NCBI GenBank assembly: GCA_029975765.1
Contig: JARKOK010000153.1
Span: 1 to 44,956, forward strand
DNA length: 44,956 nt
Source of the DNA: Aggregatilineales bacterium
GTDB taxonomy: Bacteria > Chloroflexota > Anaerolineae > Aggregatilineales > Phototrophicaceae
Direction: 5' to 3'
Shown here: one piece after another, positions 1-44,956 of the stretch
How the letters are laid out: each line of letters starts with the position of its first letter
Position numbering within the stretch: the first letter of the stretch is position 1
Program-made: the position numbers and the translations under genes
Notes under the pieces: model-generated
What the model saw: the letters and a program-made list of their open reading frames with translations, nothing else
Database searches by the model: none
Told to the model about the DNA's origin: nothing

Positions 1-1269
1 TTCCAGACGATTCAGACCTCAGAAGAAGACATCGCCCCCTTCCGCCCGCGTTTCTATCAGGGCGATCAGGCCATCGAATTCGAAGCGGTTGACGACTATA
101 CCGTCGTCGCCCACCTGAGTGAGCCTAACGCTTCGTTCTTCACGGACATCAGCGTGCCGATTGTGCCGCGCCATGTACTCGAAGGCCAGAACCTGCGGGA
201 AGGGCCGTTCAACCGCCAGCCGGTTGGCACCGGGCCGTTTAAGGTCGTCGAGTGGGTGACGGGCGAAAGCATCACATTGGAAGCGCACGACGACTATTTC
301 CGGGGCCGCCCGTGCCTCGACCGGATCATTTTCCGTATCATCCCCGATGAACAGGCGCAGGTGAACGCGCTGCTGACCGGCGAACTGGACTTCCTGCTGA
401 ACGTGCCCGGCGCTTCGGTCACGCAGTTCCAGAATAACCCGGAATTCACCTTTGTCGCCGCAGATTACGACTCGCTGTTCCAGATTTTCTTCAATATGGC
501 GAAGGAACAGTTCCAGGACAAACGGATCCGCCAGGCGCTCATGATCGCCATTGATCGTCAGGCACTGGTGGACACCGTTCGTCAGGGTTTCGGCGTCGTC
601 AACAACTCGCACTTTGACTCGGTCGTACCGTTCTATAAACAGGACAAACTGGGCGGTTATGACTATGATCCTGAGCGCGCCGAACAGATTCTGGATGAAG
701 TCGGCCTTACCGACACCGACGGCGACGGCTTCCGTGATCTGAACGGCCAGCCCTGGGAAATCAATCTGCTGACCTTCCAGCAGGGTTTCCGCAACTACTT
801 TGATTACGCGACCGTGGTCCAGGCCTACTGGCAGGACGTCGGTCTGAAGGTCAACCTCGAAACCCGCGATCTGGCGACGATGGTGCAGCAGCTTTACCAG
901 GAACGAAAGCTGGATAAGCCCTACGATGTCCTGACCTCCGGCTGGTCGCAGTTTGGGCCAGAGCCAAACAGCTATGCGAACCAGTACATCACCACCGATG
1001 CGCTGGGGCCGAACCTGGGCAACTACAATAACCCTGAAGTCAACGCCCTGTTCGCGCAGGCTCAGAAGATGACAGACTTCGATGAGCGTATGGCCGTTTA
1101 CGAACAGATTGAGGCCATTCTGTGGGATGAACTGCCATCGCTGCCGCTGTACCGCAACAGCAATCCGGTCGTCATCAGCAACCGCTTCAATATCGAAGAC
1201 GCGGTGCTTGACCTTTCGATCAGCACCGGCTTCCAGCGACCCGAACGCATTTATCAGGTCAGCCAGTAA
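1..1269 (+). CDS. ABC importer substrate-binding protein, family 5 (dipeptide/nickel type), 5' truncated
   Basis: The reading frame is open from the first base, so the N-terminus, including any signal peptide, lies outside the window; 422 codons are visible. The protein shows typical family 5 (DppA/OppA) features: a fixed segment ending in VGTGPFK, a run of the type DKRIRQALMIAIDRQALVD, and a C-terminal part with a YNNPEVNALFAQAQ-like stretch. A DTDGDGFRDLNG segment, common in this family, resembles a calcium-binding loop. It would bind a peptide-like or other small solute outside the cell and hand it to the two permeases directly downstream. The substrate cannot be read from the sequence. 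The family is certain, and only the start is missing. Confidence 0.93.
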   Translation, partial: FQTIQTSEEDIAPFRPRFYQGDQAIEFEAVDDYTVVAHLSEPNASFFTDISVPIVPRHVLEGQNLREGPFNRQPVGTGPFKVVEWVTGESITLEAHDDYFRGRPCLDRIIFRIIPDEQAQVNALLTGELDFLLNVPGASVTQFQNNPEFTFVAADYDSLFQIFFNMAKEQFQDKRIRQALMIAIDRQALVDTVRQGFGVVNNSHFDSVVPFYKQDKLGGYDYDPERAEQILDEVGLTDTDGDGFRDLNGQPWEINLLTFQQGFRNYFDYATVVQAYWQDVGLKVNLETRDLATMVQQLYQERKLDKPYDVLTSGWSQFGPEPNSYANQYITTDALGPNLGNYNNPEVNALFAQAQKMTDFDERMAVYEQIEAILWDELPSLPLYRNSNPVVISNRFNIEDAVLDLSISTGFQRPERIYQVSQ

Positions 1270-1277
1270 TCCAGGCC

Positions 1278-1305
1278 GTAGGGGCGCACAGCCGTGCGCC
1301 CCTAC
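1278..1305. repeat. Intergenic hairpin repeat, GTAGGGGCG family, copy 1
   Basis: Perfect inverted repeat with 12-base arms (GTAGGGGCGCAC and its complement) around the loop AGCC, placed between the binding protein and permease genes. Related hairpins are at 5628, 14812, 21032, 26526, 33630 and 44748. There is no U-tract after it, so it is more likely a mobile or processing hairpin than a strong terminator. It could lower expression of the permeases relative to the binding protein. Confidence 0.85.
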
Positions 1306-1321
1306 CCCAGGCTATTTTTCT

Positions 1322-2293
1322 ATGCAAACATTTCTGATTCGCCGCCTGGTGCAAATACTTCCGCTGCTGTTGGGGATTTCGATTTTTTCCTTCCTCATCA
1401 TCAAATCCGCCCCCGGCGACCCGACCATCGTCTACATTGACCCGAATAAACCACCCCCCAGCGCCGAAGATATGGCGCGGCTGCGGGCGCAGTTAGGTCT
1501 TGACCAGCCGCTCTATATTCAGTATGTGCGCTGGCTGGGCAGCGCCGTACAGGGCGATTGGGGCTTTTCGCTGACCGGACGCCGCGCCGTCACGGCGGAA
1601 ATCGGTGACCGCCTGCCGGCGACGCTGCTGCTTGGCCTCAGTTCGCTGGTCTTCGCGCTGGTACTGTCCATCCCGATTGCCCTGCTGTCAGCCGTCCGGC
1701 GGTACACGGCGCTGGATTACATCATCACCACGCTGTCGTTCATCGGTATCAGTATGCCCGGTTTCTTTCTGGCGCTGCTGCTGATGCAGGTGTTCGCGGT
1801 GCAGTTGCGCTGGCTGCCCACCACCGGCATCCGTAACGTGCGCGAAAGTTATCAGGGTTTCGCCGCTGTAATGGATGTGTCCCGCCACCTGATTCTGCCA
1901 ACGCTGGCGCTGGGTACGGCCTCGCTGGCACGCTGGGTGCGCTACCAGCGGTCGAGCCTGCTCGAAGTGCTGTCGCAGGACTACATTCGCACGGCCCGCG
2001 CCAAAGGTGTGCCGGAGCGCCGGGTGCTGCGGATCCACGCTTTACGCAACGCGCTCATGCCGATGGTGACACTGGTTGGTCTCTCGATTCCGCAGTTGGT
2101 GTCCGGCTCGTTTATCATTGAGTTTGTGTTTGGCTGGCCGGGTATGGGGCTGCTGGGCGTGAATGCCGCGCTCAAACGCGATTTTCCGATCATTATGGGC
2201 GTCACCATGCTGAGCGCCATTTTCATCGTTATTGGCAACTTCCTGGCTGATCTGGCCTATCACTGGATTGATCCGCGTATCCGCTATGAGTGA
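1322..2293 (+). CDS. Dipeptide-type ABC transporter permease, DppB/OppB family
   Basis: 323 residues starting MQTFLIRRLVQILPLLLGIS, the usual N-terminal membrane anchor of DppB-type permeases. It has about six hydrophobic segments and the cytoplasmic coupling loop YIRTARAKGVPERRVLRIHA, which docks on the ATPase. The frame is open further upstream, but the ATG at 1322 matches the family start exactly. The last bases overlap the next permease by 8 bp, so the two are translationally coupled. It forms half of the channel for the solute bound by the preceding protein. Confidence 0.93.
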   Translation: MQTFLIRRLVQILPLLLGISIFSFLIIKSAPGDPTIVYIDPNKPPPSAEDMARLRAQLGLDQPLYIQYVRWLGSAVQGDWGFSLTGRRAVTAEIGDRLPATLLLGLSSLVFALVLSIPIALLSAVRRYTALDYIITTLSFIGISMPGFFLALLLMQVFAVQLRWLPTTGIRNVRESYQGFAAVMDVSRHLILPTLALGTASLARWVRYQRSSLLEVLSQDYIRTARAKGVPERRVLRIHALRNALMPMVTLVGLSIPQLVSGSFIIEFVFGWPGMGLLGVNAALKRDFPIIMGVTMLSAIFIVIGNFLADLAYHWIDPRIRYE

Positions 2294-3191
2294 ATCCGTC
2301 GTCCAACTCAACCTTCCGTCGCTCACACATGATAGTCCCTGGCGGCTGGCGTGGCGGCAGTTCCGCCGGCATCGTCTTGCCTTGGGCAGCGCCGCAGTCC
2401 TGTCCGTGTTTGTGGTGCTGGCGCTGCTGGCCGGCATCATCGCCCCTTATAATCCGAATGCCATCAACCCGCGCGATACCACCGTCCGGCGCGGCTTCCC
2501 ACAGCCTCCCAGTCTGGAACACCCCCTCGGCACGGATGACTTCAACCGCGATCTGCTCTCCCGCGCGCTGTACGGGATGCGGGTGTCGCTCGTGGTCGGC
2601 GTGTTCGCCATGCTCATTACGATTGCCGTTGGTATTTCTGTCGGCGCGCTGGCCGGGTATGCGGGCGGGTTGATAGATAACATCCTTATGCGGCTGGTGG
2701 ATATTTTTTTATCCGTCCCCAGTTTTATCCTGTTTCTCGCGCTGAACGCCCTGCTCGCGCCAAGTATCTGGAATGTGGTGTTGATTCTCGGCATGTTTAG
2801 CTGGATGGATGTGGCGCGGCTGGTGCGAGCGGAATTTTTGTCGCTTAAGGAACGCGACTTCGTGATGGCGGCGCAGGCGCTGGGCGCGTCTCCCTGGCGC
2901 ATGATGCTCTCGCATCTGCTGCCAAACGCCATCGCGCCGGTGATCGTCGCCGCGACTCTGGCGATTCCGGCGGCCATCCTCAGTGAATCGGCGCTGAGTT
3001 TTATCGGCCTCGGCGTACCCCCACCTGATGCCAGCCTCGGCAACCTGCTGCAGGACGCGAAGGCGTGGATGACAACGGCTTGGTGGCTGTGGGTGACACC
3101 CGGCGTCCTGATCAGCCTGATCGTGCTGGCCTTCAACTTTGTTGGCGATGGCCTGCGCGACTCGCTCGATCCGACGCTGTACCGGCGCTGA
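2286..3191 (+). CDS. Dipeptide-type ABC transporter permease, DppC/OppC family
   Basis: 301 residues beginning MSESVVQLNLPSL, with a cytoplasmic N-terminal stretch (OppC_N type) before the first membrane helix. The HPLGTDDFNRDLLSR motif is typical of DppC. The coupling loop is DFVMAAQALGASPWRMMLS, and a LSESALSFIGLGVPPP segment is near the C-terminus. The start overlaps the end of the upstream permease. No ATPase gene follows: the next gene is convergent and unrelated, so the ATPase is either upstream of the window or shared, for example with the fused ATPase at 16759. Confidence 0.93.
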   Translation: MSESVVQLNLPSLTHDSPWRLAWRQFRRHRLALGSAAVLSVFVVLALLAGIIAPYNPNAINPRDTTVRRGFPQPPSLEHPLGTDDFNRDLLSRALYGMRVSLVVGVFAMLITIAVGISVGALAGYAGGLIDNILMRLVDIFLSVPSFILFLALNALLAPSIWNVVLILGMFSWMDVARLVRAEFLSLKERDFVMAAQALGASPWRMMLSHLLPNAIAPVIVAATLAIPAAILSESALSFIGLGVPPPDASLGNLLQDAKAWMTTAWWLWVTPGVLISLIVLAFNFVGDGLRDSLDPTLYRR

Positions 3192-3210
3192 CCGGTCACA
3201 CGATTTCAGA

Positions 3211-4251
3211 CTAGGCGCGGGTTTCGCGCAGCGCGTCCAGCACGACCGCCAGCGACTCGCGCCAGTTGGCCGGAAACTGCTCCGACACTTCAAATGCCAG
3301 CCGTTTGCCATCCGGCGCGGCCTGCTGCACCCGGTCAAGTACCAGCGCCTTCAGTTCTGCCGGGGGCAGCGCATAACAGCCAATGTTGAGATTCGACCAG
3401 AAACATTTATCCGGCCAGACCGCCCGCGCCTCCGCCAGTGTCAGATCGCCTTCCGGCGGCGGCGTTAGCGACTCCAGAATGTCCATCGGCGCGCGCGCGA
3501 TCAGGTCTTTACAGATGGACAGCCTGCCGTCGTAGTGTGTGCTGATGACCTTACCGGCATCATGCAGCATGGGGAACAAGGCTTCATAGACCGGCAGATG
3601 CCAGCGCCGGTAGCGTTCCGGCCCCAGCATATCCGCCGACAGATTTTCGAGAATATAAACACAGCGTCCCGGCCCTTCCGCCGTTATTTCAATCATGCGG
3701 CGGAAGTTCACCAGCAGCGCGTCATACAATTCCTGCATCTCATCTGCCAGGTCAAACACCTGATAGGCGAAGTTTTCCTGTCCGGCATAATCCACCAGAA
3801 TCGTCTGCGTCGGCGTGCGGCGTACATGCACCAGCGGCACCGCCTCCGCGCCTAACTGCGCCACCTGCGCCTCATACGACTCGTAATCCGGCAGCACCTG
3901 CGTCCGCCGGACAATATCGGTCATCACCGCGTAATCTGCCGCCGTTTCCAGCAGGTACTTTTGCCGCCAGCCATCCTCAAATGTTTCATGAATTTCACCG
4001 ACCGGCGTTCGCAGCGTGCGCCGTTCGTGCAGCACGCCGTTGATATAAGCACGGTCAATCTTCTCATCCACACCCGGCATGATTTCCCGCGTGGCGGGAA
4101 TGTGCCAGGTTACACCCAGACCCTGCTGGAACAGCGGCGGCCAGCAGGGATCACCGGCAGTATGCCGCCACTCCCATTGATAAATCGTATACGGAATCTG
4201 GTCAGGCTGTTCGCCCGACCAGAACGCTTCCAGCCGTTCACGGATGTTCAT
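3211..4251 (-). CDS. Uroporphyrinogen decarboxylase-fold protein (URO-D family, function unknown)
   Basis: 346 residues beginning MNIRERLEAFWSGEQP. I chose the ATG at 4251, 8 bp after the stop of the upstream oxidase, over the TTG at 4263, whose spacing to GGAG is zero. The URO-D TIM-barrel superfamily includes true haem-pathway decarboxylases and cobalamin-dependent methyltransferases (MtaA, CmuA). Here the barrel strand near residue 239 reads STHYDGRLS. MtaA-type methyltransferases have a His-x-Cys zinc motif at the matching place as I recall it, so a zinc thiolate is probably absent. Lack of haem genes nearby and its place at the end of a sarcosine-oxidase operon argue against haem synthesis. 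It may act on a methylated or carboxylated intermediate of the pathway, but the substrate is unknown. Confidence 0.8.
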   Translation of the reverse strand: MNIRERLEAFWSGEQPDQIPYTIYQWEWRHTAGDPCWPPLFQQGLGVTWHIPATREIMPGVDEKIDRAYINGVLHERRTLRTPVGEIHETFEDGWRQKYLLETAADYAVMTDIVRRTQVLPDYESYEAQVAQLGAEAVPLVHVRRTPTQTILVDYAGQENFAYQVFDLADEMQELYDALLVNFRRMIEITAEGPGRCVYILENLSADMLGPERYRRWHLPVYEALFPMLHDAGKVISTHYDGRLSICKDLIARAPMDILESLTPPPEGDLTLAEARAVWPDKCFWSNLNIGCYALPPAELKALVLDRVQQAAPDGKRLAFEVSEQFPANWRESLAVVLDALRETRA

Positions 4252-4259
4252 ACTGAAGT

Positions 4260-5585
4260 TCAACTCCAGGGGTACGGGCTGTTCGACACCGGATGTAAAT
4301 CGCCCTCGGCAAACCGCGCGAAGCGGAACGGGTGCAAAACGCTGCTGTGTTCGCCCATCAGCACCCGCGCCACTTCCTTGCCAACGCCGATCATTTTGTA
4401 TCCATGATTGCTGTCCGCGATCACATACACGTTGGGCAGCATCCGGTCAAACACCGGAAAGCTGTCCGCCGTGAACGCGCCGATTCCGCCCGACGGCACG
4501 CGGTGATAAGCCGCGCTGCATCCCTCGAAACGCTCCATACAGTGTGCCAGCCCGGCAGTCCAGTAATCAATGAAGTCATCGTTCACGGTGTAGTAGGGGC
4601 TGTTCGCGCCGTAAGGGTCAACCTGAGCGTCCGTGCCCAGATTATCCGGCACAGCCCCACCCTGCACGCCGTGTTTATCACGCTTGAAATAAATACCCCA
4701 CAGCTTATCCGTGATGAGCTGTCCAGTCCGATCGGATACCAGCGGCTCGGTTGAGTCCACATGAATCACGGGTGGATACCCGCCGTCGGCGGTAGCGTAT
4801 TCCGCCGGGTTCACACGGATTTCGCCTTCCTGCAAGCGCCAGTATGTCCACATCGGCCAGTCTTTCACCAGGTCGCCGCTCGGCCTGCGGATGTCTATCG
4901 TAGTCGGCAGCCCCAGCCTCGTCCACAGCCCCTTAATCCAGGGGCCAACCCCGATCACCACCTGCTCGGTTCCAATTGAGCCGTGCCGGGTCTGCACAGC
5001 GGTGATCGTATCACCGCTGCGGGCGAAGCCGGTGACCTCCACACCGGACACGATGCTCACGCCTTCGGCCTCCACTTTCCGCACCAGGCCCAGCACTGAC
5101 GAGATATTGAAGGCGAACCCACCCTGTTTTTCGTGCAGGCAGGTGGTCAGGCCGCGTGCCTTCCAGTCCGGGAACAGGCCGCGCATGTAGTCGAACACCT
5201 GCTGCTCACCGCAGATGAGATCCGATCGGTAGCCGCTGGCCTGCTGGCGCTCGTAAATACTGCGCAGATCGCTGTCCTGCACCGGCCCTACCAATGCCAT
5301 GTAGCCCACACCGTGATAGTGCAAATCCTGCGCGTTTTCCTCCCACACTTCGACACTGACGCGCATCACCTCGCCCATCGCCGGCTGGTAGTAGAAGTTC
5401 CGAATCACGCCGCAGGCGATACCGGACGCGCCCGCGCCGGGGCTGGTCTTGTCCAGCACGATAACATCCTCGCCCGAACCCTTGCCGCGTGCTTTAAGTT
5501 CCTTCGCCAGATGCCACGCTGTACTCAGGCCGTGCATCCCCGCGCCAATAATCACATACTTTTTGAATTCTGGTAAAACCGGCAT
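4260..5585 (-). CDS. FAD-dependent amine oxidoreductase (DAO family), second SoxB-like enzyme of the operon
   Basis: 441 residues from the second ATG (5585), which lies six bases after GAGGG; an ATG at 5591 touches that sequence and is less likely. The N-terminus YVIIGAGMHGLSTAWHL is the FAD-binding GxGxxG fold of the DAO family, followed by VLDKTSPGAGASG. Near the C-terminus GGIGAFTADSFPVFDRMLPN is the second conserved FAD segment. The family oxidises secondary or tertiary amines such as sarcosine, dimethylglycine or D-amino acids. It is distinct from the SoxB subunit at 9681 and has no paired small subunit, so it may take an earlier demethylation step or a different amine. It ends 8 bp before the URO-D-fold gene. 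Confidence 0.88.
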   Translation of the reverse strand: MPVLPEFKKYVIIGAGMHGLSTAWHLAKELKARGKGSGEDVIVLDKTSPGAGASGIACGVIRNFYYQPAMGEVMRVSVEVWEENAQDLHYHGVGYMALVGPVQDSDLRSIYERQQASGYRSDLICGEQQVFDYMRGLFPDWKARGLTTCLHEKQGGFAFNISSVLGLVRKVEAEGVSIVSGVEVTGFARSGDTITAVQTRHGSIGTEQVVIGVGPWIKGLWTRLGLPTTIDIRRPSGDLVKDWPMWTYWRLQEGEIRVNPAEYATADGGYPPVIHVDSTEPLVSDRTGQLITDKLWGIYFKRDKHGVQGGAVPDNLGTDAQVDPYGANSPYYTVNDDFIDYWTAGLAHCMERFEGCSAAYHRVPSGGIGAFTADSFPVFDRMLPNVYVIADSNHGYKMIGVGKEVARVLMGEHSSVLHPFRFARFAEGDLHPVSNSPYPWS

Positions 5586-5627
5586 CTTCATCCCTCAAAC
5601 GCTAAAGTTTATCACCGCGAAACAAGG

Positions 5628-5657
5628 GTAGGGACGGGTTTATAAATCTGCCCCTAC
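5628..5657. repeat. Intergenic hairpin repeat, GTAGGG family, copy overlapping the soxG stop
   Basis: Imperfect inverted repeat with arms GTAGGGACGG and CTGCCCCTAC around an AT-rich centre. Read on the minus strand it supplies the last codons of the SoxG-like gene (Val-Gly-Ala-Asp-Leu, stop TAA), so the repeat is now part of the coding region. It closely matches the copy at 33630. Confidence 0.75.
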
Positions 5658-6281
5658 GCCTAACATCGTCAATTGATCGGTAGTTAACTTCATCCCATCA
5701 AATTCCTGCGCGGCATCCAGCAGCACATCCCACACATACGCCGTCAGCGACCGGTCTACGATGAGGTGATACAGCGGAAGCTGTGCCGCGTCGGCGCGAA
5801 GCACCAGCGCGCGCACCTTCGCCAGCAGCGTTTGCGCTGCATAAAGGTTGGGAAAAGCCGCATCGCTGAAGTTAAGGCCACACACTTTCGCCAGCACCTC
5901 TGCTGTTCGCGCTCCCGCCAGCACGAGGAAGCCCCGCCCGTGAGTTACGTCGGTTAAGGTCAGCAGCGTATCGGATGACACCGCCTGCCAGCGTTCGAGC
6001 GAAGTGTGAACCTGCGGCGACAGCAGCGCCAGTTCATCCTGCCGCAGCCGCGCCAGCAGCCCATCCGTCACCGCCACGACCGAGCCAACCTTACCCACTG
6101 GCACACTATATACCTGCTGCGCCCATGTGTCGGCACGTCGCCCACGTATGTGCAGCAGCCCCAGATGCGACGTGTAACCGACACCCACACCGGCACGCAG
6201 CCTGTCCGGCGAACCACTCCCCGGTATGATCACGTTCAGCGGCGGCGCGATGAGCAGCGCACTGCGTGTTGTGAGAGTCAC
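5640..6281 (-). CDS. soxG: Sarcosine oxidase gamma subunit-like protein
   Basis: 213 residues from a GTG start at 6281. The start is set by AGGAGG four bases upstream; an in-frame upstream extension to 6341 runs into a repeat and looks non-coding. The protein is weakly conserved, as SoxG proteins are. It has the gamma-subunit pattern of a GcvT-like fold: SLERWQAVSSDTLLTLTDVTHGRGFLVLAG, then CGLNFSDAAFPNLYAAQTLLAKVRALVLR and a closing YHLIVDRSLTAYVWDVLLDAAQEF. Its position after SoxA completes the B-D-A-G order of heterotetrameric sarcosine oxidase. The last five residues and the stop codon come from a hairpin repeat. Confidence 0.85.
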   Translation of the reverse strand: MTLTTRSALLIAPPLNVIIPGSGSPDRLRAGVGVGYTSHLGLLHIRGRRADTWAQQVYSVPVGKVGSVVAVTDGLLARLRQDELALLSPQVHTSLERWQAVSSDTLLTLTDVTHGRGFLVLAGARTAEVLAKVCGLNFSDAAFPNLYAAQTLLAKVRALVLRADAAQLPLYHLIVDRSLTAYVWDVLLDAAQEFDGMKLTTDQLTMLGVGADL

Positions 6282-6366
6282 AAGTCCTCCTGCAATTCTT
6301 ATTATTGCCAAAAAACCCATCCCCAGTCCTTCCCCGGGCATCGGGGCGAAAAGGTCGTGTTCAAGT

Positions 6367-6400
6367 CCCCCTCCGTGTACGGGGAGGGATTTAGGGAGGG
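6367..6400. repeat. Intergenic repeat with CCCCTCC / GGGGAGGG arms
   Basis: Between soxA and soxG there is a GC-rich inverted repeat, CCCCTCCGTGTACGGGGAGGG, followed by a second GGGAGGG. It belongs to the same loose class as the elements at 9636 and 18801. The 134-bp gap holds no gene that I can support. A matching low-complexity stretch (CCCCGGGCATCGGGG) lies just beside it at about 6333-6347. Confidence 0.6.
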
Positions 6401-6415
6401 TTTAAAAGTTGTTAT

Positions 6416-9319
6416 CTACGCTCGCAGTCGTATTTCGTCCGGGTCGTAAAACGGCAGCGCCGCCACGCGCCCGGCCTTCAGTTCCCCGCGCACGCGCACA
6501 GTGAAGGCGCTGCCCGGTTCAGCCAGCGCCGCCGGCAGCCAGCACAGGCCGATCACCTGCTTCAACGTCGGGCTGTAGCGCGCGCTGGTCACGCGCCCGA
6601 TAATCTCTAACCCCAGCGGCCCTTTACCGGGGCGCACGATCTGGTTGCCTTCTTCCGGCAGCGTGCCGTCCGGCATCGTGAACCCCGCCAGCCGCTTTTC
6701 AACACCGCGTTCCCCGGCCAGCACCAGCGATGTTTTACCGATGAAGTCGTCTTTGTCCAGTTTCACCAGCCCATCCAGCCCGGCTTCCAGCGGGTTCGTC
6801 AGGCCATCAGTATCCTGGCTGACAATGATGTGACCTTTTTCCAGCCGCAGCACACGCTGTGCTTCCACGCCAAACGGCTGAATCCCGAATTCCCGCCCGG
6901 CGTCCATCAGGGCTTCCCACACCCGCAGGCCAAACCCACCGGGCACATGAATTTCGTAGCCCAGTTCGCCGGTAAAACCGACCCGCAGCAGCAGCGCCGG
7001 CGCTCCGGCAACGGTCGCCTGGCGCACGTGCAGGTACGGGAATGCCTCGCTGCTCAGGTCAGCGCCTTCGGTCACTTTTTCCAGTACCTTGCGGGCAAGC
7101 GGCCCGGTCAGGTTCATCGCCGCGCGCAGTTCGGTCGCGTCCAGCGCGTGAACGTTAAGCTGCCAGCCGGTTTGCAGCCACGATTCAATCCACTCGTATA
7201 CCGCCGCCGCACCGCTGGAAGTGGCCGTCATATAGTAAAAGTCATCACTCAGGCGGGCGGTAACACCATCGTCCATCACCACACCCTCATGATTGACCAT
7301 CATGCCGTAGCGCACCCGCCCTACCTCCAGCCGGCGCCAGCGGTTGGTGTACAGCCGTTCCAGCAGCACCGGCACATCCGGCCCGTGCAGATGAATCTTG
7401 CCCAGCGTGCTGATGTCAATCAGCGCCACGCCTTCGCGCACAGCACGTACTTCTGCCGCCGGATCGCCATAGTGTTCCGGTCGTTTCCACAGCCCGGCGT
7501 TCATCATCGTCGCGCCGTTGGCAATATGCCACTCATGCATCGGCGACAGGCGCACTGGTTCCATCAGCCGCCCACCCAGCGCGCCCATCGTCACCGGACG
7601 CACCGGCGGGCGTGAGGTCGTCGTGCCGGTGTCCCGCACCGTTTGCCCGGTGCAGGCCGCGCACAACTGCACCAGCGCCGCGTTACACAGTTTGCCCTGA
7701 CAGGGACCCATGCTCACCGTGCTGTAGCGTTTCAGCAGTTCGATGCTGCTGTAACCTTCCTCAATGGACTGCCGAATATCCCTGCGCGTCACATCCTCAC
7801 AGTAACACACAAAATCATGTTTACCGGCCACGTCGTCGGCCTCAGCGGCGCTCCACGTTGTGCGCCGGGAACGCGCGCCAGCGGTCAGGTCGGCCAGTAT
7901 ATGCCTGTGGTTCTGCGCCGCCGTATCGCCATAACCCACTGTAAGTGCCGCTTCGATGCCCGCAAGTTCGCCTTCGCGCTCAATGTCCGCCAGCGTATGT
8001 GTCCCGGCGGCTTCCCCGGCCACGAATATGCCCGGCGGCACAGATGACGGCAAAAATTCATGCAGCGCCACGTCCCATGCGACCTTACCGCCCGCCTGAA
8101 GCAGCAGTTCGTTTGCCGGCAGGTAGCCGGTGGACAGCGCCAGCAGATCACAGGCGATTTCGCGTTCCTGCCCGCCTGACTGAATCACCACACTACGCAG
8201 GTGATGGTTGCCAACCGCGCGAACCACCGCTGCCCCGGCGAAAACCGGCGCGTGAACGGCATCCACGAGGTCGGCCTCTGGTTGGTCACGCCGTTCGACC
8301 ACCGCCGCGATTATTATTCCCGCCTGCTCCAGTTCCCGCGCCAGCCGGAGGCCGCGCGCGTTGGCGGAAACGATCACGGCGGTCGTGCCGGGGCGCACAC
8401 CCCACAGATTAACCAACCGCTGCACGCCAGAGCCGAGCGTCACCCCTGGCAGGTCATTGTTCTCAAATACCGGCGGAATCTCGTAGGCTCCGGCAGCCAC
8501 CACCAGCGCCCGCGTCCGCAGTTTGATGAGGCGGTCACCGCGCACTGCGCCCAGCCATAAGTCCTCATAACAGCCAAACGCCGTTGTATTTGTCAGCACT
8601 TCAATACGGGGATGCGCGGCTACTTCCGCCGCCAGCGAGGCCGCATACCGGTAAGCAGGCTGGCCGTCAATGTCATGAGCCGCGTACCGCAGATGCCCGC
8701 CGAGCGCCGGCTCGTTTTCCAGCAGCACGACTCTCGCCCCCTGATTAGCCGCCGCCAGCGCCGCGCGCAGCCCTGCCGGGCCGCCGCCGACAACCGCTAC
8801 ATCCGTGTGTTTATAAACCTTGTCAAACAATCCCGGCGGCGAGTCCGGTGTGACCTCCCCTAACCCTGCCGCACGGCGTAAAAATTCTTCGTAATACGGC
8901 CACAGCGCGCGCGGGCGCATGAAGGCTTTATAGTAAAATCCGGCGGGTAAAAAGCGGTCTACCCACTGCGTCAGGCTCATCACATCCCGTTCCAGCGACG
9001 GCCACGCATTCTGTGACCGCACTTTCAGACCGGCGCTGACCGGCGTCACACAGCTTCTTACGTTCGGTTCGTCACCGGCGCGAACCAGACAGTTCGGACA
9101 GTTGCCTGACACGCACAGCAGGCCGCGCCGCCGGTGATACTTAAATGACCGGCTGAAGGTTGTCACTCCGGCGGCGGCCAGCGCGGACGCAATCGTATCG
9201 CCTTCGTAGGCGCTGTAGGTTTTGCCGTTGAAGGTGAACTGAATATTTTTCTGCCGGTTAATCGTATGCGACGGAGCGGCAGGTAAACGGCGGTTCTTCG
9301 TGGAATCGGAAATAACCAT
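6416..9319 (-). CDS. soxA: Sarcosine oxidase alpha subunit-like protein with two [2Fe-2S] motifs and a GcvT domain
   Basis: 967 residues, the usual SoxA length. Domains in order: a ferredoxin-like Fer2 domain (about 25-100); an FAD/NAD(P)-binding domain beginning VAVVGGGPAGLRA near 174; a BFD-like domain (about 500-560); and a C-terminal GcvT aminomethyltransferase (about 575-967), which in this family moves the released methyl carbon to tetrahydrofolate. The N-terminal domain has C69, C74, C77 and C90 in the C-x4-C-x2-C-x12-C spacing of a [2Fe-2S] ferredoxin. The BFD-like part has C505, C507, C540 and C545 (C-x-C-x32-C-x4-C). Typical sarcosine oxidase alpha subunits lack both sets as far as I recall. 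They are present in dye-linked proline, opine and cyanide-forming dehydrogenases. It starts 7 bp after soxD and probably forms a complex with SoxB, SoxD and SoxG in the cytoplasm. Confidence 0.93.
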   Translation of the reverse strand: MVISDSTKNRRLPAAPSHTINRQKNIQFTFNGKTYSAYEGDTIASALAAAGVTTFSRSFKYHRRRGLLCVSGNCPNCLVRAGDEPNVRSCVTPVSAGLKVRSQNAWPSLERDVMSLTQWVDRFLPAGFYYKAFMRPRALWPYYEEFLRRAAGLGEVTPDSPPGLFDKVYKHTDVAVVGGGPAGLRAALAAANQGARVVLLENEPALGGHLRYAAHDIDGQPAYRYAASLAAEVAAHPRIEVLTNTTAFGCYEDLWLGAVRGDRLIKLRTRALVVAAGAYEIPPVFENNDLPGVTLGSGVQRLVNLWGVRPGTTAVIVSANARGLRLARELEQAGIIIAAVVERRDQPEADLVDAVHAPVFAGAAVVRAVGNHHLRSVVIQSGGQEREIACDLLALSTGYLPANELLLQAGGKVAWDVALHEFLPSSVPPGIFVAGEAAGTHTLADIEREGELAGIEAALTVGYGDTAAQNHRHILADLTAGARSRRTTWSAAEADDVAGKHDFVCYCEDVTRRDIRQSIEEGYSSIELLKRYSTVSMGPCQGKLCNAALVQLCAACTGQTVRDTGTTTSRPPVRPVTMGALGGRLMEPVRLSPMHEWHIANGATMMNAGLWKRPEHYGDPAAEVRAVREGVALIDISTLGKIHLHGPDVPVLLERLYTNRWRRLEVGRVRYGMMVNHEGVVMDDGVTARLSDDFYYMTATSSGAAAVYEWIESWLQTGWQLNVHALDATELRAAMNLTGPLARKVLEKVTEGADLSSEAFPYLHVRQATVAGAPALLLRVGFTGELGYEIHVPGGFGLRVWEALMDAGREFGIQPFGVEAQRVLRLEKGHIIVSQDTDGLTNPLEAGLDGLVKLDKDDFIGKTSLVLAGERGVEKRLAGFTMPDGTLPEEGNQIVRPGKGPLGLEIIGRVTSARYSPTLKQVIGLCWLPAALAEPGSAFTVRVRGELKAGRVAALPFYDPDEIRLRA

Positions 9320-9326
9320 CGCTGGC

Positions 9327-9584
9327 TTACCCTTCCGGCGACCAGAAGGAAGTATGAGTCACCTCCTGCGTTCTGGTATGGCGCTCCGCCACCAACCAGC
9401 ACCCACACGGCGTGTGATACCACCATTCGTGCTGCACACCCTGAATATTCCGCCGCATATACAGGTAATCCGACCAGGTTGTGCGGTTCACATCCTCCGG
9501 CGCAGGACGTGTCACCACCTCGCCGCCAAACCGGAATTCCATAACATTTCGTTCGCCGCAGTTGGGACAGGTGAGCAACAGCAT
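9327..9584 (-). CDS. soxD: Sarcosine oxidase delta subunit
   Basis: 85 residues with the zinc-site residues of the delta subunit: C6 and C9 (CPNCG) and H57 with C60 or C62 (YHTPCGCW). The canonical site has His-x3-Cys; here an extra Cys (CGC) shifts the spacing slightly. The conserved middle, NRTTWSDYLYMRRNIQGVQ, and the ending VAERHTRTQEVTHTSF are typical of SoxD. It is a small structural subunit of the heterotetramer and lies directly before soxA. Confidence 0.94.
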   Translation of the reverse strand: MLLLTCPNCGERNVMEFRFGGEVVTRPAPEDVNRTTWSDYLYMRRNIQGVQHEWWYHTPCGCWLVAERHTRTQEVTHTSFWSPEG

Positions 9585-9635
9585 ATTTTCATAATCCTGA
9601 TTTTCATGCCCAATATAGCCGCTGTGAAAGCCTGT

Positions 9636-9680
9636 TAGCCCCTCTCCCTCAGGGAGAGAGGTTGGGGTGAGAGCATCGCT
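9636..9680. repeat. Intergenic repeat with CTCTCCCT hairpin
   Basis: Perfect palindrome CTCTCCCT-C-AGGGAGAG at 9642-9658, followed by GGTTGGGGTGAG and a small AGAGC/GCTCT hairpin. Elements of this kind are widespread between genes in many bacteria. It separates soxB from soxD inside the operon and touches the soxB stop codon. There is no U-tract. Confidence 0.7.
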
Positions 9681-10916
9681 CTAATGCCCCACCGACGCCG
9701 CGCCCTTCTCCCCGACCAGCCGCCCTTCCTCAAACCGCGACAGGCGGAACGGCGCGAGCAGTTCGGGCGTGCGCTGCGTGGCGATCAGTTCCGCCATGCG
9801 TTTCCCGCTGACCGGCCCGGCCTTGAACCCATATGTCCCCCATCCCACATCCACCAGAAAACCCTCTACCGGGGTGAAACCCATAATCGGGCTGTAGTCC
9901 GGTGTCATGTCGCACAGGCCGGCCCACTGGCGCAGGATTTTCACCCGCGAGAGGCCGGGCATCAGTTCGAGCAGATGCCCGCTTAAACCTTCGAGGAAGC
10001 CCAGTGTTGAGTCGAGCGAGTATGAGGTATACGGGTCAACCGATGCGCCCATCACCAGTTCGCCCCGGTCAGACTGGCTGACATACACATGCAGCGACCC
10101 CGACACGATGATGACATTCAGGAACGGTTTCAGCGCCTCGCTGACGCAGGCTTGCAGTGGATGGGTCGTGATCGGCAGACGCACGCCGGCCATGTCGCTG
10201 ATGAGTGTCGCCCAGCCCGCTGTCGCGTTCAGCACCGTGCCGGTATGGATCGTCCCGCGATTGGTGCGAACGCCCATAACACGTCCGGTTGTTACGTTAA
10301 TCCCCGTGACTTCCGTTTTCTGGTGGATGTGAACGCCGCGTTGATCCGCGCCGCGCGCGTAGCCCCACACCACTGCGTCGTGCCGGATCACACCGCCTGG
10401 CGGGTGGTACAGCGCCGCCAGAATCGGGTAGCGGGGATGGTCGCTCAGGTCAAGCTGCGGGCACAGGCGCGCGATTTCATCCGGCCAGATCAGGCGGCTG
10501 TCCACACCCTGAAGCTGATTGACTTCGGCGCGCCAGCGCATCGTCCGCACCGAACTGTCGTTGTGCGCCAGCGTCAGGTGGCCGCGCTGGCTGAACAGCA
10601 GATTGAAGTTCAGTTCCAGCGCCAGCGTTTCGTACAGCTTCACGCTTTCGTCGTAGAACAACACGCCTTCCGGCGTCAGGTAATTCGAACGAATAATCGT
10701 CGTATTACGCCCGCTGCCGCCGCTGCCGATGTAATTTTTCTCCAGCACGGCTACGTCAGAGATGCCGTGATCACGTGCCAGATAATAGGCCGCTGCCAGC
10801 CCATGCACCCCGCCGCCGATGATGACCACCTCATAACGATCTTTGAGATCATGTTCCCGCCACATGCGCGGAAATGGCCGGCTGCGGTTCAGTCCGTGAC
10901 GGATTAACTCAAGCAC
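9681..10916 (-). CDS. soxB: Sarcosine oxidase beta subunit (FAD/FMN amine-oxidising subunit)
   Basis: 411 residues from a GTG start; the AGGTG before it overlaps the stop region of the upstream methyltransferase gene 7 bp away. The N-terminus EVVIIGGGVHGLAAAYYLA is the FAD-binding fold. H179 in GGVIRHDAVVWGYARGA matches the histidine that carries covalent FMN in heterotetrameric sarcosine oxidase. GLCDMTPDYSPIMGFTPVEG and GWGTYGFKAGPVSGKRMAELI are the C-terminal signatures of SoxB. It oxidises the N-methyl amine to an imine, and electrons pass through FMN. In this operon they could continue to the iron-sulphur sites of SoxA. Confidence 0.95.
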   Translation of the reverse strand: MLELIRHGLNRSRPFPRMWREHDLKDRYEVVIIGGGVHGLAAAYYLARDHGISDVAVLEKNYIGSGGSGRNTTIIRSNYLTPEGVLFYDESVKLYETLALELNFNLLFSQRGHLTLAHNDSSVRTMRWRAEVNQLQGVDSRLIWPDEIARLCPQLDLSDHPRYPILAALYHPPGGVIRHDAVVWGYARGADQRGVHIHQKTEVTGINVTTGRVMGVRTNRGTIHTGTVLNATAGWATLISDMAGVRLPITTHPLQACVSEALKPFLNVIIVSGSLHVYVSQSDRGELVMGASVDPYTSYSLDSTLGFLEGLSGHLLELMPGLSRVKILRQWAGLCDMTPDYSPIMGFTPVEGFLVDVGWGTYGFKAGPVSGKRMAELIATQRTPELLAPFRLSRFEEGRLVGEKGAASVGH

Positions 10917-10923
10917 GGCACAC

Positions 10924-11961
10924 CTACGCCTGCTGTTTCAGATCAAAATCCTGCAAGTGCCGTTTGACTTTATCGCTGGTTTCGTCCTTTGCGCCCAGTA
11001 CCGGATGCAGCGACAAATCGGGCGAGTAGACGCTGGCGGGAACAGTGCGCCCCAACGCTTCAGCCATCGCCCGGACGTGATGCGGCGCGCCGCCGCAGCA
11101 GATGCCGATGTAATTCACGCCGCTGTCTTTCGCTCGCCGCGCGAAATCCGCCATCTCAAAGCGCGTATGCAGGAACGGGTCGAGGCCAACCGGAAACGCG
11201 CGGTTGCCGTGTGGGTCGGTCAGCACCTGAAAATACGGCTGTTCGTGGGTGGTATGGTACGGCACGGGCTGTGCCGCCACATAACAGGAAACTTTCGGAC
11301 GGATGCGCTCGATCAGTTCCAGCATCATATCCGGCCCCCGGCTGCAATTCAGGCCAACCACGTCCGCGCCGTGATCTTCCAGTGTCTTACAGGCATCCTC
11401 CCAGGGCAGGTCATCATAACTGGTTTCGTTCTTGGCGGCGAAGGTGACCATCGCGGGCAGGCCGGTTTGTTTAATCACATCCAGCGCGATCAACGCCTCT
11501 CCCAGATGGTTGAAGGTCTCCGCGATGAAAAAGTCCACCCCTTCTTCAACGGCCCAGCGCACCTGTTCCTCGAACATCGGGCGTACCGTCTTCTCGGATT
11601 CGTGGGGCTTCTGGGGGTCAAACTCCCAGGTGTTGCACACATTTCCGGCCACCAGCGCGCCCCCTTCCGCCGCGACCGATTTTGCCAGCCGCACAGCATC
11701 CCGGTTCAGCCGTTCCAGATCGCCCTCGCGCCCGACAGCCCGCATCTTCGCCCGGTGTGCGTAATAGGTGAAGGCAACCATGACTTCCGCGCCCGCGCGC
11801 AGAAACTCACGATGCAGTTCAGCAACGGCGTTGGGATATTCGATCACGACTTCCGGCACATACGCCCCGGCTTTCAGATAACCGCGCCGTTCCAGTTCAA
11901 ACAGATACCCTTCTGCCCCTAATACCACATCTTTTTGCAGCCGCTCCAGCAAACCAGCCAT
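10924..11961 (-). CDS. Homocysteine S-methyltransferase, betaine-homocysteine type
   Basis: 345 residues. The three zinc-binding cysteines of the family are present at C206 (GLNCSRGP), C288 and C289 (ICCGGAPHH). The N-terminus is VVLGAEGYLFELERRGYLK, where family members usually read DGA(M)GT(E)LE. The enzyme would move a methyl group from a donor such as glycine betaine, dimethylsulfonioacetate or S-methylmethionine onto homocysteine, giving methionine. A betaine-type donor fits the sox genes downstream, since dimethylglycine and then sarcosine would follow, but the exact donor is not shown by sequence. The ATG start has AGGAG eight bases upstream. Confidence 0.88.
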   Translation of the reverse strand: MAGLLERLQKDVVLGAEGYLFELERRGYLKAGAYVPEVVIEYPNAVAELHREFLRAGAEVMVAFTYYAHRAKMRAVGREGDLERLNRDAVRLAKSVAAEGGALVAGNVCNTWEFDPQKPHESEKTVRPMFEEQVRWAVEEGVDFFIAETFNHLGEALIALDVIKQTGLPAMVTFAAKNETSYDDLPWEDACKTLEDHGADVVGLNCSRGPDMMLELIERIRPKVSCYVAAQPVPYHTTHEQPYFQVLTDPHGNRAFPVGLDPFLHTRFEMADFARRAKDSGVNYIGICCGGAPHHVRAMAEALGRTVPASVYSPDLSLHPVLGAKDETSDKVKRHLQDFDLKQQA

Positions 11962-12044
11962 TACAACCGCTCCTTAAAATACCCTTTACCCAATAACGAC
12001 AATTTCCGACGGCGCCCCGTGACTGCCCTTGCCTGACGTATCTC

Positions 12045-12926
12045 TTATTCGTGCTCCTCCGCCCGCGCGCGGCTGAGGCCGGTCATTTCAATCACCGGCG
12101 CGCCGTCGCGCTCCACCCATACACCGCATGAACCGCCGCCTTCGCTCACGTCCAGTTCCACCGGGCTGCCGTCCATCCGCAGCGCCGGATGGTAAAACTC
12201 GGCTACTTTCTGCGCGTCACCCACGATGTAATGGCCGATCAGCGAGCGGCGAAACCGGTTCGCCGTCGTATTCGGAAAGCTGCCATGTACCATCTGGCCG
12301 TTGAAGAACAGCACATCGCCCGCTTTCATCACCTGCGGCACCGGGGTCGTGCCATCCGGGAGCGGCACAGTCACATCGGTGAAACTCTGCGTCGTATCCG
12401 CCTTCACCGTACACAGAATATCCCACGTATGGCTGCCCGGCACCATCTGCATACAGCCGTTGGCCTCGTCGCAGTCATCCAGCGCCAGCCACGCGCCCAT
12501 ACACGTTCCCGGCTGCACTTTCAGATAATACTGATCCTGATGCAGCGCCTGCCCGCGCGCGCCCGGTGGTTTGAAGTACAGCATCGTCTGCACCGCAAAT
12601 GGTTCAACCCCCAGCAGCGCCGTAAGTGTCTCGCGCAGGCGGGCATCCAGCAGCCAGCGACGGCTGACATCATCCCAGCGATGCATGTGAATCATGCGGG
12701 GATACTCTTTCAGCGGATCGGGTGCGTCATCTTTCAGCAGATCGCCTGTCCGGGCCGAGTTACCCAGAATACGCGGCACACCGGCAAAATCTCCCTCATA
12801 AGCCCCGCCTTCGCGCAGCGCCATATAATGAGTACGGTAAAAAGCGACTTCTTCCGGCGTAAATAAACCCCGCACAATCAGATAACCATCGCGCTGATAC
12901 TGTTCAAGCTGGGCCGTCGTCAGCAT
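12045..12926 (-). CDS. Phytanoyl-CoA dioxygenase (PhyH) family Fe(II)/2-oxoglutarate oxygenase
   Basis: 293 residues from the ATG at 12926, chosen because GGAGGTG lies six bases before it; an ATG at 12941 overlaps that ribosome-binding site. The iron ligands are visible as H129-x-D131 (HQDQYYLK) and H214 (NGQMVHGSFPNTT), and R226/R227 would hold 2-oxoglutarate. Family members hydroxylate small molecules, lipids or osmolytes (ectoine hydroxylase is one). It is the first gene of the minus-strand operon, directly behind the predicted operator, so it probably performs the opening hydroxylation or dealkylation of the imported compound. The substrate is unknown. Confidence 0.88.
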   Translation of the reverse strand: MLTTAQLEQYQRDGYLIVRGLFTPEEVAFYRTHYMALREGGAYEGDFAGVPRILGNSARTGDLLKDDAPDPLKEYPRMIHMHRWDDVSRRWLLDARLRETLTALLGVEPFAVQTMLYFKPPGARGQALHQDQYYLKVQPGTCMGAWLALDDCDEANGCMQMVPGSHTWDILCTVKADTTQSFTDVTVPLPDGTTPVPQVMKAGDVLFFNGQMVHGSFPNTTANRFRRSLIGHYIVGDAQKVAEFYHPALRMDGSPVELDVSEGGGSCGVWVERDGAPVIEMTGLSRARAEEHE

Positions 12927-12941
12927 ACGTTTCACCTCCAT

Positions 12942-12963
12942 CCTGTCACCTGTCCTACAGGTG
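12942..12963 (-). promoter_or_regulatory. Predicted GntR/FCD operator, site A (sox operon)
   Basis: On the minus strand the site fits the pattern TGTAGGAYANNNNACAGG found also at 13031 and 24629. Its first 13 bases (CACCTGTAGGACA) equal those of the site in front of the GntR gene. The inner CACCTGT-AGG-ACAGGTG is a perfect palindrome. It directly follows the -10 box of the minus-strand promoter and ends just before the ribosome-binding site of the PhyH gene, so a bound repressor would block transcription start. Confidence 0.75.
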
Positions 12964-12993
12964 ATTGTAATTCGCGTTATCCAGGGGTGTCAA
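12964..12993 (-). promoter_or_regulatory. Promoter of the minus-strand PhyH-sox operon
   Basis: Consensus -35 TTGACA (12993-12988), 18-base spacer, -10 TACAAT (12969-12964; 5 of 6 matches). The predicted start of transcription falls inside operator site A. Confidence 0.72.
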
Positions 12994-12997
12994 GTTC

Positions 12998-13027
12998 TTG
13001 ACAGGCAGTGAGTTTTAGCGTTATGCT
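12998..13027 (+). promoter_or_regulatory. Promoter of the plus-strand importer operon
   Basis: Consensus -35 TTGACA (12998-13003), 18-base spacer, -10 TATGCT (13022-13027; 4 of 6). Its -35 box and that of the divergent promoter are the two arms of the palindrome TGTCAAGTTCTTGACA at 12988-13003. Only one polymerase could sit there at a time. Confidence 0.7.
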
Positions 13028-13030
13028 TCC

Positions 13031-13052
13031 AGGTTGTAGGATAGGTTACAGG
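13031..13052 (+). promoter_or_regulatory. Predicted GntR/FCD operator, site B (importer operon)
   Basis: TGTAGGATA with ACAGG at the same distance as in sites A and C; within the 18-base core it agrees with site A at 16 and with site C at 14 positions. It lies a few bases downstream of the plus-strand -10 box, mirroring site A on the other side. Confidence 0.68.
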
Positions 13053-13129
13053 CTTACATCGGGCTGTGTGTTTGTCCAGCATCCAGCGCCAAATATGAGA
13101 AATTAGGTTTATTTATCAGGAGACAGATC

Positions 13130-14791
13130 ATGAAACTGTTTAGCCCTAAAACGTTAAAGACCAACCAGGATCGGGTACGGGAAGCACATTTCCAGTACAC
13201 TCAGAACCGAATTTCACGGCGGGAGTTCCTGCGCTTTGCCTCGACGATGGGCGCCGGCGCCCTGGCGCTCAACCTGCTGCCCCCTCAGGAACGGCTGATG
13301 CTGCACACGGCACGGCTGGCGCAGGATGCGCCGGTGCGCGGCGGCACAATTTACAGTTCACTCGGCATTGACACACGGCGCTTTGACGATCCGGCACGGC
13401 TGGACTCGGTGTTTGTCTCCAACTACGTGCGCCAGGTCTGCGATTATCTGGTCGTGCTTGACTCAGACCTGAATCTGCAACCCTCCCTGGCGACAGGCTG
13501 GACGCCCTCGGACGATGGTAAGACCTGGACGGTTACGCTGCGCGAAGGCGTAAAATTCAATCATGGCAAGGATTTTAATGCTGACGATGTGGTATTCACC
13601 TTCGAGCGACTGCTGAACCCGGACAACAGCTCCGGCTGGGCGGGCGCGGCTAACTATGTGACCGGCGTGGAAAAAGTGAACGATTTCACCGTGAATTTTT
13701 ACACCAATCGTGTCGTCGGTGATTTTATCTACACGCTGTTCCTGTATCATGCCGCCGTGCTGCCGGCGGATTGGCCGGGCGATTTCTTCGCTAACCCCTG
13801 GGGCACCGGCCCGTTCACGATTGATGCCCATGTGCCGGACGAGTACATCCGCTTCAAACGCCGTGAGAATTACTGGCAGATGGGCGCGGACGGCCAGAGT
13901 CTCCCCTACCTGGACACGGTGGAATTCGTCAGTTATCCCGACGAAGCGGCGCGTTTCAGCGCCATGCAGGAGGGTTCACTGCACATGGGGCCGGCTTCGA
14001 TCACCCTGCGCGACCAGTACCTTGCCCTGCCAGACTACGAGTTCCGCACCGTACAGACCGGCAACCTGCACATCGGTATCATGAAATTCAACGAAGAACC
14101 CTGGACGAACCCCAATGTCGTGGAAGCGATGAAACTGGCGGTTAACCGTAAAGCCTACGCCGACACCCTGTACCTGGGTTTCGCCATTGAAGGCGACGAC
14201 CACCCCATTGCCCCCGGCATGTACCCGCTGGCGCCCGCCAACCAGACACCGCGCCAGCAGGATTATGAAAAAGCGAAGTCCCTGCTGGCCGAAGCCGGCT
14301 ACCCCAATGGGCTTGATCTGACCGTTGATTACATTGACCCCGGTTCGGACGGCGGCTTTGCCGAAGGTTTCGCGCAGTTCCTCGTCGGCCAGTGCGAACC
14401 GGCAGGCATCCGCCTGACGTTAGCGCCGAACCCGGACTTCTGGACGACGTGGCTGGACGACTGGGGAGCCAACCACTTCGGTGTATCCAACTGGGCGCAG
14501 AAGAATACCGCCAGCGAAATGCTCAATCTGGCATATTATTCCAAAGGTGTGTGGAACGAGTCTCACTGGAACAACCCGGAATTTGACGCGCTGCTGGAGG
14601 CGTTCGACAGCGAACTCGACCAGGAAGTTCGACGCGGCCAGTTGGAACAGCTTACCAACCTGATCTCCGATCAGGCGTCGGTGCTGATTCCGGGCTTCCG
14701 CCAGGACGCGGCGGCGGTTGCCAAGAACGTCCATTACCGGCTGCACCCGCAGGCTTACGTCTGGCTGGCTGACGCCTGGCTGACGCCGTAA
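13130..14791 (+). CDS. ABC importer substrate-binding protein, family 5, Tat-exported
   Basis: 553 residues. The N-terminus has a twin-arginine signal (SRREFLRF, R30-R31) followed by a hydrophobic stretch, so the protein is exported folded. The rest is a full family 5 binding protein: PSLATGWTPSDDGKTWTVTLREGVKFNHG, a GTGPF motif, then NPNVVEAMKLAVNRKAY and the closing helices. AGGAG lies before the ATG. It is the first gene of the operon controlled by the divergent promoter at 13 kb. Context suggests that it captures the compound degraded by the sox operon on the other strand. A peptide, betaine or other polar solute is possible. Confidence 0.93.
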   Translation: MKLFSPKTLKTNQDRVREAHFQYTQNRISRREFLRFASTMGAGALALNLLPPQERLMLHTARLAQDAPVRGGTIYSSLGIDTRRFDDPARLDSVFVSNYVRQVCDYLVVLDSDLNLQPSLATGWTPSDDGKTWTVTLREGVKFNHGKDFNADDVVFTFERLLNPDNSSGWAGAANYVTGVEKVNDFTVNFYTNRVVGDFIYTLFLYHAAVLPADWPGDFFANPWGTGPFTIDAHVPDEYIRFKRRENYWQMGADGQSLPYLDTVEFVSYPDEAARFSAMQEGSLHMGPASITLRDQYLALPDYEFRTVQTGNLHIGIMKFNEEPWTNPNVVEAMKLAVNRKAYADTLYLGFAIEGDDHPIAPGMYPLAPANQTPRQQDYEKAKSLLAEAGYPNGLDLTVDYIDPGSDGGFAEGFAQFLVGQCEPAGIRLTLAPNPDFWTTWLDDWGANHFGVSNWAQKNTASEMLNLAYYSKGVWNESHWNNPEFDALLEAFDSELDQEVRRGQLEQLTNLISDQASVLIPGFRQDAAAVAKNVHYRLHPQAYVWLADAWLTP

Positions 14792-14811
14792 ACCGCAACT
14801 GGTACTGCACC

Positions 14812-14841
14812 GTAGTGGGCGCGCAGCCGCGTGCCCACTAC
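14812..14841. repeat. Intergenic hairpin repeat, GTAG family, AGCC loop
   Basis: Inverted repeat with 13-base arms (GTAGTGGGCGCGC and GCGTGCCCACTAC), one G-T type mismatch, and the same AGCC loop as the copy at 1278. As in that case it stands between a binding-protein gene and its first permease gene. Confidence 0.8.
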
Positions 14842-14843
14842 CC

Positions 14844-14876
14844 GGCAGGGGACCTAGCGTGTCCCGACGGCCTGCC
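14844..14876. repeat. Second hairpin after the binding-protein gene
   Basis: GGCAGG (14844-14849) pairs with CCTGCC (14871-14876), with an inner GGGAC/GTCCC stem. No U-tract follows. Together with the preceding repeat it could protect the binding-protein mRNA and reduce read-through to the permeases. Confidence 0.55.
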
Positions 14877-14907
14877 AGTTTTGCCATCAGCCTGGAGAAC
14901 GAAAGCG

Positions 14908-15855
14908 ATGCTGCGTTTTATTCTGCGCCGCCTCGGCACAATGTTCATCACCATGTTTGTGCTGTCCATCCTGATTTTTATCATGTCGGAGGCGGTGCCA
15001 ACCGACCCGGCGCTTAAAATCCTTGGCCGCGAGTCAACTCCGGCAGCGCGAGCCGCTTTGTCCGAGAAAATGGGTTTCAACCGCCCTCTGCCCGAACGAT
15101 ACATCAACTGGATTACCCGTTTTGTTCAGGGAGACTTTGGCGAGTCCTACCGTCTCGGCGCGCCAATTCAACCACTGGTCGCCCGCCGCCTGACCAATTC
15201 ACTGTTCCTGGCGGCCTCCGCCCTGCTCATTATCATCCCTGTTCCGCTCATTCTGGGTGTCATCGCCGGCCTCAATGAAGGCCGCTGGCCGGATCGCGCC
15301 ATTTCCATTGGCAGCCTGCTGTCCATTTCCCTGCCGGATTTTGTGATGGGCGTGCTGCTCATCGTCATCTTTTCCTGGTGGCTCAAAATCCTGCCGGCAG
15401 ACAGCAGCCTGCGCGGCGACAATATTGATCTGGTGCAGCACGGGCGCAAACTGGTTCTGCCCGCGATGACGGCGGCGCTGGTGCTGGTGGGGTACATCAC
15501 GCGGGTGACGCGGGTGAGCATGGTCGAGGTGATGTCCTCGCCTTATATCCGCACCGCCGTGTTGAAGGGTCTGCCCTATCGTACTGTCATTGTGCGCCAC
15601 GCGCTGCGTAACGCCCTCATCGCCCCCATCGCCATTATCACTACGCAAATGAACTGGCTGATCGGCGGGTTGATCGTGATCGAGCAGTTGTTCAATTTTC
15701 CGGGTCTCGGCAGCCTGTTCGCCCGCGCCGCGCTGGAGAACGACCTGCCCATGATCGAAGCCTCGGCGATGACGGCCATTGTTCTGATCGTGCTGTCACA
15801 GCTGATCGCCGATTTGCTGTACAGCGCATTAAACCCGCGCGTGCGGTTTAGCTGA
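14908..15855 (+). CDS. Dipeptide-type ABC transporter permease, DppB family
   Basis: 315 residues starting MLRFILRRLGTMFITMFVLS, the typical anchor of this family; GGAGA lies ten bases upstream. About six membrane helices are visible, and the coupling loop is YIRTAVLKGLPYRTVIVRHA followed by LRNALIAPIA. The C-terminus ends LNPRVRFS, as in other DppB proteins. It is the first permease of the operon that starts with the Tat-exported binding protein and is followed after 12 bp by its partner. Confidence 0.93.
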   Translation: MLRFILRRLGTMFITMFVLSILIFIMSEAVPTDPALKILGRESTPAARAALSEKMGFNRPLPERYINWITRFVQGDFGESYRLGAPIQPLVARRLTNSLFLAASALLIIIPVPLILGVIAGLNEGRWPDRAISIGSLLSISLPDFVMGVLLIVIFSWWLKILPADSSLRGDNIDLVQHGRKLVLPAMTAALVLVGYITRVTRVSMVEVMSSPYIRTAVLKGLPYRTVIVRHALRNALIAPIAIITTQMNWLIGGLIVIEQLFNFPGLGSLFARAALENDLPMIEASAMTAIVLIVLSQLIADLLYSALNPRVRFS

Positions 15856-15867
15856 AGGAGGCCGGGC

Positions 15868-16755
15868 ATGGAAAAACCCCTGGAGCGTTCCGCTCCGCTT
15901 CCGGCATCACCGGTCGCTGCGCCCCACCGGCTGCGGTTGGGCTGGCGGCGCGTGCGGCGGCATCCTCCCATTCTGATCGGCGCGGCTATTCTGCTGTTCT
16001 GGGTAATCATGGCGATCATCGGCCCCTCGATTGTGCCCTACGGCATGAATGACAGCGAAGCCGGCGCGGTCTGGAAACCGCCGTCGGAGAACCATCTGTT
16101 AGGCACGGATGGCCTGGGACGTGACATCTTTTCGCGTCTGATCATCGGCGCGCGCCAGATGGTCACGCTGCCACCGCTGGCCGTCGGGCTGGCTGTCCTG
16201 TTTGGTACGTCGGTCGGCCTGCTGACCGGTTACCGGGGCGGCTGGTTTGATGAAATCGTGATGCGCCTTATGGACGTGCTGATGGCCTTTCCGGTCGTTA
16301 TGCTCTACCTGATCATCATCGTGGCCGTTGGCGCGTCCGCGGGAAACGTGGTATTCGCGGTCGCGGTGGCGACCGCCCCGGCGGTATCCCGGCTGGCGCG
16401 CGGTCTGGTGCTGGATTTACGCAGTCGTGAGTTCGTCGCGGCGGCACGAATGCGAGGCGAAAGCACCGCTTATATTCTGTTTCAGGAAATCCTGCCCAAT
16501 GCTGCCGGGCCGATTCTGGTAGACGGGCTGGTGCGTATCGGCTATGCCACCTTCTCGATTGCCGCGCTCGGCTTCCTGGGACTGGGTGTGCCGCCGCCGA
16601 ATCCCGACTGGGGGCGTATGGCAAGCGAAGCGCGGCAGGCAATCATCCTCACGCCGACGGCGGCCCTGTTCCCCTCACTGGCGATTGCGTCCATCGTCAT
16701 CGGCTGCAATCTGCTGGCGGACGGCCTGCGTGAACTGGCCCGGTCGGAGGATTAA
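15868..16755 (+). CDS. Dipeptide-type ABC transporter permease, DppC family
   Basis: 295 residues with GAAGGAGG before the ATG. A proline-rich cytoplasmic N-terminus precedes the first helix (LIGAAILLFWVIMAIIGPS). The DppC signature HLLGTDGLGRDIFSRLI and the coupling loop EFVAAARMRGESTAYILFQ are present, and FSIAALGFLGLGVPPPNPDW is close to the C-terminus. It pairs with the upstream permease to form the channel. The ATPase gene begins three bases after its stop codon. Confidence 0.93.
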   Translation: MEKPLERSAPLPASPVAAPHRLRLGWRRVRRHPPILIGAAILLFWVIMAIIGPSIVPYGMNDSEAGAVWKPPSENHLLGTDGLGRDIFSRLIIGARQMVTLPPLAVGLAVLFGTSVGLLTGYRGGWFDEIVMRLMDVLMAFPVVMLYLIIIVAVGASAGNVVFAVAVATAPAVSRLARGLVLDLRSREFVAAARMRGESTAYILFQEILPNAAGPILVDGLVRIGYATFSIAALGFLGLGVPPPNPDWGRMASEARQAIILTPTAALFPSLAIASIVIGCNLLADGLRELARSED

Positions 16756-16758
16756 ACG

Positions 16759-18858
16759 ATGCCTGTCCTGGACGTGCAGCATCTCAACGTCAGCTACCGG
16801 GGGCGGCAGGGTGTCGCCCGCGCGGTGCGCGATCTGTCGTTCACCATTCATGAGGGTGAAACCTTTGGACTGGTGGGTGAATCCGGCTGTGGCAAGTCAA
16901 CCGTCGCGCTGTCGGTTATGCGTTATCTCCCCAAACAGGCTGAAGTGACCGGCGCAGTCCTGTTCCAGGGCCGCGATCTGATGGAGGTACCCCCGGCGGA
17001 ACTGCGCCACCTGCGCGGCAACCGCATAGCGATGGTCTATCAGGACCCGCAGGCATCCCTCAATCCGGTGCTGACCATCGAAAAGCAGTTGGTCGAAGTG
17101 CTGATGACCCATGAGGAGTGCAGCCAGGCTGAGGCGCGCCGCCGCGCAGCAGCGATGCTGGAACGGGTGCGAATGCCGGACCCGGACTACATCCTCCACC
17201 GTTACCCGCACCAGCTCAGCGGCGGGATGCAGCAGCGTGTGGTGATTGCGATGGCGCTGCTGCTCAATCCTGATCTGGTCATCATGGATGAACCCACCAC
17301 CGGCCTCGATGCGACGGTCGAGGCCAGCGTGCTCGACCTGCTGGAAGTGCTGCGCCAGGAATTTAAGATGGCGATCCTCTACATCAGCCATAACCTCGGC
17401 GTGGTCGCCCGTATCTGCGACCGTGTGGGCGTGATGTATGCCGGCGAACTGGTGGAACAGGCGCGCAACCAGGAGTTATTCGCGCAGCCGCACCATCCAT
17501 ACACCATCAGCCTGCTGCGCTGCCTGCCGCAGCGTGGCACGCGGCATACCGACGAACTGCTGTACTCAATTCCGGGGCGCGTGCCGCCGCTGACCGACCT
17601 GCCATCCGGCTGTGTGTTCGCCGCGCGCTGCGTGCTGGCCGAACCCGGCTGCACCGTCCGTCCGCCCGTGCTGGAAGCGGTGAACAGCCAGCACATCGTG
17701 CGCTGTTATCGCTGGCAGGCCGTGCACCAGCAGCCCGCGCTGGTCGCTGCTGCCCCTGCGCCGCTGGTAAAACCGCCTGCCGCCGACCATAACTACCTGC
17801 TCTCGGTCAAGAACCTGAAGGTGTATTTTAAGCAGGCTGCCGGCTGGCTCGGTCTGGGGCGGCGCACTGACGTAAAATCGGTGGACGACGTGAGTTTCAG
17901 CCTGTCGCCACAGCATACACTGGGCATCGTCGGTGAAAGTGGCTGTGGCAAAAGCACGATTGCGCGCGGCCTCGCCGGACTGACACCCATCACCGGCGGC
18001 ACGGTGCTGTTCGCCGGCAGCGATTTTTCTCAGCCGCTCGAACAGCGCGGCCAGAGCGCCCTGCGCCAGATGCAGATGGTCTTCCAGAACCCGGACTCTA
18101 CGCTCAACCCGCGCCACACCATTCGTAAAACCCTGTCGCGCCCGCTGCGCCGGTTTAAAGTCGTGCCACCCGCCCAGGAAAGGGAACACATCATCGGCCT
18201 GCTGCGGGCGGTCAATCTGGATGAAAGTTACCTGGATCGCCTGCCGCGCCAGTTAAGCGGCGGCGAAAAACAGCGCGTGGCAATCGCGCGGGCGATTGCC
18301 GGCGGGCCGCAGTTGGTGCTGTGCGACGAACCCATTTCGGCGCTGGATGTATCGGTACAGGCGGCTGTCATCAACCTGCTGCGCGAATTGCAGCAGGAGC
18401 GTCAGGTCGCGCTGCTGTTCATCTCGCACGATCTGAACGTCGTGCGGTATCTGGCCGATCAGGTGATGGTGATTTACCTGGGGCGCGTATGTGAATCCGG
18501 TCCAACAGAAGCCATCTTCAATTTACCATCCCATCCCTACACCGAGGCGTTAGTGTCGGCGGTGCCGGAAGTGAACCCAACCACCACCGCGCAGGCTGTC
18601 CGGCTGGAAGGCACCGTACCCAGCCCGGCCAACCCGCCGGGCGGCTGCCGCTTCCACACCCGCTGCCCGCGCAAGCTTGGCGCCATCTGTGAAACCCATG
18701 AACCACCCGCGCAGGAGGCGGGCAGCGGCCATCACATTTTCTGCCACATCCCGCTGGATGAACTGGCAGCGATGCAAACATCGAAGCACCCTGTTTCGGC
18801 ACTCACCCCCCACCCCTCTCATGGCGCGGGGGAACAGGCCGGCAGCCCTTCTGCCTGA
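16759..18858 (+). CDS. Fused double ATPase of a dipeptide-type ABC transporter (DppD-DppF fusion)
   Basis: 699 residues holding two complete ABC domains. Domain 1 has Walker [10 protein letters not shown] (40-48), signature LSGGMQQR (153-160) and Walker B LVIMDEP. Domain 2 has Walker [10 protein letters not shown] (392-400), signature LSGGEKQR (from 499) and Walker B LVLCDEP. Each is followed by an oligopeptide-transporter C-terminal region with cysteines ([31 protein letters not shown]), which in this family can bind an iron-sulphur cluster. The last 20 or so residues ([18 protein letters not shown]) derive from an inserted intergenic repeat. It powers the importer and could also serve the ATPase-less importer at the start of the window. 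Confidence 0.94.
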
Positions 18859-18890
18859 GGGAGAAAGGTAGCGCGCAGCGCCGGGATGAG
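18801..18890. repeat. Intergenic repeat that has entered the 3' end of the ATPase gene
   Basis: ACTCACCCCCCACCCCTCTC and CTGAGGGAGAAAGG resemble the two ends of the CTCTCCCT-type elements at 9636 and 6367. The first 58 bases lie inside the ATPase reading frame and encode its unusual tail; the rest is downstream. A GCGCGCAGCGC stretch follows. Confidence 0.6.
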
Positions 18891-18934
18891 ATCACGTACC
18901 AGCTTGTAAGTATTGATCCTGAGGAGTAACGTCC

Positions 18935-19627
18935 ATGCTCGCCTTCGTAGACATTCAGGGCCGCTGGCTGGTCGAAGACCCGCAGGTTGGCCCGCCGCAT
19001 AACCGGGAAGCCGCCGAACGCGCCGGGAACATCGCTGCCGCCGCCGGCGTCCCCTGCCAGTTGGTCAACTACTGGAATTTCAGTCTGGACTGGATGCGTG
19101 CCAACCACATCCAGGGTTTCTGCATCAGCGGCAACACCCCGGACTGGGCAGAGTATGACTGGGATACCTTCAAGCCGCTGCAAGAGGCTATTTGTTCCGG
19201 CGACTTTCCTGTGTTGGGCTTCTGCGGCGGGCATCAGTTAATCGGCCTCACCTTTGGCGCGCCCTGTGACGCGCTGGGGCCGCTCCAGCCAGGTGAGGTT
19301 GATCTGATGCCGGATTACCATCCGGGGATGCGGAAGGAAAAAGGTTATCTGCCGCTGAGACCGCAGAACCCGCAGCATCCCCTGTTTGATGGTTTTCCAC
19401 CTTCCGGCCCGGTTATCATGGAAAGCCATTACTGGGAGATCAAGGAACTGCCGCCCGGTTTTAAGCTGCTGGCTTCCACCGACTGGTGCCGCATCCAGGT
19501 GATGCAGCATCAGGAACTGCCGGTGTTTGGCATTCAGGGACACCCGGAGGCTTACACCCCGGAGTACCCGGATGGCAAACGATTTATTCGCAATTTTGCG
19601 GTTATGACCGGACTGATTAAGCCCTGA
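18935..19627 (+). CDS. Class I glutamine amidotransferase-like hydrolase
   Basis: 230 residues of the GATase1 fold with a complete catalytic triad: C97 in the nucleophile elbow GFCGGHQLIG, and H203 and E205 in GIQGHPEAYTPEY. No synthetase domain is attached and none lies nearby, so it may be a stand-alone hydrolase of a gamma-glutamyl or similar amide bond rather than an ammonia donor. GAGGAG precedes the ATG. It is the first enzyme gene after the transporter and is followed after 7 bp by MmgE/PrpD, so it probably acts early on the imported compound. The substrate is unknown. Confidence 0.85.
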   Translation: MLAFVDIQGRWLVEDPQVGPPHNREAAERAGNIAAAAGVPCQLVNYWNFSLDWMRANHIQGFCISGNTPDWAEYDWDTFKPLQEAICSGDFPVLGFCGGHQLIGLTFGAPCDALGPLQPGEVDLMPDYHPGMRKEKGYLPLRPQNPQHPLFDGFPPSGPVIMESHYWEIKELPPGFKLLASTDWCRIQVMQHQELPVFGIQGHPEAYTPEYPDGKRFIRNFAVMTGLIKP

Positions 19628-19634
19628 GCAGCAT

Positions 19635-20978
19635 ATGGCCGCCAACCCGGTTGTTACCTTCATCCATGACCTGCGCTTTACCGACCTGCCCGCCGATGTG
19701 GTGCAGCAGGCGCGGCGCTGCCTGCTCGATCTGATCGGTACGGCGGCGGGCGGGCATACCACCGATGTCACCCACATCATCCGCTGCCATGCCGTGCGGC
19801 ACTTCGGCGCGGGGGCGGATGGCGGCGCACGGCTGCTGCTGGACGGTCGGCGTGCCAGTCCGGTGGGCGCGGCGCTGGCCGGGGGCATGATGATTGACAG
19901 CATGGACTGTCACGACGGCCACGTGCTGACCAAAGGCCACGCCGGAGTCGCCCTCCTGCCGGCGCTGCTGGCACTGGTGGACAGCGGCAGCGCGATAGAT
20001 GGGCATGAATTCCTGACCGCGCTGGTGCTGGGTTATGAAATCGCCACCCGCGCCGGTATCGCCCTTCATACTGCCGCCTGCGATTACCACACGTCCGGCG
20101 CGTGGAACGCGCTGGCCTGTGCCGCCTTGGGCGCGCGCCTGCTGCATCTCTCCGCCGCGCAGACCCGTCACGCGCTGGGTACGGCGGAGTATCACGGCCC
20201 GCGCAGCCCGATGATGCGCTGCATTGATTACCCCACGATGGTTAAGGACGGCTCCGGCTGGGGCGCGATGGTCGGCCTCAGCGCGGCCTATCTGGCGGCA
20301 GACGGCTTCACCGGCGCGCCGGCCTTAACCCTGGAAGGCGAGGATGTCTCCCATTTCTGGAATGATGTGGGCGACCGCTGGCGCATCCGGGAGCAGTACT
20401 TCAAAGCGTACCCGGTCTGCCGCTGGGCGCAGCCCGCCGTCGAAGCGGCGCTCGCCTTGCAGCGCATCCACCAGCTCGATGCCGGTAACATCGAGCACAT
20501 CGAAGTTCACACCTTTCACGAAGGTACGCGGCTGGCAGCCCGCTTCCCGGCCACTACCGAAGAAGCGCAGTACAGCCTGCCGTTCCCGGTCGCGGCGGCG
20601 CTGGTGCGGGGTCATCTGGGCGCGGCGGAAGTAACCGGCGCGGCGCTGTCTGACCCGGCCATCCTCCGCCTGACGGGCAGTATGATGCTGGTGGATGATG
20701 CCTATTACAGCGCGCGTTTTCCGGCGGAACGCTGGGCGCACGTCACCTTTGTGCTGAAGGATGGCACGCAGCGCACATCCACCCCGGCCATCGCACGCGG
20801 CGGCTCGGAAAATCCGCTGTCGGATGACGAGCTGCGCGCGAAATACTGCGCGCTGGCCGAGCCGGTGCTGGGCACAGACCGTACCGCGCGGATTGAATCG
20901 CTCGTTCACGCGCTGGCCGACGAATCGCACACGCTGCCGGAATTATTAAATATGATTCTCGAAAAGCCGCAGTTGTAG
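19635..20978 (+). CDS. MmgE/PrpD family protein
   Basis: 447 residues, the usual length of the family. The N-terminal helical part (FIHDLRFTDLPADVVQQARRCLLDLIGTAAGG) and the conserved MIDSMDCHDGHVLTKGHAG segment, comparable with the family's D-x-D-D motif region, are clear. So are the substrate-cavity part AAVLPA/AGVALLPALLAL and the C-terminal FPAERWAHVTFVLKDG. The family includes 2-methylcitrate dehydratase and several dehydratases or isomerases of unknown substrate. There are no methylcitrate-cycle genes nearby, so a propionate role is unlikely. The stop codon TAG lies inside a GTAGGGGC repeat half. Confidence 0.88.
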   Translation: MAANPVVTFIHDLRFTDLPADVVQQARRCLLDLIGTAAGGHTTDVTHIIRCHAVRHFGAGADGGARLLLDGRRASPVGAALAGGMMIDSMDCHDGHVLTKGHAGVALLPALLALVDSGSAIDGHEFLTALVLGYEIATRAGIALHTAACDYHTSGAWNALACAALGARLLHLSAAQTRHALGTAEYHGPRSPMMRCIDYPTMVKDGSGWGAMVGLSAAYLAADGFTGAPALTLEGEDVSHFWNDVGDRWRIREQYFKAYPVCRWAQPAVEAALALQRIHQLDAGNIEHIEVHTFHEGTRLAARFPATTEEAQYSLPFPVAAALVRGHLGAAEVTGAALSDPAILRLTGSMMLVDDAYYSARFPAERWAHVTFVLKDGTQRTSTPAIARGGSENPLSDDELRAKYCALAEPVLGTDRTARIESLVHALADESHTLPELLNMILEKPQL

Positions 20979-21031
20979 GGGCTGCCCGTGTGGCCGCACT
21001 GATGAAATCATAACGCTTTTGGCGCGATACC

Positions 21032-21060
21032 GTAGGGGCGAACCGGCGGTTCGCCCTTAC
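21032..21060. repeat. Intergenic hairpin repeat, GTAGGGGCG family
   Basis: Inverted repeat with arms GTAGGGGCGAACC and GGTTCGCCCTTAC (one wobble-type mismatch) around GGC. A decayed half copy starting GTAGGGGCTGCCC lies at about 20975, where it contains the stop codon of the MmgE/PrpD gene. The pair fills the 111-bp gap before the GH4 gene. Confidence 0.8.
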
Positions 21061-21089
21061 CGGAAATATTTGGTTCATGGAGAGTCATC

Positions 21090-22436
21090 ATGCCACCTAA
21101 AATCAGCATCATCGGAGCCGGCAGCGCGGTTTTTTCGCTGCGGCTGCTGATTGATCTGTGTGTCACGCCCAATCTCGCGGGCAGCACCATCAGCTTTATG
21201 GATATTGATGAGACGCGGCTGGACGCGATTCACCGCCTCTGCCAGCGATACGCCGACGAGATGGGGCAGCACTTTGTTCTGGAGAAAACGACCGACCGCC
21301 GTGAATCCCTGCGCGGTGCGGATTTTGTCATCAACACCGCGCTGGCCGCCGGCCACGACTGGCTGCGCGCCGGGTGGGAAGTGGGTCGCAGGCTGGGCTA
21401 CCGTATGGGCGGCAGCCTGCACGTTATGCACGACGAAGGCTTCTGGATCAACTTCTACCAGCTTCAACTGATGGAGGCCGTCATTCAGGACGTGCTGGAG
21501 GAGTGCCCGCAGGCGTGGTATCTCCAGGTCGGCAATCCCGTCCTGGCCGGAATCACCTATCTGGGGCGGAAGTATCCGCAGGCCAGAATCGTCGGGTTAT
21601 GTCATGGCTTCAGCGGCGTGTACCGGATTGCCGAGGTGTTAGGTTTAGATCGTGAAGGGCTGACCTTCCAGATTCCCGGCGTGAATCATTTTGTATGGCT
21701 GACGCATCTTTACCATCGCGGTCAGGACGTGATGCCGCTGTTCGACCGCTGGCTTGAAACCGACGCGGCGCGTTACTGGGAAACCTGCAAACCGAGCGAC
21801 TTCCTGGGGCCGGTGGCGGTTGACCTGTATAAAAAGTTTGGTGTGTTCCCGATTGGTGACACCTGCAACCCCGGCGGCGGCTCGTGGCCGTACTGGTATC
21901 ACGTGGACGACGAAACCGAAAAACGCTGGCACGAAAGCCCGACGCAGTGGTACGAGGATTATTTTGGCTGGCTGGCGCGCACTGTTGCCGAGATTCGCCG
22001 CGCGGGTGAGGATACCGCTGTCCCGGTCACACAGGTGTTTCCGCCCAAAGCCTCCGGCGAGGTGATGGTGCCGATTATCGAAGCGATTGCCTGCGACATC
22101 CCGCGTATAATTATCGGCAACATCCCAAATTCCGGCGATTTTGTACCCGGCGTTCCGCGTGATTTTGCCGTCGAAATCCCGCTGCTCGTCAGCAAACGCG
22201 GTATCCAGGGTGTCAAGACCGGCGGCCTGCCTGTGCCGCTGACGGCCTACATTTTGCGTGACCGCGTCGCCCCTGTTGAAGTTGAACTTGAAGCCTACGA
22301 AACCGGTCGTAAAGACCGCCTGCTGCAGCTCATTCTGATGGATCCGTATACACAATCCATGCCGCAGGCGTGCCAGTTGCTCGACGATATTCTGGCGCTG
22401 CCGTTTAATGAGGCCATGCGCCAGCATTACCGATAA
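21090..22436 (+). CDS. Glycoside hydrolase family 4 enzyme (NAD- and metal-dependent)
   Basis: 448 residues. The N-terminal Rossmann fold (KISIIGAGSAVFSLRLLIDL) binds NAD. FVINTALAAGHDW and QVGNP (N149) are family landmarks, and C171 (GLCHGF) and H200 (GVNHFVWL) match the two metal ligands of GH4. These enzymes split glycosidic bonds by redox-assisted elimination; known members use alpha-galactosides, alpha-galacturonides or 6-phospho-glycosides. No phosphotransferase system is present, so a non-phosphorylated substrate is more likely. GGAGA precedes the ATG. Its presence in an operon with amine-catabolic genes hints that the imported compound may carry a sugar or uronic acid. Confidence 0.87.
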   Translation: MPPKISIIGAGSAVFSLRLLIDLCVTPNLAGSTISFMDIDETRLDAIHRLCQRYADEMGQHFVLEKTTDRRESLRGADFVINTALAAGHDWLRAGWEVGRRLGYRMGGSLHVMHDEGFWINFYQLQLMEAVIQDVLEECPQAWYLQVGNPVLAGITYLGRKYPQARIVGLCHGFSGVYRIAEVLGLDREGLTFQIPGVNHFVWLTHLYHRGQDVMPLFDRWLETDAARYWETCKPSDFLGPVAVDLYKKFGVFPIGDTCNPGGGSWPYWYHVDDETEKRWHESPTQWYEDYFGWLARTVAEIRRAGEDTAVPVTQVFPPKASGEVMVPIIEAIACDIPRIIIGNIPNSGDFVPGVPRDFAVEIPLLVSKRGIQGVKTGGLPVPLTAYILRDRVAPVEVELEAYETGRKDRLLQLILMDPYTQSMPQACQLLDDILALPFNEAMRQHYR

Positions 22437-22493
22437 ATGTAAGCCGTTTATCACGTTTTTGTACGGAAACCTGCAACGAGAAGGGAACTGCCG

Positions 22494-23816
22494 ATGATAG
22501 ACCCGGTTGCCCGCATCATGGTGGACTTCGTGCAGATGAAGGAGTTCGTCAGCGCGCCGTTCATCATTGACCATGCCGAAGGTATTTACCTGTACGACAC
22601 CGCTGGCAAACAGTACATTGACGGCCTCGCGGGAGTCTTCGTCGTCAGTGTCGGCCACCGCAATACCGCTGTGCTGGAAAGCATTATGGATCAGATGCAG
22701 CGTCTGACGTTCGCACCGCCGCTCGCCAGCGCCAACCTGCCCGCCATCAAACTGGCGGAACGCATCTGCCAGCTTACACCGCCGCAGTTTAATCGGGTGA
22801 AGTTCGCCAGCGGCGGTTCGGAAGCGGTTGAAACGGCGATCAAGATGGCGCTTCAGTACCACAAACAGCACGGCCAGCCAGAACGGTACAAAATCATCGG
22901 GGCATATGGCGCGTATCATGGCGGCACGTTGGGCGCGTTGAGCGCCTCCGGCGTAAGCAGCCGCCGCACCAGTTTTGAACCCCTGATCGGCAGCATGATT
23001 CACGTTCACCCGCCAAACTTTAGACACTGCCCGCTCCGGCTGGACGCGAAACAGTGTGAAACATCGTGTGTACTGCAATTTGAAGAGACGATCCGGCGGG
23101 AAGGACCGGATACGGTGGCGGCGGTCATCGTTGAACCGGTCATGAATGTTGAAGGTCTGGTGTTCCCGCCGCCCGGCTACTTCGAGACTCTACGCCAGAT
23201 TTGCGACCGCTACGGCGTGCTGCTGATTTACGACGAGATTATCACTGGTTTCGGGCGTACCGGCACGCTGTTTTTTGCCGAACAGTCCGGCGCGTGGCCA
23301 GATATGATCTGCACCGGTAAAGGCATGAGCGGCGGCTACGCGCCGCTGGCGGCCACCATCGTGGCGGATAAAGTCGCTCAGACCTTCTGGGGCGAACCGG
23401 AAGATCAGGTACAGTATAATGGCGGCCACACCTTCGCCGGGAATCCGCTGGCCTGCGCCGCCGGGCTGGCCGTGCTGGATTACATCGAGCAGCGCGATGT
23501 GCTGGCGCATGTGCAGCAGGTCGGCCCGTATCTGGGACACAGGCTGCGGGCACTCCAACACACCTGCGCGCAGATTGTAGATGTACGCGGCCTCGGTCTG
23601 TGGTGGGGCGTGGAATTCCAGCCGGACAATCCAACCGGCAGACCCGGCGACGACATCGGCAAACGGCTGGAACGCGCGGCGCGAGCGCGCGGGCTGGTGC
23701 TGCGCGGCGCGCCCACGATGGTCTCGTTTGGCCCACCGCTGACCATCACCCGTGACGAAATTGATGACATGGTCAACCGGCTGGCGCTGGCAATCCATGA
23801 CGTATACGGGGTGTAA
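22494..23816 (+). CDS. Class III pyridoxal-phosphate aminotransferase
   Basis: 440 residues. Landmarks: ASGGSEAVETAIKMAL (phosphate-binding), GAYGAYHGGTLGALSASG, the cofactor aspartate in LLIYDEIITGFGRTG, and the lysine of the internal aldimine in ICTGKGMSGGYAPLAA. THTFAG-like GGHTFAGNPLACAAGLAVL is also present. Members transfer the amino group of omega-amino acids, beta-amino acids or glutamate semialdehyde-type compounds to pyruvate or 2-oxoglutarate. It is the last gene of the operon and ends 18 bp from the convergent GntR gene. The substrate cannot be told from sequence. Confidence 0.92.
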   Translation: MIDPVARIMVDFVQMKEFVSAPFIIDHAEGIYLYDTAGKQYIDGLAGVFVVSVGHRNTAVLESIMDQMQRLTFAPPLASANLPAIKLAERICQLTPPQFNRVKFASGGSEAVETAIKMALQYHKQHGQPERYKIIGAYGAYHGGTLGALSASGVSSRRTSFEPLIGSMIHVHPPNFRHCPLRLDAKQCETSCVLQFEETIRREGPDTVAAVIVEPVMNVEGLVFPPPGYFETLRQICDRYGVLLIYDEIITGFGRTGTLFFAEQSGAWPDMICTGKGMSGGYAPLAATIVADKVAQTFWGEPEDQVQYNGGHTFAGNPLACAAGLAVLDYIEQRDVLAHVQQVGPYLGHRLRALQHTCAQIVDVRGLGLWWGVEFQPDNPTGRPGDDIGKRLERAARARGLVLRGAPTMVSFGPPLTITRDEIDDMVNRLALAIHDVYGV

Positions 23817-23834
23817 ATGCGCGGCAGCCTCGTG

Positions 23835-24578
23835 CTACGGCAGAGTCGAACGGTTCATTTCCGGCGCTTCGCTGGTCTTCGGCGGCGTACCATCGGTCAG
23901 ATGGGCCAGCGGTGTATACGTGCGTTTAAGCCGTTCGACCACCAGGTCAGGATCGCGCTGGCGCAGCGCCTCCAGCAGATCCCTGTGGTTTTGAATATCG
24001 TCCGCTTTGGCCGTCGGCGGTTCATCTTCGAACAGATGGCGCGTGCTGCTGTAGATACCGGCAAAAACATCAAACAGCTTCAGCAGCGTTGCGTTGCCTA
24101 CCTGCTGGAACAACAGCCGGTGCAGCGCCAGATCAGGTTCATGGTAATCCTGTCCGGCATGGTGCAGGCGTTCCATTTCGGCTACCTGCTGCTCAATCTG
24201 CGCCAGCGTTTCATCTGTCAACTGCTTGACCGCCTCGCGCGCGTAGCTCAGTTCCAACCGCTGGCGGATCTCGTACAGTTCGGCCACGCTGCGGCCATCC
24301 ACTGCCAGGCTGTACGCCACATTGGTCAGGATGTCGTCAATCGAAGCCGCCCGCACGAACACACCCAGCCCTACGCGCACTTCGACCAGTCCCAGCGCCT
24401 CCAGCCCTTTGATCGCCTCGCGTATCGGATTGCGGCTGACGTTCAACTGTGCCGCCAGTTCCATTTCAGACGGCAGGCGGTCGCCGGGATGCAGGTGATT
24501 TTCCAGAATGTACTGCCGCAGTGCATCCTGCACCGCGCGATAGCGATAGGTTGTGTTGAGGGGTTTCAGCTTGTTCAT
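23835..24578 (-). CDS. GntR family transcriptional regulator, FadR/FCD subfamily
   Basis: 247 residues from the ATG at 24578. The frame stays open to 24677, but the longer form would include the operator and the -10 box in coding sequence, and residues before MNKLKP do not resemble the family. The winged helix is at about 12-75 (RLPSEMELAAQLNVSRNPIREAIKGLEALGLVEV). The C-terminal FCD domain has the metal-binding residues D149, H153 and H198. Such proteins usually repress catabolic operons and release DNA when a small carboxylate binds. Three copies of a shared operator (12942, 13031, 24629) suggest that it controls both flanking operons and itself. Confidence 0.92.
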   Translation of the reverse strand: MNKLKPLNTTYRYRAVQDALRQYILENHLHPGDRLPSEMELAAQLNVSRNPIREAIKGLEALGLVEVRVGLGVFVRAASIDDILTNVAYSLAVDGRSVAELYEIRQRLELSYAREAVKQLTDETLAQIEQQVAEMERLHHAGQDYHEPDLALHRLLFQQVGNATLLKLFDVFAGIYSSTRHLFEDEPPTAKADDIQNHRDLLEALRQRDPDLVVERLKRTYTPLAHLTDGTPPKTSEAPEMNRSTLP

Positions 24579-24628
24579 GCGTCTCGCCGGCTTTGATTTT
24601 GACAACGGTTTGGCTGGCAGGATAGACT

Positions 24629-24650
24629 CACCTGTAGGACATTCTACAGG
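24629..24650 (+). promoter_or_regulatory. Predicted GntR/FCD operator, site C (autoregulation)
   Basis: CCTGTAG-GACATT-CTACAGG (24631-24650) is a perfect inverted repeat with 7-base arms. It contains TGTAGGACA and the distal ACAGG of the common pattern. It lies between the divergent GntR and SDR genes, downstream of the GntR gene's -10 box and at the likely -35 region of the SDR operon, so it could repress both. Confidence 0.78.
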
Positions 24651-24668
24651 CCGCTGCCAGTTATGTTT

Positions 24669-24674
24669 ATTATA
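24669..24674 (-). promoter_or_regulatory. -10 box of the GntR gene promoter
   Basis: Perfect TATAAT on the minus strand, with no convincing -35. Transcription would start near 24662 and run through operator site C. On the plus strand the same AT-rich stretch (TATTATACAT) could serve as the -10 of the SDR operon. Confidence 0.5.
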
Positions 24675-24708
24675 CATGATAAGAGCAGACCATTAAGGAG
24701 CAATTTCC

Positions 24709-25491
24709 ATGCGGTTACAGGATCGGGTGGCGCTGGTCACCGGAGCAGGTTCAGGCATTGGTCGGGCGACGGCGCTGCGGCTGGCCCAGGAAGGCGCGCG
24801 CGTCGCTGTCGTGGATTGGAACGCGGCAACCGGCGCGGAAACCGTGCAGATGTTAAAGGATCAGGGCAGCGACAGCCTGTTCATCCATGCCGACATCTCG
24901 AAAGTAGCCGATACCGAACGTATCGTCCGGGAAGCTGTGGCGCGTTACGGGCAGTTGAATATCCTGGTGAACAACGCCGCCGTCATGCTGGAAAAAACCG
25001 TCGTGGACACCACCGAGGAAGATTGGGAGCGCATCGTCGGTGTGAACCTGCGCGGCACGTTCTTCTGCGCCAAACATGCCGTCATCCAGTTCCGCCGGCA
25101 GGGGCATGGCGGGAATATCGTCAATATGGCCTCGGTCAACAGTTTTTATGCTGAAGGCGGCATCGCGGCCTACTGCCTGACTAAAGGCGGCATCGCACAG
25201 TTCACCCGCGCGCTGGCGATGGATCACAGCGGCGAGGGCATCCGCGTCAATGCCATCTGCCCCGGTTGGATTGAAACCGCCATGAATGCCAATTTCTTTG
25301 CTCTCGGCCCGCACATCCGGGAACAGGCCGCCCGCCTGCACGCGATCCAGCACATCGGCCAGCCGGAGGATGTAGCCAATGCCGTTGTTTATCTGGTATC
25401 CGACGAAGCCTCCTTTGTCACCGGCAGTATGCTGACAGTGGACGGTGGGTTCTCGGCAGGTTTAGCCCCCGCGCTGGGAATTGTGGTCTAG
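24709..25491 (+). CDS. Short-chain dehydrogenase/reductase (classical SDR)
   Basis: 260 residues with the complete SDR pattern: TGAGSGIG (11-18) for the dinucleotide, D36 favouring NAD(H), NNAA near 88-91, S142, Y155 and K159 (YCLTK), and the ending LVSDEASFVTGSMLTVDGG. AAGGAG stands eight bases before the ATG. It would oxidise or reduce a hydroxyl/keto group of a sugar or of a hydroxy acid. It starts the operon divergent to the GntR regulator and is followed after 2 bp by the epimerase-like gene, which supports a sugar-related substrate. Confidence 0.92.
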   Translation: MRLQDRVALVTGAGSGIGRATALRLAQEGARVAVVDWNAATGAETVQMLKDQGSDSLFIHADISKVADTERIVREAVARYGQLNILVNNAAVMLEKTVVDTTEEDWERIVGVNLRGTFFCAKHAVIQFRRQGHGGNIVNMASVNSFYAEGGIAAYCLTKGGIAQFTRALAMDHSGEGIRVNAICPGWIETAMNANFFALGPHIREQAARLHAIQHIGQPEDVANAVVYLVSDEASFVTGSMLTVDGGFSAGLAPALGIVV

Positions 25492-25493
25492 CC

Positions 25494-26495
25494 ATGACCG
25501 CGCGGCTAGACCCACACTGGCAGTACAACGGCCTGCGCGCCATCGTACTCGATAATCCGGCGCTGCAAGTGACCGTGTTCCCGGAAGCCGGGGCGCGCGT
25601 CTACAACCTGATTCACAAACCGACCGATACTAACCTGCTCTGGCATCACCCCCGTACCCTGCCGCGCCACATCCCTTACGGCTCGATCTTTGATGATACG
25701 TGGCCGGGCGGCTGGGATGAGATACTGCCCTCGACCGAAGCCTGCCAGTATCGCGGTGAAACGCTGCCAAACATGGGTGAACTCTGGGCGCTGCCCTGGG
25801 ACTGGCAGGCGGTTGACACGGATGATGGTTCAGCTTGCCTGTACACCGGCGTTTCAGCGGCCATTCTGCCGCTGCGTTATGAACGCTGGTTGCGGCTGGA
25901 CGCGGCAGAGCCGGTCATCCGTCTCCGCTACCGCGTGACCAACCTCGGCCTGTCGCCGCTGGATCTGATCTGGGGAATTCATCCGGTCTTTGCCATCAGT
26001 CCACAGCATCGGATTGATCTGCCCCCCTGCACCGGTCTCGTCGGCCAATCGTCCGGCAGCCGCCTTGGCCAAACCGGACAGGCATACCAGTGGCCGCACC
26101 TGCCCACGCCAGAGGGCGCGGTGGACATGCGCCGCGTACCACCATATAAAACCAATGTCTTTGGTGGGCATTATGCCACCAACCTGCAAGGCAACTGGTT
26201 TGCCCTGACCGACACCGCGCGGCGCGTCGGCATTGGCATGGTCTTTCCAGCCGATATATTTAAAGCACTGTGGCTGTGGCAGGTTTACGGCGGCTGGCGC
26301 GGGCTGTATCAACTGGCGATTGAACCCTGGGTCGGTTATCCGGTGCGGCTGGACCAGGCGATTGAAGCCGGACGGCAGCGCATCCTCCCGCCGGGGCAGC
26401 CGGTCGAATACGAAGCCGCGCTGGTGGTATATACCGGACTGGAAGCCGTCAGCGGTATTCAGCGTACCGGCGACCGGTATACGGTGTCCGGTTAA
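25494..26495 (+). CDS. Aldose 1-epimerase-like protein (galactose mutarotase fold)
   Basis: 333 residues. The start of the fold, LDNPALQVTVFPEAGARVYNLIHKPTDTNLLW, resembles aldose epimerase-type proteins, followed by DDTWPGGWDEILPS and a long beta-sandwich pattern. A GIHPVFAIS segment carries a histidine in the place where mutarotases have a catalytic His, and ENEP-type acid residues appear later. Proteins of this group bind a hexose or larger glycan and may interconvert anomers. It follows the SDR gene almost without gap. I judge the fold likely, while true epimerase activity is uncertain. Confidence 0.78.
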   Translation: MTARLDPHWQYNGLRAIVLDNPALQVTVFPEAGARVYNLIHKPTDTNLLWHHPRTLPRHIPYGSIFDDTWPGGWDEILPSTEACQYRGETLPNMGELWALPWDWQAVDTDDGSACLYTGVSAAILPLRYERWLRLDAAEPVIRLRYRVTNLGLSPLDLIWGIHPVFAISPQHRIDLPPCTGLVGQSSGSRLGQTGQAYQWPHLPTPEGAVDMRRVPPYKTNVFGGHYATNLQGNWFALTDTARRVGIGMVFPADIFKALWLWQVYGGWRGLYQLAIEPWVGYPVRLDQAIEAGRQRILPPGQPVEYEAALVVYTGLEAVSGIQRTGDRYTVSG

Positions 26496-26525
26496 CCATT
26501 TTCAACGATGCCGCGTTATTCTTAT

Positions 26526-26550
26526 AGGGGCGGGTAACGAAACCTGCCCC
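26526..26550. repeat. Intergenic hairpin repeat, GGGGCGGGT arms
   Basis: GGGGCGGGT pairs with ACCTGCCCC across a short AACGAA loop (one mismatch). It is a shortened copy of the GTAGGGGCGGGTTTA-type element seen at 33630 and 5628. It stands in the 79-bp gap before the GH116 gene. Confidence 0.65.
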
Positions 26551-26574
26551 AGCCACACGTTACAGGGGGAAGTC

Positions 26575-29181
26575 GTGAATCCTTATACTTATACTGGATC
26601 AAAACTGCGCGCCGTTGCTTTCCCCATCGGCGGCATCGGTACGGGCTGTTTTTCGCTGTCCGGGCGCGGCGAACTGGTGGACTGGGAAATCTTCCACCGC
26701 CCCAACAAGATGAGTCTGCTGCCCAATACCTTCTTTTCGATCTGGACGCGCACTGCCGGCGGCGCAACCGACGCGCGGGTGCTGCAAAAGTGGCCTGACC
26801 CGCCGTTCATCGGCGATGTGGGCGGCTACAATTATTACGGTTACGGCTTCGGCGTGCGCCGCGAAACCGGCGCCGGTCTGAAACATCTCCGCGACGTGCG
26901 CTTTCGTGGGGAATACCCCTTCGCGTGGCTGGAATCGGATGACCCGACGCTGCCGGTACAGGTCACGCTCATGGCCTACAACCCGTACATTCCCCTCAAC
27001 GTGGAAGACTCCGGGCTGCCGGTTGGCATTTTTGAGTTCACGATCACCAACCCCGGCTCGCAGGCGGTGGATGTCTCGCTGGCTGCCAGCCTGTTTAACG
27101 CCGTCGGCTATCGCGGTCACGGCGCGTTCAGTTATGTTGAAAATGGTGAATTCCGGGGTACTGGCGAAGGCAGTTTCAACCGCTTCGTTCGGCAGGGCGA
27201 CCTGTCAGCCATCACGATGCACAGCGCAGTTTATACGCCGGATGTGCCTTACGGTGGTTCGATGGCGCTGGCGACCACCTGGCGCGACATCAGCCCGCAG
27301 ACGGCGTGGCTGCGCGGCGCGTGGTTCGACAGCCTGCAAGTGTTCTGGGACGAATTTTCCGCCGGCGGCAGGCTGAGCGACCGGACTTATCCTGATCCTA
27401 CTCCCAAAAATTCCAGCGACACGGGCGCGCTGGCGCTGCACGCCCACCTTGAACCGGGGCAAACCGCCACCATCCCCCTGTACATCACCTGGCATTTTCC
27501 CAACTTCATCAAATACTGGGCTGACTCCTACAACCCGGCGGATAAACTCGTCACGTGGCGCGTGCCGTATGCCAGCCGGTTTACCGACGCGCTGCATGTC
27601 GCGCAGTACGCAGCCGAAAACGAACCCCGCCTGCGCCGTGAAACCGCAGCGTTCCATCAGGCGCTGTTCGATTCAACCCTGCCCGCGCCGGTGACGGATG
27701 CGCTGTCCAGCCAGATGTCCATTCTCAAAACGACGACGGTTACGCTGCTGGAAGACGGCTCGTTCTACGGCTTCGAGGGCGTGCATTCCGAAGCTGGCTG
27801 CTGCGAAGGGTCGTGCAATCACGTCTGGAACTACGCACTGACTCACGCTTACCTGTTTCCCTCGCTGGAACGATCCATGCGGCGCAACGATTATCTGTAC
27901 AACCAGCACCCGGACGGGCGGCTGACCTTTCGCTTGTCGCTGCCATTAGGGTCCCCGCCCTATGATTTCCATCCCGCCGCCGATGGGCAGATGGGCGGCA
28001 TCATGCAGGTCTACCGTGACTGGAAGCTCAGCGGCGATACCGCGTGGCTGCGCGGGTTGTGGCCGCGTATCCGGCAGGCGCTTGAATACGCCTGGCGCTA
28101 CTGGGATTACAACCAGGATGGCGTGATGGAAGGGTTGCAGCACAACACCTACGACATCGAATTCTATGGCCCTAACAGCATGATGCAAAGCTGGTATCTG
28201 GGCGCGCTGCGCTGCGGCGCGCGGATGGCGCGGGCGCTTGGCGAAACTGAGGCCGCCGCGCGTTACGAGCAGTTGGCCGACGCTGGCCGCGCCTGGACGG
28301 ACACCCATCTGTTCAACGGCGGCTACTATGAGCAGCGGATTGACCCCGACGCCGCCCACCATTCCCCACTCAGTACCGATGTCAGCCTGGGCGGGCAGCG
28401 CCCGGATAATCCCAAATACCAGTATGGCAGCGGGTGTTTATCCGATCAGCTCATCGGCGCATGGATGGCGCGTGTCTGCGGCCTCGGCCATATTCTTGAC
28501 CGCGACCATACCCGGCAAACGTTGCGTTCCATCTATACCCATAACTATCGCGCTGATCTGTTCGACCACAACAACGCGCAGCGTGTGTATGCGCTGGCGG
28601 ATGAAGCCGGCCTGCTGCTGTGTACCTGGCCGCGCGGCAGCCGCCCTGATCTGCCATTTGTCTACAGTGACGAAGTATGGACGGGCATCGAGTATCAGGT
28701 CGCCGGGCATCTGATCTATGAAGGGCTGGTCGAGGAAGGGCTGACGCTAGTACGCAGCCTGCGGGCGCGGTACGATGGTGAGCGCCGCAACCCCTGGAAT
28801 GAACTGGAATGTGGCAGCCATTACGCCCGCGCGCTGGCTTCGTGGACGCTGCTGCTGGCGCTGTCCGGCTTCGAGTGCGACCTGACGGTTCACCACCTCG
28901 GCTTTCATCCGGCGCTGCCGGCACGCCCGTTCCGCTGTTTCTGGTCAACCGGCACGGGCTGGGGTACAGTCGAATACACCACCGACCAGCTTACACTGCG
29001 CTGTGCTTACGGTGAGCAAACTATCGCCACGCTGTACGCGGGCAGCGCGGCTGTCCGCGCCGCTCGGGTGGCGGACACGCCAGTAAACGCCGCTTTTACC
29101 ATGCGTGATGGCGGCACCTTCATCACGCTGGGCGAACCGGTCACGCTGCACGCGGGCGAGGCGCTGGTAAGTACATTCTAG
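26575..29181 (+). CDS. Glycoside hydrolase family 116 protein (beta-glucosidase/beta-xylosidase type)
   Basis: 868 residues from a GTG start with GGGGA four bases before it. Upstream the frame stays open only as an overlap with the epimerase-like gene. The N-terminal domain begins with the family's FPIGGIGTGCFSLSGRGELVDWEIFHRPN. The C-terminal alpha/alpha barrel carries D527 in HNTYDIEFYGPNSM, which matches the catalytic acid of GH116 (compare the TYD segment of human GBA2). E411, in CCEGSCNHVWNY, is my candidate for the nucleophile, less sure. No signal peptide is seen, so it acts in the cytoplasm on an imported glucoside- or xyloside-like compound. Confidence 0.87.
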   Translation: MNPYTYTGSKLRAVAFPIGGIGTGCFSLSGRGELVDWEIFHRPNKMSLLPNTFFSIWTRTAGGATDARVLQKWPDPPFIGDVGGYNYYGYGFGVRRETGAGLKHLRDVRFRGEYPFAWLESDDPTLPVQVTLMAYNPYIPLNVEDSGLPVGIFEFTITNPGSQAVDVSLAASLFNAVGYRGHGAFSYVENGEFRGTGEGSFNRFVRQGDLSAITMHSAVYTPDVPYGGSMALATTWRDISPQTAWLRGAWFDSLQVFWDEFSAGGRLSDRTYPDPTPKNSSDTGALALHAHLEPGQTATIPLYITWHFPNFIKYWADSYNPADKLVTWRVPYASRFTDALHVAQYAAENEPRLRRETAAFHQALFDSTLPAPVTDALSSQMSILKTTTVTLLEDGSFYGFEGVHSEAGCCEGSCNHVWNYALTHAYLFPSLERSMRRNDYLYNQHPDGRLTFRLSLPLGSPPYDFHPAADGQMGGIMQVYRDWKLSGDTAWLRGLWPRIRQALEYAWRYWDYNQDGVMEGLQHNTYDIEFYGPNSMMQSWYLGALRCGARMARALGETEAAARYEQLADAGRAWTDTHLFNGGYYEQRIDPDAAHHSPLSTDVSLGGQRPDNPKYQYGSGCLSDQLIGAWMARVCGLGHILDRDHTRQTLRSIYTHNYRADLFDHNNAQRVYALADEAGLLLCTWPRGSRPDLPFVYSDEVWTGIEYQVAGHLIYEGLVEEGLTLVRSLRARYDGERRNPWNELECGSHYARALASWTLLLALSGFECDLTVHHLGFHPALPARPFRCFWSTGTGWGTVEYTTDQLTLRCAYGEQTIATLYAGSAAVRAARVADTPVNAAFTMRDGGTFITLGEPVTLHAGEALVSTF

Positions 29182-29262
29182 AGACATGCACTACGTCCCG
29201 CTGCCGGAACGGAATCGGTGATAGCAGCAGCGTGACACAATGCTCACACCGGAGAACCATAC

Positions 29263-30585
29263 ATGACCGATCCCTTTATGATTCCCGATACGCTGCTGCG
29301 GCTGGAAGTCGTGCAGCGGGCAGAAGAAGGCTGCGATGTCGCCGAAATCCGGCGGCAGTTGGCTGATACTGCCGCGCTCACACCCGAAGCTGCCGAGCGT
29401 TTCTATCTGGCATTGGAAGCCCTGACTCCTCGCGCCGATTTCCCTTACTATGAACCCTCCGATCTCGACCATATCCGCGCCCGGCGACCGGACGGCGCGC
29501 GCCGGATGAGTCTGCCGGACGATGCCGCGCTGGCGGATAAGTTGCGCGGCGCGTGGCTGGGCCGCGCGGTTGGCTGCCAGCTCGGCAAGCCGGTCGAAGG
29601 AATGCCCCGCCAGGACATCGAAACCTACTTACGCGCCGCCGACGCCTATCCGCTGGATGACTACATTCCTCTTTTAGAGCCGCCGCCGGTCAGAATGGTC
29701 GTTTCCGCGCCGCAGTCCACACGCGGCAATTTTCAGGAAATGGCGCGTGATGACGACATGGACTACACCATCCTCGGCCTGCACATGCTGGAAACGTTCG
29801 GGCCGCAGTTTACCACCGCCGATGTGGCCGAAACCTGGCTGTCGCTGCTGCCCTATAACATGGTCTATACGGCGGAGCGAGTGACCTATCGCAATCTGGT
29901 GAATGACGTGCCGCCGGAAGCCGCCGGAAGCTGGCGCAATCCCTACCGTGAGTGGATTGGCGCGCAGATTCGCGCTGACGGCTGGGCATATGGTGCGGCG
30001 GCCTGGCCGGAAAAAGCCGCAGAGTTTGCTTACCGGGATGCCCGGTTGTCGCATGTCAAAAATGGCATTTATGGTGAAATGTGGGCGGCGGCCATGATCG
30101 CCGGAGCGTTTGGCCTGGACGCGCCGAACCCGACGCTCGATGACATCGAACACCTGCTGCGAATCGGGCTGTCCGAGATTCCGGCACGCTGCCGGCTGGC
30201 CGACGCGCTGGAACGCCTCATCGGCTGGCGGCACGAAACCGGCGACTGGCGCGCCGCGTGGGAACGCATCAACAACTACTGCGGCCAGTACCATTGGATT
30301 CACACCATCAACAATGCCCTGATCGTTGCGCTGGGGCTGCTGTACGGGGATGGCGATTTTACGCGCAGTATCAGCATCGCCGTCATGGGCGGCTGGGACA
30401 CCGACTGCAACGGCGCGACCGTCGGTTCGATCATGGGCGCGCTGCTGGGCGCTGACCGCCTGCCGCCGCGCTGGACGAACCCACTGAACGATACACTCCG
30501 CAGCGCCGTGATCGGCTACGACGGCAGCCGCCTGTCCGCGCTGGCACAGCGTTCGCTGGCGGTTGTGCGGCAGGTGTGGGACTGA
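29263..30585 (+). CDS. ADP-ribosylglycohydrolase family protein
   Basis: 440 residues. After an N-terminal extension of about 85 residues comes the family fold, starting KLRGAWLGRAVGCQLGKPVEG. Metal-binding acids are visible at D163-D165 and D167 (RDDDMDYT) and at D379 and D381 (GGWDTDCNGATVGSIMGA). The family removes ADP-ribose from proteins or small molecules, but many members sit in sugar operons and probably split other N- or O-glycosides. Position after GH116 makes a sugar-related role more likely than a role in ADP-ribose signalling. GGAGAA precedes the ATG. It is the last gene of the run and is followed by a hairpin. Confidence 0.87.
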   Translation: MTDPFMIPDTLLRLEVVQRAEEGCDVAEIRRQLADTAALTPEAAERFYLALEALTPRADFPYYEPSDLDHIRARRPDGARRMSLPDDAALADKLRGAWLGRAVGCQLGKPVEGMPRQDIETYLRAADAYPLDDYIPLLEPPPVRMVVSAPQSTRGNFQEMARDDDMDYTILGLHMLETFGPQFTTADVAETWLSLLPYNMVYTAERVTYRNLVNDVPPEAAGSWRNPYREWIGAQIRADGWAYGAAAWPEKAAEFAYRDARLSHVKNGIYGEMWAAAMIAGAFGLDAPNPTLDDIEHLLRIGLSEIPARCRLADALERLIGWRHETGDWRAAWERINNYCGQYHWIHTINNALIVALGLLYGDGDFTRSISIAVMGGWDTDCNGATVGSIMGALLGADRLPPRWTNPLNDTLRSAVIGYDGSRLSALAQRSLAVVRQVWD

Positions 30586-30608
30586 GCGCGAGCAAATGTA
30601 ACTGAATG

Positions 30609-30634
30609 TCGGGATACGGCCTGCCGTGTCCCGA
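30609..30634. terminator. Hairpin between convergent genes, possible bidirectional terminator
   Basis: TCGGGATACGGC pairs with GCCGTGTCCCGA (one wobble-type mismatch) in the 70-bp gap between the ADP-ribosylglycohydrolase and AraC genes. The plus-strand sequence after it (TTGATATTTC) is moderately T-rich. Its text resembles the second hairpin at 14844 (both contain CCTGCC and GTGTCCCGA-like runs), so it may also be a repeat. Confidence 0.6.
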
Positions 30635-30655
30635 TTGATATTTCATTCGCCTGTA

Positions 30656-31513
30656 TCAGTGTGTGTTCACGTGCAGGCGTGAATATTCTTTTCGATAGTC
30701 GCCGGGCGGGATTTCCATATAATGCCGGAAGATACGCCGGAAATAGTCGGGATCGGCAAAGCCACATTTCTGGGCGATCTGTTCAATCGTCAGGCTGCTG
30801 TCCAGCAGATAATCACAGGCGACGCTGATCCGCTTTCGATGAATGGCTTCGGTCAGCGTGCAGCCGTAAGCCTTGCGATAAATCCGCCCCAGATAATCGG
30901 CGTTATAACCCAGCGCGGTGGCGACCTTGCCTGCCGTGATGGCGCGGTCATAATTGATGCGAATGTAGGTGTGTGCCCAGGTCGCCACCACGTTGACATC
31001 TTCGGGTGGAGCGGCCTTTTCGACGACGGACTGCGCGACTTCAACCAGCATCAGCGTGGTGAGCAGATTCGCCGAATACGGGTGTAACATCCCCGTTTCC
31101 TGATCTTCCAGAAACATGCGGAACAGCCGCTCCAGCCGTTCCGGTTGGGTGATCCGCGCCATCTGGGGCACTTTGAGAATCGGCGCGCAGCCGTTCCCGC
31201 TCAGGTCATCGGCTCGACCATTAGACTCGTCTACTTCAAAATGTATCCAGTAGAATTTAAGCCCTGGCGGCATCGGTTTGGTGCTGCCGTGCTGGCAGCC
31301 GGGCCGCAGATGCAGCGTGTTGCCGGCTTCCAGATGAAATACCTGGTTTTCTTCCCACATATCCAATTCGCCATGCTTCACAAAGATCAGCTCGTGCGAA
31401 CCAATAATGCGGGTTGGATGCATGGCTGCCCCGCGCGAAATGAACAAACCGGCGTTCTGAGCCTTTAACGGACAGCATGTTTTCAGCAGAAGGGGATTTA
31501 AAAGTTCCATCAT
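30656..31513 (-). CDS. AraC family transcriptional regulator
   Basis: 285 residues. The N-terminal half is a cupin-like effector domain (ELIFVKHGELDMWEENQVFHLEAGNTLHLRPGCQHG). The C-terminal third has two helix-turn-helix units: GKVATALGYNADYLGRIYRKAYG and LTIEQIAQKCGFADPDYFRRIFRHYMEIPPGDYR. Such regulators usually activate a neighbouring sugar operon when the sugar is bound. It is divergent to the GH127 gene and is its likely regulator. An ATG three bases downstream is an equally possible start. Confidence 0.92.
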   Translation of the reverse strand: MMELLNPLLLKTCCPLKAQNAGLFISRGAAMHPTRIIGSHELIFVKHGELDMWEENQVFHLEAGNTLHLRPGCQHGSTKPMPPGLKFYWIHFEVDESNGRADDLSGNGCAPILKVPQMARITQPERLERLFRMFLEDQETGMLHPYSANLLTTLMLVEVAQSVVEKAAPPEDVNVVATWAHTYIRINYDRAITAGKVATALGYNADYLGRIYRKAYGCTLTEAIHRKRISVACDYLLDSSLTIEQIAQKCGFADPDYFRRIFRHYMEIPPGDYRKEYSRLHVNTH

Positions 31514-31676
31514 CCTCTTTCCAGAATCAACTATTTAGCGAAAAGTTACGCTCTCAATGGAAGTCGGATTTGTCCTGCTATTGTACCCATTCCAATCTAC
31601 TCAATCTGTCCCATCTTTTATACATTTTACAGTAGAGAACAGAAACAGCAATTTACATTTATTGGAGGGTCTTCTT
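31514..31676. promoter_or_regulatory. Divergent promoter region between araC-type gene and GH127 operon
   Basis: 163 bp, clearly richer in A and T than the flanking genes. A plus-strand -10 candidate TATACA is at 31619-31624, with no good -35 at the right distance, as expected for an AraC-activated promoter. Two TGTCC words, at about 31571 and 31607, may belong to a direct repeat for the regulator, but this is weak. Confidence 0.45.
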
Positions 31677-33620
31677 TTGATCAGCGATATTCCACGACCG
31701 AAGGCGCTGCCCTCGGAACAGGTTCGCATTGAATCCGGCCTCTGGGCCGAACGTCAGACCACCAACCGCAACCGGACAATCCCTGCTATTTACGAACAGC
31801 TCCGTAAAACCGGACGCCTCGATTCCTGGAAGCTACAGCCCGCCGAGCGCCCTAAGCGTTACACCGTCATTCGGATGTTCTGGGATTCCGACACTGGCAA
31901 ATGGCTGGAAGCCGTCGGCCACAGCCTGCGCACCCATCGCGATCCGGCGCTGGAACAACAGGCCGATGAACTGATCAGCCAGATTGAGAAGGCACAGCAG
32001 CCGGATGGTTATCTCAACACCTATTTCACCGCTATCGAGCCGGGCAAACGCTGGACAAACCTGCGTGACTGGCACGAAATGTACAACGCCGGCCACCTAA
32101 TCGAGGGCGCGGTGGCCTATTATCAGGCCACCGGAAAGCGTACCATCCTCGACGTGATGGCCCGGTATGCCGATCATATCATGGAGCGGTATGGCCCGAA
32201 CGAGGGACAGAAACGTGGCTATCCCGGCCACCCGGAACTGGAGATGGCGCTGATAAAACTCTATCATGCCACCGGCGAAAAACGGTATCTTGATCAGGCC
32301 ACCTACTTCATCAACGAGCGTGGACAGCAGCCGATATATTTTGACGTGGAAGCCCGCGAACGCGGTGAAGACCCGGCGGATTTCTGGGCGCAGACCTACC
32401 GTTACTGCCAGGCGCACGAACCGATCCGCGACCAGCAGACGGCCACCGGCCATGCCGTGCGCGCCTGTTACCTGTACGCCGGCGTCGCTGATATCGCCCT
32501 CGAAACCGGTGACCAGAGCCTCTTGGAAACCTCCCGCCGGCTGTGGGATGACCTGATTCAGCATCAACTGTATATCACCGGTGGGCTTGGCCCGGCACGC
32601 TCCAATGAAGGCTTCACCTTCGCTTACGACCTGCCCAACGAAACCGCCTATGCCGAAACCTGCGCTTCCATTGCGCTGGCGTTCTGGGCGCACCGGATGT
32701 TCCACCTCGATCCACACAGCCGTTACATTGACGTACTGGAGCGGGCGCTCTACAACACCGTGTTAGCCGGTTTTTCAATCGAAGGGGATACCTTCTTTTA
32801 CGCCAACCCGCTGACCTCCTACCCGAATGTCAATCCGTATGAGCCTTTCAGCGGCATCACGACTGACCGTTACTACCGCCGCGAGGAATGGCTCACCTGC
32901 CCGTGCTGCCCGCCCAATCTGGCGCGCATGGTCGCCAGTCTCGGCGACTATTTCTATTCGGTCGCTCCGAACACACTCTACGTGCATCTGTACAACCAGA
33001 ACCGCGCGACTTTCCAGCTTGGCGGTCGTGACATTCAGATTGAACAGCAGACCAACTATCCCTGGGATGGTGATATTCAGCTCACGCTGACCGTCAAACA
33101 GCCAGCCGATTTTGAACTGGCGCTGCGTATCCCCGGCTGGTGCCGCGCCTATCGTCTGGAAGTGAATGGTTCGCCGGTGGCTGCGCCTATCACGAATGGT
33201 TATGCGCGGCTCAACCGCACCTGGAACGCTGGCGATCAGGTCAGGCTGGTGCTGGATATGCCGGTTGAACGAATGCTGGCTCATCCCAATGTGCGGCAGG
33301 ACGCCGGTCGTGTGGCGCTTCAGCGCGGCCCAATCGTCTACTGCCTGGAAGAAGTAGATAACGGCTCACATCTGGCGAATGTGGTGCTGCCGCGCGACAG
33401 CCGCCTGATCGCCGGGATGGACAGCCAGTTGTTTGGCGGCGTCAGTGTGATTACTGGCGAGGCCGTGCGGATTGCTCCAGCAAGCTGGTCGGGTGACCTG
33501 TACCAGCCGCAGGCGGTTCAGCCAGTTGCCGAAACAAAATTTACGTTCAGGGCAATCCCGTATGGTTTCTGGGCCAACCGTGCGCCGGGCGAAATGCGTG
33601 TGTGGCTGCGTGAATTCTAG
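31677..33620 (+). CDS. Beta-L-arabinofuranosidase, glycoside hydrolase family 127
   Basis: 647 residues from a TTG start. GGAGGG lies seven bases upstream, and the open frame before it does not look coding. The length fits the bifidobacterial enzyme HypBA1. The unusual cysteine-based active site of that enzyme is conserved here: E327 and C329 (AYAETCASIA), C410 as expected nucleophile and C411 (EWLTCPCCPPNLARM), a zinc-holding group. E322 lies in the same loop. The enzyme removes L-arabinofuranose from beta-linked arabino-oligosaccharides. No signal peptide is seen, so it would act on oligosaccharides brought in by the ABC importer downstream. The related families GH137/146 are less likely. 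Confidence 0.91.
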   Translation: MISDIPRPKALPSEQVRIESGLWAERQTTNRNRTIPAIYEQLRKTGRLDSWKLQPAERPKRYTVIRMFWDSDTGKWLEAVGHSLRTHRDPALEQQADELISQIEKAQQPDGYLNTYFTAIEPGKRWTNLRDWHEMYNAGHLIEGAVAYYQATGKRTILDVMARYADHIMERYGPNEGQKRGYPGHPELEMALIKLYHATGEKRYLDQATYFINERGQQPIYFDVEARERGEDPADFWAQTYRYCQAHEPIRDQQTATGHAVRACYLYAGVADIALETGDQSLLETSRRLWDDLIQHQLYITGGLGPARSNEGFTFAYDLPNETAYAETCASIALAFWAHRMFHLDPHSRYIDVLERALYNTVLAGFSIEGDTFFYANPLTSYPNVNPYEPFSGITTDRYYRREEWLTCPCCPPNLARMVASLGDYFYSVAPNTLYVHLYNQNRATFQLGGRDIQIEQQTNYPWDGDIQLTLTVKQPADFELALRIPGWCRAYRLEVNGSPVAAPITNGYARLNRTWNAGDQVRLVLDMPVERMLAHPNVRQDAGRVALQRGPIVYCLEEVDNGSHLANVVLPRDSRLIAGMDSQLFGGVSVITGEAVRIAPASWSGDLYQPQAVQPVAETKFTFRAIPYGFWANRAPGEMRVWLREF

Positions 33621-33629
33621 AATTTACCC

Positions 33630-33659
33630 GTAGGGGCGGGTTTAGGAATCCGTCCCTAC
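33630..33659. repeat. Intergenic hairpin repeat, GTAGGGGCGGGTTTA type
   Basis: Arms GTAGGGGCGG and CCGTCCCTAC with a GTTTAGGAAT centre, one mismatch of wobble type. It nearly equals the copy at 5628 read on the other strand. It lies in the 146-bp gap between GH127 and the binding-protein gene; the rest of the gap holds no gene that I can see. Confidence 0.8.
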
Positions 33660-33766
33660 GCTAGAGATAGGGCATTAGCACCGAAAGGAGGGCAATCACG
33701 CTGATCTGGCAGCAAGCATCGGGTTCATCCAATTAAATGCAATCAATTCAATAGGAGTGCTTAACG

Positions 33767-35149
33767 ATGGTTAACAGAAAATTTTCACGCCGGGACTTTT
33801 TGAAGTTATCAGGTGCATCAGCCGCGTTGGCCGCTTCCGGTCTGCCGCTGGGAAGCATGTTGCGGGCCGCGCCCTCGATGCAGGATGTCGTCAACATCGT
33901 TTTTGGCGGCTGGGGCGCGACGGCTGAGGACAATGGCGTTCAGGCCGCGATTGTTGAGTTCGAGAAGCAGTTCCCGAATATCAAGGTGCAGTGGCAGCTC
34001 ACCCCGCAGGCTGCCGACTACATGCAGCAGCTTCTGACCAATATCGCCGCCGGGACAGCGCCCGACACCAGCTTTGTTACATCCGACGCCTACGAGACTC
34101 TTGCCGCCGGCGGCCAGTTGATGGACATCACCGACCGGATTATGAATGATCCGCTGCTCGGCCAGCCCGACTACTTCTTCCCGCAGGAAGCGGCCCGCAG
34201 TGCCGACGATAACGGGCGCTGGCACGGGATTGGCTCGACCTGGGTGGCGGCGCAGGTGTACTACAATGCCGATCTCTTCGACGCTGCCGGTATCACCCCA
34301 CCCGGTTTCAAGGATGAAGAACTGTGGAACTGGGACACCTTCATTGAAAACGCCAAGCAGCTAACGGTTGACGGCAATGGCCGCCATCCTGATGATGCCG
34401 GTTTTGATCCTGACAATATCCAGCAGTTTGCGGTGGACTGGCCGCTGGGGAACTTTGTGATTCCGGTCGGGGCGGTCTATTCCAACGGCGGCGAATGGAT
34501 TAAGGACGGCAGGATCGCCCTTGACAGCCCGGAAGCGATGGAAGCCCTGCAAAAACTGGCTGATCTGGTCTATCTGCATCGTGTTGCGCCGCGCACGGCG
34601 GCTATGGCCGATCTGGGCATGACCAATACCCAGATGGTGGACAGCGGGCGGCTGGCGATGGCGATTGACGGTTCGTGGGCGCTGTCATGGATGAATCCGT
34701 CAATGGTGACCAACGCTACCCTGGGAACCGGCGCGATCCCATATCTGAAGCAACCCGCCGACCTGATGCAGGCGCATTTCCACTCCATCATCAGCACGAC
34801 TCAGAACCCCGATGAAGCGTGGGAGTGGATACGCTTCCTGGCAACACCGTTCTATACCCTGTCCTTCATGAAGATCGGCCTGTGGCTGCCCAGCCAGATG
34901 GCCCAGGTGACGCCGGATGGGCTGAAAACATGGCTCACCGAGGGTATCCACCCGGCTAACTATGCTGATTTTGTCACCGACTACCTGCCGAAGTACGGCG
35001 TTGCGGTTCGCATCCCGCCGGGCTACATTGAAGCCAGCAACAACTTCCTTGTCCCGGCTATCCAGGCGATTGCGAATGGCACGCCGGTCGAGGAGGTTAT
35101 GCCGGAAGCCGTGCGACAGGCCAACGAAGTGATTGATGCCGCGCAATAA
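33767..35149 (+). CDS. Sugar ABC importer substrate-binding protein, family 1, Tat-exported
   Basis: 460 residues. The N-terminus MVNRKFSRRDFLKLSGASAA is a twin-arginine signal (R8-R9). The mature part follows the family 1 pattern: VNIVFGGWGATAEDNGVQAAIVEFEKQFPNIKVQW, DTSFVTSDAYETLAAGGQLMDITD, VYSNGGEW and NPDEAWEWIRFLATP. Proteins of this type bind mono- or oligosaccharides. With GH127 upstream, an arabinose-containing oligosaccharide is the best guess. GGAG precedes the ATG. A strong hairpin separates it from the permease genes. Confidence 0.92.
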   Translation: MVNRKFSRRDFLKLSGASAALAASGLPLGSMLRAAPSMQDVVNIVFGGWGATAEDNGVQAAIVEFEKQFPNIKVQWQLTPQAADYMQQLLTNIAAGTAPDTSFVTSDAYETLAAGGQLMDITDRIMNDPLLGQPDYFFPQEAARSADDNGRWHGIGSTWVAAQVYYNADLFDAAGITPPGFKDEELWNWDTFIENAKQLTVDGNGRHPDDAGFDPDNIQQFAVDWPLGNFVIPVGAVYSNGGEWIKDGRIALDSPEAMEALQKLADLVYLHRVAPRTAAMADLGMTNTQMVDSGRLAMAIDGSWALSWMNPSMVTNATLGTGAIPYLKQPADLMQAHFHSIISTTQNPDEAWEWIRFLATPFYTLSFMKIGLWLPSQMAQVTPDGLKTWLTEGIHPANYADFVTDYLPKYGVAVRIPPGYIEASNNFLVPAIQAIANGTPVEEVMPEAVRQANEVIDAAQ

Positions 35150-35174
35150 GCAAAAAGCAATGTAAGATGGTTAA

Positions 35175-35206
35175 GAGAGGGTGGTGATACGCCATCCCAC
35201 CCTCTC
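35175..35206. other. mRNA hairpin between binding-protein and permease genes
   Basis: Perfect 10-base stem GAGAGGGTGG / CCACCCTCTC around a 12-base loop, with no U-tract after it. In many sugar ABC operons a hairpin at this place stabilises the binding-protein mRNA and limits read-through to the permeases, which matches the need for excess binding protein. Confidence 0.7.
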
Positions 35207-35238
35207 CTGACCTGACGGAATAAGTGGATAGCGACCTT

Positions 35239-36198
35239 ATGGCAACTCAATCGAATGTGACGACTCCCTCGCCTTCAGGCTTCTGGCCGCTGCGAAACCG
35301 GCCATTGACGATGTCCCAACGGCGCACCATCATCGGTTACATCTTCATCATGCCCTTCATTCTGGGCTTTCTGTTCTGGTTTCTCATTCCGGCGCTGGGT
35401 GCCGTCTATCTCACATTCCAGAAGTGGAATCTGATCAGCCCGCCGCAGTTTGTCGGCCTGCAAAATATTGAGCAGCTGTTTAAAGACCCGCTGCTACCCC
35501 AGTCCTTAAAGGCGACGTTTCTTTTTTCTTTTATTTCCGTTCCGCTCACTTTGCTCTTGAGCTTCTTTCTGGCAACCCTCATCAACCGGCAGTTTCGCGG
35601 CATCGCCATTTTTCGAACCATCTATTATCTGCCGAGTATCGTCCCGGCCATTGCCGTCGCTCTGCTGTGGGCGTGGATGTTCAATACCGAATTTGGCCTG
35701 GTGAATGTTATCATTCGCGCCTTTGGCGGGGCCAAAATCCCCTGGTTGCAAAGCACAACCTGGGCGATTCCGGCTTTTATCATCCTCAGCCTGTGGTCGG
35801 GGGCCGGCGGCCCGATGATCATTTTTCTGGCGGGTTTGCAGGGCATACCCGACATCTATTATGAGGCGGCAGAAATTGATGGCGCCGGCCCCTGGCAAAA
35901 ACTGCGCCATGTCACCCTGCCTTTGATGTCACCCATCATCTTCTTTAACCTGGTGCTGGGGATTATCAACGCTTTTCAGACCTTCACGACCGTTTATCTG
36001 GTTACGAGCGGTACCGGCGGGCCGGAGAACGCCACGCTGTTCCTGGTGCTCTATATCTACCGCACCGGCTTCCGCAACCAGAATATGGGTTATGCCGCTG
36101 CCGTTTCGTGGGTCCTCTTTATCATCCTGGCGGTTCTGTCATTCGTCATCTTCAGATACCTGGGCAGTCGAATCTATTACGAGAATCCAGGGGAATAA
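35239..36198 (+). CDS. Sugar ABC transporter permease, MalF/UgpA family
   Basis: 319 residues from the ATG at 35239; a GTG at 35224 is an alternative, but its nearest GGAA is only three bases away. The first helix [19 protein letters not shown], a total of six helices and the coupling motif [20 protein letters not shown] followed by LPLMSP identify a MalF-type subunit. It pairs with the next gene, whose start lies 10 bp after its stop. No ATPase gene accompanies the two permeases, so a shared MsmX/MalK-type ATPase from elsewhere is expected. Confidence 0.92.
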
Positions 36199-36208
36199 GG
36201 GAAACACC

Positions 36209-37105
36209 ATGAGTACATTAGGGCAAATGGCAGCCGATACGACGCTTGAAACCACCATTGATAGAGAAACCACCCGTCCCAGCGGCAAGGTGTGGAACTG
36301 GATCACCACCATCCTGCTGTTCGTGATGGCGTTCATCATGATCATGCCGTTTGTGTGGCTGGTGAGCAGTTCGCTCAAATCACAGACTCAGATTTTCAGT
36401 TACCCGCCGCAGTGGATTCCCGACCCCTTCCATTTTGACAACTACACCAGAGCACTGACCATCAAACCGTTTGGCCTGTATCTGGTCAATACACTGAAGA
36501 TCGTCTTCCTGAATGTCATTGCGGTTGTCTTTTCATCATCCTTCGTCGCCTACGGCTTCGCCCGGATTAAGTTTCCGGGACGCGATTTCTGGTTTGGCAT
36601 CGTGATGGCGACGCTGTTTCTGCCCTACGCGGTTCTGATCGTGCCCTCGTTTATGATCTTCACCCGGCTCGGCTGGGTGGATACCATTCTGCCGCTGACC
36701 GTTCCGCTCTTTTTTGGCGGCGGGGCATTTAATATCTTCCTGCTGCGCCAATTCTTCCGCACCATCCCGGAAGAATTGGCCGACGCCGCCCGCATTGATG
36801 GGTGCAGCGAATTTGGTATCTACTGGCGCATTATGATGCCGCTGGCACGACCCGCCCTGATCACAGTCGGTATCTTCACCTTCCTCAACGCCTGGAACGA
36901 CCTGCTTGGCCCGATCATTTACCTGCGTTCGCCACAGAATTTTACCGTCGCTGTTGGATTATCGTCTTTCCGCAGCACGCTCGATGTGAGTTGGGATTTA
37001 CAGTTAGCGGCCACAACGGCGGTGATCATTCCAGTGGTGGTGCTGTTCTTCTTCACCCAGCGTTACTTCATCAAGGGTATCGTAATGACCGGACTGAAAG
37101 GTTAA
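36209..37105 (+). CDS. Sugar ABC transporter permease, MalG/UgpE family
   Basis: 298 residues from ATG at 36209. After a soluble N-terminus of about 35 residues comes [20 protein letters not shown], then the [13 protein letters not shown] segment typical of MalG. The coupling motif is [20 protein letters not shown] followed by MMPLARPAL. The C-terminus ends [15 protein letters not shown], the classical ending of this family. It is the last gene of the arabinoside uptake operon. Confidence 0.94.
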
Positions 37106-37136
37106 CGGCGGTCTCATTCTTTGAAGCTGTCAATCA

Positions 37137-37169
37137 ATGGCTGTACCCGCACAATTGGGGTACAGCCAT
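37137..37169. terminator. Bidirectional terminator hairpin between permease and glmS
   Basis: Perfect 12-base stem ATGGCTGTACCC / GGGTACAGCCAT with a 9-base loop, placed in the 75-bp gap between two convergent genes. A clear U-tract is missing on both sides, so termination may depend on other factors, but position and stem strength argue for this role. Confidence 0.72.
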
Positions 37170-37180
37170 CCGGTTATCGC

Positions 37181-39028
37181 TTACTCGACGGTTACACTCT
37201 TGGCGAGGTTGCGCGGCTGGTCAACGTCCGCGCCGCGCCATACGGCAATCGTATAGGCCAGCAGTTGCAGCGGAATCACCGCCACCACCGGGCTGAGCAG
37301 CGGCGGCGTCTCCGGCACGTACAGCACATCGTCGGCCTTGCTGCCGATATACGTATCACCAGCCGTCGCCACCGCGATCACCCGCCCACCGCGCGCTTTC
37401 GCCTGCTCGATCTGGCTGATCATTTTCTCGTACAGCGCATCCTTCAGCGCGATCGTCACGACCGGCATATCCTCGTCAATCAGCGCGATTGGCCCGTGTT
37501 TCATCTCACCGGCGGGATAACCTTCCGCGTGGATATAGCTGATTTCTTTCAGTTTCAGCGCCCCTTCCAGCGCAATCGGATAATTGATACCCCGACCCAG
37601 AAACAGGAAGTCACGGTAATGATACAACCGTCCGGCCAGCTCTTTGATCTGCTCCGCCGTTTCTAACGTGCGCCCCACCAGGTCAGGCAGCCGCGCGATG
37701 TCCTGAATCGCCTGCCGCAGTTGTTCGGGCTTAAGCGTTCCGCGCAGTTGCCCCAGATACAGCGCCAGCAGAAATTGATCCACAATGCTGGCGGTGAACG
37801 CCTTGGTAGACGCCACTCCGACCTCCGGGCCGGCGTTCATGCTGATGTATCCATCGGCCAGCCGCATCGCCTGGCTGCCAATCGCGTTCACGATGCTCCA
37901 CAGCCGTGCGCCCTTCTCCCGCGCTTCCTCCAGCGCGGCCAGGGTATCCACCGTTTCGCCGCTCTGGGTGATCGCCAGAATCGCCGTCTGCGCGTCAATG
38001 ATCGGGTCACGGTAGCGGTACTCGCTGCCATAGTCCACTTCGACATTCAGCCGCGCCAGTTGTTCAATATAGAACTTACCCACCAGCCCGCTGTAGTAGC
38101 TGGTTCCACAGGCAACCGTCACCACGCGGCTGAGCGCCCGCGCCTGCTCTACTGTCAGATTCAGTTCCGGCAGATGCACCTGGCTGTGGTCAAAGTCCAC
38201 CCGCCCGCGAATCGTATCGGTCAGGCTGCGCGCCTGCTCGAAAATCTCCTTCTGCATAAAGTGTTTATATTCGCCTTTGGCGGCGCTCACCGGGTCCCAG
38301 GACACATCATGCACGGCAGCAGCCGCCGCCCGACCGTCAAGCATCTGCACGTCGAGGCTGTCGGTCGTGACACGCGCAATCTGGCCGCTGTCCAGAAACA
38401 CCATTCGCCGGGTGTGTTCGAGGATCGCCGGAATATCCGATGCGACGAAGTTTTCACGTTCGCCCAGCCCAATCGCCACCCCGCCCGCGTTGCCAATACG
38501 TACCGCCACCAGTTCGTCGGGTGTCAGGCGGCTCATCACGACGATAGCATGTGCGCCGCGTAAATACTGTACCGCCCGGCGCGTGGCTTCAGTCAGGTTG
38601 CCGCGCGCGCCATTTTTGGCGAAGCGTTCGATCAACTGCACGATCACTTCCGTATCGGTTTCTGACTGGAAGGTCACCCCTTCAGCCGCCAGTTCTTCGC
38701 GCAGTTCGAGGTAGTTTTCGACAATGCCGTTATGCACCAGCACAAAATCGCCATCCATGCTGATGTGCGGGTGCGCGTTCCGCTCTGCCGGTACGCCGTG
38801 TGTCGCCCAGCGGGTATGCCCGATGCCGATGCAGCCCTCAATCGGATCCGCCTCAATCCGCCCCCGCAGATTTGCCAGCTTACCGACATCCCGCCGGATG
38901 TCTATCCGGCCATCATTGAGGACGGCTACCCCTGCCGAGTCATAGCCGCGATATTCCAACCGCTGCAAACCATCAACGATCAACGGTGTTGCGTTGCGAA
39001 AGCCAATGTATCCAACAATGCCACACAT
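37181..39028 (-). CDS. glmS: Glutamine--fructose-6-phosphate aminotransferase (isomerizing)
   Basis: 615 residues from the ATG at 39028, five bases after GGAGGAG. After removal of Met the nucleophile is the N-terminal Cys (MCGIVGYIG). The glutaminase domain covers about 1-230, with GIGHTRWATHG and NAHPH. Two sugar-isomerase (SIS) domains follow, with TVACGTSYYSGLVGK, ITQSGETVDTLAAL and ASTKAFTA. The protein ends DVDQPRNLAKSVTVE, the standard C-terminus. It makes glucosamine 6-phosphate for cell-wall and glycan synthesis. The 5' leader carries a glmS ribozyme, so expression should fall when glucosamine 6-phosphate is high. Confidence 0.97.
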   Translation of the reverse strand: MCGIVGYIGFRNATPLIVDGLQRLEYRGYDSAGVAVLNDGRIDIRRDVGKLANLRGRIEADPIEGCIGIGHTRWATHGVPAERNAHPHISMDGDFVLVHNGIVENYLELREELAAEGVTFQSETDTEVIVQLIERFAKNGARGNLTEATRRAVQYLRGAHAIVVMSRLTPDELVAVRIGNAGGVAIGLGERENFVASDIPAILEHTRRMVFLDSGQIARVTTDSLDVQMLDGRAAAAAVHDVSWDPVSAAKGEYKHFMQKEIFEQARSLTDTIRGRVDFDHSQVHLPELNLTVEQARALSRVVTVACGTSYYSGLVGKFYIEQLARLNVEVDYGSEYRYRDPIIDAQTAILAITQSGETVDTLAALEEAREKGARLWSIVNAIGSQAMRLADGYISMNAGPEVGVASTKAFTASIVDQFLLALYLGQLRGTLKPEQLRQAIQDIARLPDLVGRTLETAEQIKELAGRLYHYRDFLFLGRGINYPIALEGALKLKEISYIHAEGYPAGEMKHGPIALIDEDMPVVTIALKDALYEKMISQIEQAKARGGRVIAVATAGDTYIGSKADDVLYVPETPPLLSPVVAVIPLQLLAYTIAVWRGADVDQPRNLAKSVTVE

Positions 39029-39162
39029 GAGGACTCCTCCGTATTGAACAGGCCAGTCAAATCGCCCGGCAGCCATACGGCGCAGGCACAGCCCGAGCGG
39101 GGATTCTTGCCCGGCACACTATGATCACCTCATGGAGAGGATCGGTGCGAGAGCATACTCCC

Positions 39163-39369
39163 ATTCCACCTGCTTACCGCCTGTCCCGGCAGTTGCCCGC
39201 CGGCTTTCGCGGTTCGCTTTTGTTGTACGGAGGAGACAGACAAAGGATGGTGGAAACACCCTGGCGGCATCCGCTGATCGTTCGATTTTCTCCCCGGTTG
39301 GGGATTAAGCCGGCAGTGAAACCGGCAACCGCCACCTCGTCACCCCGCCGCGCGGCGGGGCCATGCGCT
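39163..39369 (-). ncRNA. glmS ribozyme (glucosamine-6-phosphate activated, self-cleaving)
   Basis: Directly upstream of glmS on the same strand. Reading the minus strand: A-GCGC at the cleavage site (between 39369 and 39368); a P2 stem CCCCGCC/GGCGGGG (39360-39343); then TGACGAGGTGGCGG (from 39342), the most conserved run of the class; ATCGAA (39286-39281); and CAGCGGATGCC (ending 39265). TTCCACC (near 39250) pairs with GGTGGAA (near 39165) as in the distal pseudoknot stem. P2.1 forms from GGCGG and CCGCC. Position 5 is A instead of C and its partner is also changed to A. About 40 bases with two small hairpins (GCCGG/CCGGC and CCCC/GGGG) are inserted before ATCGAA. The 3' limit is approximate. 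Confidence 0.88.
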
Positions 39370-39456
39370 ATCTCTTCCCCCGGCAGTTTACGCTGCCTCA
39401 CCTCCTTGCATCATCGTTATATGTTTTAGTCTAGCGCACTCGACCTTGAAAAAACC
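39370..39456 (-). promoter_or_regulatory. glmS upstream leader and promoter region
   Basis: 87 bp between the plsC-type gene and the ribozyme. A -10 candidate TATAAC is at 39421-39416, with no clear -35. Further on there is AAGGAGGTG at about 39409-39401, a perfect ribosome-binding sequence without a convincing gene behind it, and a small GGCAG/CTGCC hairpin just before the cleavage site. The stretch from 39029 to 39162 is the glmS 5' UTR after the ribozyme; I see no further gene in it. Confidence 0.4.
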
Positions 39457-40182
39457 TTAACAAAATTCCAGATAGTCCGTTGTCGCCTGGCTGACATCGC
39501 TGTACACACCTCGCCACGCCGGGTCTTTGATCGCCAGCGCCAGTTGGTACATCGCTTCATGGCTCATCGCGGCCAGCGCCTCGCGCGGCACGCGCCCCGC
39601 GCCCCCGGTCCTGAAACGGAACGGGCGGCCAAAATTCAGGCTGATGGCTGTCCGCCGCAGCCGCTTCAACCGGTCAGCCCACACCTGCGCGCCGGAAATC
39701 CCGGTCGGGATAATCACGGCGTTGGCTTTCGTGGCGACATATGCCAGCCCTTCCTTGGCTTCAGTCAGGCCGTGTTTCTGGCGGTGGCCTTCCGGCGCGA
39801 TCAGAATCAACTGCCCGCTTTTGACCAGCTCAATCGAATTGACCAGCGCCTTCCGATCAATTTCGCCGCGATTAACCGAGTACGCTCCCCACCACATCAC
39901 AAACGGTTTGATGACCGGGTTGCGTAAGTTTTCGACTTTTGTCATGGGAATCACAAACCGGTTAGTGACCGCGCCCATCACCAGCACCGGATCAACCATC
40001 GAAATGTGATTCATCATGATGATGGCCGGGCCGTCATCCGGGATATTCTCTCGTCCCGTAATGTCCATCTGCCACAAAACGCCGAAACCCAGGCCGCGTA
40101 TCAGCGATCGCAGCGCCCGCCGCCGCCAGGCCAACTGCGGCTGGCGGGCCACATACATCTGTACCGATTCTTCCAGACTCAT
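39457..40182 (-). CDS. 1-acyl-sn-glycerol-3-phosphate acyltransferase family protein (PlsC-like)
   Basis: 241 residues. The acyltransferase motif HX4D is present (NHISMVD, H59 and D64), followed by the second block (PMTKVENLRNPVIKPFVMWWGAYSVNRGEIDRKA) and the third (LILIAPEGHRQKHGLTEAKEGLAYVA). The enzyme adds a fatty acyl chain to lysophosphatidic acid or a related acceptor at the membrane. The start overlaps the stop of the pseudouridine synthase gene by 4 bp, so the two are co-translated. Confidence 0.92.
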   Translation of the reverse strand: MSLEESVQMYVARQPQLAWRRRALRSLIRGLGFGVLWQMDITGRENIPDDGPAIIMMNHISMVDPVLVMGAVTNRFVIPMTKVENLRNPVIKPFVMWWGAYSVNRGEIDRKALVNSIELVKSGQLILIAPEGHRQKHGLTEAKEGLAYVATKANAVIIPTGISGAQVWADRLKRLRRTAISLNFGRPFRFRTGGAGRVPREALAAMSHEAMYQLALAIKDPAWRGVYSDVSQATTDYLEFC

Positions 40183-41288
40183 CCCCGACCTCGCCTGTTG
40201 CCTCCTGATGGCCGCCGCTGCTGTTTACGTCCTGCTGGTGGCCGCCCTCTGCCGCGATCATCGTCCCGCCGGGGCGCAGTCGGTTTGCGCGGCGGGCGGC
40301 GCGGTTTATCGTCATTGTCACGCGGCGCGCCCTTTGGTTTACGATTCGGTGGACGTTGGGGCTGTTCGTCGCTGCTTTCGCCGCCGCCTGGTCGTCCGGG
40401 ACGTGCCGGACGGCGCGGCGGGCGGCCTTCATCATCCTCACGCCGGTTTCGCGGCGGGCGATCATCAACTTTTTTGCGCCGTGTCGTTCGTGGCGCAGGC
40501 GGCTTGCCAGCCGCCGGACGCACGCGCGGCGCTGGCAGAGGCCTGGCGGTCATCTCCAGCGCGCGCGCCTTTAACGCCTGTACATCATCGGCGGTCAGTT
40601 CGCGCCATTCGCCGGGACGCAGCGCCCCCAGCCCCAATCGTCCGATGTGCGTCCGCACCAGTGATTTCACCGGATGTCCCAACAGGTTTGCCACCCGGCG
40701 AATCTGCCGCTTTTTACCCTCGCCCATGACAATCCGCAGCGTGCTTTCCTTGCCGCCCTGCGTGATTTCCACCTTACACGGCGCGGTCTGGAAACCTTCA
40801 CCCGTTTCATCGTCTACCAGATAAACACCGCGCTCCCACTTCTGAATTGTCTCCGCCGTCGGAATCCCCTGCACCACAACCTTATATGTCTTGCTATGTT
40901 TGTAGCGAGGATGCGCCAGCCGGTTCGCCAGATCACCATCGTCAGTCAGCACCATCAGACCTTCGCTGTCCACATCAAGGCGGCCAATCGAAAACAGCCG
41001 GCCTTCAAACGGCACCAGATCGTATACCGTCTGGCGTTCGTCACCCTTGTGGGCTTCATGGGTGGACAGCACATAGCGCGGCTTGTAAACGGCAATATAA
41101 GTGTGGCGCTGCGGAAACGACAGTTTCTCGCCATCCACTTCAATGATGTCCTGCGTCGGGTCGGCCTGGTCGCCCAGGTGAATCACCCTGCCGTTAACCT
41201 TCACCCGACCCTGCTGGATGAGCGTTTCGCTCTCACGGCGCGAAGCAATCCCCGCCTGCGCCATCAGTTTTTGCACCCGTTCTTTCAC
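40179..41288 (-). CDS. rRNA pseudouridine synthase, RluB/RsuA family, with long basic disordered tail
   Basis: 369 residues from a GTG start. An S4 RNA-binding domain (about 1-60: RVQKLMAQAGIASRRESETLIQQGRVKVNG) is followed by the catalytic domain with the Asp in GRLDVDSEGLMVLTDDG and the ending GEWRELTADDVQALK near 235. The enzyme makes pseudouridine in 23S or 16S rRNA. About 120 C-terminal residues are almost only Arg, Pro, Gly, Asp and Lys, with no domain. A strong extended -10 promoter lies 34 bp upstream. It is the first gene of a two-gene operon with plsC. Confidence 0.94.
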   Translation of the reverse strand: MKERVQKLMAQAGIASRRESETLIQQGRVKVNGRVIHLGDQADPTQDIIEVDGEKLSFPQRHTYIAVYKPRYVLSTHEAHKGDERQTVYDLVPFEGRLFSIGRLDVDSEGLMVLTDDGDLANRLAHPRYKHSKTYKVVVQGIPTAETIQKWERGVYLVDDETGEGFQTAPCKVEITQGGKESTLRIVMGEGKKRQIRRVANLLGHPVKSLVRTHIGRLGLGALRPGEWRELTADDVQALKARALEMTARPLPAPRVRPAAGKPPAPRTTRRKKVDDRPPRNRREDDEGRPPRRPARPGRPGGGESSDEQPQRPPNRKPKGAPRDNDDKPRRPPRKPTAPRRDDDRGRGRPPAGRKQQRRPSGGNRRGRG

Positions 41289-41321
41289 CGTTCGTCCACT
41301 TCGTGTTAATTTGATTTGCTG

Positions 41322-41330
41322 ATTATAACA
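41322..41330 (-). promoter_or_regulatory. Extended -10 promoter of the rluB-plsC operon
   Basis: TGTTATAAT on the minus strand: perfect -10 with the TGn extension, which can replace a -35 box (none is clear). Transcription would start near 41315, giving a leader of about 27 bases before the GTG start. Confidence 0.65.
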
Positions 41331-41385
41331 TTCTAGCGAGCAAACCTATAAACCGTGTTAATCTGATAGCCTCGCTCAACCCTCG

Positions 41386-42288
41386 TTACTGTTCCTTCCC
41401 TGGTTCATCCAGCGTCGCCCCGGCCAACCGTTCATATACGCCGATAATCGCGCTGTTGTCCAGTTCGCCCTCGCCGTTTTGCAGCATCGCCGTGTACAAC
41501 TGCTGAATCACCGCCGTCACCGGCAGCGGAATTCCGTAGGCTTTGCCCGTATCCAGCACAATGCCTAAGTCCTTGTGCTGCATGTAGGCTTTAAACCCCG
41601 GCTGGCGGTTGCCCGCGAACAGGCGCGGCGGTTTCACATCCAGCGTCCACATCTGCGCCGCGCCGCCCTTGATCGCCTCCACCATTCGCGCCGGGTCAAC
41701 ACCCGCCTTTTGCGCGGTGATAAGCGCCTCGGCTAATGCTGCCATCTGCGCGCCAACGATGATCTGGTTGCACGCTTTGGCGATCTGCCCCGCGCCGCTG
41801 TCACCCACCAGCACCCACGCCTTGCCCATCGCCTGAAACAGCGGCGCAGCGCGGTCAAACGCCGCCTGCTCTCCGCCGACCATGATGGTCAGCGTGCCGT
41901 TGCGCGCCCCCACGTCGCCGCCGCTCACCGGTGCATCCAGCGCGCTCACACCGGCTCTCGCCAGTTCCGCCGCAATATGGCGCGCCGTTTCCGGCTTGAT
42001 CGTGCTGTTGTCAATATAGATCAATCCCTCATGCGCGCCTTCAATAATACCGTCCTCGCCCAGCGCCACTTTTTCCACATCCGGCGAATCTGGCAGATTG
42101 GTGAATACAAACTCCACCTGCGCGGCCACCTCTTTTGGCGAGCTGGCGGCCTGCGCGCCTTCGCTCACCAACTGCTGCACAATCGCCTGGCTGCGGTTGT
42201 GAACGACCAGTTCGTGCCCGGCCTTCATCAGATTCCGCACGATGGCTGACCCCATAATCCCCAACCCGATGTATCCGATTTTTGCCAT
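41386..42288 (-). CDS. Beta-hydroxyacid dehydrogenase (3-hydroxyisobutyrate / tartronate semialdehyde reductase type)
   Basis: 300 residues. The NAD(P) motif is IGYIGLGIMGSAIVRNL. The substrate-binding block is DAPVSGGDVGARNGTLTIMVGG, and the catalytic lysine lies in GDSGAGQIAKACNQIIVGAQMAALAEAL. The closing part HKDLGIVLDTGKAYGIPLPVTA is typical of GarR/GlxR and MmsB enzymes, and specificity cannot be separated by eye. AAGAGGAA precedes the ATG. It reduces tartronate semialdehyde, oxidises 3-hydroxyisobutyrate, or acts on a related acid. Confidence 0.9.
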   Translation of the reverse strand: MAKIGYIGLGIMGSAIVRNLMKAGHELVVHNRSQAIVQQLVSEGAQAASSPKEVAAQVEFVFTNLPDSPDVEKVALGEDGIIEGAHEGLIYIDNSTIKPETARHIAAELARAGVSALDAPVSGGDVGARNGTLTIMVGGEQAAFDRAAPLFQAMGKAWVLVGDSGAGQIAKACNQIIVGAQMAALAEALITAQKAGVDPARMVEAIKGGAAQMWTLDVKPPRLFAGNRQPGFKAYMQHKDLGIVLDTGKAYGIPLPVTAVIQQLYTAMLQNGEGELDNSAIIGVYERLAGATLDEPGKEQ

Positions 42289-42332
42289 ATCGTTCCTCTT
42301 TTACCTGTCACCCTGACAACCCGTATCCCAGT

Positions 42333-43925
42333 TTACGCCTTTTTGCTCACCTTGAACCGCAGCGGAATCCCCACCAACAGCCGCGTCTGCGCTTGCAGCG
42401 TCGGCAGCGCCACCACGATCAGTGTCAGCACCGCCAGCAGCGGAAAACTCAGCAGCGTCAGCAGGCGTTCCGTCAGTGTTTGCGGGCGGGTGCGCGGCGG
42501 GCGCACGATCACATCCTGATACCAGAAGATGATCCCCAGCACCACCACCAGCACCCCGGCAATAGACAGCAGCACATAGGTTGGGTATTCCAGCAGCAGC
42601 GCCGGATTTTGCAGTATCTCGCCAACCGGTGGGATGATGGACGGATTCAATAGAATTGGAAGCTGCGACCCAACGGTGAGAATCACCCACCCCGCCCCGG
42701 CCAGCAGAATATCATGCGCCACGCGGAACAGCAACCGGAACGAATCCTGGAAGCGAATTTCCGGCTGTTCCAGCATCTTCGCCAGAATGTACCCTACTTC
42801 CTTGCTGCCCCAGGCATGGCGCAGTGTTTGCAGGTAGCGGTTTTTCAGCGCCTCCCAGAACGTGCTGCCCGTCACCGCCGTCGCGGAAAACGGCAGGAAC
42901 ACCCGTTCCAGCTTCACCTGTCCATCGCGGTTGAAATACGCCTTGATGAACATATGCCACTCATCAGCGATCACATCCGGGTCCCAGTAGCCGCTGCTGT
43001 CCAGCAGGCGCAGGCTTAACGAATACGATGACATCGGCATCGGTATCCACCAGGGCGCGGCCAGATACGCCAGTTCAAACGCGCCGGAATAGGCATTCAC
43101 GATTCGCAGCAGCGGGTTGATGTCCCAGATGTTGGTATGGTAGCGGATCGGCCCCTGCCAGAACCGCAGGTGGCGTTCCGGGTTGGTGGCAAACAGATAT
43201 GTCAGCGCGAAGAAGTGATTCGGGTGCCAGAGCGTGTCCGCGTCCTGCGTCGTCACCAGGATATGGTCGAGGTTATAACCTTCCTGATCCACCAGTTTCC
43301 GTTTCACCCACCGCGCCGCCCACGCTTCGTTGGCGGACTTACACTGCATTTCCCCCGGCAGCCCGCGCGGATGCACCGTAAAAAACAGATTGGCGAAACA
43401 CGGGCTGTAAGCGGCCACCAGCTTTTCCGCTTTTTCGACACACCCCTCTTCGGCGGCTTCCATTGCCAGCACCACCGTTAACCGCTGGCGGGCTTCGTAC
43501 TGCGCGGCCAGGTTATCCAGCGTGCGCATCAGAATATCCACCGGCTCTTTATAGTTCGGCACGATCACCACATGATGCACGTCCGCCCACGCCAGCGCGT
43601 CAGGGGGTGCATCCTGCTGGTAGCGTTCGTACCAGTTGATTTTTTCCCACTGGCTGATCAGCCGCAGGCCGCGAATGTTCGCAATGCCCGCCAGTAAAAA
43701 GCGTACCGCCGTATAGAAGCCCAGCAGCGCGGCAATCAGCAGCAGCGTGCGGGGAAAGGCCAGCGCCGCGACCACAGAAAACAATAACGAAATCCAGGCC
43801 AGACAGCCGGGGATACCATCGAGAGTGCGTTCGGGAATAGCCGGCGGCGGCGCTCCGGCCCACAGCGAGCGGCCTACACCCAACTGCACGCTGTTGCGCC
43901 GCCCTCCGCTGGATTGATAGGGCAC
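42333..43925 (-). CDS. Membrane glycosyltransferase, family 2 fold
   Basis: About 530 residues. The start is uncertain: GTG at 43925 (GGAA seven bases before) is my choice, with GTG at 43889 or TTG at 43994 as alternatives. Two N-terminal helices (around LAWISLLFSVVAALAFPRTLLLIAALLGFYTAVRFLL) precede the catalytic domain. That domain has HHVVIVPNYKEPVDIL, the metal-binding DADT in LVTTQDADTLWHPNHF, and a QTLRHAW segment resembling the QxxRW motif. Three further C-terminal helices follow. Such proteins add sugars to a lipid or extrude a polysaccharide; the product is unknown. It is divergent to the response regulator gene, so coordinated control is possible. Confidence 0.85.
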   Translation of the reverse strand: MPYQSSGGRRNSVQLGVGRSLWAGAPPPAIPERTLDGIPGCLAWISLLFSVVAALAFPRTLLLIAALLGFYTAVRFLLAGIANIRGLRLISQWEKINWYERYQQDAPPDALAWADVHHVVIVPNYKEPVDILMRTLDNLAAQYEARQRLTVVLAMEAAEEGCVEKAEKLVAAYSPCFANLFFTVHPRGLPGEMQCKSANEAWAARWVKRKLVDQEGYNLDHILVTTQDADTLWHPNHFFALTYLFATNPERHLRFWQGPIRYHTNIWDINPLLRIVNAYSGAFELAYLAAPWWIPMPMSSYSLSLRLLDSSGYWDPDVIADEWHMFIKAYFNRDGQVKLERVFLPFSATAVTGSTFWEALKNRYLQTLRHAWGSKEVGYILAKMLEQPEIRFQDSFRLLFRVAHDILLAGAGWVILTVGSQLPILLNPSIIPPVGEILQNPALLLEYPTYVLLSIAGVLVVVLGIIFWYQDVIVRPPRTRPQTLTERLLTLLSFPLLAVLTLIVVALPTLQAQTRLLVGIPLRFKVSKKA

Positions 43926-44000
43926 GATGTCGTTCCAGTGATTAAGACCATCTAATCGGCCATAAGGATAACACAAGCAGCGGGCAGTGCCCAAGACTTA

Positions 44001-44009
44001 TGGTACAAT
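44001..44009 (+). promoter_or_regulatory. Extended -10 promoter of the response regulator gene
   Basis: TGGTACAAT: TGn extension plus TACAAT (5 of 6). Transcription would begin near 44016, leaving a 5' leader of about 34 bases without a clear ribosome-binding sequence. Confidence 0.5.
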
Positions 44010-44049
44010 GGGAGCATATGATGGCTGTCGCACCAGCGTAACATTCCTT

Positions 44050-44751
44050 ATGACCACACAGATTCTTATTATTGAAGACGATCAGGAAATGGCGCGCCTG
44101 CTGGAACTGGATTTGCAGCGCAGCGGGTATCAGGTGTCAGTCGCCCGGAACGGCCTCGAAGGGCTGCGGCAGTTTCACGATCTGCGACCGCATCTCGTCA
44201 TTCTGGATATCGGCCTGCCGTTGATGGATGGCATGACAGTCTGCCAGCGTATCCGCGATCTGTCCAGCGTTCCCATCCTGATGATGACCGCCCACGCCGT
44301 CAGCGAAACCGACATTGCCGAGGGTTTAAACCTCGGCGCGGACGAATTTATGCTGAAGCCGCTGCGTGGCATCGAGTTCCATGCGCGCATTAAGGCGCTG
44401 CTGCGCCGCGCCCGCCCGCTTGATGATGAACCGGGTTATCAGGATGCCTATCTTCAGGTGGATATTGCCGCGCACCGGGTGTTTATAGGCGGTAGTGAAG
44501 TACGGCTGACACCAACGGAGTTTAAGCTGCTGGCGACCTTTATCCAGCATCGCGGTCAGGTGCTTACCTTCCAGCAGCTTCTGGAACAGGTATGGGGGCC
44601 GGAATATACCAGCGAACACCATTATCCGCGCATTTATGTGTCCCATCTGCGGCGGAAAATCGAGCCGGACGTAAAAACGCCCATCTACATCCAGAATGAA
44701 TACGGTATCGGCTATCGTTTCGTCGGTCAGCCGGCGGCTTCCAAACCGTAG
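44050..44751 (+). CDS. Two-component response regulator, OmpR/PhoB family
   Basis: 233 residues from ATG at 44050, chosen because MTTQILIIEDDQEMARLLEL is the usual receiver-domain start. The receiver has acidic E9/D10/D11, the phosphorylated D53 (VILDIGLPLMDG), T80 and K103 (MLKPL). The C-terminal winged helix (LTPTEFKLLATFIQHRGQVLTFQQLLEQVWGPEY) is OmpR-type and ends GIGYRFVG. No histidine kinase is in the window, so the partner is elsewhere. The stop codon TAG lies inside a GTAGGG repeat. It may regulate the divergent glycosyltransferase gene. Confidence 0.95.
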   Translation: MTTQILIIEDDQEMARLLELDLQRSGYQVSVARNGLEGLRQFHDLRPHLVILDIGLPLMDGMTVCQRIRDLSSVPILMMTAHAVSETDIAEGLNLGADEFMLKPLRGIEFHARIKALLRRARPLDDEPGYQDAYLQVDIAAHRVFIGGSEVRLTPTEFKLLATFIQHRGQVLTFQQLLEQVWGPEYTSEHHYPRIYVSHLRRKIEPDVKTPIYIQNEYGIGYRFVGQPAASKP

Positions 44752-44781
44752 GGCGAACCAGTAGTTTGCCCACCTGGTTCG
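44748..44781. repeat. Hairpin repeat overlapping the response regulator stop codon
   Basis: GTAGGGCGAACC... with two alternative stems: GGGCGAAC/GTTTGCCC and CGAACCAG/CTGGTTCG. It resembles the copy at 21032. It lies between convergent genes, so it may also act as a terminator. Confidence 0.7.
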
Positions 44782-44782
44782 T

Positions 44783-44956
44783 CTATTCACCCCGCTCCAG
44801 CCGCAGCCGGAACGTCCCTTCGCTCAGACCAGCATCTTCCTGGAAGCGTGTCGCAACAATCACATACCGGCCATCGGCGGGCAGCCGCAGATTTTGCAGC
44901 GCCGCGTTGTAATCGCTGGGCAGCGGGGCATCATCGTTACGTGCCAGCTCGCGCCC
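44783..44956 (-). CDS. C-terminal end of an exported protein, possibly with a PPC-type beta-sandwich domain (partial)
   Basis: Only the last 57 complete codons are visible; the gene begins beyond the window. The ending contains LRLPADGRYVIVATRFQEDA followed by GLSEGTFRLRLERGE, which resembles the last two strands of a bacterial pre-peptidase C-terminal (PPC) domain found at the end of secreted or surface proteins. The reading frame has the same codon style as its neighbours. The domain call is tentative because so little can be seen. Confidence 0.6.
   Translation of the reverse strand, partial: GRELARNDDAPLPSDYNAALQNLRLPADGRYVIVATRFQEDAGLSEGTFRLRLERGE

Follow-up and report, generated by a model that had tools for sequence, protein, structure and literature searches.

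A predicted GntR/FCD regulon joining three catabolic operons in an Aggregatilineales bacterium, with an apparent exchange of regulator among relatives

In the window, by which we mean the whole 44,956-nucleotide stretch of DNA analysed here, three related 20-bp sites appear to be the operators of a local regulon governed by the GntR/FCD protein encoded beside one of them, a reading to which we assign a probability of about 0.86 on the strength of sequence comparison. Such a regulon had been proposed in a preliminary description of this DNA, and it is supported by the uniqueness of the sites in two genomes, by comparative footprinting, by the common register and orientation of the sites at three promoters and by the occurrence of the core upstream of 14 of 53 more distant GntR homologues. 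We regard it as a well-supported regulon of an ordinary FadR/FCD type, whose most interesting feature is the apparent swap of the regulator in relatives with the same importer genes.

Table 1 Features of the window, with positions counted from its first nucleotide
Feature	Position	Strand	Remarks
URO-D-like protein	3211..4263	-	weak: 19 bits, cut-off 23.9
DAO-family FAD oxidoreductase	4260..5591	-	profile match
SoxG-like gamma subunit	5640..6341	-	54 bits to TIGR01375, cut-off 144
SoxA-like alpha subunit	6416..9319	-	907 bits to TIGR01372, cut-off 1164
85-aa ORF between soxB- and soxA-like genes	9327..9584	-	unscanned
SoxB-like DAO subunit	9681..10916	-	507 bits to TIGR01373, cut-off 529
Homocysteine S-methyltransferase	10924..11961	-	best solved relatives betaine-homocysteine methyltransferases, E 1e-57 (PDB)
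phyH, PhyH-family dioxygenase	12045..12926	-	first gene of operon 1; start 12926 after GGAGGTG
Operator 1	12942..12961	-	CCTGTAGGACAGGTGACAGG; near predicted transcription start of phyH-sox operon
Promoter-like TTGACA-18-TACAAT, phyH-sox operon	12964..12993	-	11/12 positions
Promoter-like TTGACA-18-TATGCT, importer operon	12998..13027	+	10/12 positions
Operator 2	13033..13052	+	GTTGTAGGATAGGTTACAGG; near predicted start, importer operon
Family 5 solute-binding protein, importer	13130..14791	+	profile match
Two permeases and fused double ATPase	14815..18858	+	profile matches
Class-I glutamine amidotransferase-like protein	18935..19627	+	profile match
MmgE/PrpD family protein	19635..20978	+	profile match
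GH4 family glycosidase	21090..22436	+	profile match
Class III aminotransferase	22494..23816	+	profile match
gntR, GntR/FCD regulator, 247 aa	23835..24578	-	Pfam GntR and FCD; 87% in L001
Promoter-like TTGACA-18-TAGACT, SDR operon	24599..24628	+	10/12 positions
Operator 3	24631..24650	+	CCTGTAGGACATTCTACAGG; between gntR and SDR gene
SDR dehydrogenase	24709..25491	+	first gene of operon 3; profile match
DUF4432/aldose-epimerase-like protein	25494..26495	+	weak
GH116 family glycosidase	26233..29181	+	true start probably after 26495

Predicted operator sites and their promoters

The three shared sites of the preliminary description were all recovered, with slightly shifted ends and a length of 20 bp each, and the core TGTAGGAYANNNNACAGG matched them without mismatch at 12942-12959 (-), 13035-13052 (+) and 24633-24650 (+). 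The stated agreement of sites 1 and 2 (16 of 18 core positions) held, and the likeness of sites 1 and 3 also stood, as a run of 14 bases (TCACCTGTAGGACA) in place of the 13 shared bases claimed. Each site is built from a left box (CCTGT, GTTGT and CCTGT in sites 1, 2 and 3), the triplet AGG, a middle box (ACAGG, ATAGG and ACATT) and a right box, ACAGG, which is invariant in the three sites and begins 7 bp past the middle box. The symmetry is weak in sites 1 and 2; site 2 has no CC start and carries ATA for ACA, so that the TGTnnnACA-like centre attributed to all three holds for sites 1 and 3 only. Agreement among the three sites in 13 of 20 columns was equalled in 1 of 300 dinucleotide shuffles of the two intergenic regions, which makes their likeness by itself moderately strong.

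The genome scan that had been suggested as a check yielded no stray exact copies of the core: in the window's own genome (G000; 5.97 Mb, 594 contigs, 95.7% complete, 6.65% contamination) the only exact matches are the three sites, and in the sister genome described below they are the three corresponding places. The complete site is found in these two genomes only. Weak matches with up to three mismatches were not in excess in either of them, being rarer than those of the reversed control pattern (52+41 versus 65+85 in the window's genome; 45+59 versus 208+206 in the sister). Two-mismatch matches outside the cluster numbered 15 (7 in the window's genome and 8 in the sister), and 12 of these lie within ORFs of at least 100 aa; we do not claim a wider regulon beyond the cluster. 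The matches outside such ORFs are in L075, L079 and L080; that in L075 (801-820; G000:C249:1388-1407) is an operator-like CCTGAAGAATAACCAACAGG situated directly upstream of an ORF.

As the preliminary description had it, all sites lie at predicted promoters. A TTGACA-18-TANNNT hexamer pair precedes each, sites 1, 2 and 3 start 2, 5 and 2 bases past its -10 box, and all three are oriented along transcription near the predicted +1, a position downstream of the -10 box that suggests repression. Some FadR-type proteins activate, and the GntR protein might accordingly be an activator at the three promoters; we hold this to be very improbable, because each site follows a pair of hexamers close to the -35 and -10 consensus, a position that favours blocking over activation. 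Sites 1 and 2 are 91 bp apart in both the window and the sister, indels notwithstanding; DNA looping between them was considered and rejected, 91 bp not being a whole number of helical turns.

The closest relative of the window GntR in the named genome collection is encoded by the Chloroflexi MAG JACRPS010000010.1 (L001; 87% identity), which we call the sister (G298, about 6.0 Mb; G302, listed in the same genus, was taken as the same genome). A 58-kb stretch of the sister is collinear with the window from 3.2 to 29 kb at approximately 83% DNA identity. Between the two, all 60 site bases are identical, compared with 160 of 264 other intergenic columns, 32 of 36 promoter hexamer bases and 48-71% of four-fold sites in six neighbouring genes; similar hexamers were seen by eye at the corresponding sister positions.

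The sites, lying as they do at predicted transcript 5' ends, could also be RNA elements such as stabilising hairpins or leader switches instead of DNA operators, and site 3 can fold into an 8-pair hairpin (-9.9 kcal/mol). However, folding gave z-scores of 0.11, 0.34 and -1.32, hence no common strong fold; the conservation extends to all 20 bases of each site, loop bases included; and many homologue copies of the core (see below) precede a TATAAT-like box and so lie upstream of any transcript. This explanation was dropped after folding and appears to us barely credible.

The GntR protein and its predicted recognition core

The window GntR scored 83.6 bits against the GntR domain (cut-off 27) and 78.4 bits against FCD (cut-off 24.3) and thus has the FadR/FCD subfamily architecture. 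We chose the start at 24578 over the one given by the ORF, 24677, since it brings the HTH match to residue 13 and agrees with the sister, whose match begins at the equivalent Met; this start and that of phyH (12926) were picked by eye. A PADLOC match to Csa3 was weak (18 bits) and was taken as HTH likeness. A close GntR orthologue occurs in 2 of 98 family genomes, those of the window and the sister, and among the proteins scanned gntR is the sole regulator in the block syntenic with the sister (window 3.2-29 kb).

The published operator consensus of the FadR subfamily (PdhR, LldR, DgoR) is TKGT-N3-ACMA, according to the available part of PMC4494728. Each of the window cores (CTGT-AGG-ACAG, TTGT-AGG-ATAG and CTGT-AGG-ACAT) agrees with it at 6 of 8 box positions, with GT-N3-AC in sites 1 and 3 and GT-N3-AT in site 2. 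The left and middle boxes resemble the subfamily core, and with the right box ACAGG the window site reads as a putative three-box site. The same part of that source describes an additional half-site 7-12 nt from the centre in 13 groups, to which the right box ACAGG would correspond. Common to both are also the GntR HTH with FCD and the presence of the regulator among its own likely targets. The window differs in its core triplet AGG with AYA, in outer box positions that depart from the consensus and in the invariance of its ACAGG box, whereas the extra boxes are called weaker in that part of PMC4494728. The window pathway was not found in the papers retrieved.

NanR is a second point of comparison. 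The best NCBIfam profile for the window GntR is NanR NF003011, though at 97 bits it falls far under the cut-off of 260, and the NanR structure 6on4 is among its PDB matches. The two have in common the domain architecture and an operator of more than two boxes. NanR reads a (GGTATA)3 repeat, as given in the available part of PMC8012715, whereas the window has inverted boxes plus one more, and GGTATA does not occur in the three sites.

We counted TGTAGGAYA, or its complement, upstream of 53 GntR homologues with 30-43% identity (33 loci, the window's and the sister's excluded, and 20 more taken in list order, the G340 homologue being left out because of a contig end). It was present upstream of 14 of them (6/33 and 8/20), against at most 2 of 53 in 200 shuffles, bearing in mind that the word had been derived from the window sites and seen upstream of a few homologues before counting, and that the homologues are not all independent (G319 and G322 are closely related, and G348 contributes two regions). 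Of all 9-mers upstream of the 53 homologues, TATCCTACA is the most frequent; it is complementary to the core of site 2. A TTGNNN lies at most 16 bases upstream of the core in 14 of 16 homologue occurrences and a TATAAT-like box follows in several, which places these sites in the promoter spacer, mostly upstream of the -10 box and unlike the window sites near +1. The outer box of the window sites (ACAGG, or CCTGT-N4 on the other strand) was absent at the window spacing from all 16 occurrences upstream of the homologues. Since 39 of 53 homologues do not have the core upstream, TGTAGGAYA can at best be the mark of a subgroup, and at 30-43% identity a protein may differ from the window GntR in specificity.

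Among 33 full homologue proteins and the window's own, Asn50 of the recognition helix was present in 6 of 7 with the core (the window's included) and in 2 of 27 without it. From FadR numbering, we take Asn50 to be equivalent to a residue treated in the published subfamily comparison. An Asn at that position prefers A/T beside the operator centre (PMC4494728, available part), which agrees with the A on one side of the core but not with the G on its other side. Another word, TGTCAGACA, is repeated upstream of 10 of the 53 homologues (for example L008 and L009), with Ala or Gly at residue 50 in five scored proteins of this group; there may therefore be a sister subgroup of GntR proteins with a different core triplet. 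Within the library searched, no literature joined TGTAGGATA to GntR or Chloroflexi to sarcosine oxidase and GntR, and a search for TATCCTACA with regulon returned only papers unrelated by title.

The conserved sites might nevertheless be bound by another regulator, with gntR their neighbour by chance. An AraC gene lies nearby at 30656-31513, and G000 contains 9 scored matches to the window GntR, itself included. The AraC gene, however, is outside the block matching the sister contig, TATCCTACA is, as described above, the most frequent 9-mer upstream of distant GntR homologues, and the close GntR orthologue and the exact core occur together in two genomes, while G341, G319 and G322 yielded neither. 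We consider this alternative improbable and retain the GntR protein as the predicted ligand of the sites. The region around the AraC gene (29200-37150) also encodes an ADP-ribosylglycohydrolase, a GH127 protein and a second sugar importer; because window 29.0-37.2 kb has no match in the 58-kb sister stretch compared, this region probably forms a sugar locus of its own, outside the regulon.

A probable single pathway with two candidate regulators among relatives

The SoxB-, SoxA- and SoxG-like genes stand in the order of the heterotetrameric sarcosine oxidase operon soxBDAG, with the 85-aa ORF presumably in the place of SoxD, the small delta subunit. Unlike that operon, the window set is joined to a BHMT-like methyltransferase, PhyH, glycosidases and a family 5 importer, and its Sox-like proteins all score below the NCBIfam subfamily cut-offs (Table 1), so that the oxidase may be sox-like and perhaps serve another substrate. 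The BHMT-like enzyme, the sox-like oxidase, the second DAO enzyme, the class III aminotransferase, GH4 and GH116 together suggest a betaine-like compound joined to a sugar and demethylated stepwise, a guess from protein families. PDB searches gave no match for the URO-D-like protein and one weak match for the DUF4432-like protein. PhyH was discarded as a lead to the substrate: 34 of 298 class genomes have homologues (E <= 1e-40), and ten of their contexts are almost devoid of other window genes, one with an SDR at 29% and one with sugar permeases at 24-27%.

Counting the window's own genome, importer orthologues, judged by the binding protein (E <= 1e-60), were found in 6 of 98 family genomes, and in a class sample (E <= 1e-120; three candidates scored per genome) in 1 of 396, the window's own. 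The full gene set recurs in the sister alone. In G322, phyH, GH116, AT3, two SDR genes, DUF4432 and uroD are consecutive and divergent from a run from SBP to GH4; no sox or BHMT-like gene turned up in the sequence retrieved. In G341, the importer genes diverge from the sox and BHMT-like genes, and SDR comes after AT3 as the last gene before the contig end; phyH and uroD were not found. These two arrangements indicate that genes from all three operons of the window keep together. G336 has importer genes on a contig that ends inside the binding-protein gene. Near the G322 importer operon (L102 255-6202), four URO-D-type methyltransferase-like ORFs, one corrinoid-protein-like and one mutarotase-like ORF were recognised by eye, a hint of corrinoid-linked demethylation in the G322 version of the pathway.

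The exact GntR core was absent from the four other importer-bearing genomes (G341, G319, G322 and G336), and no close GntR orthologue was found in G341, G319 or G322. In these three an IclR-family ORF adjoins the amidotransferase gene of the importer operon, at a position where the window has merely 7 bp before prpD. The G341 protein belongs to the IclR family (IclR_C 141 bits, HTH_IclR 51 bits); those of G319 and G322 are assigned by their 65% identity to it. Orthologues at 65% or more were confined to these three of 98 family genomes, the best matches in the window's genome and the sister reaching 34 and 36%. In all three, two copies of TTRTGCA-N7-TGCATAA stand in the importer promoter region at a distance of 86 or 109 bp, with no further exact copies in the three genomes. 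Conservation of the sites in relatives keeping the cluster, which had been named as a check on the proposed regulon, thus holds in the sister and fails in G341, G319 and G322, where an IclR gene and another palindrome stand instead. G319 and G322 have GntR homologues at 37% on other contigs with TATCCTACA upstream, which we read as paralogues kept there.

The co-occurrence of gene and palindrome leads us to infer that the IclR protein binds TTRTGCA-N7-TGCATAA. By eye, this palindrome fits neither of the two main published IclR operator types (GKTYCRYW3-4RYGRAMC and TGRAACAN1-2TGTTYCA), and A/T-rich palindromes are named as a further kind in the available part of PMC8222616, the source of both. 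Five importer-operon proteins show 97-100% identity between G319 and G322, and prpD shows 90%, so the pair counts as one case, giving two independent IclR cases rather than three. Six importer proteins of five genomes, placed in an unrooted tree, fall into three lineages that are about equally deep, which favours neither a GntR-first nor an IclR-first order. In the window, gntR and operator 3 are located between the aminotransferase and SDR genes, which adjoin in G341.

We consider it likely that the regulator of a single catabolic pathway has been swapped, with GntR and TGTAGGAYA in one genus and IclR and TTRTGCA-N7-TGCATAA in two others, each time with two operators at the importer promoter region. 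Non-orthologous regulator replacement is a known theme of comparative regulon studies, in which the same pathway likewise has different regulators in related genomes; here the two promoter palindromes differ along with the regulator.

Proposed mechanism and significance

In the proposed mechanism the GntR/FCD protein (23835-24578) would be a local repressor, a dimer of which would bind the predicted 20-bp sites near the three start points and so block the phyH-sox, ABC importer and SDR-GH116 operons. An effector, likely an acidic pathway intermediate, would release it. The recognised core would be TGT-AGG-AYA, near the GT-N3-AC of the FadR subfamily, with a third box, ACAGG, in the window lineage. 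The regulator had also been counted in its own regulon: site 3 points to the SDR operon, and control of gntR is plausible, probably again by repression. The three operons may serve a single pathway that imports and dismantles one compound, perhaps betaine-like and sugar-linked.

On this account some 20 poorly understood Chloroflexota genes would become one testable regulon, and a GntR subgroup found repeatedly in the class would gain a recognition core. With a GntR version and an IclR version, the pathway may be a natural setting in which to study the rebuilding of operators during a change of regulator.
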